From Gemmatimonadota bacterium (GTDB lineage: Bacteria > Gemmatimonadota > Gemmatimonadetes > Palauibacterales > Palauibacteraceae): a stretch of DNA of 64,000 nucleotides. The position numbers were made by a program, and so were the translations under genes. The notes below the pieces were generated by a model. The model was not told where the DNA came from. It did not search any database and saw nothing but the letters and a program-made list of their open reading frames with translations. Shown one piece after another: positions 1 through 64,000 of the stretch (its first letter is position 1; every line of letters starts with the position of its first letter). The DNA lies in the NCBI GenBank assembly GCA_022825725.1, contig JAJDWE010000075.1, positions 107,501 to 171,500 of the forward strand, read 5' to 3'.

Positions 1-26
1 TAGGCCAGTTCTTCGACCTCTTCCGA

Positions 27-347
27 ATGAAACGGCTCGTGCGGACGGCGAACATCCGCGACGGGTACCTGCCGCATCCGCGCCTCGCCGCGGCAGCGGA
101 GCCCTCCGCGCCGGCACGGCAGCTCGCTCCGACGGACACCAAGCAGCAGATCCTGCTGAAGGCCGCGCAGGCGAACGGCGGACTGTTGACGGTGACGCAG
201 GGAGTCCTGGCCTCGGGCCTCAGCTTCGATGAGGTGGAGGAAGCCCTGCGGGAGATGGTCGTGAAGGGACACGTGGATGTGGACAATGCGGCCGACAGCG
301 GCGTGATCGTGTACCGCTTTCCGGGCCTGGCCGGCCCCTTCAAGTGA
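27..347 (+). CDS. hypothetical protein, possibly the C-terminal part of a longer ORF that starts outside the window
   Basis: ORF ends 4 bp from the next gene; helix-rich C-terminus resembling a winged-helix; N-terminus near window edge. Confidence 0.4.
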   Translation: MKRLVRTANIRDGYLPHPRLAAAAEPSAPARQLAPTDTKQQILLKAAQANGGLLTVTQGVLASGLSFDEVEEALREMVVKGHVDVDNAADSGVIVYRFPGLAGPFK

Positions 348-1189
348 CAGGTCGTCCGCTCCCGCATTCCTCCGAACTCCCGCCTGCCTCGCTCGAGGGG
401 TGGTATGTCCTTCATCAATCGATCGAACTCGACTGGACCGGACTCAAGGGGGCGGATCCGGCGGACGCCCGGGAGGCGCTGAGCAGCTTCGCCGCGCTGG
501 CGGAGCGATGGTCCGGCGCCTCGGAGCCGGGCTGGTCCGGCGTCTACCGCGTCGCCGGCGGCGGGATCGATTTCCTCATCCTCCATTTCCGCGACACGTT
601 CGACCGCCTCGTCGAAGCGGTGCGGGAGATGAAGCTCTCCGCCTGGGGAGATCACGTCCTGGTCCGCGAAGAGTACCTGTCCGTGGTGGAGTTGGGTCTC
701 TACGCCCTGACCCGGGAACTTTCCGGCCGGATCGATCCGGCCGACCGCGAGGCCTGGGATGCCGCCCTGGCGGACGCCCTCGCGGAGGAGCGCCGGAAGG
801 AGTACGTGGGACGTCGGCTCGAGCCGAGGCAGCCGGAGCACATGCCGTACGTCTGCTACTACCCGATGGACAAGCGGCGCAGTCCGGACCGGAACTGGTA
901 CAGGCTCTCGCTGGAGGAGCGGGCGGGGTTGATGGCGGCGCACGGCAAGGTGGGACGGCGCTTCGCGGGCCGGATTCTCCAGGTGATCAGCGGGTCGATG
1001 GGCCTGGACGACTGGGAATGGGCGGTGACGCTGTGGGCGGCGGATCCGCTCGAGTTCAAGGCCATCATCAGCGAGATGCGCTACGACGAGGCGAGCGCCG
1101 ACTACGCGGAGTTCGGCCCCTTCGTGGTCGGCAGGCGGATGGCCGCGGCCGAGTTCGGAGGCCTGCTCTCGTCCGTGGCGGCGCAATGA
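344..1189 (+). CDS. hemQ: chlorite dismutase family / coproheme decarboxylase (HemQ-like)
   Basis: Contains YVCYYPMDKRRSPDRNWYRLS and the GKVGRRFAGRILQVISGSMGLDDWEWAVTLWA block typical of HemQ; stop overlaps hutH start (ATGA). Confidence 0.85.
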   Translation: MTGRPLPHSSELPPASLEGWYVLHQSIELDWTGLKGADPADAREALSSFAALAERWSGASEPGWSGVYRVAGGGIDFLILHFRDTFDRLVEAVREMKLSAWGDHVLVREEYLSVVELGLYALTRELSGRIDPADREAWDAALADALAEERRKEYVGRRLEPRQPEHMPYVCYYPMDKRRSPDRNWYRLSLEERAGLMAAHGKVGRRFAGRILQVISGSMGLDDWEWAVTLWAADPLEFKAIISEMRYDEASADYAEFGPFVVGRRMAAAEFGGLLSSVAAQ

Positions 1190-2799
1190 GCGCGGCAGCC
1201 GTCCCGCTCTCCCGAGCCCTCTCGATTCCCGACGTTGTCGCCGTGTCGCGCGGAGGCTCGCCGGTCCGGGAACTCGACAGCGACGGGCGCGAGCGAGTGG
1301 AGGCGAGCCGGAACTCGGTCGTGGAGGCGCTCGCCCGGCCCGGGGCCCGGATCTACGGGATCACCACCGGCTACGGGGCGCTCGCCGGCACTCGCATCGA
1401 GGCGGGCGACGCGGCCCGGCTGTCGTGGAACCTGATCCTCAAGTGTGCGACGGGGACGGGTCCGCCGCTGCCGGAGGATTGGGTGCGGGCGATGCTGCTC
1501 GTGCGGGCGAACTCGCTCGCGCTCGGTGCCTCGGGCGTGCGCCCCGTCATCATCGACACGCTCGTCCGGATGCTGAACCGGGGGGTCACACCGGTGGTGC
1601 CCGGCAAGGGCTCGCTCGGGGCGAGCGGCGACCTCGCCCCGCTCGCGCACATGGCGGCCGTCGCGACCCGCTCACCCGGGTCGGATCCGGATGCGGGCGA
1701 GGATCCGACGGCGTTCAGCGGCGAAGCGTGGTTCGAGGGGCGCCGCATGGACGGGGCGAGCGCGATGGCGGCGGCGGGGATCCACCGCCCGGGCGTGCAG
1801 GCCAAGGAAGGGCTGGCGCTGACGAACGGGACGACGATGATGGTCGCGGGCGCCGCGCTGCAACTCCACGACGCGCGACGTCTGCTCCTTCACGCGGAGT
1901 TGGCGGCGGCGCTGACCTTCGAGGCGTTGCTGGCCCGCACGGCGGCACTGAACCCCGGACTGCACGAGGCAAACAACCAGCCGGGGCAGATCGGAACCGC
2001 GGCGAGGCTGCGGTCGCTCCTCTCCGGGAGCGGGCTCGTCGACACGGACGCCGACCGGGTACAGGACGCCTACAGCCTGCGCTGCACGCCTCAGGTCATC
2101 GGTCCGGTTCACGACATGGTCGGATTCCTGTGGGGGCGCGTGGAGGCCTCGCTCAATGCGGTGTCGGACAACCCGCTGATCTTCCCTGCTGCGGGACAGG
2201 GGCCGGGCGCGTTCGTGTCGGGCGGCAACTTCCACGGCGCGGGACCGGCGCTGTGGCTCGACACGCTGGGGATCGCGCTTGCGGACGTGGCAAGCCTGTC
2301 GGACCGCCGGATGTTCCGCATGCTGACGCCGGAACTTTCCGCGGGGCTTCCCGCCATGCTCGTGGAGTCTCCGGGGCTTCACGGCGGCCTGATGTCGCTC
2401 CAGTACACGGGGGCGGCGCTCGTGTCCGACAACAAGACGCTCGCGCACCCGGACTCCGTCGACTCGATTCCGACGAGCGCGAACCAGGAGGACCACGTGA
2501 GCATGGGCGCCAACGCGGCGCGGCATACGGGTGAGATCCTCGACAACACGCGCACGGTGCTCGCGATCGAACTGCTCGGCGCCGCACAGGCCGTCTACCT
2601 CCGTCCCGAGGGCCCGGAGCGACTGGGCGCCGGCACGCGGGCCGTATACGAGGCCGTGCGGGAGTGCGTGCCTCCGGTCATCGAAGACCGCTCCATGGCG
2701 GAGGACGTGGTGCGTCTGGAGGCGGCGATCGACTCCGGGACGCTGGAACGGGCAGCCGCCGAGGCTCTGGGCGATCTCTGGCCTCCCGCACCGCTCTGA
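1186..2799 (+). CDS. hutH: histidine ammonia-lyase
   Basis: GSLGASGDLAPLAHMA (MIO-forming ASG), YGITTGYGAL, QEDHVSMG; ATG at 1186 inside the longer 400..2799 ORF. Confidence 0.95.
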   Translation: MSAAAVPLSRALSIPDVVAVSRGGSPVRELDSDGRERVEASRNSVVEALARPGARIYGITTGYGALAGTRIEAGDAARLSWNLILKCATGTGPPLPEDWVRAMLLVRANSLALGASGVRPVIIDTLVRMLNRGVTPVVPGKGSLGASGDLAPLAHMAAVATRSPGSDPDAGEDPTAFSGEAWFEGRRMDGASAMAAAGIHRPGVQAKEGLALTNGTTMMVAGAALQLHDARRLLLHAELAAALTFEALLARTAALNPGLHEANNQPGQIGTAARLRSLLSGSGLVDTDADRVQDAYSLRCTPQVIGPVHDMVGFLWGRVEASLNAVSDNPLIFPAAGQGPGAFVSGGNFHGAGPALWLDTLGIALADVASLSDRRMFRMLTPELSAGLPAMLVESPGLHGGLMSLQYTGAALVSDNKTLAHPDSVDSIPTSANQEDHVSMGANAARHTGEILDNTRTVLAIELLGAAQAVYLRPEGPERLGAGTRAVYEAVRECVPPVIEDRSMAEDVVRLEAAIDSGTLERAAAEALGDLWPPAPL

Positions 2800-3713
2800 G
2801 CCCCGGGTGGCTCCTGTGCGAGCCCAACGTGAGCGAGGGGCGCGATCCACGCAGGATGGCCCGCTTCGCGGCCGCCGTCGAGGAAACTCGCGGCGTCGAA
2901 CTCCTCCACAGATCGGCCGACCCGGACCACCACCGCATGGTGCTCGCCTACCGGGGGCCTCCACCCGTCGTCGTCCAGGCGACGATCGCGCTCGCGGCGG
3001 CCGTGTACGCGGAGGTGGACCTGCGGCGGCACCGGGGCCGGCACCCCCGGATCGGCGCGCTCGATGTCGTTCCTTTCGTGCGCGGCCCGGGCTGTCCCGA
3101 GGCCGATGCGCTCGGCGCGTCCCGGTCCTTCGGCGCGTGGGCGGCGGCGCGCTCGGTCCCGGTCTTCTTCTATGAACGGGCGGCGACGAACCCGGACCGG
3201 ACTTCCCTTCCCGCGATCCGATCCGGGCAGTTCGAGGGTCTCGCCGAGAAGTTGTCGCACCCCCAGTGGAGGCCCGACCTTGGTCCCTCGGCGCCTCATC
3301 GGTCGCTCGGCGCCGTCGTTGTCGGGGTGCGAGGGCCGCTCGTACGCTTCAACGTGAATCTCGATACGGAAGATCCCGGGCCGGCACGGCGCATCGCCTC
3401 GGCGATCCGGGAATCGGGCGGCGGGCTGCGGCATGTACGGGCGCTCGGAATCCCGCTCCGGCGGCGGGGACTGACTCAGGTGTCCATGAACCTGACCCGC
3501 TACGCGGTGACCGGGATCGCTACGGTGTACGAGCGGGTCGCCGAAGGCGCACGGTCGGAAGGTGTGAGCCTCGCGGGCTGCGAGTTCATCGGTCCCGTGC
3601 CTGCCGAGGCCATCCGCGGCCTCGACCCCGCGCGACTGGACGCGGATCTTGCGCCGGACCAGATATTGGAGCTGCCGCAGACCCGAGACGGCGGAGAGGG
3701 AGGAGAGGCATGA
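2796..3713 (+). CDS. ftcD: glutamate formimidoyltransferase
   Basis: [35 protein letters not shown] motifs; start uncertain (CTG 2796 near hutH stop, or GTG 2664 inside hutH). Confidence 0.85.
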
Positions 3714-5368
3714 AACCGGACGGACCGATCCGGGCGCCGAGGGGAACGACGCTCTCCTGCAGGGGATGGCACCAGGAGGCGGCCCTCCGCATGCTGATGA
3801 ACAACCTCGACCCGGACGTGGCGGAGCGTCCCGGGGACCTCGTCGTGTACGGGGGCGCGGGCAAGGCGGCGCGCAACTGGTCCGCGTACGCGAAGATCGT
3901 GGAGACGCTGCGCCGGCTCGAGGACGACGAAACCCTTCTCGTCCAGAGCGGAAAGCCGGTCGGCGTGTTCCGCACCCACGACGAGGCGCCGCGCGTCCTC
4001 ATCGCGAACGCCCATCTCGTCCCCCGCTGGGGGGATGTCGACGAGTTCCGGCGTCTCGATGCGCTGGGACTCACGATGTACGGGCAGATGACCGCGGGTT
4101 CGTGGATCTACATCGGCACCCAGGGGATCCTCCAGGGGACGTACGAGACGTTCGCGGAGCTCGCCCGGCAGCACTTCGGGGGCTCCCTCGCGGGGCGGCT
4201 CGTGGTCACCGCCGGGCTGGGGGGGATGGGGGGCGCCCAGCCGCTCGCCGCGACGATGAACGGGGGAGCCTTCCTGGGCGTCGAGGTGCGGGAGGACCGG
4301 ATTCGCCGCCGCCTCGACACCGGCTATTGCGACCGCATGGCGACGGACCTCGACGAGGCGCTGGAGCTGCTCTCCGCCGCCGTTGACCGGCGGGAAGCGC
4401 TTTCCGTCGCCCTGCTCGGGAACATCGCCGACGTCCTGCCCGCACTCGCGGAGCGCGGCGTCGTGCCCGACGTGCTCACGGATCAGACGTCGGCACACGA
4501 CCTCCGCCTCGGCTACATCCCCGCGGGCCTCTCCGTGGAAGAGGCCGAAGCGCTGAGCCACTCCGACCCGGACGCCTACGTCGAGCGCGTCCTCGATTCG
4601 ATGGTGGCGCACGTGTCCGCCATGCTCACGCTCAAGGCGAGGGGGGCGATCGCGTTCGACTACGGCAACAACCTCCGCGGCCAGGTCGCCGACCTGCGCG
4701 GGATGGCGGAGGCCTTCGACATTCCCGGTTTCGTGCCGGCCTTCATTCGACCCCTCTTCTGCCGCGGCGCCGGGCCCTTCCGCTGGGCCGCCCTCTCCGG
4801 CGACCCCGGGGACATCGCGACGACGGACGCCGCCGTCCTCGAGACGTTCCCCGGGAAGGAGGCGCTGGGCCGCTGGATCCGCCAGGCGCGCGAGCGGGTG
4901 CATTTCCAGGGTCTCCCCTCGCGCATCTGCTGGCTCGAATACGGCGAGCGGGCGGAGATGGGCGAGCGCTTCAACTGGCTCGTGAAGACGGGACGGGTGC
5001 AGGCGCCCATCGTCATCGGACGCGACCACCTCGACACGGGCTCCGTGGCTTCGCCGAACCGGGAGACGGAAGGCATGAGGGACGGCTCCGATGCGATCGC
5101 CGACTGGCCACTCCTGAATGCGATGCTCAACACCGCCTGCGGGGCGAGCTGGGTCTCGATCCACAACGGGGGCGGCGTGGGCGTCGGATATTCCACGCAC
5201 GCGGGCATGGTGTGCGTCGCCGACGGAACGGCGTCCGGCAGCCGGCGGCTGGAGCGGGTGCTCACGGCGGATCCGGGGACCGGGGTCATGCGACACGCCG
5301 ACGCCGGGTATCCGGAAGCGATCCGCACCGCTCGCGAGCGCGGCGTCGACCTCCCCATGCTCGAGTAG
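3710..5368 (+). CDS. hutU: urocanate hydratase
   Basis: [60 protein letters not shown] overlap with ftcD. Confidence 0.95.
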
Positions 5369-5384
5369 AGGCCCGCTCTCCGCC

Positions 5385-6617
5385 ATGCCGCGCCTCGAGA
5401 ACATCCGCTGTCTCGCCACCTGCGCGAACGCTTCCGGCCAGGACGACATCGGACTCATCCGGGACGCCGCGCTCGTGTGGCGGGATGGGATCGTGCGCTG
5501 GGCCGGACCCGCCGCTGCGCTGCCGGCCGAGTACGGGGCGGAGCCCGCCTGGAACGCCGGCGGAGGACTCGTCATTCCCGGACTCGTGGACGCGCACACC
5601 CATCTCGCCTTCGGCGGCTGGCGGGCGGGGGAGTTCTCCGACCGGCTCCGGGGCCGCGACTACCTGGAGATCGCCGCGGCCGGGGGCGGGATCCAATCCA
5701 CGGTGCGAGCGACACGCGCGCTCGACGAGGAGGCGCTGCTCGCGCGGGCGCACCGGTTCCTGTCCCGGATGGTGTCCCTGGGCATCACGACGGTCGAGGC
5801 GAAGACCGGGTACGGGCTCGACCTCGAGACGGAACTCCGGCTCCTCCGGGTGTACCGGCGACTCGACGAGATGGGACCGGCACGGATCGTCTCGACGTGC
5901 CTCGCCGCGCACCTCGTCCCTTCGGAGTGGGCGGCGGACCGGGCGGGCTACGTGAGGCTCGTTACGGAGCGGATCCTTCCCGCCGTGGCGGAGGAGGGGT
6001 TGGCCGAGTTCTGCGATGTGTTCGTCGAGGACTCGGCCTTCTCGGCCGACGAGGCGCGGCGGATCTGTGAGCGGGGATCCGAACTTGGGTTACGGCCGAA
6101 GCTCCACGTGGATCAGCTCACCGGCGGCCGCGGGGCCGAACTCGCGGCGTCTCTCGGGGCCGTGTCGGCGGACCACCTCGAGTACGTGTCGGAAGCCGGG
6201 ATCGAGGCCCTCGCGGCGGCGGGCGTCGTCGGGGTCACCCTTCCCCTCGCCACCCTCTACCTGAACCAGACGCCGCCCCCCGCCCGGGATCTCATCGACG
6301 GGGGCGTCGCGGTGGCCGTGGCAAGCGATTTCAACCCCGGCACGGCCCCGTCCTATCACCTTCCCTTCGCCATGACGTTGGCCTGCACGCGACAGCGGAT
6401 GACGCCAGCCGAAGTGCTCAAGGGCGCGACCCGCTACGCGGCGCGGGCCCTCGGCCGCGAAGGCGAAGTGGGCTCGCTGGAGCCGGGAGCCGCGGCGGAC
6501 TTCGCGATCATCGACGCCCCGGACGTGGAACACTGGCTCTACCACCTGCGGCCCAACGCGTGCGTCGCCACGGCGGTCGGCGGCGAGATCCGACACGGCG
6601 CTTCCCGGGCGATTTAG
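5385..6617 (+). CDS. hutI: imidazolonepropionase
   Basis: VDAHTHLAFGGWRAGEF, TTVEAKTGYGLD, LHVDQLT, ASDFNPGT motifs. Confidence 0.93.
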   Translation: MPRLENIRCLATCANASGQDDIGLIRDAALVWRDGIVRWAGPAAALPAEYGAEPAWNAGGGLVIPGLVDAHTHLAFGGWRAGEFSDRLRGRDYLEIAAAGGGIQSTVRATRALDEEALLARAHRFLSRMVSLGITTVEAKTGYGLDLETELRLLRVYRRLDEMGPARIVSTCLAAHLVPSEWAADRAGYVRLVTERILPAVAEEGLAEFCDVFVEDSAFSADEARRICERGSELGLRPKLHVDQLTGGRGAELAASLGAVSADHLEYVSEAGIEALAAAGVVGVTLPLATLYLNQTPPPARDLIDGGVAVAVASDFNPGTAPSYHLPFAMTLACTRQRMTPAEVLKGATRYAARALGREGEVGSLEPGAAADFAIIDAPDVEHWLYHLRPNACVATAVGGEIRHGASRAI

Positions 6618-6651
6618 CGTAGTTCCGGCGCCCGGGGTCCGGCGCCCGAGG

Positions 6652-7947
6652 TCAGACGCCCGGGTCCGCCGCCCCGTCGAGCGCAACGGTGCCTCCGTCC
6701 AGCCTGACGACCTCACGGTTCCAGCCGCCGTCCCGTCGGCGGATGAGACGCAGCATCTCCGTCGCGGCGTCGAGCAGGTCCGCGGCAATCAGCTTTCCTC
6801 CGTAGCTCTCCCGGATCGTGGGCACAGGCGTGTGTCCGACGACGTGAGTCCCGGCCCCGAAGCGCTCGAGGACGGCGTCGAGGTGGGCCCCGAGCGTGTC
6901 GGAGAGCACGAGGTCCCGGTACCAGAGCAGGCTCTCCGGTGCGAAGAAGAAGTCGTACCGGCGGTAGATCCGGGCGCTGTCGAGCCGCATTTCGCGCGCG
7001 AATTCCAGGACGAACGTCTCGTCCCGCCATCGCGTGAACAGCGGTTCGGCGATGAAGGTCGCCAGGGTGTCCTGGTACTCCTGGAGCGAATAGTCGGCGT
7101 ATGCCGGACTCACGCCGCCGTGCGCGAGCAGCAGGTCGTCCAGTCGGACCAGCCCCGGCTTGGCGGCGACCCAGCGTCCGAGGATGGAGCGCTCCGGGTC
7201 GAACATCGTCTCGTAGGGCACGCCGTGCCGCTCGGCGATCATCGCTTCCTTCGGCGCCAGGTAGCGGAGGTCGCCGGTCAGGACCATCGCCTCATGGTTG
7301 CCGAGGAGCGTGATGACGCGGCCGCCGGCCGCCTGGGCCTCCCGTTCCAGACCATGGATGAACCAGAGGAGGCGGGTGACGTCCTCTCCCCGATCGAACA
7401 GGTCTCCGAGAAAGGCGACCGCGGCGCCGCCACCCGTCCAGTGCAGTTCCGCGTCGATCAGATCGGCCAGGCGCAGCAGCCAGAGGACGCGGTCGAACTC
7501 GCCGTGCACATCTCCGAACACGAACACGGAGTCGTGGCCCGTGAGGTCGACTTCCGCCGGCGGGGGCTCCGTCCAGATCCGGGTCCGGTGAAGCGCCGCG
7601 GCCCCGCCGGCCCCGTCCGGCGGTTCCGCTCCATATTCCAGTGTGATCTCCGGCGCCCGTACCCGCAGGCGAGCCGCGTGGGCGGTTCCCGGGTCCGTCT
7701 TCTCCTCGGCGACCACTTGTCCATCCACGATCGCCCGCACCAGGCCGGGCCGCTCGTCGTCCGTCAGCCAGCGTACTTCGAGGCCGGGGTCGGCGAAGGC
7801 GACGTAGAGTCCGTATTCCCCCTCGACGAGCCAGCCGTCCTGCCCCGTTCGCGGCGGAGGGCCGGCCGCGGGGGTCGCGTCGCCGGAAGCGGGTGCGGAC
7901 GCTCCGGTCCACCCCACCGCCGCCGCGGCGAAGGCACAGACCAGCAC
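6652..7947 (-). CDS. secreted metallophosphoesterase (Shewanella-like/PPP-type protein phosphatase)
   Basis: N-terminal signal peptide; GDVHGE, GDLFDRG, GNHEAM, LAHGG, GHTPV metallophosphatase motifs. Confidence 0.8.
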   Translation of the reverse strand: MLVCAFAAAAVGWTGASAPASGDATPAAGPPPRTGQDGWLVEGEYGLYVAFADPGLEVRWLTDDERPGLVRAIVDGQVVAEEKTDPGTAHAARLRVRAPEITLEYGAEPPDGAGGAAALHRTRIWTEPPPAEVDLTGHDSVFVFGDVHGEFDRVLWLLRLADLIDAELHWTGGGAAVAFLGDLFDRGEDVTRLLWFIHGLEREAQAAGGRVITLLGNHEAMVLTGDLRYLAPKEAMIAERHGVPYETMFDPERSILGRWVAAKPGLVRLDDLLLAHGGVSPAYADYSLQEYQDTLATFIAEPLFTRWRDETFVLEFAREMRLDSARIYRRYDFFFAPESLLWYRDLVLSDTLGAHLDAVLERFGAGTHVVGHTPVPTIRESYGGKLIAADLLDAATEMLRLIRRRDGGWNREVVRLDGGTVALDGAADPGV

Positions 7948-7970
7948 ACCGGACCTCCGACGCCGGAGCC

Positions 7971-8990
7971 TCAGGGGATCAACTCGTAGCGGCCCTCGTC
8001 GACCCGCTCGATGAGGCGGACGATGCGCCGGTGCATGTTCCGGATCTCCCTCTCCGTAAGGCCGAGCTGGATCCGCTCCGCATCGCGCCGCACCCCGCGT
8101 CCGGGGTCGAGATTCTCCGTCGGCTCCACCTCCACGAAGTTCCCGTCACGTATCTCGAACTGGACGAGGACCCCGAATCGCGCCTGCAGCCCTTCCAGCG
8201 AGACGGCGCGCAGCCGGTCGATCGCGGCGGCGGGGTAGCGGTCGAGTTGCAGGTCCCGCCACTCCGTGCCGCGGTTGCTCTCCTCGCTCCCGAACGACAC
8301 GCCGTTGTCGACGCTGAACACGCGGGGCCACGCGGGATCCATCGACTGCATGAAGTTCCCCTCGTTCGAGTCACTGTGGCCGATGATGTAGGTGAGGAGG
8401 TTGAAGTTCCCGAGAAGGCGCTCGTAGACCTCGTCCTCCTCGATCCGGTCGTCGTCGGGCAGCTCCTCGGGAACGTCCACGTTGAACATCCAGTACTGGA
8501 GCGCAACGAGGGTCATCGGCCACTCGTCGAACGTCGGCTCCGGAGGCATGGCGGCGCCGGCATCTCCCGCCTGGGCAACGGTGGCGCGGACGACATCGAG
8601 GGAAAATGCCCGGATCGTGGTCGGAGGGACGACCATCTCCCGCTCGTCGAGGAAGAGGGCCTGGGTGTCGTAGGCCGCCAGCTCGTAGCGGGGCCGGTTG
8701 TTGAACTCGTCCGCGCCCTCGCGCGCCGGGGCGTACTTGACCCCGAGCACGTGGTCGCCGGATTGCAGCGTCACGCGATACGTGCGCTCGCCGGGAAGAC
8801 CGCGGGACGGCTGTACGCCGAGGACCTGGATTTCCCCTTCGCGGAGGATCCTCTCGATCTCGGCGATGGGGAGCATGAAGTTCGCGTCCTGTGCCGCGGC
8901 CGGGGCCGGCGCCGCAACGGCGGCCGCCGCCGCGAAGATGACCAGGGCGCGAAACAGACCGGCGCGTCGCATCGTGGCGCCTCGCATCAT
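7971..8990 (-). CDS. secreted protein with possible kinase-like fold
   Basis: Signal peptide ending APAAAQD; GVKYAP (candidate lysine), GHSDSNEGNF (D-x4-N) and FSVDNGVSF (DNG) arranged like PI4K/Fam20/HipA-type catalytic motifs; ATG overlaps HK stop. Confidence 0.5.
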   Translation of the reverse strand: MMRGATMRRAGLFRALVIFAAAAAVAAPAPAAAQDANFMLPIAEIERILREGEIQVLGVQPSRGLPGERTYRVTLQSGDHVLGVKYAPAREGADEFNNRPRYELAAYDTQALFLDEREMVVPPTTIRAFSLDVVRATVAQAGDAGAAMPPEPTFDEWPMTLVALQYWMFNVDVPEELPDDDRIEEDEVYERLLGNFNLLTYIIGHSDSNEGNFMQSMDPAWPRVFSVDNGVSFGSEESNRGTEWRDLQLDRYPAAAIDRLRAVSLEGLQARFGVLVQFEIRDGNFVEVEPTENLDPGRGVRRDAERIQLGLTEREIRNMHRRIVRLIERVDEGRYELIP

Positions 8991-9784
8991 TCCGAAGCCT
9001 CCTTCCGTGCGGGACCCGTGGGCGGCCGAAGCGGGAGGTCGACGTCGAACGTCGTCCCGCGTCCCGGCTCGCTCTCGACCGAGATTTCCCCGCCGTGCTG
9101 GTGTACGATCTGGAGTGTGATCGCGAGACCCAGCCCCATCCCGATCCGCTCGCCCTTGGTGGTGAAGCCGGGCTCGAAGATCTCCTCGATGACATCGCGC
9201 GGGATGCCCCGGCCCGTGTCGGCGACGCGGACGCGCGCGTGGTCCCCTTCCGCGCGCGTCCGGATCGTGAGCACGCCGCCATCGTGCATGGCCTGGGCCG
9301 CGTTGTGCACGAGGTTCATGAACACCTGGTTGATCCGGTTCGGATGACACACCACGAGCGGCAGCTCCCCGAAGTCCCGGACGACCTCGATCTCCTTCAG
9401 CTCGTGCCCCAGAAGGGCCAGCGTCCCCTCGATCCCTTCGTGAAGGTCCACGGGGCGGGGCTCGGAGGTCGTGGGCCGCCCGAAGTTCCGCAGGTTCCGT
9501 ACGAGGTTCACCATGCGCTCCACGGCGATGCCGTTCGTTCGCAGCACGGATTCCGTGGCTCGCACGACCCTCCGGACTTCATCGAGTTCATCCGGCGTGA
9601 CGACTTCGTCCTCGAGGATCTCTCCCAGCTTGAGGAGCGCGCGCTCGATGACGTGGTGGTTGCTGTTCAGCGCGCCCAGCGGAGTGTTGAGTTCGTGCGC
9701 GATCCCCGCGACCAGCATGCCGAGCGTCGCGAGCCGGGCCTGCGTGATCTCCCGGGCCGTTGGCCCAAGTCCCCCCTCGTTCAA
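8987..9784 (-). CDS. sensor histidine kinase (soluble)
   Basis: H-box GIAHELNTPLGAL, N-box NLVHNAAQAM, DTGRGIP, GMGLGLAI, FEPGFTTKG; TTG start overlapping the response regulator stop. Confidence 0.85.
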   Translation of the reverse strand: MNEGGLGPTAREITQARLATLGMLVAGIAHELNTPLGALNSNHHVIERALLKLGEILEDEVVTPDELDEVRRVVRATESVLRTNGIAVERMVNLVRNLRNFGRPTTSEPRPVDLHEGIEGTLALLGHELKEIEVVRDFGELPLVVCHPNRINQVFMNLVHNAAQAMHDGGVLTIRTRAEGDHARVRVADTGRGIPRDVIEEIFEPGFTTKGERIGMGLGLAITLQIVHQHGGEISVESEPGRGTTFDVDLPLRPPTGPARKEASE

Positions 9785-10266
9785 AGGAAGGCCTGGATCC
9801 AGCGCTGGCGGAGTCCGGCGAGTTCGTCGTTGGCCGCCTCGAGTTCGGCCATGCGCTCGGTCAGCTCGCGGAAGAGGAGGCTGCGCTCGACGCCGTTGCG
9901 GATGGCGAAGGCAAGCACATCGTTGTCCCACGGCTTCTCGAGGTACTGGTAGAGCCCGGCCTCGTTGATCGCGAGGATCGCGTTTTCCTTGTCGGCGTAG
10001 CCGGTGAGGAGGATGCGGGTCGCCTCCGGCCTCATGCTGCGGGCTCGCGAGAGGAACTGAACGCCGTCGAGGTCGGGCATCATGAGGTCCGCGACGATCG
10101 CGTGGACCGGTTCCGACTCCAGGTGCTCGAGCGCGGCGCGCGGGGACGTGAAGGGGAGCACGAGGTGGTCCGTCTCCAGCTCCAGGAACCCCTGAATGGC
10201 GTCCACGACCATATCCTCGTCGTCGACGACCATCACGGTGCCGGCGTCCGGCGTGATCTCATCCAT
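9781..10266 (-). CDS. response regulator receiver-domain protein
   Basis: VMVVDDEDMVVDAIQGF, ADLMMPDLDGVQFL, LLTGYAD, EKPWDND. Confidence 0.88.
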   Translation of the reverse strand: MDEITPDAGTVMVVDDEDMVVDAIQGFLELETDHLVLPFTSPRAALEHLESEPVHAIVADLMMPDLDGVQFLSRARSMRPEATRILLTGYADKENAILAINEAGLYQYLEKPWDNDVLAFAIRNGVERSLLFRELTERMAELEAANDELAGLRQRWIQAFL

Positions 10267-10272
10267 ATCGGA

Positions 10273-13200
10273 TCATGTCATCGCCAGGCCGCGAACGCGA
10301 CTCGCGAGCCCGCGGAGAAGGTCGAGACCGAGTTCGGGGTGGTCGATGAGGAGGTCGCGAAAGTCCTCCCGGGTGATGCGCAGCACGCGGGTGGGCTCCA
10401 CGGCGTGCGCTTCGACGAGGCTCGGGTGTTCGTCGATCAACGCCCACGTGCCGAACGCCTCTCCATCCGTGAGGGAAATCGACCCCTCCCCCTCCCCCTC
10501 GAGCGAAACCTCCCCGTGGATCACGAGGTAGAGGGCGTCCGTCGGCTCCCCTCTGCGGATGAAGACGGCGTCCGGCCGCACCTCGACCTCCCTCGCGATG
10601 GAGGCGAGGAGCGCGAGTTGCCGGCTCTTCACGCCCGAAAGGAGATCCACGCTCTGCAGGCGGAACACTTTCTCGATCAGTTCCATCTCTTCCTCGTCTC
10701 GTTCGTCCCCCGGATCCCGCGCGGGGGTCTCTGTCCGTCGCGCAAGCCGGCGGGCCAGCCGCGCCAGCGCCGGTTCCGCCGGCGCGAAACCGCGAAGGGC
10801 CTCGCCCATCGCGCCGCGGTCGGCTTCGAAAGACGTCCAGAGCGCGCACCTCGCGATCCAGGCGTCCTCATCGTCCCACAGCTCCCGGAGGACCTCTCCC
10901 GCCTCCCGCGAGGACCCCCGCGGAGCTTCCTCCGCGAGCACCGGTCCGAGGTCGGAGAACGTGCGGTGTCCGACCGTCGTCTCGATCCATTCCACCGCGT
11001 TCGCGCGCCGGCGCGGCGTTCCGCTCTCGAGGGCCAGGTAACTGCGCCGCATCGGCTGCTCGGGATATACGAGCCCGAGCCAGCGGAAGACACTCGCCCG
11101 CCGATCCCTTCTCGCCTCGTCGAGCGCCCGGAGGAGGAGCGTTCGGGGCATCGACGCCGGAACGCCGTCGAGTGCCGCGGCGGCGGTGGCGTAGCGCCCG
11201 GACGCCTGGACTTCGCGCCCCACGGCCTCGAGCACCCTCTCCGCCGGAAAAGTGAGATCATCGTGCTGCGTGCGCAGCCGGTGGAGCGACACGAGGGCCT
11301 GGTCGTCGAGCGCCTGTTCGGTTTCGGGCAGCAGGTAGGAGGTGATGAGGGCGTCGATCGTCGCGGGCGTCGCGATCTCGCCGAGCACGCTCGCGACACC
11401 CCGGCGCACCCAGGGATCGGCGCCCGGGTCGGAGAGCGCCGCAAGCAGCGGCGTCACGATCTCCTCGCCCCGCCCCGCGAGGCCGGCGCGGGCCGCGCTC
11501 CGGGTCCAGGGGCTCGCGAGACACGCGATGGCCGCCTGCACGAGGGCGGGCTGCGGAAGCCGGGCTGCGCTCCGCGCGGCCGCCGCCGCGACATCTTCGC
11601 GGGGATGGGAGATGAGTTCGAGGAGGAGGCGCTCCACCGAGGGGTGGCCCGGGACGAGCCCCGCCGCCATCGCCAACTCGCGGGCTCCCGCCCCTTCGAG
11701 CATCCCCTCCTCGTATTGCCGCAGCAGCTTCTCGAAGCGCGGGGTCGCGATGCGTTCGGCCCGCGTGGCGTCGAAGTCGCTGAAGAGGCAGTCGAAGGCG
11801 GCGGAGCGGGCGTTCGTCGACTCCGAGTCGAGGAGGGGGATGAGGACATCGCGGGCGCGCGGCGCCGCCTTCAGGGCGAGGAGCCGGGCGGCGGCCCGTC
11901 GCACGGCGGCATCCGGATCCTCGAGTCGGGTCCGCACCACCTCCTCGTCCAGGAGGCCGGGTGCGCGCGACAGCGACCGGAGCGCTCGGGCCCGAAGGCG
12001 GGGGTTCTCGTGTTCGAGGAGACCGTACAGCTCCGGGGAAAGCGCCTCGACGTCCTCGGGCGTGGCGCCGCGCAGGACGTCGAAGGCGAACGCGACTTTC
12101 AGCGGCCGCTCGTCCCGGAGCGCGTCCCGCGCGAGCGCCAGCGCGCCCACATCCGCCATCGACACGAAGGTCCCGCGCAGGCTCGCAAAGCGTCCCTCGA
12201 AGGACTGGGCCAGACTCGTGACGTACGACTTTCTCACCTTGAGGAAGGCGAACAGCAGGACGCCCGCCAGGGCCACGCCGACGATCCCGAGGATGATGAG
12301 CCGGCCCATGATCGAAACGCTGGCGAGCAGCAGCGAGGGGATCGCGATGAGCACGCCGGAGAGGGCCTTCCCCAGCCCCTTCTCCACCGCCACGTCGATG
12401 TACGACTTCGCCTTGAGTTTGATGTCCTCCGGGACGGGCACGTAGAGGATCTCGCGGCCCGTGCGCTCGGCCGAATAGCGGAACGTCTTCTCCGTGGTCC
12501 GGGCTCCGACGGCGACGGCGAGCGCAGCGGTGGACAGCCACACGGCGGCGGCGAGAGCCCCGGTCGCGAGGATCACGGCCACCGGGAAGATGATGACGGC
12601 GACCGCGGCGCCCCAGCGGCGCAGGATCGGGCGCAGCGCGAGGAGGACGACGATCGGGAGCCACTGCGTGAGGACGTCCACGAAGGCCAGGAAGCCGGCG
12701 ATCGCGGCAAGATCGGTGAAAACCTCGCGGGTGAGCGTGTTGTACTGATAGTCGATGAACTGCTTCACAACGATTGTCAGGAGCACGGTGGCCGCGATGA
12801 GCCGCACCTGCGGGTGCGCCGCCATGCGCCGCAGGTCGCTGCGCTCGAGTTCCGGATCTTCCGCGTGCGCGTACTCGGAGGGCGCCTCCGGCGGCTCCCG
12901 GGACCAGACGAGCGCGAGGCCGCCCGCCAGCACGAGGAGCGCGGCGCCCGCCACGAGGAGCAGGTTCTCGGACGACCCGCCGCCCGACGTGAAGACGGTG
13001 GTGAGGAGCGCGCCGAGCGTGGCCCCCGCCGAACCTGACGCGATGACGACCGGATAGGCGCGCTTCGCATCGCGGGCGTTGTAGAAGACCTGGGTCGCGA
13101 TGTAGAAGTGCGTGATGAGCGAGGCCGCCAGCACGTCGTACCACCCGTAGAAGACGAGCCCGAACCACGCCTCCCCCGGTTGGTAGAGGAGGCGGAAGGC

Positions 13201-13476
13201 GACCATGCTGAGGGCGAAGAACGCCGCCGTCAGCGGGATGAGACGACGCCAGGAGATCCGGTCCGAGAGGAAGTTGTAGAACGGCGCGACGACGACGACC
13301 GCCGCGCTGATGAAGTACACCTGGTAGAAATCGCCCGTCGCGAGTCCCGAGAGCGCGAAGGCGCTGCGCAGCGGGCGCAGGATCCCGATGACGAAGAGGA
13401 CGAGCGCCGCCAGCCCCATCATGGCGAACAGCTTCCCCGCACCGGGGCGGTGCGCGAAGGGGTGTCGGAGCCTCAC
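10273..13476 (-). CDS. NTT (ATP/ADP translocase)-like membrane transporter fused to HEAT repeats and a C-terminal cyclic-nucleotide-binding domain
   Basis: About 12 hydrophobic segments, HEAT-like helical repeats, then cNMP-binding domain (IRRGEPTDALYLVIHGEVSL...GEAFGTWALID); GTG start inferred at 13476. Confidence 0.7.
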   Translation of the reverse strand: MRLRHPFAHRPGAGKLFAMMGLAALVLFVIGILRPLRSAFALSGLATGDFYQVYFISAAVVVVAPFYNFLSDRISWRRLIPLTAAFFALSMVAFRLLYQPGEAWFGLVFYGWYDVLAASLITHFYIATQVFYNARDAKRAYPVVIASGSAGATLGALLTTVFTSGGGSSENLLLVAGAALLVLAGGLALVWSREPPEAPSEYAHAEDPELERSDLRRMAAHPQVRLIAATVLLTIVVKQFIDYQYNTLTREVFTDLAAIAGFLAFVDVLTQWLPIVVLLALRPILRRWGAAVAVIIFPVAVILATGALAAAVWLSTAALAVAVGARTTEKTFRYSAERTGREILYVPVPEDIKLKAKSYIDVAVEKGLGKALSGVLIAIPSLLLASVSIMGRLIILGIVGVALAGVLLFAFLKVRKSYVTSLAQSFEGRFASLRGTFVSMADVGALALARDALRDERPLKVAFAFDVLRGATPEDVEALSPELYGLLEHENPRLRARALRSLSRAPGLLDEEVVRTRLEDPDAAVRRAAARLLALKAAPRARDVLIPLLDSESTNARSAAFDCLFSDFDATRAERIATPRFEKLLRQYEEGMLEGAGARELAMAAGLVPGHPSVERLLLELISHPREDVAAAAARSAARLPQPALVQAAIACLASPWTRSAARAGLAGRGEEIVTPLLAALSDPGADPWVRRGVASVLGEIATPATIDALITSYLLPETEQALDDQALVSLHRLRTQHDDLTFPAERVLEAVGREVQASGRYATAAAALDGVPASMPRTLLLRALDEARRDRRASVFRWLGLVYPEQPMRRSYLALESGTPRRRANAVEWIETTVGHRTFSDLGPVLAEEAPRGSSREAGEVLRELWDDEDAWIARCALWTSFEADRGAMGEALRGFAPAEPALARLARRLARRTETPARDPGDERDEEEMELIEKVFRLQSVDLLSGVKSRQLALLASIAREVEVRPDAVFIRRGEPTDALYLVIHGEVSLEGEGEGSISLTDGEAFGTWALIDEHPSLVEAHAVEPTRVLRITREDFRDLLIDHPELGLDLLRGLASRVRGLAMT

Positions 13477-13562
13477 GCGGAGTCCATCACCGTCCCGCGG
13501 TGACTGCGGCCGCCGCGAGGGTTTTTGCCACGGCCTCCCGCATGGTCCATCTTTCTGTCCTT

Positions 13563-13636
13563 CGGGGCGTGGCGCAGTCCGGTAGCGCACCTGCTTTGGG
13601 AGCAGGGGGTCGCCGGTTCAAATCCGGCCGCCCCGA
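13563..13636 (+). tRNA. tRNA-Pro (anticodon TGG)
   Basis: Cloverleaf: CGGGGCG/CGCCCCG acceptor, CCTGC-TTTGGGA-GCAGG anticodon arm, GCCGG-TTCAAAT-CCGGC T-arm. Confidence 0.95.
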
Positions 13637-14286
13637 TTGAACTCACGCGTTCTCAAGGTCACCAGAACCTCCCTTTTGATCCACCCCCTCGCCCGCCGGA
13701 TCGCCTTCGCCCGATGGCTCGTCGCCGTCTTCACCGCCGCGGGCAGTTCCGCGTAGGTGCGGTCGTGGCCGTCCGGCACGAAGAGCGGGTCGTAGCCGAA
13801 GCCTCCCGAGCCCCGCGGCCGGCGCGCGATTCGGCCGCGCACGACCCCCTCCACCACCTCGTGGCGCAGATCGTCCGTGAGCGCGACCGCGCAGCGATAG
13901 TGCGCCCCGCGCGCCCCGTCGGCCACGTCCGACATGCGATCGAGCAGCCACCGGTTGTTCGCTTCGTTCCGGCCCCAGCGCTCGACCCACTCGGCTGGGG
14001 CGAAGCGCCGGGTTCGCACTCCGGGACCTCCGCCGAACGCGTCCACGCAGAGGCCGGAATCGTCCGCGAGCGCGGGGAGGCCGGAGCGGCGGTGAAAGTA
14101 CTTTGCCTTGGACAGGGCGTTGCGCGCGAAGGTATCGAAGGGTTCGAGGTCGTCCTCCTCCTCGTGTTCGGGAAGGCCGAGATCCGCCGGGCCGAGCAGC
14201 CGGATGGGAAGGTCGGCGAGGAGATCGCGAATTTCGCGGAGTTTGTGGACGCTGCGCGTGGCAACGAGGACCGGGGGCGGGTTCAG
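13618..14286 (-). CDS. rdgB: XTP/dITP pyrophosphatase (non-canonical purine NTPase)
   Basis: ATRSVHKLREI, ADDSGLCVDAFGG, GSGGFGYDPLF, SHRAKA; start uncertain (CTG overlapping upstream stop). Confidence 0.88.
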   Translation of the reverse strand: MNPPPVLVATRSVHKLREIRDLLADLPIRLLGPADLGLPEHEEEDDLEPFDTFARNALSKAKYFHRRSGLPALADDSGLCVDAFGGGPGVRTRRFAPAEWVERWGRNEANNRWLLDRMSDVADGARGAHYRCAVALTDDLRHEVVEGVVRGRIARRPRGSGGFGYDPLFVPDGHDRTYAELPAAVKTATSHRAKAIRRARGWIKREVLVTLRTREFNRGGRI

Positions 14287-15245
14287 TCCGCCCAAAGACT
14301 CTCCGCCTGGAGACTCTCCGCGAACTCCGGGTAGACCTTCCACAGGTATCCCCCCATGACGAGCGCCGCGAGGATGTTCCCGACCAGAATCGACCACCAG
14401 GCGAGTTCCTCGAGGATCCAGCCGCCGAGCATCGCGACCATGGCGATGAAGAAGACCTCGAAGACGACGAACAGCACGATGATGCCGAGGGCCAGCGGCG
14501 GGAACCTGGACACCTGCCTCGCGAGGCCGGAGACCGCGACGCCGAACAGCACGAAGAACGCGAAGTGGGCGAGCGTGTACCCGACGACGGGCGCAAGGGA
14601 GATCTGGACCGCGGCCGGCGTGGGGGCGCCGCGGAAGAGGACCGTCGCCAGCGCCGCCGGCGTATAGAGGGGCTGCCGGAGCACGGAGTCGATGATGAGG
14701 AACCAGCACGCGACGACGAGGGCGCCGAGGATCCCCGCGTAGATGCCGTGCCGCGTCACCCGGTGCGTCTGCAGGAAGTTCATCATCCCCACGATGCCGG
14801 GTTCGGAACTCACCCAGTGCATGTGGGTGAACATCACGACCCCCGCGAGCGCGTTTCCGAAGAAGACGGCCGGCCATCCCGGCGCGGACATCACGAGTCC
14901 GGAAGGGGCCCGGATGAGTCCGAGGTAGAAGGCGAGGGAACACACGAAGAGGCCGTACAGCGCACCGATGAACACGTTGCGCGGGAGGCCCGCCCACTGG
15001 ACGAGTGCCGCGGCGAGCATCCCGAGCCCGGCCCAGGCGGTGAAGTGAATGAGGGTGAAGCCCGCGACGATCCCCATCGTGGCCTCGACCTCGGCGCGGC
15101 TGATGATCGCCCCCCAGAGGAAGGCGGGAGTCTGCAGCGGCGTCCCCTGCCCGAGGTCGTAGAAGTAGAACAGCACGGCGAGGACGAAGCCGCCCAGCAG
15201 CCCGCCGACGAGTCCGGCCCGGATCCTGCGTCTGAGCGTCAGCAC
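14283..15245 (-). CDS. multi-pass integral membrane protein of unknown function
   Basis: About 8 hydrophobic segments; GTG start overlapping upstream stop; co-directional with oxidase genes. Confidence 0.65.
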   Translation of the reverse strand: MLTLRRRIRAGLVGGLLGGFVLAVLFYFYDLGQGTPLQTPAFLWGAIISRAEVEATMGIVAGFTLIHFTAWAGLGMLAAALVQWAGLPRNVFIGALYGLFVCSLAFYLGLIRAPSGLVMSAPGWPAVFFGNALAGVVMFTHMHWVSSEPGIVGMMNFLQTHRVTRHGIYAGILGALVVACWFLIIDSVLRQPLYTPAALATVLFRGAPTPAAVQISLAPVVGYTLAHFAFFVLFGVAVSGLARQVSRFPPLALGIIVLFVVFEVFFIAMVAMLGGWILEELAWWSILVGNILAALVMGGYLWKVYPEFAESLQAESLWAD

Positions 15246-15481
15246 GCGGAGTCCGGGTCGGCCGCGCGGGCCGCCTCCCACTTGCGCTGCTCTTCCAGAG
15301 CCCTCTCGACCTCCTGCTGGCGTTGCCGGCGGCGCGCCCGGAAGATCCCGCCTCCGATGACGACGAGAAGCAGGTAGGGCATCGCCGCCATGAATGCGAA
15401 CATGAGGACGTATCCCGCCTGTTCGTCCGGCGTATGCTGCATCTGCGGGGCCGCCGCAAGGACGGCGAAGGTGTTCAGCAC
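15239..15481 (-). CDS. small single-TM membrane protein
   Basis: Hydrophobic helix followed by charged RARRRQRQQEVERALEEQRKWE; GTG start. Confidence 0.5.
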   Translation of the reverse strand: MLNTFAVLAAAPQMQHTPDEQAGYVLMFAFMAAMPYLLLVVIGGGIFRARRRQRQQEVERALEEQRKWEAARAADPDSAC

Positions 15482-15486
15482 GGCTG

Positions 15487-16410
15487 CTACAGCTTGTCGA
15501 GGACGAGTACCGCCATCAGCAGTGGAAGATACAGGATCGAGGCCCGGAACAAACCCCGGGCGTTCGCCGGCGTCGCGCCGCGGGCGAAGCGGAACGCGGT
15601 CCACACGAAGCCCGCCCCGAGGACGAGCGCGACCGCGAAGTACACGATGCCCGTGAGACCGAGGACGCTCGGGAGCAGGCTCACGGGGATCAGCGTGAGC
15701 GCGTAGAGAAGCGCCTGGCGACGCGTCTGCCGGCCCTCGAAGTCACCGACGGAGAGCATGCGAAGTCCCGCCGCCTCGTAGTCGTCGCGGAGGAGCCAGG
15801 CCAGGGCGAGAAAGTGGGGCAGCTGCCAGACGAAGAGGATCGCGAACAGCGCCCAGCCGCCGGGGCCGAACTGCCCGGTGGCGGCGGTCCAGCCGCCGAG
15901 GATCGGCAGGGCGCCAGGCACCGCGCCCACCACGGTGGAGAGCGAGTGCACGCGTTTGAGCGGCGTGTAGACGAAGTCGTAGGAGATGAAAGTGGCGAGC
16001 GCGAGGCCCGCCGTGGCCGGATTGACGGCGAGCCACAGCCAGGCGATCCCCGCCGCGGCGAGAACCCCGGAGACGACCGTGGCGGGCGGCGTCGCGAGGC
16101 GGCCGGCCGGCAGCGGCCGCGCGCGGGTTCGCACCATGAGCGCGTCCACATCCCGTTCCAACACCTGGTTCATCGCGCTCGTCCCGGCAGCGACGAGCGC
16201 CACGCCGGCCATGGCCTGCGCGAACAGGGCAAAGTCGAAGCTCGCCGCACCGAGGAGAAAACCGGCGGCCGCGCTCGCGACTACGAGCGCCGTGATGCGC
16301 GGCTTCGTGAGCTCCAGGTACGACGAGAACGTCCCGCGAATCGAGTGGACCCGTCCCGGGATCCCGGCGAAGGGGACCCCGCGGGCCTTCAGAAGACTCC
16401 CTACCTCCAT
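15487..16410 (-). CDS. ctaB: protoheme IX farnesyltransferase (heme o synthase)
   Basis: YLELTKPRITALVV, NQVLERDVDALMVRTRARPLPAGR, DFVYTPLKRVHSLSTVVGAVPGALPILGGW. Confidence 0.93.
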   Translation of the reverse strand: MEVGSLLKARGVPFAGIPGRVHSIRGTFSSYLELTKPRITALVVASAAAGFLLGAASFDFALFAQAMAGVALVAAGTSAMNQVLERDVDALMVRTRARPLPAGRLATPPATVVSGVLAAAGIAWLWLAVNPATAGLALATFISYDFVYTPLKRVHSLSTVVGAVPGALPILGGWTAATGQFGPGGWALFAILFVWQLPHFLALAWLLRDDYEAAGLRMLSVGDFEGRQTRRQALLYALTLIPVSLLPSVLGLTGIVYFAVALVLGAGFVWTAFRFARGATPANARGLFRASILYLPLLMAVLVLDKL

Positions 16411-16423
16411 GGCGAAGTCGCGC

Positions 16424-16729
16424 CTACACGTACTCCATCATGATCGCGAGGATCATGATGGCCACGGCCGGAAGCGGCGCCAGCGCCACCAGCCGCAGGC
16501 GGTTGGGCTCGAATTTCAGGTGCATGTAGTAGAGCGCGACCAGCAGCGCCTTCCAGACCGCCATGATGAGCAGCGACACCACGATCATCCACTTCGGGAT
16601 CGCCAGGAACGCCACCAGCACCTCGAGAATCGTAAGGATGGCGAGGTACAGCCAGATGAGCATGTACCTGGGATGCTCATGCGCATGGTCGTCCGCGGCG
16701 CTCGCCGCGTGTCCTCCGGCTTCACTCAT
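16424..16729 (-). CDS. cytochrome c oxidase subunit IV-like protein
   Basis: Three TM helices, YMLIWLYLAILTILEV and LLVALYYMHLKFE motif typical of prokaryotic COX4. Confidence 0.8.
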   Translation of the reverse strand: MSEAGGHAASAADDHAHEHPRYMLIWLYLAILTILEVLVAFLAIPKWMIVVSLLIMAVWKALLVALYYMHLKFEPNRLRLVALAPLPAVAIMILAIMMEYV

Positions 16730-16771
16730 TCGTTCGCTCCGTAGCTCTCGGCGCCGACCGCCCCGGCGCGG

Positions 16772-17386
16772 CTAGATCAGGTATACGATCGTGAACAGGA
16801 TGATCCACACGAGGTCGACGAAGTGCCAGTAGAGGCCGAGCACTTCGATCCCGTGCGTGTTATCCGCCCCCCAGTGCCCCCGCCAGGCGCGGATCGTGGC
16901 CCACGCGAGGCAGATCACGCCCAGCAGGACGTGGAAGCCGTGGAAGCCCGTCATCGTGAAGAACGTGGCCCCGTACAGTCCCGCGGCCGGCGTGAACCCG
17001 TGGCTCCCTTCCCACGATTGGTGCAGCACGAGTTCGGTGTACTCGTAGACCTGCACGCCGAGGAAGGTGGCCCCGAGCACGGTCGTCGACAGCAGCCAGA
17101 CCTTGATCCCCTTCTGGTCCCCCTCCTGCGCGGCGGCGAACGCCTTCACCATCGTCACCGAACTGCAGATGAGGAGGAAGGTATTGAACGCGGTCACCGG
17201 AACGTTCAATACGTCGCCGGGCTCCGCCCACGTGTCGGCGGCCCCGAAGCGGAGCACGACGTACGAGCCGATGAGGCCCGCGAAGAACATCACCTCCGAG
17301 CACAGAAACACCCACATTCCCACCTTCTGGGTGTAGACATCGAGTCCTCGCTCGGGGACCCGGCCTGCGGTCGCGGCGTGTGCCAT
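16772..17386 (-). CDS. ctaE: cytochrome c oxidase subunit III
   Basis: MWVFLCSEVMFFAGLIGSYVVLR, GFHGFHVLLGVI, YWHFVDLVWIILFTIVYL. Confidence 0.93.
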   Translation of the reverse strand: MAHAATAGRVPERGLDVYTQKVGMWVFLCSEVMFFAGLIGSYVVLRFGAADTWAEPGDVLNVPVTAFNTFLLICSSVTMVKAFAAAQEGDQKGIKVWLLSTTVLGATFLGVQVYEYTELVLHQSWEGSHGFTPAAGLYGATFFTMTGFHGFHVLLGVICLAWATIRAWRGHWGADNTHGIEVLGLYWHFVDLVWIILFTIVYLI

Positions 17387-17409
17387 CTCGTCAGTTCCCT
17401 TCTATCCGA

Positions 17410-19176
17410 TTAGTGGCTGCCGGCGGCCGGGCTCACGACATCCGGCCGTTCGTTCTGCGCCAGCCAGTCCTTGTCCTCCACATCCGGGTGGCTGTACTCG
17501 TGCGGCCCGTGGTAGACGACGGGGACCTCTTCCCAGTTGCCGTGCTTGGGCGGCGAGGGCGTCTGCCATTCCAGCGTCGTCGCGTTCCACGGGTTCGCCC
17601 CGGCCTTCTTTCCCTTCTTCAGGCTCCAGAAGAAGTTGAACGCGAACAGGAAGCCGGACGCGAAGAGTCCGAACGCCGCCCACGTGATGAGGGCGTTCGT
17701 GTCCTCGATGCCCTGCAGGTGCGCGTAGCCGGTGGAGTCGTAGATGCGCCGCATCATCCCCACCATCCCCACGCCGTGCATCGGGAAGAAGACCAGGTTG
17801 AAGAAGACGAAGGTGAGCCAGAAGTGGATCTTGCCCATCGTCTCGTTCATCAGCCGGCCGAACATCTTCGGATACCAGAAGTAGATCGCCCCGAAGAGCG
17901 CGAACAGGCTTCCTCCGAACAGCACGTAGTGGATGTGCGCGACGATGAAGTACGTGTCGTGGATGTAGATGTCGACCGGCGTCGAGGCCATGAAGACCCC
18001 CGACAGGCCTCCGATCGCGAACATCGCCACGAACCCGATCGCGAACAGCATCGCCGAGTGCAACTGGAGGTTCCCGCGCCACATCGTGCCCATCCAGTTG
18101 AACGTCTTGATCGCGGAGGGCACGGCGATGAAGAGCGTCGAGACCGTGAACGCGAGTCCCAGCGTCGGGTTCATCCCGCTCTGGAACATGTGGTGGCCCC
18201 ACACGATGAAGCCGAGGAAAGCGATCGAGACGAGCGCCAGGACCATCGCCTTGTACCCGAACACCGGCTTCCGCGAGCCTACGGAGAGGATCTCGGAGGT
18301 GAAGCCCATGGCCGGGAGGATGAGGATGTAGACCTCCGGGTGGCCGAAGAACCAGAACAGGTGCTGCCACAGGAGCGGCTGTCCGCCCCCCTCCGGGAGG
18401 AAGAAGCTCGTTCCGATCGTCTGGTCGAAGATGAGCATGATCCCCGCCGCCGAGAGCACGGGCATGGCGAGCAGCGCGAGGATCGCCGTGATGAACAGCG
18501 ACCAGATGGTCAGCGGCATGCGCATCCAGGTCATGCCCGGCGCGCGCATGTTGATCGTCGTCGTGATGTAGTTCACCGAGCCCAGGATCGAGGAGAGCCC
18601 GATGAAGACGAGCGCCACCAGCCACAGGATCTGTCCCAGGCCGACGCCGGTCAGGTCGGGACGGGCACTGAGCGGCGCGTAGAGCGTCCACCCGGCCCCC
18701 GCCGCGCCTCCCAGCACGAAGAAGCTCGCCAGGGTGAGGATGCCGGCCGGCACCATGGCCCAGAAGGAGAGCATGTTCAGCCGCGGGAACGCCATGTCGT
18801 GCGTCCCCAGCTGCAGCGGGATGAGGTAGTTCGCCCACACGCCCACGAGCATCGGCATGATGGCGAGGAACACCATCACCGAGCCGTGCATCGTGACAAG
18901 GGCGTTGTAGAACTCCGGCAGGATGTACCCGCTCGCCACCATCGTCTCCGGGAAGATCCCGCCCAGCGGCAGTTCGCCCCGCGCCGGCCATGCGATCTGG
19001 TATCGCATGAGCATCGCCAGCAATCCCCCGATCATCAGGAAGAAGAGCGTGTAGATCAGGAACTGGATCGCGATGACCTTGTGGTCGGTCGAGAAGATGT
19101 ACTTGCGCAGGAACGACTGCTCGTGCTCCTCGTGCAGGATCGCCTGCCCGGTCGCCTCCGCTACGATCGTCGCCAT
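17410..19176 (-). CDS. ctaD: cytochrome c oxidase subunit I
   Basis: STDHKVIAIQFL, WFFGHPEVYILILPAMGF, VWGHHMFQSGM, TVSTLFIAVPSAIKTFNW, HDTYFIVAHIHYV. Confidence 0.96.
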   Translation of the reverse strand: MATIVAEATGQAILHEEHEQSFLRKYIFSTDHKVIAIQFLIYTLFFLMIGGLLAMLMRYQIAWPARGELPLGGIFPETMVASGYILPEFYNALVTMHGSVMVFLAIMPMLVGVWANYLIPLQLGTHDMAFPRLNMLSFWAMVPAGILTLASFFVLGGAAGAGWTLYAPLSARPDLTGVGLGQILWLVALVFIGLSSILGSVNYITTTINMRAPGMTWMRMPLTIWSLFITAILALLAMPVLSAAGIMLIFDQTIGTSFFLPEGGGQPLLWQHLFWFFGHPEVYILILPAMGFTSEILSVGSRKPVFGYKAMVLALVSIAFLGFIVWGHHMFQSGMNPTLGLAFTVSTLFIAVPSAIKTFNWMGTMWRGNLQLHSAMLFAIGFVAMFAIGGLSGVFMASTPVDIYIHDTYFIVAHIHYVLFGGSLFALFGAIYFWYPKMFGRLMNETMGKIHFWLTFVFFNLVFFPMHGVGMVGMMRRIYDSTGYAHLQGIEDTNALITWAAFGLFASGFLFAFNFFWSLKKGKKAGANPWNATTLEWQTPSPPKHGNWEEVPVVYHGPHEYSHPDVEDKDWLAQNERPDVVSPAAGSH

Positions 19177-19191
19177 ATCAGCCTTTCTCGA

Positions 19192-19863
19192 TCACTGGGC
19201 GGTCTCCGTCGCCCGGCTGGCCTGCCAGGCGTCGAAGTCCGCCGCGCTGTGCACGGTTACGCTCGCCATCATGTAGTAGTGGCCCAGGCCACACAGCTCG
19301 GCGCACGCGATCTCGAAGTTCCCGGTCTGGGTCGCGTCGAACCACACCGGGATCGTCATGCCCGGAACCGCATCCTGCTTCACGCGCAGCTCCGGGATGA
19401 AGAAGGAGTGAATCACGTCCTCGGATTCGAGGAGGATCGTGATGTCCTCGTTCACCGGGAAGTGGAACTGGTTGAGGACCGTGAAGTCATCCGCCGTCCC
19501 CAGCGTCCGGTCCATGCCGGGATAGGTGATGTTCCACTCGAACTGCTTGCCGACGACGAGGAACTCGAGCGCGTCCGCCGGGCGGTTGGACGCGCCCTTG
19601 ATGTCCTGCCACACGGCGGCCGAGTAGACGCCGAGGATCGCGATGATGATCGCCGGGATCACCGTCCAGATGATCTCCACCTTGTTCGATCCGTGCGTGT
19701 AGTGCGCCCTGGCTCCTTCGCGTCCCCGGTACTTGATGCAGAACCAGAGGATCCCGCCCTCGACCAGGAGGAACGCGATTCCGGTGATGACGAGGATGAT
19801 CCAGAACAACTGGTCGATCACGACGCCGAATGTCGAATAGTTCGGGGGCAGCGCCCAATCCAC
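19192..19863 (-). CDS. ctaC: cytochrome c oxidase subunit II (CuA site present)
   Basis: Two N-terminal TM helices; DVIHSFFIPELRVKQDAVPGM and CAELCGLGHYYM CuA motif. Confidence 0.93.
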   Translation of the reverse strand: MDWALPPNYSTFGVVIDQLFWIILVITGIAFLLVEGGILWFCIKYRGREGARAHYTHGSNKVEIIWTVIPAIIIAILGVYSAAVWQDIKGASNRPADALEFLVVGKQFEWNITYPGMDRTLGTADDFTVLNQFHFPVNEDITILLESEDVIHSFFIPELRVKQDAVPGMTIPVWFDATQTGNFEIACAELCGLGHYYMMASVTVHSAADFDAWQASRATETAQ

Positions 19864-19954
19864 GAGCTATCTCCTTCCAGGTGAGCCCTTCGGGGGAACG
19901 GGAACGCGAGCGGGACCGGGCGGCCGCTCGGGCCGCCGGATCCCGCGCCTGGAT

Positions 19955-20818
19955 TTACTGGGTGCGCTCCACCCGGATGCGATTCGTACCGTGCTCGAGC
20001 ACGAGCGCTTCGCCCATGGGGACGTCGGCGCCCATCATCTCGCCGCTGTAGTCGAACGAGGCTTCGGCCGTCCCGCCCGCCGTGACGGTCACGCTCGACG
20101 TCATCGTGCCGAACTCCTCGTGCCACGCCGTCATCGTGTAGTCGCCGGCGGGCACGTTGGCGATCGAGTAGCTCCCGTCGGCGCCCGTCACCGCGAAGTA
20201 CGGGTGGTCGACGACGCCGATGTACGCCTGCATCCAGCCGTGCACGTCACAGCGCACCGGAACCATCACCTCGGCCACGGCGAAGCGCTGCGTGCTCGTG
20301 ATCCCCGCCCGGGGCTGGCTGATGTTGAAGCCGCGGTTCTCGGTCGGGGTGGCGTTGATGTTGTGGAGCAGGTTGTCGCTGTTCGAGATCTCGATGTCCT
20401 GCCCGCTCTGGACGCCGAGCACGTGCGGCGTGTAGCGGCAGTTCACCTGGTCGAGCGACGCGGCGCCCGACGCGGCCGGCGCGCCGGAGACCCCCTCGCT
20501 CAGGTAGACGAACACGTTGGCGAGGCCGCCACCGGACACGAGGACGTTCTGGGCCATGGGCCCGTCCGCGCCGTAGCCGGCGGCGCAATCCGCCTCGGTC
20601 GACATGTCGATGGCCTCCATCGTCGGGACCATCCCGCCGAAGTTGGCCATGCCCGAGATCGTACCCACCGTGGACGGATCCACCGCGGCGGCGGCCGGCG
20701 CCGCTTCGCCCGCGTCGTCCCCCGCCCCTTCGGACGATCCGCCGCCACCGCCGCCACAGGCGGCCATCGCCGCGACGGCCAGCAGGACGGCCGAGCGGTT
20801 CCAGAAATGCGATCGCAT
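19955..20818 (-). CDS. cupredoxin-like lipoprotein with C-terminal carboxypeptidase-regulatory-like domain
   Basis: Lipobox-like AAMAACGGG; NLLHNINA...VPVRCDVHGWMQAYIGVVDHPYF gives a type-1-Cu-like H/C/H/M ligand set; GSYSIANVPAGDYTMTAWHEEFG. Confidence 0.65.
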   Translation of the reverse strand: MRSHFWNRSAVLLAVAAMAACGGGGGGSSEGAGDDAGEAAPAAAAVDPSTVGTISGMANFGGMVPTMEAIDMSTEADCAAGYGADGPMAQNVLVSGGGLANVFVYLSEGVSGAPAASGAASLDQVNCRYTPHVLGVQSGQDIEISNSDNLLHNINATPTENRGFNISQPRAGITSTQRFAVAEVMVPVRCDVHGWMQAYIGVVDHPYFAVTGADGSYSIANVPAGDYTMTAWHEEFGTMTSSVTVTAGGTAEASFDYSGEMMGADVPMGEALVLEHGTNRIRVERTQ

Positions 20819-20880
20819 TGACTTACCTCCGTACGAGAAGCTGTTGCGCAATTGGCTGTTGAGAGCCCTTCCCCGTTGCT

Positions 20881-22443
20881 TCATCGATCCCTCCGACGGT
20901 CCTGGGCCCGGCGCACGAGAACGAGACCGAAGGCCCCCGTCAAGAGCATGGCCAGCAGGGGCGTCACGACGACCGTGCTGGATGCCGGAGGTTCGAGGAG
21001 AATGTAATACCACGTGCTCACGGAACTCCGCTTTCCGACCTCGGCGCTGGACCCATCCCACGCCTGGAAAGCGATGGGCGTCGGGGTGCCCTCCACGAAG
21101 TCGAGGCCGTCGCTTTCGACCTCGATCGGGCGGCGGACATAGAGCGTCCAGCGTCCTTCCTCCCACGTCGCCTCTCCCGCCACCGGATCCTCGGCGAGCG
21201 GTTCGACGGAGTCCAGGCCCCGGCCGCGTGCCGCGCCGACGCCGGTCTCCGAATCCCACGTCCAGAGATAGACCGGCTCCCGGGCATCTCCCATCAGGAA
21301 GTACGGCCGGTCGGTGCCCTCGGGCATTTCGAAGGGGAACTGGAGGAGCACGGCGTCCGGGGGCCGCACGGTGGGCGCGCCGGCGCTGTCGAGGGCGATC
21401 GGCTCCGCTCCGTCCAGATCGAGCGCGGCCGTGATCTTGTTCTGCCACTCGTCCCAGTTCGGGTCCGGGCTGTTCGACGGGTCGTTCCACTGCACGCGCA
21501 GCGCGACGTCGATTCCGTCGTGAAGCCCCTGCACCCAGAGTCCGTCGACCGTGGGCGCGAAGTTGCGCGGCAGCTGGACGACCTGGCCTGACAGCGGGAA
21601 ATGGAAGGCCTCGACGCCCGCCCAGGCCTCTTCCCCGCCATCGGCGGGAAGCCCGCCCTCGGCACGCCCGACGCGGATCACCTCCCGCAGCGGCGGCATC
21701 TCGCGCGGCCCGAACGAGGCGAGGTAGTGCGCCAGCTGCCAGACCTCGTCAGGCGAGACGACGCCGGAGTTCATGGCGTCGATTGCCGACGGCATCGGAG
21801 TGCCGTCGAGCCCCGTCAACATCCTCGTGTGCATGTCTTCGACGCTGCTGCCGCCGTTGAAGACCCACGCCTCCGTGAGGTCGGCCGCACGAATGGGGAG
21901 ACCCCGCCAGTCCTCCAGCGTCGGCGCCGAGGTCCCGTCGCCCCGCCCGGAGAGGCCGTGGCACTCTTCGCACAGCATCGTGAGATACGCCGCCGCCCCC
22001 GCCTCGATCGCGGCGGGACCGCCGCCGGGATCCGATCCGAAGTCCAGCGGCTCGGGGGCGGGACCCTGGGCGAAGAACCTCGAGAAGCTCTTCAGGTAGA
22101 CGATGACGTCGTCGATTTCCTGGTCCGTGAGATTGGGCCAGCCCGGCATCGTCGTGCCGGGGAGGCCGTTCTCGATCGCGAACCGGATGTCGGCGTCCGT
22201 CGGGAGTTGTCCGCTCCCGGTCGTCCGGATCTGGTAGAGCGCCTGCGCAAAATCGCGCGGCCGCGGCAGCATCGACGCGGCGGCCGAGCCATCCCCCTGC
22301 CCGGCTTCGCCGTGACACTCCGCGCACCAGCGGTCGTACACGACCTTGCCCGCGGCGGCCGCGTCCTGCTGCCCCACCAGCGCGGGCGGTGCGGCCGCGA
22401 AGAGGGCGAGGAGCACGATTCCCGTTCCGCGCGGCGCCCTCAT
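20881..22443 (-). CDS. diheme c-type cytochrome with C-terminal ethylbenzene-dehydrogenase-like heme-binding domain and C-terminal TM helix
   Basis: CAECH and CEECH motifs, signal peptide, ALRVQWNDPSNSPDPNWDEW...DAVLLQFPF, C-terminal hydrophobic helix. Confidence 0.75.
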   Translation of the reverse strand: MRAPRGTGIVLLALFAAAPPALVGQQDAAAAGKVVYDRWCAECHGEAGQGDGSAAASMLPRPRDFAQALYQIRTTGSGQLPTDADIRFAIENGLPGTTMPGWPNLTDQEIDDVIVYLKSFSRFFAQGPAPEPLDFGSDPGGGPAAIEAGAAAYLTMLCEECHGLSGRGDGTSAPTLEDWRGLPIRAADLTEAWVFNGGSSVEDMHTRMLTGLDGTPMPSAIDAMNSGVVSPDEVWQLAHYLASFGPREMPPLREVIRVGRAEGGLPADGGEEAWAGVEAFHFPLSGQVVQLPRNFAPTVDGLWVQGLHDGIDVALRVQWNDPSNSPDPNWDEWQNKITAALDLDGAEPIALDSAGAPTVRPPDAVLLQFPFEMPEGTDRPYFLMGDAREPVYLWTWDSETGVGAARGRGLDSVEPLAEDPVAGEATWEEGRWTLYVRRPIEVESDGLDFVEGTPTPIAFQAWDGSSAEVGKRSSVSTWYYILLEPPASSTVVVTPLLAMLLTGAFGLVLVRRAQDRRRDR

Positions 22444-23231
22444 TCGTGCCCCCCTTCCTCTTCCCACGTGCGCGGCGGGAACCCCGTCTGATCGTAGAGA
22501 TAGAGGATCGTCGCCCATATCTCGTCCTGCTCGAGGATCGTCTCCCAGGCCGGCATCGCCGAGTCCCACGGCGTCCCCTCGCGCGGGAGGCCGGGGCCGC
22601 CCTTGACGATGCGCCAGAATACGTAGCTCTCCGTGAGCTGGGGCAGGTTGCCCGAACTCGTGAAGTCGGCGGGGACCGGGTTGAAGGCCTGCGCGTAGTG
22701 TCCCTGGCCGTCGAGCAGGTCGCCGTGGCAGGGCACGCAGTTTCGCACGTAGATCCGCTTGCCGACCGCCAGGTGCTCCTCCATGGAGCCTTCCTCGCGC
22801 AGCGGATTCTCGAGCCCCGTCAGCTCGATTGTTTCGCCGCGGAAGGTGAGCTGGTTCGGCGGCGCGGGGTGTACTGCCCGCAGCGTGGCAGGCGCGGCGT
22901 AGCTCGGCTTCACGCGCTCGTAGGCAAGCCAGCCGATCAGGACCGGGAAGGCGACCATGAGGATGCCGCGCACCGTCCGCCGGTCGGGCTGCACCATCGT
23001 CGCGCGGATCGGCTCGCGGAAGCGCTGCCACCGCTCCTCGTCCGCGCTCATGTAGAGGAGGACGCCGACGAGCACGATCAGCATGTACTCCACGATGACC
23101 GAACTCGGGACCGGCGCGCTCGCGACGCCGATGACCGGGAGCACGTACCCGATCACGTACTCGAACGCGACGTAGGACGCCACGACCACGATCGCGCCCT
23201 GCCAGAACGGGTGGGACAGGTAACGTCTCAT
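22440..23231 (-). CDS. membrane-anchored monoheme cytochrome c
   Basis: N-terminal TM helices, YVRNCVPCHGDLLDGQG; ATGA overlaps on both sides. Confidence 0.8.
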   Translation of the reverse strand: MRRYLSHPFWQGAIVVVASYVAFEYVIGYVLPVIGVASAPVPSSVIVEYMLIVLVGVLLYMSADEERWQRFREPIRATMVQPDRRTVRGILMVAFPVLIGWLAYERVKPSYAAPATLRAVHPAPPNQLTFRGETIELTGLENPLREEGSMEEHLAVGKRIYVRNCVPCHGDLLDGQGHYAQAFNPVPADFTSSGNLPQLTESYVFWRIVKGGPGLPREGTPWDSAMPAWETILEQDEIWATILYLYDQTGFPPRTWEEEGGHE

Positions 23232-24064
23232 CGGCTACCTCCCGCGCTGTCGGGCGGGACTTCGGCCGCGTCGCCGGGCGCCTCCGCGCCGGCTCCCGAG
23301 CCTCCCACGAAGAAGTCCACGAGCACATCGAGTTCCACCGGAGACATGAGATCGCCGAAGATCGTCGGCATCGTCCCGGCGAAGGCGGAGTATTCCTCGT
23401 TGATCGTCGCCATCGGATCCACGATCCCCTCGCGGACGACGGCGGGGTCCTGTCCCCGCAGTTCCTCGAAGGGGGGGGCGACCATGCCGCCCTCCCCGCC
23501 GAGCGCGTGGCAGGCGAGGCAGCCCTGCGCCGTGATCAGCGCGACCGCGTCGACCTGGTTCGGATCGGTGACGGCGACCGGCGGCGGCGCAGCGGCGGCC
23601 GCGTCGTCGGCGGCCAGCGCCGCGGCGAAGTCGTCCGCGTTCACCGTGATCTCGCCGCCCTGCGATTCCAGGAAGGCGACGAGCGTCCACAGCTCGGCCT
23701 GCGACGAAACGATGCTCTGATCGATCATGATGGGGTCGAAGCCCTCCACGATGTAGGCCGTCGGGTTGACCAGAGACTCCCACAGGTAGTCCTTGCAGCT
23801 CTGCCCGGGGACGCGCGTCGCGCACACGCCGCCCACCACTCCGAGGAGATCCGGGGCGCGCGTGCCGAGGCCGTGGCACGCCGTGCAGCCGCCCGCCCCC
23901 GCGTAGATCTCTTCACCGATCGCCGCCAGCTCCTCGGGCGGCATGTCCGCGCTGAGCACGATTTCCCGCGGCACCGCCGACTGCACCTGCGGGATCACGT
24001 TCGCCACGAAGGTGAACACCGCCAGCGTCGCCACAACCGTGAACAGGATTTTCAGGTTCGTCAT
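23228..24064 (-). CDS. diheme cytochrome c
   Basis: GGCTACHGLG and GCLACHALGG motifs; N-terminal TM anchor. Confidence 0.82.
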   Translation of the reverse strand: MTNLKILFTVVATLAVFTFVANVIPQVQSAVPREIVLSADMPPEELAAIGEEIYAGAGGCTACHGLGTRAPDLLGVVGGVCATRVPGQSCKDYLWESLVNPTAYIVEGFDPIMIDQSIVSSQAELWTLVAFLESQGGEITVNADDFAAALAADDAAAAAPPPVAVTDPNQVDAVALITAQGCLACHALGGEGGMVAPPFEELRGQDPAVVREGIVDPMATINEEYSAFAGTMPTIFGDLMSPVELDVLVDFFVGGSGAGAEAPGDAAEVPPDSAGGSR

Positions 24065-24103
24065 CTATCCTCGCCTCGCGTCATCCCCTCTCCGAAACCC
24101 CGC

Positions 24104-25921
24104 TCAATCCACGTCGCCCAGGGCCGGCGACGGCATCGGCTCCCCGAGCGTCCCGTGCCCCTCCGTGCCCTTCGCTTCCGCCTCGGCTTCCTGATAGACG
24201 GAGCGTTCGGCCAGGCCGCCGAGCCAGAAGATGACGCCGACGAGCCCGAAGAAGATGAGCACGCAGATGCTGATGATGGTCGCCGCCGGCCCGAGCGCCG
24301 GCGTGAACGCCTGCTCGCTCGTGTCCCGTATCACCTCGTAGACGTGCCAGTGCTGCCGGATCCCGCTGCGGGCGAAGCCCATCAGCCCCATGAGCCACGT
24401 AAACGTGACGGCAAGGATGAGGAGCGCGTACTGCGACCGGTCCGGCATCCTCCCCCAGCGGATCTCGCCGCGGGACTTCGCGCCCCGGAGCATTGCCATG
24501 TCGATCCCGATGACGAACAGGATCGTCGCCAGGACCGCGAGCACCTGGTAGACGGAGAAACCGATCCGCACGATCGCGGTGACGAAATAGCCGTACACGC
24601 CGTAGAACACGACGACGACGGCGCACAGCGCGAAGGCCGCCCCCTGCAGCATCGTCCCGGCGCGCGCCCACGGCACCACGGGGTCCTTGTTCGCCCTCCG
24701 GTACATGAGGAAGGAGAGGAACGTCGTCAGGATCATCAGGTTGACGGCCGTGTTCTTCGCGCTCATCACGCCGAGCACCTGCAGGAAGGGGTGCCGGATC
24801 CCTCCCATGGCCGCGATCTCGTCGCGGTCGGCGATCATCGTGTTCGGCGTGGCCCACACGATGACCCCCAGCACCAGCACGAGCAGCATCCACTTGATGT
24901 AGGGCTGGAACCGTTCCGCCCCCGGGATCCGTCCCATCCCGATCCACAGGTAGTAGTTCCCCGCGAGGAAGAGGATGCCGATGAGGAAGGCCTGGATGAT
25001 CCAGAGCCAGCTCATGAAGCCGCCCATCATCGTGATGCCCATCTGCTGGCTGAACTCGTAGATCTCGCGTCCGAGCCAGTATCCGGCGAAGGGGAGGACG
25101 ATGAGCGCGCCGATCGCGATGAGGTTGCCGGTGTAGCCCATCCAGTCGTAGTGCGCGCGTTCCTCGTCGGTCCTGCTCGTGAGGAAGCGGTAGGCCGCGT
25201 AGGCGCCGACGATCGCGCCGCCGAAGACGACGTTCGCGAGCAGCCGGTGGATGTTGATGGGCATCCAGGTCGCGTTGTTGATCGCGCTCCACAGCTGGAC
25301 GGTCTGAGGCGCCGTGTCCGCCGTGAGTCCCTCCGGAGGGCTCATCATGTAGGTGAGCCACCCGTTCGCGATGAACATGACGATCGTGCCCCAGATGTTG
25401 AGCATGATCCCCAGGCACCAGTGCACCTTCTTCGCGGCGCCCTTCTTCCACGCGTCCCACCCGTAGTAGTAGAGGTAGAGCGTAAACGATTCGAGGAAGA
25501 AGAGGCCGGCGTACACCCACATCGACGGAGCGAAGATCGCCGTGAGGTACGCCCAGAAGCGCGGGTAGAGCGTCGAGAGGAAGAAGACGAGGATCGCGCC
25601 CCAGATCGCGGTCGCGCTGTAGGCCACGAGCAGGAGGCGGGTGAATTCCTTCGCGAGTTTGTCGTACTTCTCGTCCCCCCCGAACATCCCGATCGCCTCG
25701 ATGACGACGGCGAACATCGGCACGCCGAGCACGAAGGCCGCGAAGAGCAGGTGGAGCTGGGCCGCGATCCAGACCGCGCCGCGACGGTCGAGTCCCAGGA
25801 AGTTGAATTCCCCGTAGTCGGGTCCCGGCACCTGCGCGAGGAGCGGGAGGGCGACCGCGAGTGCGAGGGCGGCGAGCAGTGCGCCGCGGGTCACGACACC
25901 ACGGGTCATCCGACGCTTCAT
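24104..25921 (-). CDS. cytochrome bd oxidase subunit I-like (CydA-like) membrane protein
   Basis: Helix-I His (WIAAQLHLLFAAFVLG), FFLES, MPINIHRLLANVVFGG, GIRQHWHVYEVIRDT (cf. GRQPW loop); N-terminal signal-like extension; no CydB in window. Confidence 0.82.
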   Translation of the reverse strand: MKRRMTRGVVTRGALLAALALAVALPLLAQVPGPDYGEFNFLGLDRRGAVWIAAQLHLLFAAFVLGVPMFAVVIEAIGMFGGDEKYDKLAKEFTRLLLVAYSATAIWGAILVFFLSTLYPRFWAYLTAIFAPSMWVYAGLFFLESFTLYLYYYGWDAWKKGAAKKVHWCLGIMLNIWGTIVMFIANGWLTYMMSPPEGLTADTAPQTVQLWSAINNATWMPINIHRLLANVVFGGAIVGAYAAYRFLTSRTDEERAHYDWMGYTGNLIAIGALIVLPFAGYWLGREIYEFSQQMGITMMGGFMSWLWIIQAFLIGILFLAGNYYLWIGMGRIPGAERFQPYIKWMLLVLVLGVIVWATPNTMIADRDEIAAMGGIRHPFLQVLGVMSAKNTAVNLMILTTFLSFLMYRRANKDPVVPWARAGTMLQGAAFALCAVVVVFYGVYGYFVTAIVRIGFSVYQVLAVLATILFVIGIDMAMLRGAKSRGEIRWGRMPDRSQYALLILAVTFTWLMGLMGFARSGIRQHWHVYEVIRDTSEQAFTPALGPAATIISICVLIFFGLVGVIFWLGGLAERSVYQEAEAEAKGTEGHGTLGEPMPSPALGDVD

Positions 25922-27330
25922 CGCTTTTCCCCCCGTCCCGCGCTCCGCCGACTCCGGGCGAAGAAGGGCATCCGTTTCGAAAAGTCCACCGGCATGGCCC
26001 GGCGGACTTCGGTCATCACGTCGAGCGTCACTTCGGCGTGCCCGCGGTCGCGCGCGAACTTCTCTACCCGCTCCGCCACCACGCCGCGCACGAAGCTGGG
26101 GATGGCGCTGAGCCGCGCATCGGCCTCCGCGCTCCACTGAAGCTGCTGCTCGGCCGCCGAGCCGTACGTGACCGGCCGGCGCGGTTCGATCGCCTCGGCG
26201 ATTCCGGGCGCCGGCTCGTACGCGCACGACGGATCCGGACCGAGCAGGTCGCCGTCCACCGCGTAGGCACGGGCGCGGCAACCGCCGCAGATGGCGCGGT
26301 ACTCGCAGCGCCCGCACTTTCCGCCCGGTTCGCCGTCGCGCAGCAGGCGGAAGACGGTCGCCTCCCGCCAGATCTCGCCGAAAGACGCCTCGGAGAGGTC
26401 GCCGGCCACCTCCGGCATGTACGGGCACGGCGTCACCTTGCCCTCGGGCGTGATGCGGCAGTACTGGACGCCGCAGGGGCAGCGGGTCCGGTAGTTCAGG
26501 AGCGGAGAGTCCGGATCCCTTTCGTACACATGCCGCATGAGTTGCGGCTGGCACTTGGAGCGGATCATGAGCCGCCCGCGGTAGTCCCGCTGGAGTTCGG
26601 CGAGCCGGACGACGATTTCGTCGTTCTCCGCGGGGGCGAGGCCCCGCATTCCCTCTCCCCTGCCCGTCTCGACGAGGAAATAGACGTTGAGGCAGACGGC
26701 GCCCTTCGCATCGGCCCAGGCGGCGATGGCGTCGAGTTCGTCCCGGTTCCCGCGCGTGACAGTGAACTGGATGAGGAAGTCGAGGCGGTGCTCCGCCAGC
26801 CGGTCGACCGCGGCGAGCGTGTCTTCGAGGGCGCCCTCGCCGTGCCGGAAGCGGTCGTGATAGCGCGGGTCGAGGGAGTCGATGCTCAGGGCCACGCCCT
26901 GCACGCCGGCCGCCTTGAGCGAGGCGATGCGCTCATCGGTGAGTCCGGTGCCGTTCGTGCCCACGGTCACGGTGGCGCCGCGTTCAGAGGCGTAGGCCGC
27001 GATCTCCTCGAGGTCGGAGCGCACGAGCGGCTCCCCCCCGCTGAGGATGAGGAGGGGGGATGGACTCACTTCCAGGACCTGATCGACGACGCGGAAGCAC
27101 GCTGCGGTATCGAGCTCGTCGTCGGACCCATGCCAGGATCCGGCGGAGATATAGCAGTGGGAGCAGGCAAGATTGCAGCGGCGCGTCAGGTTCCAGGCGA
27201 CAACGTGCGGGATGGCGACATCGGGTTCGGTGCGCGGCGACGCGGCGGCTGGGGCGCCGTCCCAGAGCGAACCGGGCACGGCCGGGCTCCGGTGCGCGAC
27301 AGCTTCCGCGGCCAGCGGAGCGCCGGTCAC
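25918..27330 (-). CDS. radical SAM/SPASM protein (NirJ/AhbD-like) with C-terminal PCP_red-like domain
   Basis: WNLTRRCNLACSHCYIS (CxxxCxxC), LSGGEPL, SPASM cysteines CPCGVQYCRITPEGKVTPCPY and CGRCEYRAICGGCRARAYA; C-term WSAEADARLSAIPSFVRGVVAERVEKFARDRG; GTG start overlapping Usp stop. Confidence 0.85.
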   Translation of the reverse strand: MTGAPLAAEAVAHRSPAVPGSLWDGAPAAASPRTEPDVAIPHVVAWNLTRRCNLACSHCYISAGSWHGSDDELDTAACFRVVDQVLEVSPSPLLILSGGEPLVRSDLEEIAAYASERGATVTVGTNGTGLTDERIASLKAAGVQGVALSIDSLDPRYHDRFRHGEGALEDTLAAVDRLAEHRLDFLIQFTVTRGNRDELDAIAAWADAKGAVCLNVYFLVETGRGEGMRGLAPAENDEIVVRLAELQRDYRGRLMIRSKCQPQLMRHVYERDPDSPLLNYRTRCPCGVQYCRITPEGKVTPCPYMPEVAGDLSEASFGEIWREATVFRLLRDGEPGGKCGRCEYRAICGGCRARAYAVDGDLLGPDPSCAYEPAPGIAEAIEPRRPVTYGSAAEQQLQWSAEADARLSAIPSFVRGVVAERVEKFARDRGHAEVTLDVMTEVRRAMPVDFSKRMPFFARSRRSAGRGEKR

Positions 27331-29558
27331 TTCGGGCGCGATCCCTGCTCCGAAGCGGGATCGCTCTCCGCTCCCGACTCCTCTCCGAGTTCCGTACGCG
27401 CGAACTTCTCGACGGCTGCGCGGGCATCGTCGGGCGAGACCATCTTGAAGTCGACGGGACAGTCCTCCGCCTGCTGCTCGATGTCGCGGATGGGACAGCG
27501 CGTCACCCCGGAGGCCTTCGCCTCCTCGATGAAGCGCTTCATCTCCTCGCTCATCCCGTCGACGCCGGCGGCCTCGGCCCGCGCCTGCTTCGCCTTCAAC
27601 TCGTTGAACATCACGAGCATCGTGTCGAGGTCGAACTCGTCGGCCGCGATCATCGCGTCCTTGTTTTCGTCCATCACGACCGTCGTCACGCGCCACATGC
27701 CCTGGTCGCGGGCGAAGCGCTCCACCGTGTTCCGGGCGAGGGGACGCGCGATCAGCGGTACCCGCCCCAGGCGTTCGAATGCCTCGTGCGTCCACACGAT
27801 CGGGTCGGCGGCCGTGCGGTCGCGGGGGATCTGGTTGTCCGTGACCGGACACTTCGCCATCACCGGGAGGGGGGCCTCGAAGGCGTCGGCGTCGCTCGTC
27901 TCCACGACGGTGCGCTTCATCGCCTCATCCGCCTTCACCTCGGCGAGGGCGAGTTCCTCCGCATCGCCGATCCCCATCACGAGCTGCATGTGGGTCGGGA
28001 GGAGCTTCTTGATCGCCTCGTCGAGGCGTTCGTTGGTCACGACGGGCAACTGGTCGCGGTTCCAGAGTTCCGCCTTCTCGCCGTTCGCGCGGCCGTTGGC
28101 GGCCTCTCCGACCTCGGCGATCGAAGGCGCGGCGCCGGTCTCGAGGGCTTCGCGCGCCACCTGCGCCGTGCCGTTCGTCGCGGTCTCGGAGGCCCGGTAC
28201 TTCTTCTCGTCCTTCGGATTCGGGACGAACGCGGCCGCGTAACGGCTCCCCGGCCCGTAGTGCTCGAGGACGAACTCCTCGACGGCCTTGCGCGCGATCC
28301 CGAGGGCGAAGGGCGGCACGCGCAGGATCCTCACCTCCGCTTCGGGCGCCCACTCGAGCCCGGCCTCCCCGTCCTCTTCGATCCAGGGGATCTCCTCCGG
28401 GCGCACCTGCTCGGTCCCGATCAGGAGCACGTTCGCGTCGGAGAGGTGGACGAGGTTGTCGGCCTGCGACCCGAGGTCCGTGCCCTCGATCCGGTGCGAG
28501 CCGTGGCGGGCCACGACGATCAGGGAAGGATCGATCTCCTCGGCCCACTTGAGGAGGGCGTCGAACGGCTTCCCGATGAGGACCTGGGTCTCGATCTCGA
28601 CTTCGGGATACTCGCTCGCCATCACCTCGGCCCGCTTGATGTTCGCCTTGCAGAGGCGGAGGAGGCCCTTGTCGATGATGTTGTTGTGGAGTTCTTCCTG
28701 TTCCTCGAACTTGAACACCTTCGAGGCCTGGACCGAGAGCACGTCCTTGATGTTGTGGAAGACGACGTGGTGGTACTGCACGTCGAAGGCGCTCGCGATG
28801 TAGACCTTGGCCCCGTACTCGCGAGCCATATCGAGCGCGATCCGCAGCCCCTTGTACGCGTAGGCCGACCCGTCCACGCCGACGAGCCACTTGCCGCCTT
28901 CGAGCGGCCGGTCGTCGCGGATGATGAGCGCGTCCTTCTCGATCCCGCGGAGAGAGCGCGCGACGACGCCGCCGAGCCGGCTCCGCTCCTGCCGCCCGAG
29001 ACCGTGAGCGCCGATGGCGACGAGGTCGTACTCGCGGCCGGAAGTGCCCGCGAGCTTGTCCTCCTGTTCCTCGTCCTCGGCCAGCAGGCGGCCGTTCTCG
29101 CCCAGCTTGACGTCCGTGCGCTGCTTCTCGCTGCCGTCGTAGTTGTGGGCGATGTTGGGATCGAAGCCGATGAGGCTCGGGAGACGTCCGCCGCCGCGGT
29201 TCGCCTCGTTGATGATCTCCTCGTAATTGATGCCCTCGAGGAGCTGCCGCGTGATGGTCACGCCGGCTTCGCTACAGCGGCGGTGGAGCTGGTCCAGGAA
29301 GCTGTCGGAGATGAGCTGCAGCCCCTTCTCGATCAGCTTGTCGTGGATTTTCCGCTGCCTGCGGATCTCGGCCGGCTCCTGGAACTGGGCCGGGAGCCCG
29401 ATTTCGAGCTGGCGGAACCGGATGTCGTGGAGGCGCGCGGCGTAGACGTGGGAGCCGGTGATGCGGCCCCCGAAGCGAGCGCAGAGTTCGATGGCGCGGT
29501 CCACGGCCCAATCCGACTCGCGCGAGTTATCGACCGGGACAAATACCTCTCGATACAT
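27327..29558 (-). CDS. tandem universal stress protein domains fused to PCP_red-like domains
   Basis: Two Usp-like halves (VFVPVDNS...; WLVGVDGSAYAYKGLRIALDMA...VVARHGSHRI); WAPEAEVRILRVPPFALGIARKAVEEF and WTHEAFERLGRVPLIARPLARNTVERFARDQG. Confidence 0.72.
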   Translation of the reverse strand: MYREVFVPVDNSRESDWAVDRAIELCARFGGRITGSHVYAARLHDIRFRQLEIGLPAQFQEPAEIRRQRKIHDKLIEKGLQLISDSFLDQLHRRCSEAGVTITRQLLEGINYEEIINEANRGGGRLPSLIGFDPNIAHNYDGSEKQRTDVKLGENGRLLAEDEEQEDKLAGTSGREYDLVAIGAHGLGRQERSRLGGVVARSLRGIEKDALIIRDDRPLEGGKWLVGVDGSAYAYKGLRIALDMAREYGAKVYIASAFDVQYHHVVFHNIKDVLSVQASKVFKFEEQEELHNNIIDKGLLRLCKANIKRAEVMASEYPEVEIETQVLIGKPFDALLKWAEEIDPSLIVVARHGSHRIEGTDLGSQADNLVHLSDANVLLIGTEQVRPEEIPWIEEDGEAGLEWAPEAEVRILRVPPFALGIARKAVEEFVLEHYGPGSRYAAAFVPNPKDEKKYRASETATNGTAQVAREALETGAAPSIAEVGEAANGRANGEKAELWNRDQLPVVTNERLDEAIKKLLPTHMQLVMGIGDAEELALAEVKADEAMKRTVVETSDADAFEAPLPVMAKCPVTDNQIPRDRTAADPIVWTHEAFERLGRVPLIARPLARNTVERFARDQGMWRVTTVVMDENKDAMIAADEFDLDTMLVMFNELKAKQARAEAAGVDGMSEEMKRFIEEAKASGVTRCPIRDIEQQAEDCPVDFKMVSPDDARAAVEKFARTELGEESGAESDPASEQGSRPK

Positions 29559-29770
29559 GGCGCTCCGTTGGACGGCGTACTGCGGCCGGTTCACGCTTCT
29601 CGCGCCAGCCTCGCCCGGGTGCGAAGCCCGGATATACGCAGTCCGCGAAGATCGGCCACGGACAAGGAATTCAGCGATGCTGGTTCAAGGCCTTCGGGGT
29701 CCCCGGAGGTCCGGACCCCCGCTTATGGGCCAAGAAGTTGCGGCTGACCAAGAGGAAAGTCAAACGCCAT

Positions 29771-30478
29771 CTAGAGAGTTCTCGGCCAGCGGAGGCGACG
29801 GCTCCAATCCGAGGCGAAAATCGCGGCCCCGAAGGTGAAGCCGGCGGCGACGAGAAGGCTGCGGAGCCAGGCCGAATCGTCCATGGGCATCGGCCCGACG
29901 GCGGCCCCCAGGGCGGCCCGGAGAGGGGTGTAGGGATTCCAGTCCGCGACGAGAGATGTCCAGCCCGGCGCGGGCGTCCGGAAGAAGCCGGCGAAGTGCA
30001 GCAGGAGGAGCGACAGCGCTGCCGAAGCAAGGGCGGCCTCGGCGAGGGACCGAACCGCGGCGGCGACGAGAGGGCCGAGGAGATTGGCGAACCAGAGCGT
30101 CGCGAGGGTCGCGAGGAGGACGACGGGGGCCGCGCGCAAGCCGCCGGCCGACCACAGGAGGACGAACAGGGTCGGAACGAGTTGCACGGTGTCGACCGCG
30201 GTACCGGCAAGGGTCCTCTCCAGCAGCCAGCGGAGAGCCGGATACCCCGCCCGCAGGATCTCGTCGAGCCAGCCGTCCCGGGCATCCCGCACGGCCGGGA
30301 TCGCCGAGCCGAACGCTCCGAAGAAGACGATGAACACCCCAAAGACGGCGACACGGTGGGGGGCCGCCGCTTCGCTGAGCGCGACCGGCGTGAGAAGGAG
30401 GAGCGGCACGGCCACGTTCCAGGCGAAGAGCCGGCGCCGCGCGAGAGCCGAACGCCACGCCAGACGCCAGATCGTCAC
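29771..30478 (-). CDS. ABC transporter permease, CcmB-like
   Basis: Six hydrophobic segments; GTG start overlapping ABC ATPase stop; CcmB-like size and layout. Confidence 0.65.
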   Translation of the reverse strand: MTIWRLAWRSALARRRLFAWNVAVPLLLLTPVALSEAAAPHRVAVFGVFIVFFGAFGSAIPAVRDARDGWLDEILRAGYPALRWLLERTLAGTAVDTVQLVPTLFVLLWSAGGLRAAPVVLLATLATLWFANLLGPLVAAAVRSLAEAALASAALSLLLLHFAGFFRTPAPGWTSLVADWNPYTPLRAALGAAVGPMPMDDSAWLRSLLVAAGFTFGAAIFASDWSRRLRWPRTL

Positions 30479-31425
30479 GCGGTGTCCTCCGCGGTCTCTT
30501 CGAGGTCCCGTCCCGTCAGGATCGCGAAGGCGTCCGCGAGGCCGGGCTCCCGCACGTCCACGGAGGCAACGGAGGCTCCGGCGCGCAGGATCCACGCGAG
30601 CGTCTCCGGGAGGGCGCGGCTCGGATCCTCGACCTCCAGGAGCAGGCTGTCCTCCGCCCAGGAAGCCGGACGCACGCCCGCCGGCGCGGGATCGAGAGCA
30701 TAGCGGTCCGGATGCCCTCCCGCCGGGAACCGGATCTCGACCCGCGGGCGGACGCCGATCCGTTCGAGCAACCGGGCCGGAGTGTCCGCCACCTCGCAAC
30801 GCCCGTCGACAATGAAGGCCACCCGGTCGCAGTGCGCCGCGGCGAACCCGGGGTCATGGACGGAGAGCACCGCGGTGCCTCCCGCGGCCCGGTGGTCGGC
30901 GAGCGCCGCGGCGAACGCCGCACGGCCTCCGGGGTCGAGGCCCGCCAGCGGTTCGTCCAGGAGGAGCAGCCGGGGTCGCGCGCCGAAGGCGGCCGCGAGG
31001 GCGAGGCGTCGACGCATCCCGCTCGAATAGGTGCCGGCCGGACGCTTCGCATCGCCCGACAGGCCGAAACGCTCGATCCACGCGTCGGCCGCGGCCCGGG
31101 CCTCCCGGGGCCGCGCGCCGTGAAGTTCGAGGAGGGTGGCTGCGTTCTCGCGCCCGCCGAGCCAGGACCGCAGCGCCGGCTGATCGGGGGCGAGCCACCG
31201 CTGACGGGCGTCGTCCACCGAGGAATCTCGCCGCAGGCCCGGGATCCCGTCGCCTGCGAGGAGTCGGAGAAAGGTGGATTTGCCGCACCCGTTCGGGCCG
31301 AGGAGTCCGAGTCGTTCTCCGTCCCGGATCTCGAGCGAAAGTTCGTGAAGGGCGGCACTCCCATCGGGGTAGGTGTAGCTGACGCCCCGCGCCGCGACGA
31401 GCGGCGGAACGGCGGGGCGGGTCAA
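30475..31425 (-). CDS. ABC transporter ATP-binding protein
   Basis: Walker A GPNGCGKST, YSSGMRRRLALAAA signature, LLLLDEPLAGLD Walker B; TTG start overlapping ferredoxin stop. Confidence 0.88.
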   Translation of the reverse strand: MTRPAVPPLVAARGVSYTYPDGSAALHELSLEIRDGERLGLLGPNGCGKSTFLRLLAGDGIPGLRRDSSVDDARQRWLAPDQPALRSWLGGRENAATLLELHGARPREARAAADAWIERFGLSGDAKRPAGTYSSGMRRRLALAAAFGARPRLLLLDEPLAGLDPGGRAAFAAALADHRAAGGTAVLSVHDPGFAAAHCDRVAFIVDGRCEVADTPARLLERIGVRPRVEIRFPAGGHPDRYALDPAPAGVRPASWAEDSLLLEVEDPSRALPETLAWILRAGASVASVDVREPGLADAFAILTGRDLEETAEDTA

Positions 31426-31676
31426 GGGACGATCTCGATCCCGTCCTCCCAGACGGTGATCGCATCGACGGGGCAGGATGCGCACGCCTCAAGGAAACGC
31501 TTTCGCGACGCATGTTCCGGGGTCGTGAACACGGCCACGCCATCCTCGTCGAGGTCGAACGCCTCCGGCGCTTCCTCGATGCAGTCGCCGAACCCGACGC
31601 ACAGGTCGCGGTCGACGACCGCCCGGACGCCGTGAACTTCCCGTTCGATCAGCGGATCCGGAGCGCCTTCCATCAC
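31422..31676 (-). CDS. small ferredoxin ([3Fe-4S]/[4Fe-4S] type)
   Basis: DRDLCVGFGDCIEEAPEAF...CASCPVDAITV. Confidence 0.85.
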   Translation of the reverse strand: MMEGAPDPLIEREVHGVRAVVDRDLCVGFGDCIEEAPEAFDLDEDGVAVFTTPEHASRKRFLEACASCPVDAITVWEDGIEIVP

Positions 31677-32116
31677 ATCCCCTCCAGTCCGAGATCGGTA
31701 CGCGCGCGGTCCATGACGGCGGGGGTCATCTCCTCGATCCCCCGCTCCTTGGCGTAGTCGCTGTAGATCTTCTTCACCATCCCCCGGACGAACGAGGGGA
31801 CGAGACCGAGCCGCTCCACCGCCTCCACACTCCATCGGACGCCCCCCGGACTCGCCGCGGGGGGCGACTCGAAGGCTTCGTCCCTGCCTGTGGCCACCCC
31901 GCTGCGAATGCCCTCGAAGTTCGCGTCGGGCACCGTGCGGCCGCCCACCTTCACGCCGAGGGAACTCACGAGTTGCGTTTCCATGGGGTTGGCCAGCATC
32001 GCGGTCTTACGCCCGCAGTCCGGACACTTGAAGACGGCGGCCATCGTGCCGTCGCCCGGCACGGCGCGTTCGTCGAACGCCATCTGCCGGTCGCATTCGA
32101 GGCAGAGGAACTTCAC
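31673..32116 (-). CDS. zinc-ribbon protein with C-terminal PCP_red-like domain
   Basis: CLECD and CPDCG zinc-ribbon cysteines; WSVEAVERLGLVPSFVRGMVKKIYSDYAKERG; GTG start overlapping upstream stop. Confidence 0.75.
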   Translation of the reverse strand: MKFLCLECDRQMAFDERAVPGDGTMAAVFKCPDCGRKTAMLANPMETQLVSSLGVKVGGRTVPDANFEGIRSGVATGRDEAFESPPAASPGGVRWSVEAVERLGLVPSFVRGMVKKIYSDYAKERGIEEMTPAVMDRARTDLGLEGM

Positions 32117-32982
32117 AGCTGCTCCGCCAGGCGCCCGAGCGCCTCCGCCGCGGGCCCCGTCCCGGCCACCCACGGCTCGAGACGGCCTCCGTCGGCAGCG
32201 GCCCCCAACTCGGGGTCGAAGGGGAGGCGGGCGAGAAGCGGGACGTCGAAGCCTTTCGCAAGATCTTCGCCCGCGTCCCCGGCATGCAGCGGGACGAGGC
32301 GGCCGCAGGCGTCGCAGAGGACTCCCGACATGTTCTCGATCACCCCCAACAGGCGCAGGCCGCGTGTCCGCGCCATGTCGAGCGAGCGGGTCACGGAGTC
32401 GCGCGAAGCCGCGCTCGGGATCGTGACCGTGAGAACTCCCGCCAGTTGGGGGACGAGCACGTGCAGCTCGGCGAGACGCTGGGTACCCGGCGGCAGGTCG
32501 ACGAGTAGGACGTCGAGCTCCCCCCAGGCGACATCCGCGATGAACTCCCGCAGCGCTCCGCGCTCCTGGGCGCCGCGCCAGACGAAGCCGGCGTCGGCGG
32601 GTTCGCGCCAGGCGAGGGCACGCTCCGGCTCCAGCAGGAGCCCCATCGACATGACGCGCACCCCCGCCGGCGAGGTGGGCGGATCGAGTCCGTCCGGTCC
32701 CTCCGCGAGCGCCCCCGGTTCGATGCCCAGAAGGCGCGGAACGCTGGGACCGTTCAGATCCGCGTCGATAAGGCCCACGCGACGCCCCCGACGGGCCAGC
32801 GCCGTCGCGAGAAGGGCGGAGACGAGGCTCTTCCCCACCCCGCCCTTGCCGCTCATCACGGCGACGACCCGCGCCACGGAGGCGAGTCGAGCGGACACGC
32901 GCTCGTCCTGCGCCGCCATCTGATCGGGAAGATCCGAGGGCAGTTCGTCGACTTCGTGATAGGTGCGGATTCCGGAGTTCAT
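32113..32982 (-). CDS. Mrp/ApbC (NBP35)-family P-loop ATPase, putative Fe-S carrier
   Basis: VMSGKGGVGKSLVSALLA, DADLNGPSVPRLLG, LLVDLPPGT, VIENMSG..CDACG. Confidence 0.88.
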   Translation of the reverse strand: MNSGIRTYHEVDELPSDLPDQMAAQDERVSARLASVARVVAVMSGKGGVGKSLVSALLATALARRGRRVGLIDADLNGPSVPRLLGIEPGALAEGPDGLDPPTSPAGVRVMSMGLLLEPERALAWREPADAGFVWRGAQERGALREFIADVAWGELDVLLVDLPPGTQRLAELHVLVPQLAGVLTVTIPSAASRDSVTRSLDMARTRGLRLLGVIENMSGVLCDACGRLVPLHAGDAGEDLAKGFDVPLLARLPFDPELGAAADGGRLEPWVAGTGPAAEALGRLAEQL

Positions 32983-33122
32983 CGGGGGTGGAAGCTCCCA
33001 CCGGGCCTGTGAAGGGTCAACAGCATCACCGACAGCCTCACCGAGACGACGTTTCGAGGTTCGTCTCGTCATCGTACGATGTGTGACGGTTCCAGCGCCG
33101 TCCACCGTGAACGGAACGTCCC

Positions 33123-33350
33123 ATGTCGATCATCGGCTTTCACCGCTTCCTCATCGCCACGGCTATCGTGTTCTGCGCCGTCTTCGCCGCGTGGGAGTTC
33201 CGGATCTTCGCGAGCGCCGGCAGCGTCGGGGCGCTGCTCATCGGCGTCGCCTTCGCTCTCGCGGCAGCCGGTCTGGCCTATTATCTCGCCAACCTGACCA
33301 GGTTCCTGAGCGGAACCTGGCGCGACGCTCCGTGGCACCGGGAGCGGTGA
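33123..33350 (+). CDS. small two-TM membrane protein
   Basis: 75 aa ORF with two hydrophobic segments, upstream of hmuY-like gene. Confidence 0.5.
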   Translation: MSIIGFHRFLIATAIVFCAVFAAWEFRIFASAGSVGALLIGVAFALAAAGLAYYLANLTRFLSGTWRDAPWHRER

Positions 33351-33387
33351 GGCGCAGGTTCGGCAGGGTGGCGCTTCGGTAGACGGC

Positions 33388-34023
33388 GTGCGCGACGGGA
33401 GCGAGGAACGGGCGGGGGGAGGCCGGCCGGTCGTGCTTTATGTCGCGGGGGCCGCGTTCCTCTTCGTCATCGCCGTCGTCGTGGCCGGCTCGTTCGTAAG
33501 ACCCGATCCACTAACGTTCATCCCCACGCCCATCGCCCCGCAGCCTCCGGTGGATGGGTTCGTGGTGGATACCGTGACGATCGATGCGCGGGACGGCTCG
33601 CAGTGGATCCACTTCGATTTCGACAAGGGGAGCGCGGTCGATGGGCCGCTCGCGGGCTGGGATCTCGCGCTCAACCGGTACCACGTCGTCGTGAACGGCG
33701 GAACCGGATACCCCGGGGCCGGGGGGGCCATCGCCATCGGCGCGCCGTGGGAGGCCGTGACCGAGGCCCCGGCGTCCGGGTATGCGACGACGGAGCGCGC
33801 GCTGGAGGACGGCCCGGCAACGCCCGGGCTCGAGCGCTGGTATCGGTACGGGTTCTTCTCCCACCTCCTCGAGCCGAAGGACGAGACGTACGTGATCCGG
33901 ACTGCGGAGGGGCGTTACGCCAAGCTGAGGATCCTGAGCTACTACTGTCCCCAGGCGACGCCGGGATGCATGACCCTCGTGTACGGATACCAGGCCGACG
34001 GGTCGCGCCGCCTCACGGGCTGA
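33388..34023 (+). CDS. HmuY-like protein
   Basis: DGSQWIHFDFDKGS...GWDLALNRYHVVVNGG...YVIRTAEGRYAKLRILSYYC resembles HmuY family; N-terminal TM/anchor; GTG start. Confidence 0.7.
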   Translation: MRDGSEERAGGGRPVVLYVAGAAFLFVIAVVVAGSFVRPDPLTFIPTPIAPQPPVDGFVVDTVTIDARDGSQWIHFDFDKGSAVDGPLAGWDLALNRYHVVVNGGTGYPGAGGAIAIGAPWEAVTEAPASGYATTERALEDGPATPGLERWYRYGFFSHLLEPKDETYVIRTAEGRYAKLRILSYYCPQATPGCMTLVYGYQADGSRRLTG

Positions 34024-34975
34024 GCCGCCGCGCCCGCTCCACGAGGCGGGACGCTCCCGCCTCCAGCATGCGTTCCGCCAGGCGCCGGCCGATGGCGAGG
34101 GCCGACGAGCGGGGCCCTGTCTCGGCGGCTTCGACCGCCGGCCCGCCGTCCACGTCGTAGACCGCGGCGCGGAGGAGAAGGTTCTCCTCCCGCAGAAACG
34201 CACGGGCCGCGATGGGGACCCGGCACCCTCCCTCGAGTGCCGCCAGGAGCGTCCGTTCGGCCGTCACCTCCACGCGCGCGGTCGGATCGTCGAGCGCCTG
34301 GACGCGGGCAGCCATGCCATCTTCGCCGGCCCGACACTGGAGCCCGAGCGCGCCCTGTCCCGGGGCGGGCAGCCAACCGTCGTCCAGGGCGTGAGCGCCG
34401 CGCGGCCACAGGCCCAGGCGACGGAGCCCGGCTGCGGCCAGGACCAGCGCCTCGAAGCCGCCGTCTTCCAGCTTGCGGAGCCGCGTGTCGACGTTCCCGC
34501 GGATCGGCCGCGGATCGAGGTCGGCGCGGGAGGCGCGCAGCTGCGCGGCGCGGCGCAGCGACGACGTGCCGACGCGCGCCCCGGCGGGAAGGCGCCGGAG
34601 GACGTCGCCTCGGCCGTCATCCGGTGCGGCGGAATCGAGCGAATCCCGGACGACGAGCACATCGCGCGGATCTTCGCGGGACGGGACCGCGCCCAGCATC
34701 AATCCATCGGGGACGTCCGACGGCAGATCCTTCAGGGAATGCACCGCAACGTCGATCTCTCTCTCCCGGAGCGCGCGTTCGAGGTCCTCCGTGAACAGTC
34801 CCTTTCCCCCGATCTCCGGCAGCGGCGTCCCGGGATCCCGGTCCCCGGCGGTGGAGATGAATCGGTATTCGATGGACAGCTCCGGCCAGCGTTCGCGCAG
34901 TCGCTCTCCCACCCAGGCCGCCTGCGCCCTGGAGAGCGGCGACCGGCGCGCCCCGACCACGAGAGGCGCGCTCAC
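34013..34975 (-). CDS. hemC: hydroxymethylbilane synthase (porphobilinogen deaminase)
   Basis: GARRSPLSRAQA, GGKGLFTEDLERAL, VHSLKDLP, RVGTSSLRRAAQL, RGNVDTRLRKLE, LEGGCRVPI. Confidence 0.94.
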   Translation of the reverse strand: MSAPLVVGARRSPLSRAQAAWVGERLRERWPELSIEYRFISTAGDRDPGTPLPEIGGKGLFTEDLERALREREIDVAVHSLKDLPSDVPDGLMLGAVPSREDPRDVLVVRDSLDSAAPDDGRGDVLRRLPAGARVGTSSLRRAAQLRASRADLDPRPIRGNVDTRLRKLEDGGFEALVLAAAGLRRLGLWPRGAHALDDGWLPAPGQGALGLQCRAGEDGMAARVQALDDPTARVEVTAERTLLAALEGGCRVPIAARAFLREENLLLRAAVYDVDGGPAVEAAETGPRSSALAIGRRLAERMLEAGASRLVERARRLSP

Positions 34976-36570
34976 TCCGCGTTCTCTTCCGCGTGTCCCA
35001 GCGCGTCGAGAATCGCCGCCCGGTCGACCTTTCCCACCCCGGTGAGCGGGATCTCCTCCAGGAGCACGATCCGCCGCGGGTGCGCATACGCGGGCCCCCG
35101 CTCCAGGGTGTATCGCTTGAGCGATTCGGCCGTGACGCTCGCCTCCGAGCCGAGCCTGACCGCCGCGGCCGGGACCGCACCCTTCAGGGCGTGGGGCACG
35201 GGCACGACGACCGCATCCAGGACGTCGGGATGGGACAGAAGCAGGTCCTCCACCTCCTTGGGATAGATGTTCTCGCCGCCGGAGTTGAACATGTCGTCGG
35301 TGCGGCCGCGGAAGTAGTAGAAGCCGTCCCCGTCCCGGAAGAAGAGATCGCCCGTGGCGAGCCACCCGTCGCGGATTCGAGCCGCGTTGACCTCGGGCAG
35401 GTTGTGATAGCCCGTCGTGACCCCGGGATTCCGGACCCACAGCTCTCCGCATTCCGGGTCCTCGCTGCCGTCGCGCACGAGCTTGATCTCTCCCTCGGGC
35501 CACGCCGCGCCGCAGCTTCCCTTCGGCGCCCGGCGGCCGCCGGGCGCCGGCCCGATCATGACCGGCCCGCCCTCGGTGAGGCCGTAACTCTCGCTGACTT
35601 CGACATCGAACGCCCGCTCCACCGCGTACATCAGTTCGGGCTGCACCGGAGCGGATCCCAGCGTGACCTTCCGCAGCGCCGAGAAGTCAAGCTCCGCGAT
35701 CAGGTCCACGTGATCCAGCGCCATGGCGAACACGGCGGGGACGGCGCCGACCTGCGTGCAGCGGTACTCGCTGAGGGCCCGCAGAAAGGGTGCCGGAGAG
35801 AAGCCGGGCAGGACGACGACGGAGGCCCCGGCCTGCAGCAGGGGCTTTATCGCCCCGGCCATCGCGTTCTTGTGGTAGAGGGGGACGGCGACGAGAGCCC
35901 GGTCGCCGGGGTCGGCGGGCCAGTACTTCCGCAAGCAGCGCACCCACCAGAGCTGGCCCTCGTGGGAGAGGACGACGCCCTTGGGCCTGCCGGTCGACCC
36001 CGACGTGTAGGGTTGAAACGCCGGGTAGCCGGCGCCGAGGGCCGGGGGGTCGAACCGGGCCGACGACTCCGCGAGCGCGCCCTCGTAGTCCACCCAGCCG
36101 GCGCCTCCCCGCTCGCGCCTCCTGCCGTCGCCGCCGACGTCCCACCTCCTCTCGATCCCGGACCGTTCGACGACCGCCGCCGAGCGCTCCGTCGCCGCGG
36201 TCTCCACGAAGGCGGCCCGGCAGGCGGCATCCCGCACGATGTAGGCGAGCGACTCCTCCGACAGCTTGAAGTTGAGCGGCACCGGGACGGCCCCGCAGCG
36301 CATGCCCCCGAAGAGGATTTCGACGAACTCGAAGCGGTTGCCGATGCTCAGCGCGAAGCGGTCGCCGGTCCCGATGCCGGCATCGGAGAGCAGGTTCGCG
36401 ACACGATCCATCCGCTCGTCGAGTTCGGCGTACGTGACTTCGCGGGGCACGGAACGCGAGAGGTCGATCAGCGCGACCCGGTCCGGGAAGGCGTCGGCGG
36501 CGTCGCCGAGCCAGTATCCGAGGTTGGAATCGCGGCCGAGGGAGCGGGAGGTCCGTCCGGCACCGCTCAT
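34972..36570 (-). CDS. AMP-dependent acyl-CoA synthetase/ligase
   Basis: YTSGSTGRPKGVVLSH, ESYGLTEGGPV, GWLATGDLFFRDGDGFYYFRGRTDDMFNSGGENIYP. Confidence 0.88.
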   Translation of the reverse strand: MSGAGRTSRSLGRDSNLGYWLGDAADAFPDRVALIDLSRSVPREVTYAELDERMDRVANLLSDAGIGTGDRFALSIGNRFEFVEILFGGMRCGAVPVPLNFKLSEESLAYIVRDAACRAAFVETAATERSAAVVERSGIERRWDVGGDGRRRERGGAGWVDYEGALAESSARFDPPALGAGYPAFQPYTSGSTGRPKGVVLSHEGQLWWVRCLRKYWPADPGDRALVAVPLYHKNAMAGAIKPLLQAGASVVVLPGFSPAPFLRALSEYRCTQVGAVPAVFAMALDHVDLIAELDFSALRKVTLGSAPVQPELMYAVERAFDVEVSESYGLTEGGPVMIGPAPGGRRAPKGSCGAAWPEGEIKLVRDGSEDPECGELWVRNPGVTTGYHNLPEVNAARIRDGWLATGDLFFRDGDGFYYFRGRTDDMFNSGGENIYPKEVEDLLLSHPDVLDAVVVPVPHALKGAVPAAAVRLGSEASVTAESLKRYTLERGPAYAHPRRIVLLEEIPLTGVGKVDRAAILDALGHAEENAE

Positions 36571-36791
36571 TCGTCCGACCCCGGGGACCGCGCGGGGCGC
36601 GCGAGCACGGCGATGCAGGCGGCCGTTGCCGCGCTGCCGACAACGATCCAGCTCCAGCCGCTCCCCGTCCGCATGACCGACGAGACACCCCACAGCGCCA
36701 CCGCATTCGCGACCAGATTGAGGACAAGTCCCCAGACGCGTCCCGACCACGGTCCGATGCGTCGTTCGAGAAGCCGATCCATCCCGCTCAT
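36567..36791 (-). CDS. small membrane protein
   Basis: 74 aa, two hydrophobic segments; ATGA overlap with the following synthetase. Confidence 0.45.
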   Translation of the reverse strand: MSGMDRLLERRIGPWSGRVWGLVLNLVANAVALWGVSSVMRTGSGWSWIVVGSAATAACIAVLARPARSPGSDE

Positions 36792-38128
36792 CACCACCAC
36801 CCCAGCCGGTTGAAGACGTACGTGACGGCGACCGCGTTCAGGAGCGTCACCTGGAGAAGGATGCCGAGGTTCCACAGGTAGGACCTGCAGCGGTCCGCGC
36901 CGAGGAGTTCGCGGTCGTTCAGGAGGAGGTACATCGACCATCCGACGACGTTGTTCGCCAGCGAGAGGAACGCCGCGATCGCGATCACGAGCCAGACCGG
37001 ACGGGCGTTCCAGGCCGCGAGGAAGGCCACCTGCGGCAGCAGCGCGCTGACCTTCCAGCGCCACGACGATGTGTCGGGCTCCCAGCCGAAGGCCTCGTGG
37101 ACCGCCATCGCACCAGCCAGACTCATCCCGACAGTCGTCGTGATCGGCACCGCCAGGAAGCCCGTGTAGAAGAGGATCTGCGACCAGGTGGGTCCGAGGA
37201 GCGGCATGAGCGCGGCCGCGAGTTCCGGCGCCGAGTCCGGCGTGATCCCCTGGGGGAACAGTGTCGCGGCGAACACACCGATCATGAGGAAGTTGACGAC
37301 CACGAACGGGAGGAAGAGCCCGGCGATCAGATCGAAGCGGGCCAGGGATTCGTGCCTCCGGCCCCAGCCCCGGCCGAGTCCCGCGTAATGGAAGAAAACC
37401 CAGTCCATTACACCGACGGCCGCCGCGGACGACGCGATGAAGAGGTCCAGACCCTCGCCGCCACCGGGCAGCCACGGCACGAAGAAGCCACGTGCCGCCG
37501 CGCCCCAGTCGACGCCCACCAGCAGCAGGACGGCTCCGAAGGCGAGGATCATGACGGCGACGCCGCTCTTCATGACCGTCTCCACGAGCCGCGTCCCCCT
37601 GCCCCCTCGGCGTCCATAGCTGAGGATGAGCCAGCTCGTGACCGCGCAGTAGATGAGCCAGTTGTACTCGGCGGGGAAGGCGAAGCCGGCGAACGGCGCC
37701 AGCGACTCGATGAGATGGGTGCCGAGCGCGACCTGACCGAAGTTGAAGATCACGGCGACCGCAGCCGTGCCGACGAGCCCGGTCATGAGCGACCCGATGA
37801 CCCAGGAGTGACGCCGGTTCTGTACCGGGATGACGCGGAACCCGCCCCTGCAGGTGAAGCGGGCCATCGCGGCCATCATGAACAGGCCCAGACCCGCGCT
37901 CAGCCAGATCAGCCACAGGGTGCGGTAGCCGAAGGCGGCGCCCGACAGCATCGAGGCGGTGAGCGTACCCGCGCCGAGCGTGAGCGCCGCGCCCATGAAC
38001 CCCGGCCCGGCCAGGCGCGCGTAGCCGCCGAGCTTCCGGTGCAGGCGCGCGTCGGCGAGTTCCGCCAGCCGGCCGGCTTCGGCATCCAGGACCGCCCGCG
38101 GGATCTTGCGGGCGATCGGATAGTTCAC
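36791..38128 (-). CDS. Nramp-like (APC superfamily) transporter
   Basis: LAGPGFMGAALTLGAGTLTASMLSGAAFGY, about 11 TM segments. Confidence 0.65.
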   Translation of the reverse strand: MNYPIARKIPRAVLDAEAGRLAELADARLHRKLGGYARLAGPGFMGAALTLGAGTLTASMLSGAAFGYRTLWLIWLSAGLGLFMMAAMARFTCRGGFRVIPVQNRRHSWVIGSLMTGLVGTAAVAVIFNFGQVALGTHLIESLAPFAGFAFPAEYNWLIYCAVTSWLILSYGRRGGRGTRLVETVMKSGVAVMILAFGAVLLLVGVDWGAAARGFFVPWLPGGGEGLDLFIASSAAAVGVMDWVFFHYAGLGRGWGRRHESLARFDLIAGLFLPFVVVNFLMIGVFAATLFPQGITPDSAPELAAALMPLLGPTWSQILFYTGFLAVPITTTVGMSLAGAMAVHEAFGWEPDTSSWRWKVSALLPQVAFLAAWNARPVWLVIAIAAFLSLANNVVGWSMYLLLNDRELLGADRCRSYLWNLGILLQVTLLNAVAVTYVFNRLGWW

Positions 38129-39135
38129 GGAGTCAGAATCGATTTTCCGAATACCGCGCGCTCCATGAGTTCGCGCATCGCCGTGCGGACTTCGTCGATC
38201 GGCCTGACGGCGTGGATCACCGGGTCAAGTTCGCCGCCTGCCACCATGTCGAGCAGACGCGCCAGCCCCTCGCGGCTCCATCCGTCCGATCCGATGATCG
38301 ACTGCTCGAAGCTCCAGATGTAGCGGATGTCGGTGCGCGGGTCGTAGCCGGCGGTCGCCCCGCAGGTGACCATGCGGCCCTGGAAGCGCAGCGTCTTGAG
38401 ACTGGCGGCCCACGTGGCCCCGCCGATGTAGTTGATCACGACGTCCACGCCGCCTGCGTCGGCTTCATGGTAGCGGGGCCGGCCCGCGATCTCCCTCACC
38501 TGCCTCACCAGCTCGGTGGAATCCGAGGGCAGCACATGATCCGCACCCAGCGCACGGAGTCGTTCCAGCTTCCAGCGCGAACCGCCGGTGGCGATGACCC
38601 GCGCCCCGATTCGCTTGCAGAGCTGGACGCAGCAACAGCCCACGCCACCCGTCGCGCCCAGGATCAGCACCGTCTCGCCCGGCCGCACGCGGGCGCGGTC
38701 CTCGATCATGCGCAGGGCGGTACCGTACGCGACCGGGAGCGCGGCGGCCTGCTCGAACGAGACGCCGTCCGGAATCGGCAGCAGATTCTCGAGCGGGACG
38801 GCAAGGTACTCGGAGGCCGCGCCCGGAGACTTCTCGCCCAGCATGCCGCGACTCGCGATCAACGGGTCAATCATGACGCGGTCCCCAACGCGCCACCCGG
38901 CCGCGTCCGTCCCGGGGCCGAAGCCCGTGATCTCACCCGCCGCGTCGCCGCACGGCGTCATGGGGAGCGGAACCCGCAGCCCCGTCGTGCCGCCGAGCAT
39001 CATCGGATCGAAGCCGTTGAGTCCGCAGCCCCGGATCCGGACCCGGGCCTCTCCGGAAGCGGGTTCCGGGTCCGGAGCCTCACCCACGTAGAGTTCGTCG
39101 ACGTCGCCGTGAGCGTCGTAGAGGACCGCCTTCAC
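38125..39135 (-). CDS. zinc-type alcohol dehydrogenase / quinone oxidoreductase family
   Basis: GCGLNGFDPMML, ETVLILGATGGVGCCCVQLCKRIGARVIATGGS, GADHVL; GTG start. Confidence 0.82.
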   Translation of the reverse strand: MKAVLYDAHGDVDELYVGEAPDPEPASGEARVRIRGCGLNGFDPMMLGGTTGLRVPLPMTPCGDAAGEITGFGPGTDAAGWRVGDRVMIDPLIASRGMLGEKSPGAASEYLAVPLENLLPIPDGVSFEQAAALPVAYGTALRMIEDRARVRPGETVLILGATGGVGCCCVQLCKRIGARVIATGGSRWKLERLRALGADHVLPSDSTELVRQVREIAGRPRYHEADAGGVDVVINYIGGATWAASLKTLRFQGRMVTCGATAGYDPRTDIRYIWSFEQSIIGSDGWSREGLARLLDMVAGGELDPVIHAVRPIDEVRTAMRELMERAVFGKSILTP

Positions 39136-39139
39136 CGCG

Positions 39140-39583
39140 TCAGCCCACCAGCGACGAGTAGGTCCCGCGTCCCACCGCGCAGAGGCGCCCCTGGTCGTCG
39201 TGCACGTCGACGTCGGACACCGAAATCGTACGGCCGTAACGCCGCAAACGGGCCGTGGCCAGCAGGTACGGGCCCGTGCAGGGGCGGAGGTAGTCGACCC
39301 GCAGCGAGATGGTCGGAACGCCGCCTCCGGCCCGCACCGCGACGACCATGTCCCCGGCAATGTCGATCAGCGACGCGATCGGACCGCCGTGATAGATGGT
39401 GCCGTCGCCGCGCGTCAACTCAGGCTGTTTGGCCATCCTGAGGACCGCGGTGTCCTCGCCCAGCTCCTCGAGGGTGACGCCGAGCGCGACGATCGCCTGC
39501 TGGCCAGCGAGGATGGACTCGATCAGGGCCCAGGCGCTCGAATCCCGAACCCCGCCGGTCCGCGCCGCGCCGGACGTCGTCAT
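39140..39583 (-). CDS. PaaI-type hotdog thioesterase
   Basis: DGTIYHGGPIASLIDIAGDMVVAV, SLRVDYLRPC; ATGA overlap with mrpD-like gene. Confidence 0.78.
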   Translation of the reverse strand: MTTSGAARTGGVRDSSAWALIESILAGQQAIVALGVTLEELGEDTAVLRMAKQPELTRGDGTIYHGGPIASLIDIAGDMVVAVRAGGGVPTISLRVDYLRPCTGPYLLATARLRRYGRTISVSDVDVHDDQGRLCAVGRGTYSSLVG

Positions 39584-41307
39584 GGCGGTGGCGGGACGCT
39601 CGTGACCGGCGTACTCGCGTAGTAGAGGAGCAGGAACACCAGGAGCAGGATGGCGACCCAGATGACGTTGGTGCCGGTGGGCCAGGTGCGCCCCCACACG
39701 CCGGTCGGGCCCATGTAGCGCCGCGCCGATCCGATCGCGCTGCCGGCCGCGGCCACGGAGCGCGCCGCGACCGCATCGCGCAGCCGCGACGCGACGCCCC
39801 CGGCCGCGAGCGCCAGGCCCTTGCCGAACCGGCGGTAGAACCAGTCCGCATCGAGGTTCGTCGAGGGCAGCTCGTGCGGCTCCCGGTCCGACAGCCTGAG
39901 CCACACGAACGCGAGCACGGCGAAGAAGAGGAGCTGCAGCTGGCTGATCACGTGCGCGGAAGTGAACGGCACGTACGTCACCTCGTACGGCAGGTTCGGA
40001 TACAGGAACAGGGTCGGGAACGTCCCGTTGAAGACGCACAGGAAGGCGGCCATCCCCATCGCGATGAGCATGCTCGTGGGCGCCTCCTTCGTGCGGATCC
40101 CGGAATCGGGGCCGAAGAAACCGTAGAACGGGATCTTGATTCCCGCGTGATGGAGCACGCCGGCGGAGGCGAAGAGAAGGAAGAGCCACACGACGTCGAG
40201 GTTCTGCTCCAGCGCGGCCGCCATCACCATCGACTTGCTCACGAACCCGCTGAAGAGCGGGAAGGCGGAGATGGAGGCGGCTCCGACGATGCACAGGCCC
40301 GCCGTCTTCGGCATGCTCTTGTAGAGTCCGCCCAGCTCGCTGCACTTCGTCGTCCCGGCGCGGTAGAGGAGCGCCCCCGTCGACATGAAGAGGAGCCCCT
40401 TGAAGAGCACGTCATTGAAGGCGTGCGCGACCGCCCCGTTCAAGGCCATCTCGGTGCCGATCCCGACGCCGCACACCATGAAGCCGATCTGGTTGATCAT
40501 GCTGTAGCCGAGCACCCGGCGCAGGTCGTTCTCGATCACGGCGTAGAAGATCGGGAACATCGTCATCGCGACGCCGACCCAGATCAGCAGATCCGTGCCC
40601 GCGTACCCTCGCGCCAGGGTGTAGACGGCGACCTTCGTCGTGAAGGCGCTCAGGAAGACGGCCCCGCTGTACGTGGCCTCGGGGTAGGCGTCCGTGAGCC
40701 AGTTGTGGAGCAGCGGGAAGGCCGCCTTGATCCCGATTCCGAGCAGGATCAGCTTCCCGCCGAGCGTCTCCGTCCCCATGTGGTCGAAGGCGACCGACCC
40801 CGTGGCGCGCGCGTGGGCGATGATCCCGGCGAGCAGGATGACGCCCGACCCGACCTGGACGATGAGGTAGCGGATGCCCGCCCGGTACGAACGTTCCGTG
40901 CCGCGCGCCCACACGAGGAAGACGGAACTCAGCGCCAGGAGCTCCCAGAAGACGAAGAGCGTGATCAGGTCGCCGGCCTGGACGGCTCCTATCGCGGCAC
41001 CCGCATAGACCAGCGCCGAAGCGTCCTCGAGCGCGCTTCCTCCGCGCCGGGCGAAGATGAGTCCGATGAAGGCGGCGATGTGGAAGAGCCATCCGAAGAT
41101 CCGGCTCAGCCCGTCGATGCGGACGAGCGTCAGCTCGTAGGAGAAGATCGAAACCTGCCCGAACTCCCCTTCCCCGAGCGAAAGAAGTGCGGCGAGGCTC
41201 GCGACGGGCAGGAGAAGGACCCAGCCCGTTCGCGCACGACCCCGGAGCAGGGGCACCAGGAGCGCCCCGAGGATCATCACCGCCGCGGGAGGGAGGCTAC
41301 CGATCAT
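39580..41307 (-). CDS. MrpD/NuoL-M-like proton-translocating antiporter subunit
   Basis: About 14 TM segments; YLIVQVGSGVILLAG, LGIGIKAAFPLLHNWLTDAYPEATYSGAVFLSAFTTKVAVYTLAR. Confidence 0.82.
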   Translation of the reverse strand: MIGSLPPAAVMILGALLVPLLRGRARTGWVLLLPVASLAALLSLGEGEFGQVSIFSYELTLVRIDGLSRIFGWLFHIAAFIGLIFARRGGSALEDASALVYAGAAIGAVQAGDLITLFVFWELLALSSVFLVWARGTERSYRAGIRYLIVQVGSGVILLAGIIAHARATGSVAFDHMGTETLGGKLILLGIGIKAAFPLLHNWLTDAYPEATYSGAVFLSAFTTKVAVYTLARGYAGTDLLIWVGVAMTMFPIFYAVIENDLRRVLGYSMINQIGFMVCGVGIGTEMALNGAVAHAFNDVLFKGLLFMSTGALLYRAGTTKCSELGGLYKSMPKTAGLCIVGAASISAFPLFSGFVSKSMVMAAALEQNLDVVWLFLLFASAGVLHHAGIKIPFYGFFGPDSGIRTKEAPTSMLIAMGMAAFLCVFNGTFPTLFLYPNLPYEVTYVPFTSAHVISQLQLLFFAVLAFVWLRLSDREPHELPSTNLDADWFYRRFGKGLALAAGGVASRLRDAVAARSVAAAGSAIGSARRYMGPTGVWGRTWPTGTNVIWVAILLLVFLLLYYASTPVTSVPPPP

Positions 41308-41608
41308 AGTAGTCCTCGTCCCGCATCACGCCCTTCCGGAGCAGCTTCGCCGTGTAGACGATCGCCGTGTAGGCGAGGAACCCGTAAACGGCGTAGAACT
41401 CGGGGAACCCCTCCCAGCTGCGCTCCGGGTGGCGCAACTCGAAGCCTGTCATTCTTTCGATGATCGGGTTCGCGATGTCGAGCGCGAAGACGACGGCGCA
41501 GACGGCGATGAGGATCGCGATCAGGCGCTTCCAGCGCTTCGGATCGTCGAAGTAGTGCCTGCCCCGGTCCTTCACCTGCCCGCTCATGTCGCGCTTGTCA
41601 GAGGCCAT
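41297..41608 (-). CDS. small two-TM membrane protein in mrp-like operon
   Basis: 103 aa, located between two antiporter-like subunits, overlaps next gene by 11 bp. Confidence 0.55.
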   Translation of the reverse strand: MASDKRDMSGQVKDRGRHYFDDPKRWKRLIAILIAVCAVVFALDIANPIIERMTGFELRHPERSWEGFPEFYAVYGFLAYTAIVYTAKLLRKGVMRDEDYYDR

Positions 41609-41611
41609 GGT

Positions 41612-43078
41612 CTACCCTCCGCCCAGGGGGACGAGCAGGCGATACACATCGTCCGCGAGGAAGAAGAGGACGATGCAGCCGAGCGCCGTGAAGGAGAGCG
41701 CCGCGACGCAGAATGCCGGCGCCTCCCTGAAGCGCGGCGGCTCCGACCCGTCGGCGGGTTTCGAGAAGAACGCCCGGATGGGGATCGGCACGAGGTACGC
41801 GATGTTCAGCAGCGAACTGACCATGAGGACGGCGACGAACAGAATCTGCCCGGCATCGAGCGCGCCGAGGGCGAGATACCACTTGCTCCAGCTCCCGCCG
41901 AGGGGCGGGACGCCGATGACGCTGAGGGCCCCGATGAGAAACGCCGCCATCGTGATCGGCATCGCGCGGCCCAGCCCGCGCATGTCGCTGATCTCCGTCT
42001 TGTGGGCCGCGACGTAGATCGCGCCGGCGCAGAAGAAGAGCGTGATCTTGCCGAACGCGTGCATCGCGATGTGCATGCTGCCGCCGACGACGCCCCAGGT
42101 GTTCGCGAGCGCCGCTCCGAGGACGATGTAGGAGAGCTGGCTCACCGTGGAGTAGGCGAGGCGCCGCTTCAGGTTGTCCTGCGCCATGGCGACGAGCGAG
42201 CCCGCGATGACGGTGAAGCCGGCGGCGTACATGAGCCACACGCTGATCCCCGTCGTGGTCAGCAGGTCGAGGCCGAAGATGTAGATGACGACCTTCATGA
42301 TCGTGAACACGCCGGCCTTCACGACCGCGACCGCGTGGAGAAGCGCGCTCACCGGCGTCGGCGCCACCATGGCGGCGGGAAGCCAGCGGTGGACCGGCAT
42401 GAGGGCGGCCTTCCCCGTCCCGAAGACGAAGAGCGCGAGGAGGGCGAGGAGGATGCCGTCCTCCGCCCGGCCGGCCAGGATCCCCCCGACGCGGAAGTCG
42501 AGCGTGCCCGCAAGGACCCAGGTCCACGCCACTGCGAGGAGGAGGAACGCGACGGACGTGGTGACGAGGATCCCCAGATACGTGCGGGCGCCCTTCATCG
42601 CCTTCCGCGTCCCGTGGTGCGAGACGAGCGGGTAGGTCGAGAGCGTCAGTACCTCGTAGAAGAGGAACAGCGTGAGCAGGTTGCCCGCGAGCGCCACGCC
42701 CATGGCGGCGCAGATGGAGACCGCGAAGCAGACGTAGAACCGCGTCTGGTGCGCCTCCCCGTGTCCCCGCATGTAGCCGATCGAATAGAGCGACGTGACG
42801 ATCCAGAGCCCGGAAGCCACCAGGGCGAAGAGCATGCCGAGGGGCTCCAGCCGGAGCACGAGGGAGAGGCCTCCGGGGAGGAGTTGCACCAGCAGGACGC
42901 CGGGGGTCGCGCCGGCGAGGACGTGCGGCAGCAGCGACGCCACGAACCAGAGGAGCCCGACGCCGGTGGCGAGCGTCACCGCTTCCCGCACGTTGGGCCA
43001 CCGGCCGAACAGGGCGATGAGCACCGCACCGGCGAGGGGGATGACCAGCGCCAGGTGCAACGGCACGAATCCGCTCAC
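41612..43078 (-). CDS. MrpD/NuoM-like antiporter subunit
   Basis: GTGKAALMPVHRWLPAAMVAPTPVSALLHAVAVVKAGVF. Confidence 0.85.
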   Translation of the reverse strand: MSGFVPLHLALVIPLAGAVLIALFGRWPNVREAVTLATGVGLLWFVASLLPHVLAGATPGVLLVQLLPGGLSLVLRLEPLGMLFALVASGLWIVTSLYSIGYMRGHGEAHQTRFYVCFAVSICAAMGVALAGNLLTLFLFYEVLTLSTYPLVSHHGTRKAMKGARTYLGILVTTSVAFLLLAVAWTWVLAGTLDFRVGGILAGRAEDGILLALLALFVFGTGKAALMPVHRWLPAAMVAPTPVSALLHAVAVVKAGVFTIMKVVIYIFGLDLLTTTGISVWLMYAAGFTVIAGSLVAMAQDNLKRRLAYSTVSQLSYIVLGAALANTWGVVGGSMHIAMHAFGKITLFFCAGAIYVAAHKTEISDMRGLGRAMPITMAAFLIGALSVIGVPPLGGSWSKWYLALGALDAGQILFVAVLMVSSLLNIAYLVPIPIRAFFSKPADGSEPPRFREAPAFCVAALSFTALGCIVLFFLADDVYRLLVPLGGG

Positions 43079-44565
43079 GGGAGCCCCCGCAGCACGGCCT
43101 CGGCCGCCTGCTCCGCCACGCCCGCCGAGTAACGGGTGTAGATGCCGAAGAACACCGTCGCCCCGAGCAGCACCCAGGTCGGAACGAGCATGGCGAGCGG
43201 CGCCTCGCGCGCCTCGCGGGCCCGCGCGCTCGGTTCATGGAAGAAGGCCGTCTCGACCACGCGCCACACGTAGACGAGCGCGAGGAGCGAACTGAGGAGC
43301 AGGAGGACGGCGACGATGAGGCTGTTCTGTTCCAGCGCGGCCTGGATCAGGTACCACTTGCTGATGAAGCCGGCCGTCGCGGGCACCCCGATGAGGCCGA
43401 GGCCTCCGAGGGCCCACGCGGCCATCGTCCACGGCATCGCGCGCCCGAGCCCGGCCATTTCATCGAGGTCGACCGAGTGCAACCGCAGCATCACGCACCC
43501 CATCGCCATGAAGAGCCCGCCCTTGATGAGCGCGTGGTTGAACAGATGGACGATGCCGCCCGTGAGCCCCGTCGCGGTCGCAAAGCTGATGCCGAGCACC
43601 ATGTAGCCGATCTGCGCGACCGAGGAGTAGGCGAGCATGCGTTTCACGTTGCGCTGGAAGATCGCCACCGTGGAGGCGACGAAGATCCCGGCCAGGGCCA
43701 GCGGCATCAGCGCGCGTCCGAGTCCGAGCTGCTCGAACGAGAACTCGAGGCCGAACACGCTGAACATGAAGCGCAGCAGGATGTAGACGGAGACTTTCGT
43801 GGCCGTGGCCGCGATGAAGGCGCTCACCACCGATGGCGCGTACGCGTAGGCGTTCGGGAGCCAGACGTGGAGCGGGAAGAGCGCCATCTTGAGCGCGATC
43901 CCGACGGTGAGGAAGCCGAAGGCGACGAGCGCGGTCCGCACGCCCTCCACGGCGGGAAGCCGCTCCGCCATGTCCGCCATGTTCAGCGTCCCCGTCATCT
44001 GGTACATGAGGCCGATGCCGATGAGGATGAACGTGGCTCCGATCGTGCCCATCACGAGGTACTGGAACGCCGCGGGCAGCGCCTGCCGGCGGCCCCCGAG
44101 CGCGATGAGAGCGTAGGACGAGAGCGCCGAGACCTCGAGGAAGACGAAGACGTTGAACAGGTCCCCCGTGATCGCGATGCCGAGCAGCCCCGTGACGCAG
44201 AGGAGATAGAGGGTGCAGAAGAGATAGTGCCGGCTGGCCGGAATCTCGTCGTTGAGGCTGCGCGGCGCGTAGGTCAGAACGAGGGCGGCGATCCCGGACA
44301 CGAAGACCAGGACGAAGGCGGCGAGCGCGTCGACTCTGTACTCGATTCCCCACGGGGCCGCCCAGCCTCCCAGTTCGTAGCTGATGACGCCCGCCTCGAG
44401 CACGTCGCCGAGGAGGAAGACGGAGACGAGGAAGGTGAGCCAGCACACGCCCGTCGCGAACGGGAGCACCAGCGAGCGCCGCCGCAGGATGATGCAGAGC
44501 GGCGCCGCGAGAAGCGGGATGACGACCTGCAGGACCGGCAACTGCGCCTGGAGCGCCTGGCTCAT
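43075..44565 (-). CDS. mnhD: MrpD/MnhD-like antiporter subunit
   Basis: GIALKMALFPLHVWLPNAYAYAPSVVSAFIAATATKVSVYILLRF; GVPATAGFISKWYL. Confidence 0.87.
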   Translation of the reverse strand: MSQALQAQLPVLQVVIPLLAAPLCIILRRRSLVLPFATGVCWLTFLVSVFLLGDVLEAGVISYELGGWAAPWGIEYRVDALAAFVLVFVSGIAALVLTYAPRSLNDEIPASRHYLFCTLYLLCVTGLLGIAITGDLFNVFVFLEVSALSSYALIALGGRRQALPAAFQYLVMGTIGATFILIGIGLMYQMTGTLNMADMAERLPAVEGVRTALVAFGFLTVGIALKMALFPLHVWLPNAYAYAPSVVSAFIAATATKVSVYILLRFMFSVFGLEFSFEQLGLGRALMPLALAGIFVASTVAIFQRNVKRMLAYSSVAQIGYMVLGISFATATGLTGGIVHLFNHALIKGGLFMAMGCVMLRLHSVDLDEMAGLGRAMPWTMAAWALGGLGLIGVPATAGFISKWYLIQAALEQNSLIVAVLLLLSSLLALVYVWRVVETAFFHEPSARAREAREAPLAMLVPTWVLLGATVFFGIYTRYSAGVAEQAAEAVLRGLP

Positions 44566-44921
44566 CGAGCCTCGTCCTGTGCGTAGATTTCATCCTCCTC
44601 GATCGTCTCGTACGCCTCGCGGATGCGCACGACGAGCGAAAGGGCGACGGAGGTCGTCGCGACGCCCACGACGATCGCAGTCAGGATGAGGACGCTCGGG
44701 AGCGGGTTGCTGTAGACCTCGAACCCCTCGGCCGTGATCGGCGCCGTGCCCCCGCTCACCTTCCCGACCGTGATATAGAAGAGGAAGACGGAGCTCTGGA
44801 AGATGTTGAGTCCGATGACTTTCTTGATGAGGTTGCCGCGTGAAATGACGATGTAGAACCCCATCATCATCAGGAAGATGACGACCCAGTAGTTGTAGAG
44901 GCCGAGGACGGTTTCGTTCAT
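44562..44921 (-). CDS. mnhC: MnhC/MrpC (NuoK-like) subunit
   Basis: Three TM; IGLNIFQSSVFLFYI, LPSVLILTAIVVGVATTSVALSL. Confidence 0.85.
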   Translation of the reverse strand: MNETVLGLYNYWVVIFLMMMGFYIVISRGNLIKKVIGLNIFQSSVFLFYITVGKVSGGTAPITAEGFEVYSNPLPSVLILTAIVVGVATTSVALSLVVRIREAYETIEEDEIYAQDEAR

Positions 44922-45340
44922 GCGCGCCCCCGCCCGGCGAAGGTCGAATAGATCGCGATCATCACCGCGGCGACGGTCATCCCGACGCCCAGTTCGACGA
45001 CGAGGATCCCGTAGTGCTGCCCCGTCGAGGGGTGCGCGGGGTTCAGGGCGTCGTAGTCGAGGAAGTTCCCGCCCATGAGCATCGCTACGACCCCCGTGCC
45101 CGCGTAGACGAGCACGCCGGTCGCGATGACGAGTTCGACCATGCGTGCCGGGGCGACGCGGCGCACCGCGGTAAGCCCGAAGATGAGCCCGTAGAGCACG
45201 AAGCCGGCCGCAAAGATCACGCCCGCCTGGAAGCCGCCGCCCGGACCGTAGTCGCCGTGGAACTGCACGTAGAGGGCGAAGAGGAGGACGTACGGCAGCA
45301 GGAGCTTGCTGACGACGCGCAGGATCGTGTGATCCGTCAT
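44918..45340 (-). CDS. mnhB: MnhB/MrpB subunit
   Basis: HGDYGPGGGFQAGVIFAAGFVLYGL. Confidence 0.88.
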   Translation of the reverse strand: MTDHTILRVVSKLLLPYVLLFALYVQFHGDYGPGGGFQAGVIFAAGFVLYGLIFGLTAVRRVAPARMVELVIATGVLVYAGTGVVAMLMGGNFLDYDALNPAHPSTGQHYGILVVELGVGMTVAAVMIAIYSTFAGRGRA

Positions 45341-45837
45341 CCCGCGTCCTCCCCTCCCCCGCCCGTGGGCTGGCGTTTGCGGCTCCCTCGCAGGAGAGCC
45401 AGCACGGCGATCCCGGCGGTGAAGATCACGACGGTCTCGCCGAGCGTGTCGTAGCCCCGGTAGCTCGCGAGCACCGCCGTGACCACGTTCGGCACGTGGA
45501 TGTCGTGCTCCGTGCGCTCGACGTAGGACGGGTGCGGATAGTTGCTGGCCGGAGCCTCAGGGTCGCCGAAGTGGGGCATGTCCAGCGTCCCGTAGACGAG
45601 CGCCGCCCCGGTGACGGCGACGATGAGCAGCGGGAGCGCGGGCCGCCGAACGGGGACCTTCGCCTTGCGCGTCGTCAGCGCGAGCGTCGCGAGCGCGAGG
45701 ATGGTCGAGATCCCGGCCCCGACCGAGGCCTCCGTGAAGGCGACATCGGGAGCATCGAGCAGGAGCATCCACGAGGCGCCGAGGAAGCTGAAGATCCCCA
45801 TCAGCATCACGGCGGCGAACAGGCCGCGCATGCGCAC
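45337..45837 (-). CDS. MbhD/MbhE-like (MrpA C-terminal-like) subunit
   Basis: LDAPDVAFTEASVGAGISTILALATLAL; SYRGYDTLGETVVIFTAGIAVLALL; N-terminus may extend upstream. Confidence 0.78.
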   Translation of the reverse strand: MRMRGLFAAVMLMGIFSFLGASWMLLLDAPDVAFTEASVGAGISTILALATLALTTRKAKVPVRRPALPLLIVAVTGAALVYGTLDMPHFGDPEAPASNYPHPSYVERTEHDIHVPNVVTAVLASYRGYDTLGETVVIFTAGIAVLALLRGSRKRQPTGGGGEDAG

Positions 45838-45902
45838 GACCGCAACCGCCGTCGCACACAGAAGCGTGAGCAGGAGCGCCGTGACGATCTGGACCTCGAG
45901 GG

Positions 45903-46226
45903 CTACGAACTCGATGTCGCCTCCTCCGTCTCATCGACGTCCGGTCGGAGCCCGGTCTCGAGCGCCGCGTTGGCGAGTGCGTGGGTGGCCGTGGGGCTCG
46001 TGATCCAGAGCAGGACGAGGATCGCGACGAGCTTCACCGTCACGGTCCAGTCGGGCGAGAGGAACATCAGCCCGGTCAGAATCAGCCCCGCCCCCAGCGT
46101 GTCCGTGATCCCCGCGCCGTGGATGCGAGAGAAGAAATCGGGCAGGCGGACGATGCCGATCCCGCCGATGACCGCGAAGATCGCGCCGGCGATCACGAGT
46201 ACCGAACTTACGATCTCGAGGATCAT
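45903..46226 (-). CDS. mnhG: MnhG/MrpG subunit
   Basis: GGIGIVRLPDFFSRIHGAGITDTLGAGLILTGL. Confidence 0.88.
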   Translation of the reverse strand: MILEIVSSVLVIAGAIFAVIGGIGIVRLPDFFSRIHGAGITDTLGAGLILTGLMFLSPDWTVTVKLVAILVLLWITSPTATHALANAALETGLRPDVDETEEATSSS

Positions 46227-46504
46227 GACGTCCTCTCGCGGTCCGGGTCCGCGAAGTTCCCGTACTTCGAGAATCTCAGCACCGCGATGACGCCGATGAA
46301 GTTGATGAGGGCGTACAGGAGCCCGACATCGAGAAAGTGCGGCCGGCCCGTCACGAACCCGATCGCGGCGATCAGGAGGACGGTCTTCGTGCCGAACATG
46401 TTCAGCGCGAGAATCCGGTCGAAGACCGTCGGTCCCTTCCCCGCCCGCACGAGCGCGAGTCCCATCGTGACGATGATCGCGGCGACCGCGGCGGCGAGGA
46501 TCAT
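46223..46504 (-). CDS. mnhF: MnhF/MrpF subunit
   Basis: LVRAGKGPTVFDRILALNMFGTKTVLLIA. Confidence 0.86.
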   Translation of the reverse strand: MILAAAVAAIIVTMGLALVRAGKGPTVFDRILALNMFGTKTVLLIAAIGFVTGRPHFLDVGLLYALINFIGVIAVLRFSKYGNFADPDRERTS

Positions 46505-46980
46505 CCGCGTCCCTCGACCCGCGTGACCCGCCGGTCCATCTCCCCCGAGAGGACGCCGGCGGCCGCCTCCTCCGTCAGGGCGTGGATCGTGATGTGGTCG
46601 CCCTCCGTGTCGATCGTCACGGTGCCGGGAGTGAGCGTGATGGAGTTCGCGTATATGACCCGGCCGACGTCGGTGCGCTGTCCCGCCCGCACGCGGATCA
46701 CGCGCGGACGGATCGGGAGATCCGGCCTGAGGATGCGCAGGGCGACGTCGACGTTCGCCTTCACGATTTCGACGACGAGCCAGGGGAGGTAGCGGACGAG
46801 CCCCGCCGGCAGCTGGACCGGCAGGCCCTCGTCGTCGACGATCCGCATGCGGAGCGAAATGAAGACGACGAGCGCGACCGACACGGCGCCGAGGCCGAGG
46901 AGCAGCGGCTTGTCGAAGTACCCCGACAGGAGGAGCCAGACGGCCGCCAGGATGGCGACGAGACCGGCGGCGTACGTCAC
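46501..46980 (-). CDS. mnhE: MnhE/MrpE subunit
   Basis: VEIVKANVDVALRIL, ANSITLTPGTVTIDTEGDHITIHAL; GTG start. Confidence 0.88.
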   Translation of the reverse strand: MTYAAGLVAILAAVWLLLSGYFDKPLLLGLGAVSVALVVFISLRMRIVDDEGLPVQLPAGLVRYLPWLVVEIVKANVDVALRILRPDLPIRPRVIRVRAGQRTDVGRVIYANSITLTPGTVTIDTEGDHITIHALTEEAAAGVLSGEMDRRVTRVEGRG

Positions 46981-47142
46981 AGGTTCCGCGTGGCGGGTCG
47001 AGCGGCTTGCGGCATGTTGGCGCCCGGACGTTGAGTTAAGGTTGTCGGCCCGTGTGAACGAATCGACCACAGAATGGCGAACCCGTCGCGTGGGCGCGAG
47101 AGCTTCCCGCGCGATCGGTCCCGGCGGTCGACGCCGGTCAGT

Positions 47143-47670
47143 CTACCACTGCGATTGCGCCCCGTCGACGATCTGCTGGACGAGGTTCTCGAGCGCGACG
47201 ATCAGGGCCTGGTCTTCGGTTTCGTTTCCGGGTTCGTACTCCCCCGTCCCCGTCAGGCTCTGATTCCCCCAGATGATGAGGTTCTCGGCCACATCCAGGA
47301 TCTCCACGGAGACGCTGACGGTCACGCGGCGCTGGAAGACGTCCGCGCCGACACCGCCGACGGCGTCGAAGTTGACCGCCTCATCGTTGTAGCGCCGGAT
47401 CTGCGCCGTGATGACCGCGTCCGCTTCCTCCTCCGACGAGAGCCGCAGCCCCAGCCGCTGGCGCGCCGCCGTGAGGAGTTCGTCCATCAGGGACTCCGCG
47501 ATGCCGAACTGGGTGCTCTCGTTCTCGATCGGAGCGACCCAGACGGTGCGCATGTGGCTGGGCAGCCCGCCGCCGCCGGAGAAGCTGTAGCACCCCGCCA
47601 GCACCGTGAGCATCGCGATCGCGGCCATCGCTCCGGAGCGGAATCGGCAAGACATAGTTTTCCTCATCAT
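47143..47670 (-). CDS. lptE: LptE-like LPS-assembly lipoprotein
   Basis: Lipobox LAGCYSF; VWVAPIENESTQFGIAESLMDELLTA typical of LptE family. Confidence 0.75.
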   Translation of the reverse strand: MMRKTMSCRFRSGAMAAIAMLTVLAGCYSFSGGGGLPSHMRTVWVAPIENESTQFGIAESLMDELLTAARQRLGLRLSSEEEADAVITAQIRRYNDEAVNFDAVGGVGADVFQRRVTVSVSVEILDVAENLIIWGNQSLTGTGEYEPGNETEDQALIVALENLVQQIVDGAQSQW

Positions 47671-48328
47671 ATGGCTGTAATTGAGCCGTCGCGCTCAGTA
47701 ACTCCCAACGTACCCCACTCGAGTCCACGTTGTCCCGGTACCGGGCTTCCCGGGGCCAGCGGGGATCGCTCCCCCACTCGAGTTCGATCCATCGCTCGCG
47801 CCGGCCCGCCCGCCGCTCGTCGAGCCGGGTGAGCCGTCCGCCTTCAAGATAATAGCTTCGAGTCGCGCCTCCCTCGACCGCGAACTCGAGGACGCGGAGG
47901 CCGGGGGGGCCGGGGACCTCGAACCCCTCGGCGGGGGGCATCTCGCCCGGTCGAAACACGCCCGCCATGGCGTAGAGGAAGACGGTCGGAGGCAGTTCCA
48001 CGCCCTCGAGGTCGCCGGAGGTGGCGAGGACGCCGTCGACGAGCGTCGCCTGGAGACTCCCCTCCCCCGTCGAGAAGAGGTCGAGGCGGAAGCGGTCGGG
48101 AGGGTTCACCCGGGCGGCGCCATCGCCGCGGAAGCTCCCGCTCTCGCCGGCGTATTCCCACCTGAAGATGACGTGCATCGGCTGCTCCGTACCCGAGCTT
48201 GCTCGCGCCCGCCGAGCAACCTCTTCCGCGTCGGGCAGCGGGGTTCCGCGCTCGAAACCCCCGCCGCAGGCGGCGAGCGGCAGGAGGAGGAGCGGCCAGA
48301 AGGCGCGGGGCGCCCAAGCACGGTTCAC
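47381..48328 (-). CDS. outer-membrane lipoprotein of unknown function (LolA/DUF4292-like context)
   Basis: Lipobox LPLAACGGG; GTG start overlapping thioesterase stop; ORF runs 290 nt into lptE in another frame. Confidence 0.55.
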   Translation of the reverse strand: MNRAWAPRAFWPLLLLPLAACGGGFERGTPLPDAEEVARRARASSGTEQPMHVIFRWEYAGESGSFRGDGAARVNPPDRFRLDLFSTGEGSLQATLVDGVLATSGDLEGVELPPTVFLYAMAGVFRPGEMPPAEGFEVPGPPGLRVLEFAVEGGATRSYYLEGGRLTRLDERRAGRRERWIELEWGSDPRWPREARYRDNVDSSGVRWELLSATAQLQPYDEENYVLPIPLRSDGRDRDAHGAGGVLQLLRRRRAAQPHAHRLGRSDREREHPVRHRGVPDGRTPHGGAPAAGAAALVGGGSGRGHHGADPALQR

Positions 48329-48768
48329 GCGGCCGAATGCGGAGCGACGGCCGTCGGCAGCGTCTCCAGTTGCCGCCTCACGGCGGCCGGAAAGCGGTGG
48401 GGACGGCCCCGAGCATCGGTACACACGAGGGCGGTGCGGGCGCGAGCGAGCGTCGCGTCATCCGACGCGCGCGCGATGCGGTAGGCGAACACGACTTCAC
48501 GGCTTCGGACGCGTTCGACGCCGGTGTGAATGCGGATGAGTTCGTCGTATTCGACCGGGATCCGGTATTCGACTTCGACCCGGGAAACCGGGAGCCAGAG
48601 GCCTCCGCGCTCGAGTTCCGCGTACGACACGCCCCGCTCGCGCATGAGCGCCGTGCGCCCGAGTTCGCACCACACGAGGTAGTGGCGGTGGTGCGCACGA
48701 CCCATTTGATCGGTCTCGGCATACCGCACGCGCACTTCCGTCGTTCCGACTCCGTTAGCGTCTTTCAC
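48325..48768 (-). CDS. YbgC-like acyl-CoA thioesterase (hotdog)
   Basis: VRYAETDQMGRAHHRHYLVWCELGRTALMRERG. Confidence 0.82.
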   Translation of the reverse strand: MKDANGVGTTEVRVRYAETDQMGRAHHRHYLVWCELGRTALMRERGVSYAELERGGLWLPVSRVEVEYRIPVEYDELIRIHTGVERVRSREVVFAYRIARASDDATLARARTALVCTDARGRPHRFPAAVRRQLETLPTAVAPHSAA

Positions 48769-48877
48769 GCGCCCAATATGCTCCGGCGAGGTGCCGGGTG
48801 TCGAACTCCGGGTGCGGGGTCCGCCGGAGTCGCCGGCGGGTTTGACGCGCCGCGCCCCGGGCGCCGAGCTTCGGCCC

Positions 48878-49615
48878 ATGTCCGAACGCACCATCGTCGT
48901 GTCCGATATCCACCTCGGCGCCGTGGCCGAGGAGAACGCGCGCGCGTTTCTCGCCTTTCTGGAGGAGGCGGACCGCTGGGGCGAGGAGCTTCTCATCAAC
49001 GGCGACCTGTTCGACTTCTGGTTCGAATACGGTCAGGTGATCCCGCGCGGTCAGCTCGACGTGCTCGCCCGCCTGCGGAGGCTCGTGGAAGGCGGCATGC
49101 GGATCCTGTTCATGGGCGGGAACCACGACGCGTGGGGAGGGAGTTTCCTCCGCGACGAGGTCGGAATCGAAATCCTCGCCGAGCCGGCGCGCCGACGCAT
49201 TGGAGGGCGGCGTGCGTACATCGCGCACGGGGATGGACTCGGCCCTGCGGACTGGGGCTACCGGATTCTGCGCCGGGCCGCCCGCAGCCGGCTGGGACGC
49301 GGACTCTTCCGGTGGGTCCACCCCGATCTCGGGCTCCCCCTCGCCCGGCTCGCGAGCGGGACGCGGCGGACCCAGGCGGGAGGGGCCGGGAACGAATCGC
49401 CCCGGGCTTCGCTCCTCGCGCAGCACGCCACCGAGGTGCTGGCCGCTCACGAGGACGTCGACCTCGTCGTGTTCGGACACTCCCACCGGCCCGAAGTCGC
49501 GGAACTCGCCCCGGGGAGGTTCTACCTCAACTCCGGGGATTGGCTCCATCACAACAGCTTCGCCGTCGTGACGCCGGACGAGATCCGCCTGGAGTCATAC
49601 CGCGGACCCGGCTAG
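48878..49615 (+). CDS. lpxH: UDP-2,3-diacylglucosamine diphosphatase-like metallophosphoesterase
   Basis: VVSDIHLGA, GDLFDFWFEYG, GGNHDAW, AHGDGLG, FGHSHRPEV. Confidence 0.75.
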   Translation: MSERTIVVSDIHLGAVAEENARAFLAFLEEADRWGEELLINGDLFDFWFEYGQVIPRGQLDVLARLRRLVEGGMRILFMGGNHDAWGGSFLRDEVGIEILAEPARRRIGGRRAYIAHGDGLGPADWGYRILRRAARSRLGRGLFRWVHPDLGLPLARLASGTRRTQAGGAGNESPRASLLAQHATEVLAAHEDVDLVVFGHSHRPEVAELAPGRFYLNSGDWLHHNSFAVVTPDEIRLESYRGPG

Positions 49616-49659
49616 CGGCCCGTCGCGAGACCCCTGCCTCGTTCGGGTGCCACGGCCTG

Positions 49660-50151
49660 CTAGGGGAAATCGACCTTGAAACCGACCGCGATCCCGACGG
49701 ATCCATCGGCGGGCGGGCCGATGGAGGGCTCGAAATCCCAGAACTGGGTGGACACCCACGCGTCGAGACCGCTCAGAAAGGCGATGAACCCGGCGAGGAC
49801 GATCCAGTTCTCCCGCTGCCCCGAACGGTTCGAGATCCGCTCTTCGTTCAGCGGCAGTTCCTCCTTCGCCGCGGAAAGCCGCGCGTCGGACTTGAAGACC
49901 ATGAACAGGAAGACGGACTCCGCGGCGAAGTAGAAGGCGCCGCGCGACGGGCGTCCGACCTCCAGTTGTCCCCAGCCCGGGAGGATGAGCGAGCGGCCGA
50001 AGGCCCCGAGCGGGGAGATGGGGGGGGGCCGGCCCGTCGTGTCGGCGGCGGGGGTCGCTGCGGCGGGCACCGAATCGGCGACCGCCGGGGGAGGCGGCGG
50101 ATCCTGCGCCCGCAGCGACGACGGGTCCAGGGCGTCGCCGAGCAGGAGCAC
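49660..50151 (-). CDS. DUF5683-like membrane protein
   Basis: LILPGWGQLEVGRPSRGAFYFAAES; upstream part of the 198-aa ORF is tRNA-Sec so start placed downstream (GTG 50151, uncertain). Confidence 0.6.
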   Translation of the reverse strand: MLLLGDALDPSSLRAQDPPPPPAVADSVPAAATPAADTTGRPPPISPLGAFGRSLILPGWGQLEVGRPSRGAFYFAAESVFLFMVFKSDARLSAAKEELPLNEERISNRSGQRENWIVLAGFIAFLSGLDAWVSTQFWDFEPSIGPPADGSVGIAVGFKVDFP

Positions 50152-50168
50152 GGCCGCGAGCGCGAAGG

Positions 50169-50264
50169 TGGCGGGAACGTGTGGGAATCGAACCCACCCG
50201 GGACGCGCGAGCGCCCCGTAACGGTTTTGAAGACCGCAGGCGACACCAGTCACCATCCGCTCCC
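50169..50264 (-). tRNA. selC: tRNA-Sec (anticodon TCA)
   Basis: Minus strand GGGAGCGG...TGCGGTCTTCAAAACCGT...long variable arm GGGGCGCTCGCGCGTCCC...GGTGGGTTCGATTCCCAC ACGTTCCC G CCA; 96 nt. Confidence 0.92.
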
Positions 50265-50299
50265 GGTCATCCGTGTCGTCGTCATTCCGATCCGACCCC

Positions 50300-50692
50300 T
50301 CAGGCGGCCGACCGGGCTCGGCCGATCACCTCGATCTCGACCCGGGCCCCCAGCGGCAGCGCGCCCACGGCGACGGTCGAGCGCGCGGGGTACGGAGGCT
50401 CGAAGTGGCGGGCGTAGACCTCGTTGACGGCACCGAAATCGCCCATGTCCGCGAGGAAGATCGTCGTCTTCACGACGTCTCCGAAGGTGAGCCCCGCCTC
50501 GTCCAGCACGGCCGCCAGGTTCGTCATCACGCGCTCCGCCTGAGAGACGACGTCGGCGCCCACCAGCTGGCCGGTGGACGGCACCAACCCCACCTGCCCT
50601 GCGGAGTAGAACAGCTCGCCGGCCCAGTATCCCTGGGAGTAGGGGCCGACGGCGGCGGGTGCATGGTCCGTGTGGACCGGTCCGGTCTGCAT
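50300..50692 (-). CDS. ridA: RidA family enamine/imine deaminase
   Basis: AVGPYSQGYWAGELFYSAGQVGLVPSTGQLV, VVKTTIFLADMGDF, YPARSTVAVGALPLGARVEIEV. Confidence 0.93.
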   Translation of the reverse strand: MQTGPVHTDHAPAAVGPYSQGYWAGELFYSAGQVGLVPSTGQLVGADVVSQAERVMTNLAAVLDEAGLTFGDVVKTTIFLADMGDFGAVNEVYARHFEPPYPARSTVAVGALPLGARVEIEVIGRARSAA

Positions 50693-50900
50693 GGCTCGAG
50701 GCTCCTTTCGGGGGCGGGCGATCGGCCGCTGCCACCGGGCATGGCGCGGAATATCCGCGGGTCGCCGCTGCCTTGCATCGGGTCGGTGGGAGCCGGTAAC
50801 CTCGCCCGTACGCCTCATCGCTGGAGGCGAGTCGTTGCGTTCGAACGCGTTCTGGCGGTCGGGCGAACATACTTCGATCCCCGAGAGAGCGCCAAAGATC

Positions 50901-51731
50901 GTGCCCGACGGCTCCGCCCGCCGTTCCGCCGCAAGACTCGCTCGCGATGCCGTGCTCCGCATGGCCTTCGCGGTCGAGGCCTACTGCCGGCTTCTCGTGC
51001 GCGTGTCCAGGGCCTGTTTGAGTCAGCCCTTCTATCGCGGCGATCTCGTTCAGCAGATGGACACGATCGGCGTGGCCTCGATCTTCATCGTCATGCTGAC
51101 CGGCCTCTTCACGGGGATGGTGCTCGCCCTCCAGTCCGCCGTGGAAATGGAGCGGTTCGGGGCCACGGTCTACATCGGCCGCCTTGTGGGGGCCAGCACG
51201 ATCCGCGAACTCGGTCCCGTTCTCACGGCGCTCATCGTCACGGGCCGCGCGGGCGCCGGCATGGCGGCGGCCCTGGGCGCGATGCGTGTCACGGAGCAGG
51301 TCGACGCGCTCCGCACGATGGGCGTCGACCCGATCCGGAAACTCGTCGTGCCGCGTTTTCTCGCCGCCCTCGTGATGCTCCCCGTGGTCACAATCATCGG
51401 CGACGCCGTGGCCATCCTGGGTGGGCTTCTCATCGCGGTCCTGACGCTGGATTTCACGGCCCAGCTGTATATCAACTCCGTGTGGGACACCCTCGCCCAG
51501 AGCGGCTTCGTGCTCAGGGTCATCCCCATCGACCTGATTCAGGGGCTGGTGAAGCCCTTCACCTTCGGCGGAATCATCGCGCTCACGAGTTGCTTCCACG
51601 GGCTTCGGGCCGAGGGCGGCACGGAAGGCGTCGGGCGAGCGACGACCCGCGCCGTCGTGACCTCGTCCATCCTCATCCTCGCGGCGGATTACTTCCTCAC
51701 CCAGATCCTGCTCGCCATGTTCCAGTGGTGA
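50901..51731 (+). CDS. mlaE: MlaE-type ABC transporter permease
   Basis: LTGLFTGMVLALQSAVEMERFGA, RELGPVLTALIVTGRAGAGMAAALGAMRVTEQVDALRTMGVDP. Confidence 0.92.
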   Translation: MPDGSARRSAARLARDAVLRMAFAVEAYCRLLVRVSRACLSQPFYRGDLVQQMDTIGVASIFIVMLTGLFTGMVLALQSAVEMERFGATVYIGRLVGASTIRELGPVLTALIVTGRAGAGMAAALGAMRVTEQVDALRTMGVDPIRKLVVPRFLAALVMLPVVTIIGDAVAILGGLLIAVLTLDFTAQLYINSVWDTLAQSGFVLRVIPIDLIQGLVKPFTFGGIIALTSCFHGLRAEGGTEGVGRATTRAVVTSSILILAADYFLTQILLAMFQW

Positions 51732-51744
51732 GCGAGGATCCACC

Positions 51745-52587
51745 ATGAGCGACCGGACGCCCGCCGGCGCGCCCCAGCCGGGAAGCGAGGCCTTCGAGGC
51801 GGAGTTGCGCGACGAGATTCGCCGCGAGCTGGAGACCCACGGGAGCGGGTCCGGCGGGCCCGAAATCGTCGAACTCCGGGATGTGTGGCTTTCGTTCGGG
51901 GATCACGAGGTGCTGCGCGGCGTTTCGCTCGGCGTCGCGCGGGGCGGGACGCTCTGCATCCTCGGCGGGTCCGGGGTCGGAAAGTCGACGATCCTGCGCC
52001 TCATGCTCCGACTCCTCCTTCCCGACCGCGGCGAGGTCCTCATCGAGGGACGCGACATCAGCGCGGTTTCGCGCCCGGAGGCTCTGGCCCTCCGGGAACG
52101 GATGGGGATGGTGTTCCAGGGATCGGCGCTCTTCGACTCCCTGAACGTGTTCGACAACGTGGCCTTCCCGCTCTACGAGCATACGACGCTGCCGGAGGAT
52201 GAGATCCGGGAGCGCGTCGAGGAGGTGCTGTCCTTCGTGGATCTCGACCCGGCCGTGGTCCTCCCTCTGCTTCCGTCCGCACTGTCGGGAGGCATGCGCA
52301 AGCGCGTCGCCATCGCGCGGGCGATCGCTCACCGGCCGCCGATCCTCCTCTTCGACGAGCCGACGAGCGGGCTCGATCCGATTACGACGCGGAGGATCGA
52401 CGAACTGATCCTGAAGCTCCGGCGGGAACTCCACGTCTGCGTCGTCGTAGTGACCCATGATGTGCGGTCCGCATCGAGAATCGCGACCGAGACCGCGCTC
52501 CTGAAGGACGGGGAGATTATCTTCAGCGGAACGCCGGAGGAGATGCACGCCACGGAAGACCGCTATGTTCGGGCCTTCCGCGGCTGA
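51745..52587 (+). CDS. mlaF: MlaF-type ABC transporter ATPase
   Basis: GGSGVGKSTILRLM, SALSGGMRKRVAIARA, LLFDEPTSGLDP. Confidence 0.92.
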   Translation: MSDRTPAGAPQPGSEAFEAELRDEIRRELETHGSGSGGPEIVELRDVWLSFGDHEVLRGVSLGVARGGTLCILGGSGVGKSTILRLMLRLLLPDRGEVLIEGRDISAVSRPEALALRERMGMVFQGSALFDSLNVFDNVAFPLYEHTTLPEDEIRERVEEVLSFVDLDPAVVLPLLPSALSGGMRKRVAIARAIAHRPPILLFDEPTSGLDPITTRRIDELILKLRRELHVCVVVVTHDVRSASRIATETALLKDGEIIFSGTPEEMHATEDRYVRAFRG

Positions 52588-52611
52588 CGGACGGGAGCGG
52601 GAAAGGATACG

Positions 52612-53592
52612 ATGCGACGGTCGGAAGCCATCACATGGGACCAGGTGCGCGTGGGGTTCGTCCTCATCGTCTCTCTCGTCCTTCTCGCGTTGTGCGTGCT
52701 GTTCGTGGGCCGGATCGGGGACGTGTTCGGCGAGCGCTACCAGCTTGTGGCGCTCATGGAATCGGCTTCGGGGCTCCGCCCGGGGGCTCCCGTCCAGGTG
52801 GCCGGGCGGGGCGTCGGCCAGGTCGAGCGCGTGGAGTTCATCGCCCCGGAAGAGCGCGGAGACTCGGAGGCGGCGGTCGCGGTCTGGCTCGGGGTCAACG
52901 TGGACGTCCGGGAGCAGATCCGGCGCGGCTCGCGAGCCCGCGTGCGGACGCAGGGACTCCTCGGCGACCGCCTCATCGACATCGAACCGGGGTCCCCGGA
53001 TTCGGCAACCCTCGTCCCGGGAGACACGATCGGAACGGCGCCGGCGCTGAGCTACGATGAACTCCTCGGCCAGGCGGCCGATGCCGTCCTCGGCCTCACG
53101 CAGCTCTCGAACGACCTTTCCGCAACGCTGGCCCGCGTCTCGAGCGGCGAGGGTTCACTGGGACGGCTCCTTGTCGACGAGGCGCTCTACGACGGCCTCG
53201 TCGACCTCAACGACAACCTCGCGGCCGTGCTGGGGCCGATCGCGGACGGGGAAGGCTCGCTGGCCCGCCTGCTCGAGGGTCCGGAGCTGTACGACCGCCT
53301 CGTTTCCTTCACCGCCCGCCTTGACACGGTGACGGGAGCGATGGCGGCCGGCGAAGGGACGCTCGGGCGTCTGCTGGCGTCGGACTCCCTGTATCGTGCG
53401 ATCGCTTCGTCCGCGACCCGCGCCAATTCCATCCTGGATCTCATCGAGGGCGGCGAAGGCGTGGTCGGGCAGCTCGTCAGCGATGAGACGCTTTATGAGG
53501 AGTTGCTCAAGGTGGTGGTGGACCTGAACGCCTTCCTCGCCGAGGTGCGGGCGAACCCCGGAAAGTTCATCCCGCCGATCCGGGTCTTCTAG
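52612..53592 (+). CDS. mlaD: MlaD-type MCE domain protein
   Basis: N-terminal TM; LVALMESASGLRPGAPVQVAGRGVGQVERVEF MCE domain; tandem GEGSLGRLL repeats. Confidence 0.88.
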   Translation: MRRSEAITWDQVRVGFVLIVSLVLLALCVLFVGRIGDVFGERYQLVALMESASGLRPGAPVQVAGRGVGQVERVEFIAPEERGDSEAAVAVWLGVNVDVREQIRRGSRARVRTQGLLGDRLIDIEPGSPDSATLVPGDTIGTAPALSYDELLGQAADAVLGLTQLSNDLSATLARVSSGEGSLGRLLVDEALYDGLVDLNDNLAAVLGPIADGEGSLARLLEGPELYDRLVSFTARLDTVTGAMAAGEGTLGRLLASDSLYRAIASSATRANSILDLIEGGEGVVGQLVSDETLYEELLKVVVDLNAFLAEVRANPGKFIPPIRVF

Positions 53593-53621
53593 CTCAGGGC
53601 GGCCGGTAAGACCAGCATCCG

Positions 53622-54089
53622 CTACAGTTCGTGCAGCGTCTCGAAATCGATGACCTCGAACTCGCGCGCGCCGGCGGGAAGTCTCACGCTCACGAGTTCG
53701 CCCTTTCTCCTTCCGAGGAGCGCGCGGCCGATGGGCGATTCCATCGAGATGTCGTTGGTCTCGATGTCGACGTCGTCGCCGATCGTGAGGTTGAAGGACT
53801 CGATCTCGTCGTCCTCCAGGTCGCGCACGGCAACCTTCGACCCGAATCCGACCCGGTCCGTCGGGATGTTCTCGATATCGAGTTCGCCGAGCTGCGACAT
53901 GCGGCGCGCCAGATAATCGAGCCGCGCCCGCACGAAACCCTGCCGCTCGAGAGCGGCGGTGTACTCGGAATTCTCTCGCAGGTCGCCCTGGGCAACCGCC
54001 TTCTCGATCTCTTTCGGAAGGATGACGTTCAGCTCGTGGAGGAGCGTTTCCGCTTCGTCCCCGATCTTGCGCTGCAGTTCTTCGATCAT
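53622..54089 (-). CDS. greA: transcription elongation factor GreA-like
   Basis: GDLRENSEYTAALERQGFVRARLDYL, SMESPIGRALLGRRKGELVSVRLPAG. Confidence 0.88.
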   Translation of the reverse strand: MIEELQRKIGDEAETLLHELNVILPKEIEKAVAQGDLRENSEYTAALERQGFVRARLDYLARRMSQLGELDIENIPTDRVGFGSKVAVRDLEDDEIESFNLTIGDDVDIETNDISMESPIGRALLGRRKGELVSVRLPAGAREFEVIDFETLHEL

Positions 54090-54122
54090 CCGGACCTCCT
54101 CGACCCGTCGACGGGCCGGTCG

Positions 54123-54164
54123 CAAAAAAAGCCGAGGCGCTCCCGGAAAGGGAGGCGCCCCGGG
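54123..54164 (-). terminator. rho-independent terminator downstream of ssrA
   Basis: Minus strand GGCGCCTCCC-TTTCC-GGGAGCGCC stem-loop followed by T7 tract. Confidence 0.75.
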
Positions 54165-54180
54165 TGGAGCCCTGCATGAG

Positions 54181-54548
54181 TGGAGGCGGCGGGAATCGAA
54201 CCCGCGTCCGCGAGCCCATCCGCCACGGCATCTACGTGCGTAGTTCGCGATCAAGTCTCGTCCCGCGAGGGTTCACGAACAACCCCTTACGAAACCAGCC
54301 GTGTACGCGGCTCTCGCCGTGTTCTCGTCACCCGCGGCTCACGGCGCGCCGGGGCGACCAGCCCGATTCGTCGACGTCCGTCGGGAGATCCTCGGGCCGG
54401 GATCTCTCGGGGACGGGCTACGCAGATTTACGCAGCCAGAGCCAAACCGTCGTTGGCACCTGAAAGTTTCCCGGTGTTTAACGAGGCCCCGGGCACCTCG
54501 GCACGCTTCCGCAGCTTCCGGTTCACGCGTCGAAGCCGTGTCGCCCCC
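54181..54548 (-). ncRNA. ssrA: tmRNA
   Basis: Minus strand begins GGGGGCGACACGGCTTCGAC and ends GCGGGTTCGATTCCCGCCGCCTCCA; tag ORF GCCAACGACGGTTTGGCTCTGGCTGCGTAA = ANDGLALAA*. Confidence 0.95.
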
Positions 54549-54738
54549 TGATACGCGTGACTGCTGCCAATACGGTGGTTTATCCCGGCGTGCGGCGCAA
54601 GTTCCGGAAGCGGCCGCGGAGGTTCTTTGACAGCCGGAAACCGGCACGGGTATACTCGGGGTTTGTCGGGTCCCGCAGAGTCGGTTCCCGTTGATTCGAT
54701 ATGCGCCCCGCCTTCGCGGGGAGGAGATATAGATCCAA

Positions 54739-55191
54739 GTGCAGCTTCGTGAATTGTTCGTCCCGTCCGCCATCAACCTCGACCTGGCGGCCGAGACGAA
54801 GGACGAGGCCCTGAAGGAACTTGTGTCGTGTCTGGGCCTCGACGGAAAGTCCGAAGGAATCCTCTACAAGATGTTGAAGCGGCGGGAGAATCTCGGTTCG
54901 ACCGGGATCGGCCGCGGCATCGCGATCCCCCACTGCCGTTCGCTCGTCGTGACCCGACTGAGGGTCGCGTTCGGCCGAAAGCTCTCCGGCCTCGACTTCA
55001 AGGCGATCGACGAGAAACCCGTTCGGTACGTCTTTCTCATCGTCGCGCCGCCGCTGGAAGTCTCGAATCAGTACCTTCCGGTGCTGGGCAAGATTGCGCA
55101 ATTCGGCAAGGAGGCCGACGTGCCGGAGTCGCTCGCGGAACTCTCGAGCCCCGAACAGTTCATCGAACTGCTCGAAGCAAAGGATCTCTAG
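54739..55191 (+). CDS. ptsN: PTS EIIA (PtsN/fructose-type) domain protein
   Basis: GSTGIGRGIAIPHCRS phosphorylatable His motif. Confidence 0.85.
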   Translation: MQLRELFVPSAINLDLAAETKDEALKELVSCLGLDGKSEGILYKMLKRRENLGSTGIGRGIAIPHCRSLVVTRLRVAFGRKLSGLDFKAIDEKPVRYVFLIVAPPLEVSNQYLPVLGKIAQFGKEADVPESLAELSSPEQFIELLEAKDL

Positions 55192-55544
55192 TGGACCAGC
55201 AACTCGAACTGCTCCTCGAGATCCAGGACCTGAGGATGCAGCGCCGGGAGCTCACGGACGGGTCGACGGACCTCGAGGCGGAGGTCTTCGACGTCAAGAT
55301 CGAAGATGCGATCCGGTTGCTCGACGAGAAGGTCGAGGAACTGGCGGAGCGGCTCGCGCGGGGGATCCGGGATCGCTACCGACGCATCGCCGACAAGGCA
55401 CCGAGAGTCGTCGCGCCGGTCATCAACGGCATCTGCTACGGCTGCTTCGTGGCGGTTTCCACCGCCCGCGCCTCGGAAGCGGACCGCAATCTTCGCGTCG
55501 AATCGTGCGAGTATTGCGGCTGTTTCCTCTATCACGTCGGCTGA
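55191..55544 (+). CDS. C4-type zinc ribbon protein
   Basis: Coiled coil followed by CYGC...CEYCGC; GTG start. Confidence 0.8.
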   Translation: MDQQLELLLEIQDLRMQRRELTDGSTDLEAEVFDVKIEDAIRLLDEKVEELAERLARGIRDRYRRIADKAPRVVAPVINGICYGCFVAVSTARASEADRNLRVESCEYCGCFLYHVG

Positions 55545-57448
55545 ACGAGGGTCCTTCCTTCGGTCGTTCGTCGGGTCACGCCTTCCCGGTCCAGGTATTC
55601 GAGGAGCGGGATCAGGTACTTCCGGGAGAGCCCGAACGTTTCCTTGAAGCGTGCGGGAGGGGCCGGCGCGCCGTCGGCGAGGAGATCTCTCACTTGCGCT
55701 TCCATGGTCTCGAGAGCTGCGGCGGCAACGTGCAGTTCGGGTGTGACCGCCTTCGTCACGCCGGATTCCTGTAGCAACCGCAGCAGGTCGTCGAGCACGG
55801 CCCGGTCGAGGCGCAGCGACGTTCCCAGTTCCGCGACGAGCGGCGGCTGCAGTCCGGCGGCTTCGATCGTCCGGGCAAGTTGCGCGCGCCCCTCTTCCTC
55901 CTGCTCGGTGAGGCGGGGCGCGTGGCCCGGAAGCGCGAGCCGCGGCCCGCTTTCGACGAGCCGGCGATCGGCGAGGAGTCGGCGGACGGCCGTCTCCGCC
56001 AGTTCGAGGTCGCAGACCGGCGCCATGGCGGAGCGCACGGCCTCCTTCGACACGCCGGGGGCGCGGCGATCCGCGGCGTGGAGACGGGCCACGCTTTCTT
56101 CCACGGCCTCCATGGCCTCCGCCACGGCATCGGCCGCGAACCAGCGGCCGCCGATGCGCACGCATCCGCCCTCCTCCGCGGCCGTCTCGAGCGTGGAGTC
56201 GCGCCGCCCGAGAAGGATCGACGACGTCGCGGCGGGGAGCCCGCGCAGGCCCCTCAGAGCCACGGCCGCGGCGATCGCCTCCTCCGGGGTGCCATCGAGA
56301 ATCTGTCCCCAGGCTTCCGTCCGCGCCGGCCAGCCCGGCGGCGGGTTCAGTTCCGCCACGCGGATCCCGCCGATCGTCGTCACCGGCGAGTAGAAGCGGA
56401 GGATGGCTCGATCGCGGGTCCGGGCGAGGAGCGGCGCTTCGAGCGCAAGCAAGGCCCAGGCGGTCGCCCCGGGTGCGACGGGCCGGCGATCCGCCGTTTG
56501 CAGCCGGGCCATGACTTCGCGGGTGCCGAGGTAGACCCTGAGACGCTGTCCGTGCAGCAGAGGCCGGTCGCGGCCCCCGAGTGCCCGCACCCGGACGCCG
56601 AGTCGCTCGCTCGACGTCCACTCGGATGGGTCGAAGAGCACGCTGCCCCGCTCCACGGAGGCCGGGGCGACGCCGACGAGCGCGACGGCGCACCGGCGGC
56701 CGGCGGTGACGCAGGGCCGAGGATCCTCGTGCACCTGGAGCGCACGCACGCGGGCCGAGTGCCCTCCGGGGAAGACGCTCACGGTGTCCCCCACGCCGAT
56801 GGACCCGCTCCACACCGTGCCGGTCACCACGGTACCGGTGCCCCGGATCGAGAAGGACCGGTCTACCGGTAGCCGGAAGCGGTCGTCCACGCCGCGCGCG
56901 CGGATCCCCGCCATCGCCCTGCGCAGCCCTTCCCGCAGCGGTTCGATTCCGTCGCCCGTCAGGGCGGAGACCGGCACGACCTCCCATGACGCCCGGTCGG
57001 AGTCCTCGTCCAGCAGTTCCCGGGTCGTCTCGCGCGCGAGGTCGAGCCAATCGCCATCCACCCGGTCGCTCTTGGTGAGTGCGACGACTCCGCGCCGGAT
57101 GTTCAGGAGGCGCGCAATCGCGAGGTGCTCGTGGGTTTGCGGCATCGGACCCTCGTCCGCCGCCACGACGAGGAGAAGCACGTCGATGCCGGTGGCCCCG
57201 GCCAGCATGTTCTTGAGAAAATCCTCGTGCCCCGGGACGTCGACTATCCCCGTCTCCAGTTCGGGATCGAGGTCGAGCCGCGCGAAGCCCAGATCTATGG
57301 TGAGCCCCCGCTTCCGCTCCTCCAGCCAGCGGTCCGTCTCGACCCCGGTCAACGCCCGCACAAGGGCCGTCTTGCCGTGGTCCACGTGCCCGGCGGTCCC
57401 GATCACGATCCCGCGCCGATCGCTCACGCCTTCGCTCGGCGTGCTCAC
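55532..57448 (-). CDS. selB: selenocysteine-specific translation elongation factor SelB
   Basis: GTAGHVDHGKTALVRALTG, ERKRGLTIDLGFA, DVPGHEDFLKNMLAGATGID, C-terminal winged-helix repeats (FKETFGLSRKYLIPLLEYLDREGVTRR). Confidence 0.93.
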   Translation of the reverse strand: MSTPSEGVSDRRGIVIGTAGHVDHGKTALVRALTGVETDRWLEERKRGLTIDLGFARLDLDPELETGIVDVPGHEDFLKNMLAGATGIDVLLLVVAADEGPMPQTHEHLAIARLLNIRRGVVALTKSDRVDGDWLDLARETTRELLDEDSDRASWEVVPVSALTGDGIEPLREGLRRAMAGIRARGVDDRFRLPVDRSFSIRGTGTVVTGTVWSGSIGVGDTVSVFPGGHSARVRALQVHEDPRPCVTAGRRCAVALVGVAPASVERGSVLFDPSEWTSSERLGVRVRALGGRDRPLLHGQRLRVYLGTREVMARLQTADRRPVAPGATAWALLALEAPLLARTRDRAILRFYSPVTTIGGIRVAELNPPPGWPARTEAWGQILDGTPEEAIAAAVALRGLRGLPAATSSILLGRRDSTLETAAEEGGCVRIGGRWFAADAVAEAMEAVEESVARLHAADRRAPGVSKEAVRSAMAPVCDLELAETAVRRLLADRRLVESGPRLALPGHAPRLTEQEEEGRAQLARTIEAAGLQPPLVAELGTSLRLDRAVLDDLLRLLQESGVTKAVTPELHVAAAALETMEAQVRDLLADGAPAPPARFKETFGLSRKYLIPLLEYLDREGVTRRTTEGRTLVQPT

Positions 57449-57465
57449 CGGTCGTTCACGGGTCT

Positions 57466-58197
57466 TCAGTCCAGCCGGCTCAGGAAAGGCAGAGACTTCA
57501 GCTGTGCGCCCTCCGCCACGTGGTGCCGGATGAACTCCGCCAGCCAGCGGCCCTGGCGGCCGTTGGAGCGGTTCCGCTCCGCCGCCCCCCCCGAAACGAG
57601 AATCCGAAGGGTGTCGAGCTCTCCCGGGTCGAGTTCGGGGCCGATCGGACCGCAAGAGCCGCAGCGAAGCCCGCCCGCCTCGAAGTCGAAGCGCGCACGC
57701 GTGGATCCGATCGGATTCCGGCAGCCGACACAACGTTCGATCTCGGGTCGAAAGCCCAGGGCGTTGACCACACCCCAGACGTACTCGAGCCCGCCGGCCG
57801 ACGCCCTCTCCCGGACTCGGCCATGGAGTCCGTCGAGACCCTCCGTCAGCGTGCGGTACAGCTCCGTATCACCGTGTTCCGGGGCGAGGCGCATCACGAG
57901 TTCGCAGAGGACGGACGCGATCGTGAAGAGCTTGATCGAACGGTCGAGCCCTCGCCGGTCGTGGAGGAGTTCGAAGTTCGAGAGGGTATGCAGGTCGCGT
58001 CCTTCCCGGCTGTAGAATGTCGCCTCCCCTTCCACGAAGGGTTCCAGAAGGCCGCCGAAGCGGCTTCGGGGGCGCAGCGCACCGCGGGCGAGCGCGGAAC
58101 ACGGACCGAGCTCCCACGTCATCAGGCGCAGGATCTTGCTGGTTTCGCTGTACCGGTACGTCTGGAGGACCACTGCCCGGGTCGTTACGAGTCCCAC
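57466..58197 (-). CDS. recO: DNA repair protein RecO
   Basis: TRAVVLQTYRYSETSKILRLMTWELG; CVGCRNPI...CGSCG zinc cysteines. Confidence 0.88.
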   Translation of the reverse strand: MGLVTTRAVVLQTYRYSETSKILRLMTWELGPCSALARGALRPRSRFGGLLEPFVEGEATFYSREGRDLHTLSNFELLHDRRGLDRSIKLFTIASVLCELVMRLAPEHGDTELYRTLTEGLDGLHGRVRERASAGGLEYVWGVVNALGFRPEIERCVGCRNPIGSTRARFDFEAGGLRCGSCGPIGPELDPGELDTLRILVSGGAAERNRSNGRQGRWLAEFIRHHVAEGAQLKSLPFLSRLD

Positions 58198-58221
58198 TCG
58201 GCCCCCCGACCCCGGGCGCGG

Positions 58222-59361
58222 TCAGCTGGGACGAAGCAGGATATCCGTCGTTCCCGCCCCGATCGGCGCCTCGTCGATGAACTCGCCCTCGGCCGAGAGG
58301 AGAACGAGCCGTCCCTGGCCCACCTCCACGTAGGTGGCGCAGAGCATCTGGCCGTCCAGAAACGCGGCTGCGACCCGGCAGCTGAGATTCGAGCCGTCGC
58401 GGTCGCGCGGCTGGATCGGGTTTTCCGGCCCGTTTATCCATGCCCGGATCGCAAAGCTGAACGCCAGAACGTCCGTCTCCGTCGCATCGACACCCCTGGT
58501 TCGCACGACGTAGACGAGCCCATTCCGCCCGGCTTCCATCGAGATTCCGTTGCCGCCGAGGGAGTTCACGTCCTGCACGCTCCGGGCCGTCATATCGATC
58601 TCGACGAGATTCCCGTCCCCCAGCGGGGCGGAGGTCAGCGTATCCACCCCCCCTCCGGCCAGCAGGAGCATCTTGTCTTCGAGCACGATGGCCTCGGTGG
58701 CCCCGACGGTGCCTTCGGGAAGCCTCAACTCGTCGAAGTAACTGCCGCTGATGAACTCGTGGAGGGCGATGCGGGGAGGGCCGAGGGGCGCTCGTCCGCC
58801 GTCTTCGTCGTCGAGGTTGGCATCGACGGAGACCACGAACTGCCCGGCCGGGATCGCCCTCTCCACGAACGTGCCGACCCCCTCGACGGCGATCTGCGCC
58901 ATCGGCGTGCCCGGGAAGGCCACATACACCGCATCCAGCCCCCGGGCGGGGATGAGCGCACCCACGGTACCGCCGGCATCGAAGATCACGGTGGGTTTCC
59001 CGGGGTCCACGATGGCGTTGTTCGGGAAGGTGGCCATCGTCTGCTCGTCCGTCGAGAAGGACCCGAAGAGGACCTTGCTTCCCTCGGGCGCGTCCCACGC
59101 CGTCACCCACAGATCCTGGATGAAGTCCGCCGTCTGGCCCCGGAAGCCCGCCCCGAGCTGGACGTCACGCCCAAAGGGGACGATCCGGTCATCGATCCTG
59201 TTGAACTGCTGCAGGGTCCCGGAGATGGAGTTGAGCACGGCGAACTCCGACCGTTCGGGCGTGACGACGCCGGGTTCATCCGGTCCCGTCCCGTTCGAGC
59301 CGCCGCACCCGGCGAGGAGGACCGCCAGTGCTCCGATCTGTATCCAGCTACGTCTCCGCAT
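58222..59361 (-). CDS. putative surface lipoprotein, possibly beta-propeller, downstream of btuFCD
   Basis: Signal peptide with lipobox VLLAGCGGS; beta-rich repeats; last gene after B12 ABC transporter. Confidence 0.6.
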   Translation of the reverse strand: MRRRSWIQIGALAVLLAGCGGSNGTGPDEPGVVTPERSEFAVLNSISGTLQQFNRIDDRIVPFGRDVQLGAGFRGQTADFIQDLWVTAWDAPEGSKVLFGSFSTDEQTMATFPNNAIVDPGKPTVIFDAGGTVGALIPARGLDAVYVAFPGTPMAQIAVEGVGTFVERAIPAGQFVVSVDANLDDEDGGRAPLGPPRIALHEFISGSYFDELRLPEGTVGATEAIVLEDKMLLLAGGGVDTLTSAPLGDGNLVEIDMTARSVQDVNSLGGNGISMEAGRNGLVYVVRTRGVDATETDVLAFSFAIRAWINGPENPIQPRDRDGSNLSCRVAAAFLDGQMLCATYVEVGQGRLVLLSAEGEFIDEAPIGAGTTDILLRPS

Positions 59362-59533
59362 GATCTGCTCCTGTGGTGCCCAACCGGTTCGGGTACGCGG
59401 CCGTTCGCCGCCCGGGCGACGGCAGCGCCACATCGGTCGGGTGCATCCCGGCAAGGTCCGTTCCCGGGTCGTGGACGGCAAGCCAACGCCCTGGCGCCTG
59501 CCCGGGTCCCGCGCGCTTCCGCCAGAATAACGT

Positions 59534-60397
59534 TTAGGGGGCCTCCATCGGCGACGACGCGCCGCTCGCCGCCCCCCGTGGACGGGCCCGAACCGGAAGC
59601 ACGGAATGCCCGAGATCTCCCAGCGATTCGACCCGGACTTCGCAGCCGTAGGTCGAGGCCAGGGCCGGCGAGCGGAGCACTTCGCCCGGCGGGCCGGCAG
59701 CCACCCCCTCTCCCTCCGCCAGCAGGATCATTCGATCGGCGTAGCGGCTCGCCAGCTGCATGTCGTGCGTGATGCAGATGACGGTGAGGGCTTCGTCGCG
59801 CACGCGCTCGCGGAGCGCATCGAAGATCCACAGTGCGTGCCTGAAGTCGAGGTGGGCGGAGGGTTCGTCCAGGATCAGGATTCCGGGTTCCTGTACGATG
59901 GCGCGGGCGAGCTTCGCGCGCTGGCGCTCTCCACCCGACAGTTCGGCGAGCGGTCGGTGCGCGAGGTGATCGAGGCCGGCCCACGCCAGCGCGTTCCCGA
60001 TGACTTCCTCGTCCCTCGGAGCGAGAGGCGCCCACGGACTCACGTACGGGTTCCGGCCCAGTTCGACGTAACCGCGGAGGCTCACGCGAAGGGCCTCGGG
60101 GGGAGCATCCTGCGACACCACGGCCGTGCGCCGGGCGAGCGCCGAACGATCCCAGGAGACAAGCGGCCGGCCGTCGAGGTGCACCGACCCCTCGGATGGC
60201 TCGAGAATGCCCCCCAGCAGACGCACGAGCGTGCTCTTCCCCGCGCCGTTCGGCCCGATGACCGCAGTGAACGCGGCCACGCCGAGTTCGAGGGACAGGC
60301 CCCTGAGGGCCGGGGCGGAGGCGGACGGATAGCGGAATGTGACGTCCTCGAGCCGATAGGCCGCCGCGTCCCCCCGGTCGCCGGCCGACTCAGGCAT
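59534..60397 (-). CDS. btuD: cobalamin/iron-siderophore-type ABC transporter ATPase (BtuD-like)
   Basis: GPNGAGKSTLVRLLGG, LSGGERQRAKLARAIVQEPGILILDEPSAHLD. Confidence 0.88.
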   Translation of the reverse strand: MPESAGDRGDAAAYRLEDVTFRYPSASAPALRGLSLELGVAAFTAVIGPNGAGKSTLVRLLGGILEPSEGSVHLDGRPLVSWDRSALARRTAVVSQDAPPEALRVSLRGYVELGRNPYVSPWAPLAPRDEEVIGNALAWAGLDHLAHRPLAELSGGERQRAKLARAIVQEPGILILDEPSAHLDFRHALWIFDALRERVRDEALTVICITHDMQLASRYADRMILLAEGEGVAAGPPGEVLRSPALASTYGCEVRVESLGDLGHSVLPVRARPRGAASGASSPMEAP

Positions 60398-61379
60398 AAC
60401 TCCTCCTCAGGAGTACGAGGAAGAGCGGCACGCCGAGCAGCGCCGTCACCACGCCCACGGGAAGTTCGAGCGGCCGGAGCGCGACCCGGGCCACGGTATC
60501 GGCGAGGACGAGCGCGGCGGCGCCGCCGAGGGCGCCGAGCGGCAGGAGGCGTCGGTGGTCGCTGCCCCAGATCATGCGCGCGCCGTGGGGTATGACGAGA
60601 CCCACGAAGCCGATGACGCCCGCAGTACTCACCGCCACGGCGGCGAGCAGTGAGGCGATGAAGTAGGCGCTCCGCCTGACCAGTTCCACCCGCGCTCCGA
60701 GGTAGGCCGCCGCTTCCTCTCCCAGAGCGAGGGCGTTCAGGTGGCGGGAAAGCGCGAAAGACACGGTCCCGCCCGCCGCGGTCACGAGGCCGAGGGCGAC
60801 CGTGGACTCCCACCCCGCCCGCTCGAGACTTCCCATCGTCCACAGCACCGCGGCGCGCGTGGCGTCCGGTTCGGCGAGCGAGAGAAGGAGCATCACGCCG
60901 GCCCCGAAGAATGCCGAGACGACGACTCCGGCCAGGATCAGGACGTGGGTGTCGAGGCGACCCACGGCGAGTGCGACGCGAAATACGATGCCGATGGCGG
61001 CAAGGCCTCCGGCGAGGGCGAAGCCCACCGTGCCGAGATATCCCAGCACGCCTCCGAGTGCGGTGAGCGCGAGGACAGCGCCGAGCGCCGCCCCGGAGGA
61101 AACGCCGAGGAGATAGGGTTCCGCGAGCGGGTTGCGGAGCAGAGCCTGGAAAAGGGTTCCCGAAATCGTGAGCGCGATGCCCGTGAGCGCCGCGGCCGTG
61201 ATGCGGGGCAGGCGAAGCGAGAGGACGATGGTCCGCGCCGACGGATCCGTTTCCTGACCCGTGAGCGCGCGCCACACATCCGCGGGGGCAACGTTCGCGG
61301 CCCCCAGCAGGAGGCCGGAGACCGCCGCGGCGGCAAGAAGCAGAATGAGCAGGAGCGCTCCACGGCCGGTCCGCGTCAC
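60390..61379 (-). CDS. btuC: BtuC/FecCD-type ABC transporter permease
   Basis: LRLPRITAAALTGIALTISGTLFQALLRNPLAEPYLLGVSSGAALGAV, FVGLVIPHGARMIWGSDHRRLLPL. Confidence 0.9.
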   Translation of the reverse strand: MTRTGRGALLLILLLAAAAVSGLLLGAANVAPADVWRALTGQETDPSARTIVLSLRLPRITAAALTGIALTISGTLFQALLRNPLAEPYLLGVSSGAALGAVLALTALGGVLGYLGTVGFALAGGLAAIGIVFRVALAVGRLDTHVLILAGVVVSAFFGAGVMLLLSLAEPDATRAAVLWTMGSLERAGWESTVALGLVTAAGGTVSFALSRHLNALALGEEAAAYLGARVELVRRSAYFIASLLAAVAVSTAGVIGFVGLVIPHGARMIWGSDHRRLLPLGALGGAAALVLADTVARVALRPLELPVGVVTALLGVPLFLVLLRRSYA

Positions 61380-62305
61380 GAGGAACAGGAAACCGCAACC
61401 GGTTCCGGAGCGGCCGCCGGCAGTTCTCCGTGCAGCGCCACTGCGATGGACCACGCCGCCTCCGCCACGCGCGGGCCGAGGCGGCTCACGACATCGCGAT
61501 CCAGCGTGGAGATCCGACCGGCCGCGACTGCGGGGACCCGTTCCCACCCGCGGCGCGTCGCGACGTTCGGGCGCCGGTGGAGGGCTTCCGGGGCGACGGA
61601 GACGAGGATCCGTTCCGGATCGCGGTCGATGATGGCCTCGAGACTCACCCGCGGCGCGGCCGTCTCGAGATCGCCGAACACATTGGCCCCGCCGGCGATC
61701 GTGAGCAGCGAGTCGATGAAACTGCCGCCGCCGATCGTCATCGGCGGATCGGCCCAGGCGTCGTAGTAGACGCGAACGCGCGGACGACCCTCCGTGGCCC
61801 GGGAAACGGCCGCGAGCCCACGCGCAATCCGGCCGACCAGCGCGCTCCCCCCTTCCGGACAACCCACGAGCTCGCCGAGGAGGAGGACGTTGCGGCGCAG
61901 ATCCTCCAGGGTGTCGTGTCGAAGGGCCAGGGTCGGCACGCCGAGGCGCCGCAGCCGCTCCCGGCTTTCCCGGTTCGTCTCCCCATCGTAGAGGATCACG
62001 AGATCGGGGTCCCGGGCGAGCACGGCCTCCAGCGATGGGCGGATGCCGTCGCCGACGTCGGGGATTCGACGGGCTGCGGGCGGATGGACACCCCAGCGGG
62101 TGCGGCCCACGAGCCGGTCGCCGGCTCCGAGGTCGAAGAGGATCTCCGTCGCCGTCGGGATGAGGGAGACGATGCGGCGCGGTTCGGCCCGGGCGGCCAC
62201 GTCCCGACTCGGGGCGTCGCCACCGCCGGCGGTGCCGGGCGCGCCACAGGCCGCGGCGAGCGCCACGGAGACGACGGCAATCGACCGGGCCATGTTGTCC
62301 GACAT
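61376..62305 (-). CDS. btuF: periplasmic corrinoid-binding protein (BtuF-like)
   Basis: RIVSLIPTATEILFDLGAGDRLVGRTRWGVHPPAARRIPDVGDG; lipoprotein-like signal. Confidence 0.88.
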   Translation of the reverse strand: MSDNMARSIAVVSVALAAACGAPGTAGGGDAPSRDVAARAEPRRIVSLIPTATEILFDLGAGDRLVGRTRWGVHPPAARRIPDVGDGIRPSLEAVLARDPDLVILYDGETNRESRERLRRLGVPTLALRHDTLEDLRRNVLLLGELVGCPEGGSALVGRIARGLAAVSRATEGRPRVRVYYDAWADPPMTIGGGSFIDSLLTIAGGANVFGDLETAAPRVSLEAIIDRDPERILVSVAPEALHRRPNVATRRGWERVPAVAAGRISTLDRDVVSRLGPRVAEAAWSIAVALHGELPAAAPEPVAVSCSS

Positions 62306-62364
62306 CCATCCCCCGCTTCCAGTCCGAACGGGGGAGCGCGCCGGGACCCGGCGCGACGGAGGAC

Positions 62365-62515
62365 CCCGCTCTTCCCGCGAAGAGCATGCGTTGGCAGTAA
62401 CGGGCTGCCGGGGGCATGGAGGAGCACGTCTCCTGGCTCGAGGCCGCTCGCTCGGTGGGGCCTCTCACAGTGGCGGGGCCGCGCCGGATTCTCACCGACT
62501 TCCGTTTGCCCCTCC
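62365..62515 (-). promoter_or_regulatory. cobalamin (AdoCbl-type) riboswitch
   Basis: Minus strand GGAAGTCGGTGAGAATCCGGCGCGGCCCCGCCACTGTGA ... GAGCCAGGAGACGTG; followed by GCTCTTCGCGGGAAGAGC hairpin, upstream of btuF. Confidence 0.9.
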
Positions 62516-62604
62516 ATGTCCGCGCGTCGCCGCCAAGATGGGCGCCGCCGTCCGCGACGCGCAAGAAACGGCGCTACGGCCCGTCAGGCGGCCCTTCGCG
62601 CTCC

Positions 62605-63144
62605 TCAGGGCTCGAAGCGGCCGAAGTCCTCGGGATCCAGCCCCTTGAGGTAGTCGCTCAGCGGCTCGTCCGGGGCGCGGGACGGCCCGGTCTCGGGGGG
62701 CGGCGCCTCTTCTCCCTCCATCCCGGTCTCATCGATCTCGAAGGCGCTCGCTTCGAGGAGACTCTCCGCCGCGTGAATCGGGACCCCCGCGCGAAGGGCC
62801 AGCGCGATGCTGTCGCTGGGACGGGCGTCGATGGAGATGAACTCGTCCTCCCGCCGAAACACGAGCGACGCGTAGTAGGTGTTGTCGACGACCTTCGTGA
62901 TCAGGACCCGGACGAAGGCGCTGTCCAACCCGCGCACCACCGCGTTGAAGAGATCGTGTGTGAGAGGACGCGTGAACTGGACTCCGGCGAGTTCCATCGC
63001 GATCGCCGAGGCCTCGCCGGGTCCGATCCAGATCGGGAGGAAACGCTCGCCCTCCTTCTCCTTGAGGATGACGACGGGAGCACCCGTCGTCTTGTCGAGC
63101 CCGAGGCTGGCCACGGCAACCTCCCGCATCCCGGACTCCGTCAT
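62605..63144 (-). CDS. bifunctional nuclease family protein (DUF151)
   Basis: VILKEKEGERFLPIWIGPGEASAIAMELAGVQFTRPLTHDLF; DARPSDSIALALRAGVPI. Confidence 0.9.
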   Translation of the reverse strand: MTESGMREVAVASLGLDKTTGAPVVILKEKEGERFLPIWIGPGEASAIAMELAGVQFTRPLTHDLFNAVVRGLDSAFVRVLITKVVDNTYYASLVFRREDEFISIDARPSDSIALALRAGVPIHAAESLLEASAFEIDETGMEGEEAPPPETGPSRAPDEPLSDYLKGLDPEDFGRFEP

Positions 63145-63177
63145 CCCGGTCCCCGGTTCCTTTCGGGGAGCTGACGC

Positions 63178-63999
63178 CTATCCCGCCAGGGCATCGATCC
63201 GATCGGTTCTCTCCCATGTGAACCCATCGCCTTCGGGCTCCCGGCCGAAATGCCCGTAGGCGGCCGTCCGGCGGTAGATCGGCTTGCGGAGCCCGAGCCG
63301 CTCGATGATCGCCCGCGGCCGAAGATCGAAGACCTCCGTCACCCGGCGCGCGAGTTCGTCGTCCGGCCGGCGCCCGGTGCCGAAGGTGTCGACCATCACG
63401 CTGACCGGCTCGTCGACGCCGATGGCGTAAGCGAGCTGGACCTCCGCCCGCCGCGCGAGTTCCGCCGCGACGATGTTCTTCGCAATCCACCGCGCGGCGT
63501 AAGCGGCGGACCGGTCGACCTTCGACGGATCCTTCCCCGAAAAGGCGCCGCCGCCGTGCCGACCCAGGCCGCCGTACGTATCCACGATGATCTTCCGCCC
63601 CGTGAGGCCCGCATCGCCCTGCGGTCCGCCGATCTCGAAACGACCCGTGGGGTTGATGTGACACTGTGCGCGGCCTTCGTCGTAGAGCTCGTCCGGCAGA
63701 ACGGGCCCGATGACCTCTTCCCGGATCGCCGTCTCGATCTCGTCCTGTGCGATGTCCCCGTCGTGCTGGGCCGAAACGACCACCGCCGTGACGCGGGCCG
63801 GTTCTCCGTCCCGGTATTCGACCGACACCTGGGCCTTCCCGTCCGGCCGCAGCCAGCCGATGCCGCCAGCTCGCCGCACGTCGGCGAGGCGCTTCACCAG
63901 CGCGTGGGCCAGCATGATGGGCAGGGGCATCAGCTCCGGCGTCTCATCGGTCGCGTATCCGAACATCATCCCCTGATCTCCAGCGCCACCGACATCCAC
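63178..63999 (-). CDS. metK: S-adenosylmethionine synthetase, N-terminus beyond window
   Basis: [54 protein letters not shown]. Confidence 0.96.
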
Positions 64000-64000
64000 G

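Follow-up and report, generated by a model that had tools for sequence, protein, structure and literature searches.

A PCP_red gene module that travels with divergent CydA-like proteins and may tailor haem for bd-like oxidases

Genes for proteins with a PCP_red domain are near-obligatory companions of a divergent CydA-like gene across many phyla, and one such gene set lies in the window studied here (the whole analyzed stretch of 64,000 nucleotides from a Gemmatimonadota bacterium). Because this gene set, which is related to enzymes of haem and chlorophyll synthesis, almost always travels with the unusual bd-like respiratory protein, both here and in nitrite-oxidising and anammox-type bacteria, its probable task is to make a special haem ready for that protein. 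Our best reading is that of a module, undescribed so far, that tailors or delivers haem for bd-like oxidases, putatively of the OR-N/OR-C type, through a chemistry that we infer. More specifically, it seems likely on balance that the genes from Mrp to the radical SAM/PCP_red enzyme make up a module devoted to maturing the CydA-like subunit of a bd-like complex linked to cytochrome c, acting by putative haem chemistry. A functional link of the module to this complex is very probable and a tetrapyrrole is quite probably the substrate; that the chemistry takes place on a propionate is a tentative suggestion.

In the nitrogen cycle, a central place belongs to the bd-like oxidases of Nitrospira, Nitrospina, and anammox bacteria, but their role and haem are unsettled in the papers that we consulted. 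A gene set that tracks these oxidases almost without exception offers a handle on them in that it predicts a special cofactor, a prediction checkable by haem mass spectrometry, and names a candidate maker. If true, the PCP_red domain would gain a role outside photosynthesis.

Gene content of the operon

In the sequence-only reading the gene cluster ended at the CydA-like gene; the PCP_red operon runs on past this end, down to position 17410. Its genes are arranged in the order Mrp, Zn-ribbon/PCP_red, ferredoxin, a variable ABC pair, Usp-Usp-PCP_red, radical SAM/PCP_red, and CydA-like, followed by three c-type cytochromes, a periplasmic protein, CoxB, and CoxA:

32113..32982, minus strand: Mrp/NUBPL-type P-loop ATPase of the Fe-S cluster carrier family with C-terminal CxxC (PF10609, 215 bits)
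31673..32116, minus strand: ZnPCP, four-cysteine ribbon and C-terminal PCP_red (PF08369, 42.1 bits)
31422..31673, minus strand: single-cluster ferredoxin (PF13370, Fer4_13, 44.8 bits), kept with the operon in relatives
30475..31425, minus strand: ABC-2 type exporter ATPase, DrrA-like, variable part (PF00005; top NCBIfam match drrA, 132 bits)
29771..30478, minus strand: ABC-2 type permease, variable part (PF01061, 40 bits)
27327..29558, minus strand: UspPCP, two Usp domains, then a weak and a strong PCP_red (PF00582, 101 bits; PF08369, 53.4 bits)
25918..27330, minus strand: radical SAM/SPASM enzyme with C-terminal PCP_red, AhbD/NirJ-related (PF04055, PF13186; PF08369, 53.7 bits)
24104..25921, minus strand: divergent CydA-like subunit, the presumed client (PF01654, Cyt_bd_oxida_I, 82 bits, N-terminal half)
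23228..24064, minus strand: c-type cytochrome with two CxxCH motifs and N-terminal membrane anchor (PF13442/PF00034)
22440..23231, minus strand: c-type cytochrome with N-terminal hydrophobic helices (PF13442/PF00034)
20881..22443, minus strand: two cytochrome c domains and an ethylbenzene-dehydrogenase/NXR-gamma-like EB_dh domain (PF00034, 72 bits; PF09459, 45 bits)
19955..20884, minus strand: periplasmic CarboxypepD_reg/fn3_3 protein, kept adjoining the complex (PF14686, PF13620)
19192..19863, minus strand: CoxB, cytochrome c oxidase subunit II (PF00116, PF02790)
17410..19176, minus strand: CoxA, haem-copper oxidase subunit I (PF00115, 504 bits)

For the Mrp/NUBPL ATPase, an alternative upstream start at 33072 is possible. 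Pfam searches bear out the initial labels of the Mrp ATPase, ferredoxin, ABC ATPase, Usp, radical SAM, and CydA-like proteins; the label "CcmB-like" for the permease was wrong, as this is an ABC-2 type membrane protein with no CcmB match. CcmAB-type haem export was rejected on the same ground and also given that the ATPase scores 88.7 bits against a CcmA cut-off of 131.6 bits and that the ABC pair is variable, with the ATPase present in only 5 of 20 relatives' loci. The cytochrome at 23228..24064 has counterparts adjoining CydA-like genes in other phyla, the one at 22440..23231 is likewise kept in other phyla, and a homologue of the periplasmic protein adjoins the CydA-like gene in anammox-like L236.

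The presence of PCP_red in three operon proteins, first proposed from sequence alone, holds up with scores of 42.1, 53.4, and 53.7 bits, all above the curated PF08369 cut-off of 32.5 bits. A PF08369 search of the window's genome placed these matches at 31700-31834, 27660-27794, and 26002-26136 plus a weak second copy in UspPCP at 28263-28352, and found none elsewhere in that genome beyond the three proteins. Cysteines C5, C8, C31, and C34 of ZnPCP are invariant across 13 sequences, and UspPCP shows 72% mean identity among 13 sequences. The nitrogenase-like core of the DPOR subunit BchB was not found in the operon's PCP_red proteins, and the BchB models match with only their own C-terminal 50-70 residues (33-38 bits versus cut-offs of at least 490). 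As positive controls, true BchB proteins of phototrophic relatives reach 535-596 bits on TIGR01278. We rejected a photosynthesis remnant given that the window's genome has no further PCP_red; in the sample examined, most phototrophic relatives with true BchB lack a CydA-like gene. The non-photosynthetic role suggested earlier for PCP_red gains support from the absence of other PCP_red proteins in the window's genome and from the NXR-type clusters of the PCP_red-bearing Planctomycetota examined.

PCP_red genes are companions of the CydA-like gene

We found the same genes together at 19 of 20 loci from relatives, although several of these loci run into contig ends, and the operon is therefore more than a chance arrangement. 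Divergent CydA is encoded in 51 of 200 Gemmatimonadota genomes, and a PCP_red gene lies directly upstream in all 51. Among 294 Planctomycetota genomes, including anammox-like ones with NXR clusters, genome-level co-occurrence is seen in 21/21 genomes with a CydA-like gene versus PCP_red in 2/273 others. Across other phyla, a CydA-like gene accompanies the radical SAM/PCP_red enzyme in 30 of 31 genomes but occurs in 0 of 19 genomes whose AhbD/NirJ enzymes are radical SAM relatives without PCP_red. Uncorrected for relatedness, the Fisher p-values of these associations lie between 1e-12 and 1e-30. A lack of neighbourhood conservation had been named early on as a possible refutation; what we observed is conservation in all sampled Gemmatimonadota with the CydA-like gene and co-occurrence well beyond them. 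The exceptions are G226, with the radical SAM/PCP_red enzyme and no CydA-like gene, and G278, G393, and G242, with PCP_red and no CydA-like gene; in Nitrospina, the radical SAM/PCP_red enzyme was not found within 10 kb of the CydA-like gene. Co-occurrence by itself fits any assembly role.

The CydA-like protein aligns to residues 19-248 of E. coli CydA (HHalign), its top ten Foldseek matches are all CydA, and its AlphaFold model has a mean pLDDT of 74.0 and a pTM of 0.76. Canonical residues are largely kept (haem histidines H19 in 72/74 sequences and H186 in 74/74, H126 in 74/74, E107 in 71/74), with Tyr at the position of Glu99 in 72/74. Tested as a canonical quinol-oxidising bd subunit, the protein lacks Glu99, and its alignment stops at residue 248, before Lys252 and Glu257 of the Q-loop. 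Profile matches in Nitrospina reach 617-628 bits. As Murali and colleagues reportedly described in 2021, OR-N/OR-C bd-like oxidases, including the CydA-like proteins of Nitrospinota and Nitrospira, have no quinol site. The bd-like clusters of Nitrospira, Nitrospina, and Kuenenia combine CydA-like proteins with cytochromes c and an alternative NxrC (PMC3578206, PMC6606698), the OR-N type is treated in PMC10839748, and no quinol-binding loop is reported for the oxidases of these three genera (PMC3578206, PMC6606698, PMC10839748). The bd-like oxidase literature that we checked, including these three papers, describes no PCP_red or radical SAM partner, and a search of the PCP_red literature found nothing relevant.

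Replacement of complex III was rejected as a function: cytochrome b does not track the module cleanly, and ActD is present in 192/200 genomes. Neither was found in the window's genome, and the missing ActD is probably an assembly gap because those 192 genomes include all eight congeners.

The radical SAM/PCP_red enzyme and competing explanations

The SPASM cysteines of the enzyme are spaced C-x23-C-x17-C-x36-C-x2-C-x5-C-x2-C-x17-C, with all eight invariant in 25/25 sequences, and provide ligands for two auxiliary clusters. This spacing fits the published full AhbD SPASM motif of eight cysteines (PMC10452713). The best NCBIfam matches are AhbD (TIGR04545, 272.6 bits) and NirJ2 (271 bits), each below the 500-bit cut-off. 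On the AhbD model, other radical SAM/PCP_red members score 297-336 bits, all below the cut-off, while two AhbD controls pass at 568 and 599 bits and two further AhbD-like proteins score 441 and 464 bits. In a tree, the PCP_red enzymes form one separate group beside AhbD/NirJ2, and the AlphaFold model has a mean pLDDT of 84.6 and a pTM of 0.82. An operon in which two siroheme-decarboxylase-type genes come after the gene for a PCP_red-NIR_SIR-ferredoxin protein occurs in five Planctomycetota genomes, and Pfam confirmed its domains in a sixth (G506); this operon is an independent link to tetrapyrroles. Together with the AhbD-type motif and the family scores, it makes tetrapyrrole chemistry the favoured assignment for the module's enzyme. 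The original proposal of a tetrapyrrole or Fe-S cofactor module for the CydA-like oxidase or its cytochromes is thus backed by motif, scores, and co-occurrence.

It appears unlikely that the enzyme is instead a protein maturase that cross-links or otherwise alters a side chain of the CydA-like protein or a cytochrome, with PCP_red as a mere docking domain to gather the proteins of the module. Most SPASM enzymes mature peptides, the nearest solved folds among the Foldseek hits shown are PqqE, SkfB, and SuiB, and docking would suit a domain carried by three unrelated proteins of one operon. However, PqqE as top match is weak evidence because no AhbD structure is among the hits shown, and AhbD models themselves best match SuiB (PMC10452713). 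Family scores (AhbD 273 and NirJ2 271 bits versus mycofactocin maturase 141 and PqqE 119 bits) and the independent company of PCP_red and siroheme-decarboxylase-type genes also argue against it.

An improbable alternative is that the module serves the whole complex by assembling its Fe-S clusters or c-type cytochromes, with no change to a tetrapyrrole. Mrp and ferredoxin are Fe-S proteins and the operon encodes three c-type cytochromes, but such cytochromes are widespread among bacteria, and PCP_red does not track them. Furthermore, the ABC pair is not CcmAB and is absent from most relatives, and no Mrp-ZnPCP was seen beside the radical SAM/PCP_red gene in loci of Nitrospina, Nitrospira, and Thermodesulfobacteriota, where the latter gene is visible. 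A plain AhbD-type haem synthase for general haem supply would explain the full AhbD SPASM motif but is very improbable, since the enzyme is patchily distributed in step with the CydA-like gene rather than with the demand for haem, all members tested stay below the cut-off that two AhbD controls exceed, and AhbA/B are absent. As a general account of the module in Gemmatimonadota, a siroheme/haem d1 route is disfavoured, and a module making siroheme-derived haem d1 or a relative is scarcely credible: NirJ2 comes close behind AhbD among the family matches and the Planctomycetota PCP_red protein sits with AhbA/AhbB-type genes, but siroheme decarboxylase (PF17805) occurs in 0/51 CydA-like Gemmatimonadota (22/200 genomes, no overlap), and NirJ, which takes off propionate side chains, has one auxiliary cluster (PMC12505453) versus ligands for two here.

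Proposed mechanism and comparison with known systems

If the module tailors haem, the radical SAM/PCP_red enzyme would bind haem or an iron-porphyrin. PCP_red would serve as a tetrapyrrole-binding lid on this enzyme, as is thought for BchB. The enzyme might then change a side chain at the ring periphery, where a propionate is the likeliest target, as it is for AhbD and NirJ, with ferredoxin as putative electron donor and Mrp as presumed provider of Fe-S clusters. UspPCP and ZnPCP could keep or pass on the product, which would be inserted into the CydA-like protein with its canonical haem histidines and Tyr for Glu99. A broader view, which we hold with less than even confidence, is that nitrite oxidisers, anammox-type bacteria, Gemmatimonadota, and others might use the radical SAM/PCP_red enzyme to make a modified haem, not known before, which their bd-like oxidases carry, and that PCP_red might be a general tetrapyrrole-handling domain with chlorophyll synthesis as one use.

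Among known systems, the radical SAM haem synthase AhbD, which decarboxylates Fe-coproporphyrin III oxidatively, shares the full SPASM motif and its cysteine spacing with the operon enzyme. Unlike AhbD, the latter has a C-terminal PCP_red domain, scores 273 versus 500 bits, and falls into a separate tree group, and AhbA/B are absent from the Gemmatimonadota that carry it. NirJ of haem d1 biosynthesis belongs to the same superfamily branch but has one auxiliary cluster, compared with ligands for two in the operon enzyme; the NirJ cut-offs are missed, and siroheme decarboxylase is absent here. The 45-residue PCP_red domain is common to the operon proteins and to BchB/ChlB of dark-operative protochlorophyllide reductase, but the operon proteins are missing the nitrogenase-like core. 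The bd-like clusters of Nitrospira, Nitrospina, and Kuenenia, finally, unite a CydA-like protein with cytochromes c and an NxrC-like partner as seen here, whereas the Gemmatimonadota set is joined to CoxB-CoxA.

The operon and its conservation in Gemmatimonadota

The eight minus-strand genes described by the sequence-only reading (24104-32982) are all present, and its assignment of PCP_red (PF08369, a small domain shared with BchB/ChlB) to three of them is borne out by Pfam scores above the cut-off; a search of the window genome found no match to PF08369 beyond these three. The genes are tightly packed, several overlapping by a few bases. Two details had to be revised: the supposed CcmB-like permease matches an ABC-2 type family instead, and 24104 is not the end of the operon, since more genes continue past the CydA-like gene, namely three c-type cytochromes, a periplasmic protein and CoxB-CoxA. 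One of these cytochromes has an EB_dh domain that resembles the nitrite oxidoreductase gamma subunit. ActD and cytochrome b were not found in a search of the window genome; ActD is present in 8/8 congeners, and this is probably an assembly gap. Just upstream of the operon, an HmuY-like protein (haem-binding family) is encoded on the plus strand (33388-34023), with hemC beyond it, still near the operon, at 34013.

The neighbourhood is well conserved, as 19 of 20 loci sampled from other genomes of the phylum (six families, besides locus L054) carry the same operon. Gene order is kept among these 19, except that the ferredoxin lies upstream of the Mrp-type ATPase in about half, and the full gene set is not visible in every locus because several end at contig ends (e.g., L049-L052). 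What varies is the ABC pair, seen in 5/20 loci. The CydA-like protein is strongly conserved, at a mean column identity of 73% across 19 sequences. The 20th locus, L054, has the radical SAM/PCP_red gene alone (7846-9153); no CydA (PF01654) was found in its source genome, which belongs to the same order as the window genome.

Co-occurrence of PCP_red and CydA-like genes

Searching named genomes across phyla with a radical SAM/PCP_red alignment recovered this enzyme from Acidobacteriota, Poribacteria, Nitrospinota, Nitrospirota, Chloroflexota, Planctomycetota, Pseudomonadota, Thermodesulfobacteriota and others. A CydA-like gene is present in 30 of the 31 genomes with the enzyme (29 above 300 bits, one a fragment at a contig end) and in 0/19 control genomes with a radical SAM relative that has no PCP_red; 18 of these genomes are devoid of PCP_red of any kind. 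Because anaerobes and archaea make up most of these controls, tests within phyla are the stronger control.

Divergent CydA, separated from the far higher-scoring canonical CydA by its PF01654 score (50-93 bits), occurs in 51 of 200 Gemmatimonadota genomes. In all 51, the gene immediately upstream, on the same strand, encodes a protein ending in PCP_red, as derived from comparing the position lists of both domain searches, with counts rechecked. Since these genomes are spread over seven families, the pair is patchy yet inseparable. PCP_red without divergent CydA was seen in 21 genomes, 17 of them with high-scoring matches typical of BchB, and 5/5 proteins sampled from such genomes pass the BchB cut-off (TIGR01278). 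Among 294 Planctomycetota, PCP_red is found in all 21 genomes with a CydA-like gene (>300 bits) and, above cut-off, in 2 of the 273 others. Fisher p-values for co-occurrence ignore relatedness and are descriptive only.

The surroundings of the radical SAM/PCP_red gene differ between genomes. It and the CydA-like gene directly adjoin in L123 (a Nitrospira-labelled MAG) and L130 (a Thermodesulfobacteriota MAG) and share a cluster in L088, L114 and L120; in Nitrospina, the CydA-like gene is elsewhere in the genome. Mrp and ZnPCP (a four-cysteine ribbon plus PCP_red) stand beside the enzyme in Acidobacteriota and Poribacteria. A Poribacteria Usp-PCP_red protein (L094:3079-5001) also has a weak rubredoxin-like domain, and in two proteins of one Nitrospirota genome (L110:3296-4228 and 5021-5764) two or three tandem PCP_red domains are all that Pfam detects.

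A further PCP_red protein in anammox-like Planctomycetota

In several Planctomycetota, the CydA-like gene is clustered with NxrA-, NxrB-, delta- and NxrC-type genes, as reported for Kuenenia (PMC3578206); we call these genomes anammox-like from this arrangement alone, not from taxonomy. Usp-PCP_red lies inside their CydA-like cluster, and a radical SAM enzyme carrying three PCP_red copies is encoded outside it; that of one such genome (L237:8391-10286) has all three at its C terminus and lies far from the CydA-like gene. They also have a further PCP_red protein, which in 5/5 genomes examined is fused as below and followed by two mutually similar genes.

L238:8666-10564 and L250-L254: PCP_red-sulfite-reductase-like-ferredoxin protein with downstream candidate siroheme-decarboxylase-type genes

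In a sixth genome, G506, the downstream gene is of siroheme-decarboxylase type by Pfam (NirDL/AsnC, with NIR_SIR and Fer4), and by-eye resemblance suggests the same type for both genes in the other five. This association is a second, independent connection between PCP_red and tetrapyrrole synthesis.

The CydA-like protein and the radical SAM enzyme compared with known systems

The claimed CydA-like identity was upheld by a fold search whose top ten matches are all CydA, and the alignment to E. coli CydA spans only residues 19-248. Across 74 CydA-like sequences from many phyla, the histidines at H19, H126 and H186 are kept in 72, 74 and 74, respectively; the E107 position holds Glu or Asp, and the E99 position Tyr (72) or Phe (2). 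A further conserved residue, His 526, lies where the sequence resembles the GRQPW motif of canonical CydA. No counterpart aligns with the quinol loop residues of E. coli CydA. An altered active-site haem would fit this pattern but is not proven by it. The proteins of L123 (11253-12938) and L130 (11225-12904) have Met at the H19 position and Phe at E99, and for this reason may be a different subtype. With its histidines kept and the quinol loop residues unaligned, the CydA-like protein resembles bd-like proteins reported to lack the quinol site while keeping the haem ligands (PMC3578206).

The window enzyme best matches AhbD (273 bits) and NirJ2 (271 bits), both under the cut-offs of 500, and members from Nitrospina, Nitrospira and one anammox-like genome likewise score under the family cut-offs. 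In a tree of 95 sequences, the PCP_red-bearing enzymes form one group next to AhbD/NirJ2, whose basal support is moderate (83/95); only L119, truncated at a contig end, falls outside it. Siroheme decarboxylase is absent from all 51 Gemmatimonadota with a CydA-like gene; in this phylum the substrate is thus more likely to come from the ordinary route, as a haem or a porphyrin. Eight SPASM cysteines are invariant in 25/25 sequences (spacing 23-17-36-2-5-2-17). Their spacing fits the full AhbD motif described in methanogens and sulfate reducers. That motif accommodates two auxiliary clusters (PMC10452713); NirJ has a single one (PMC12505453).
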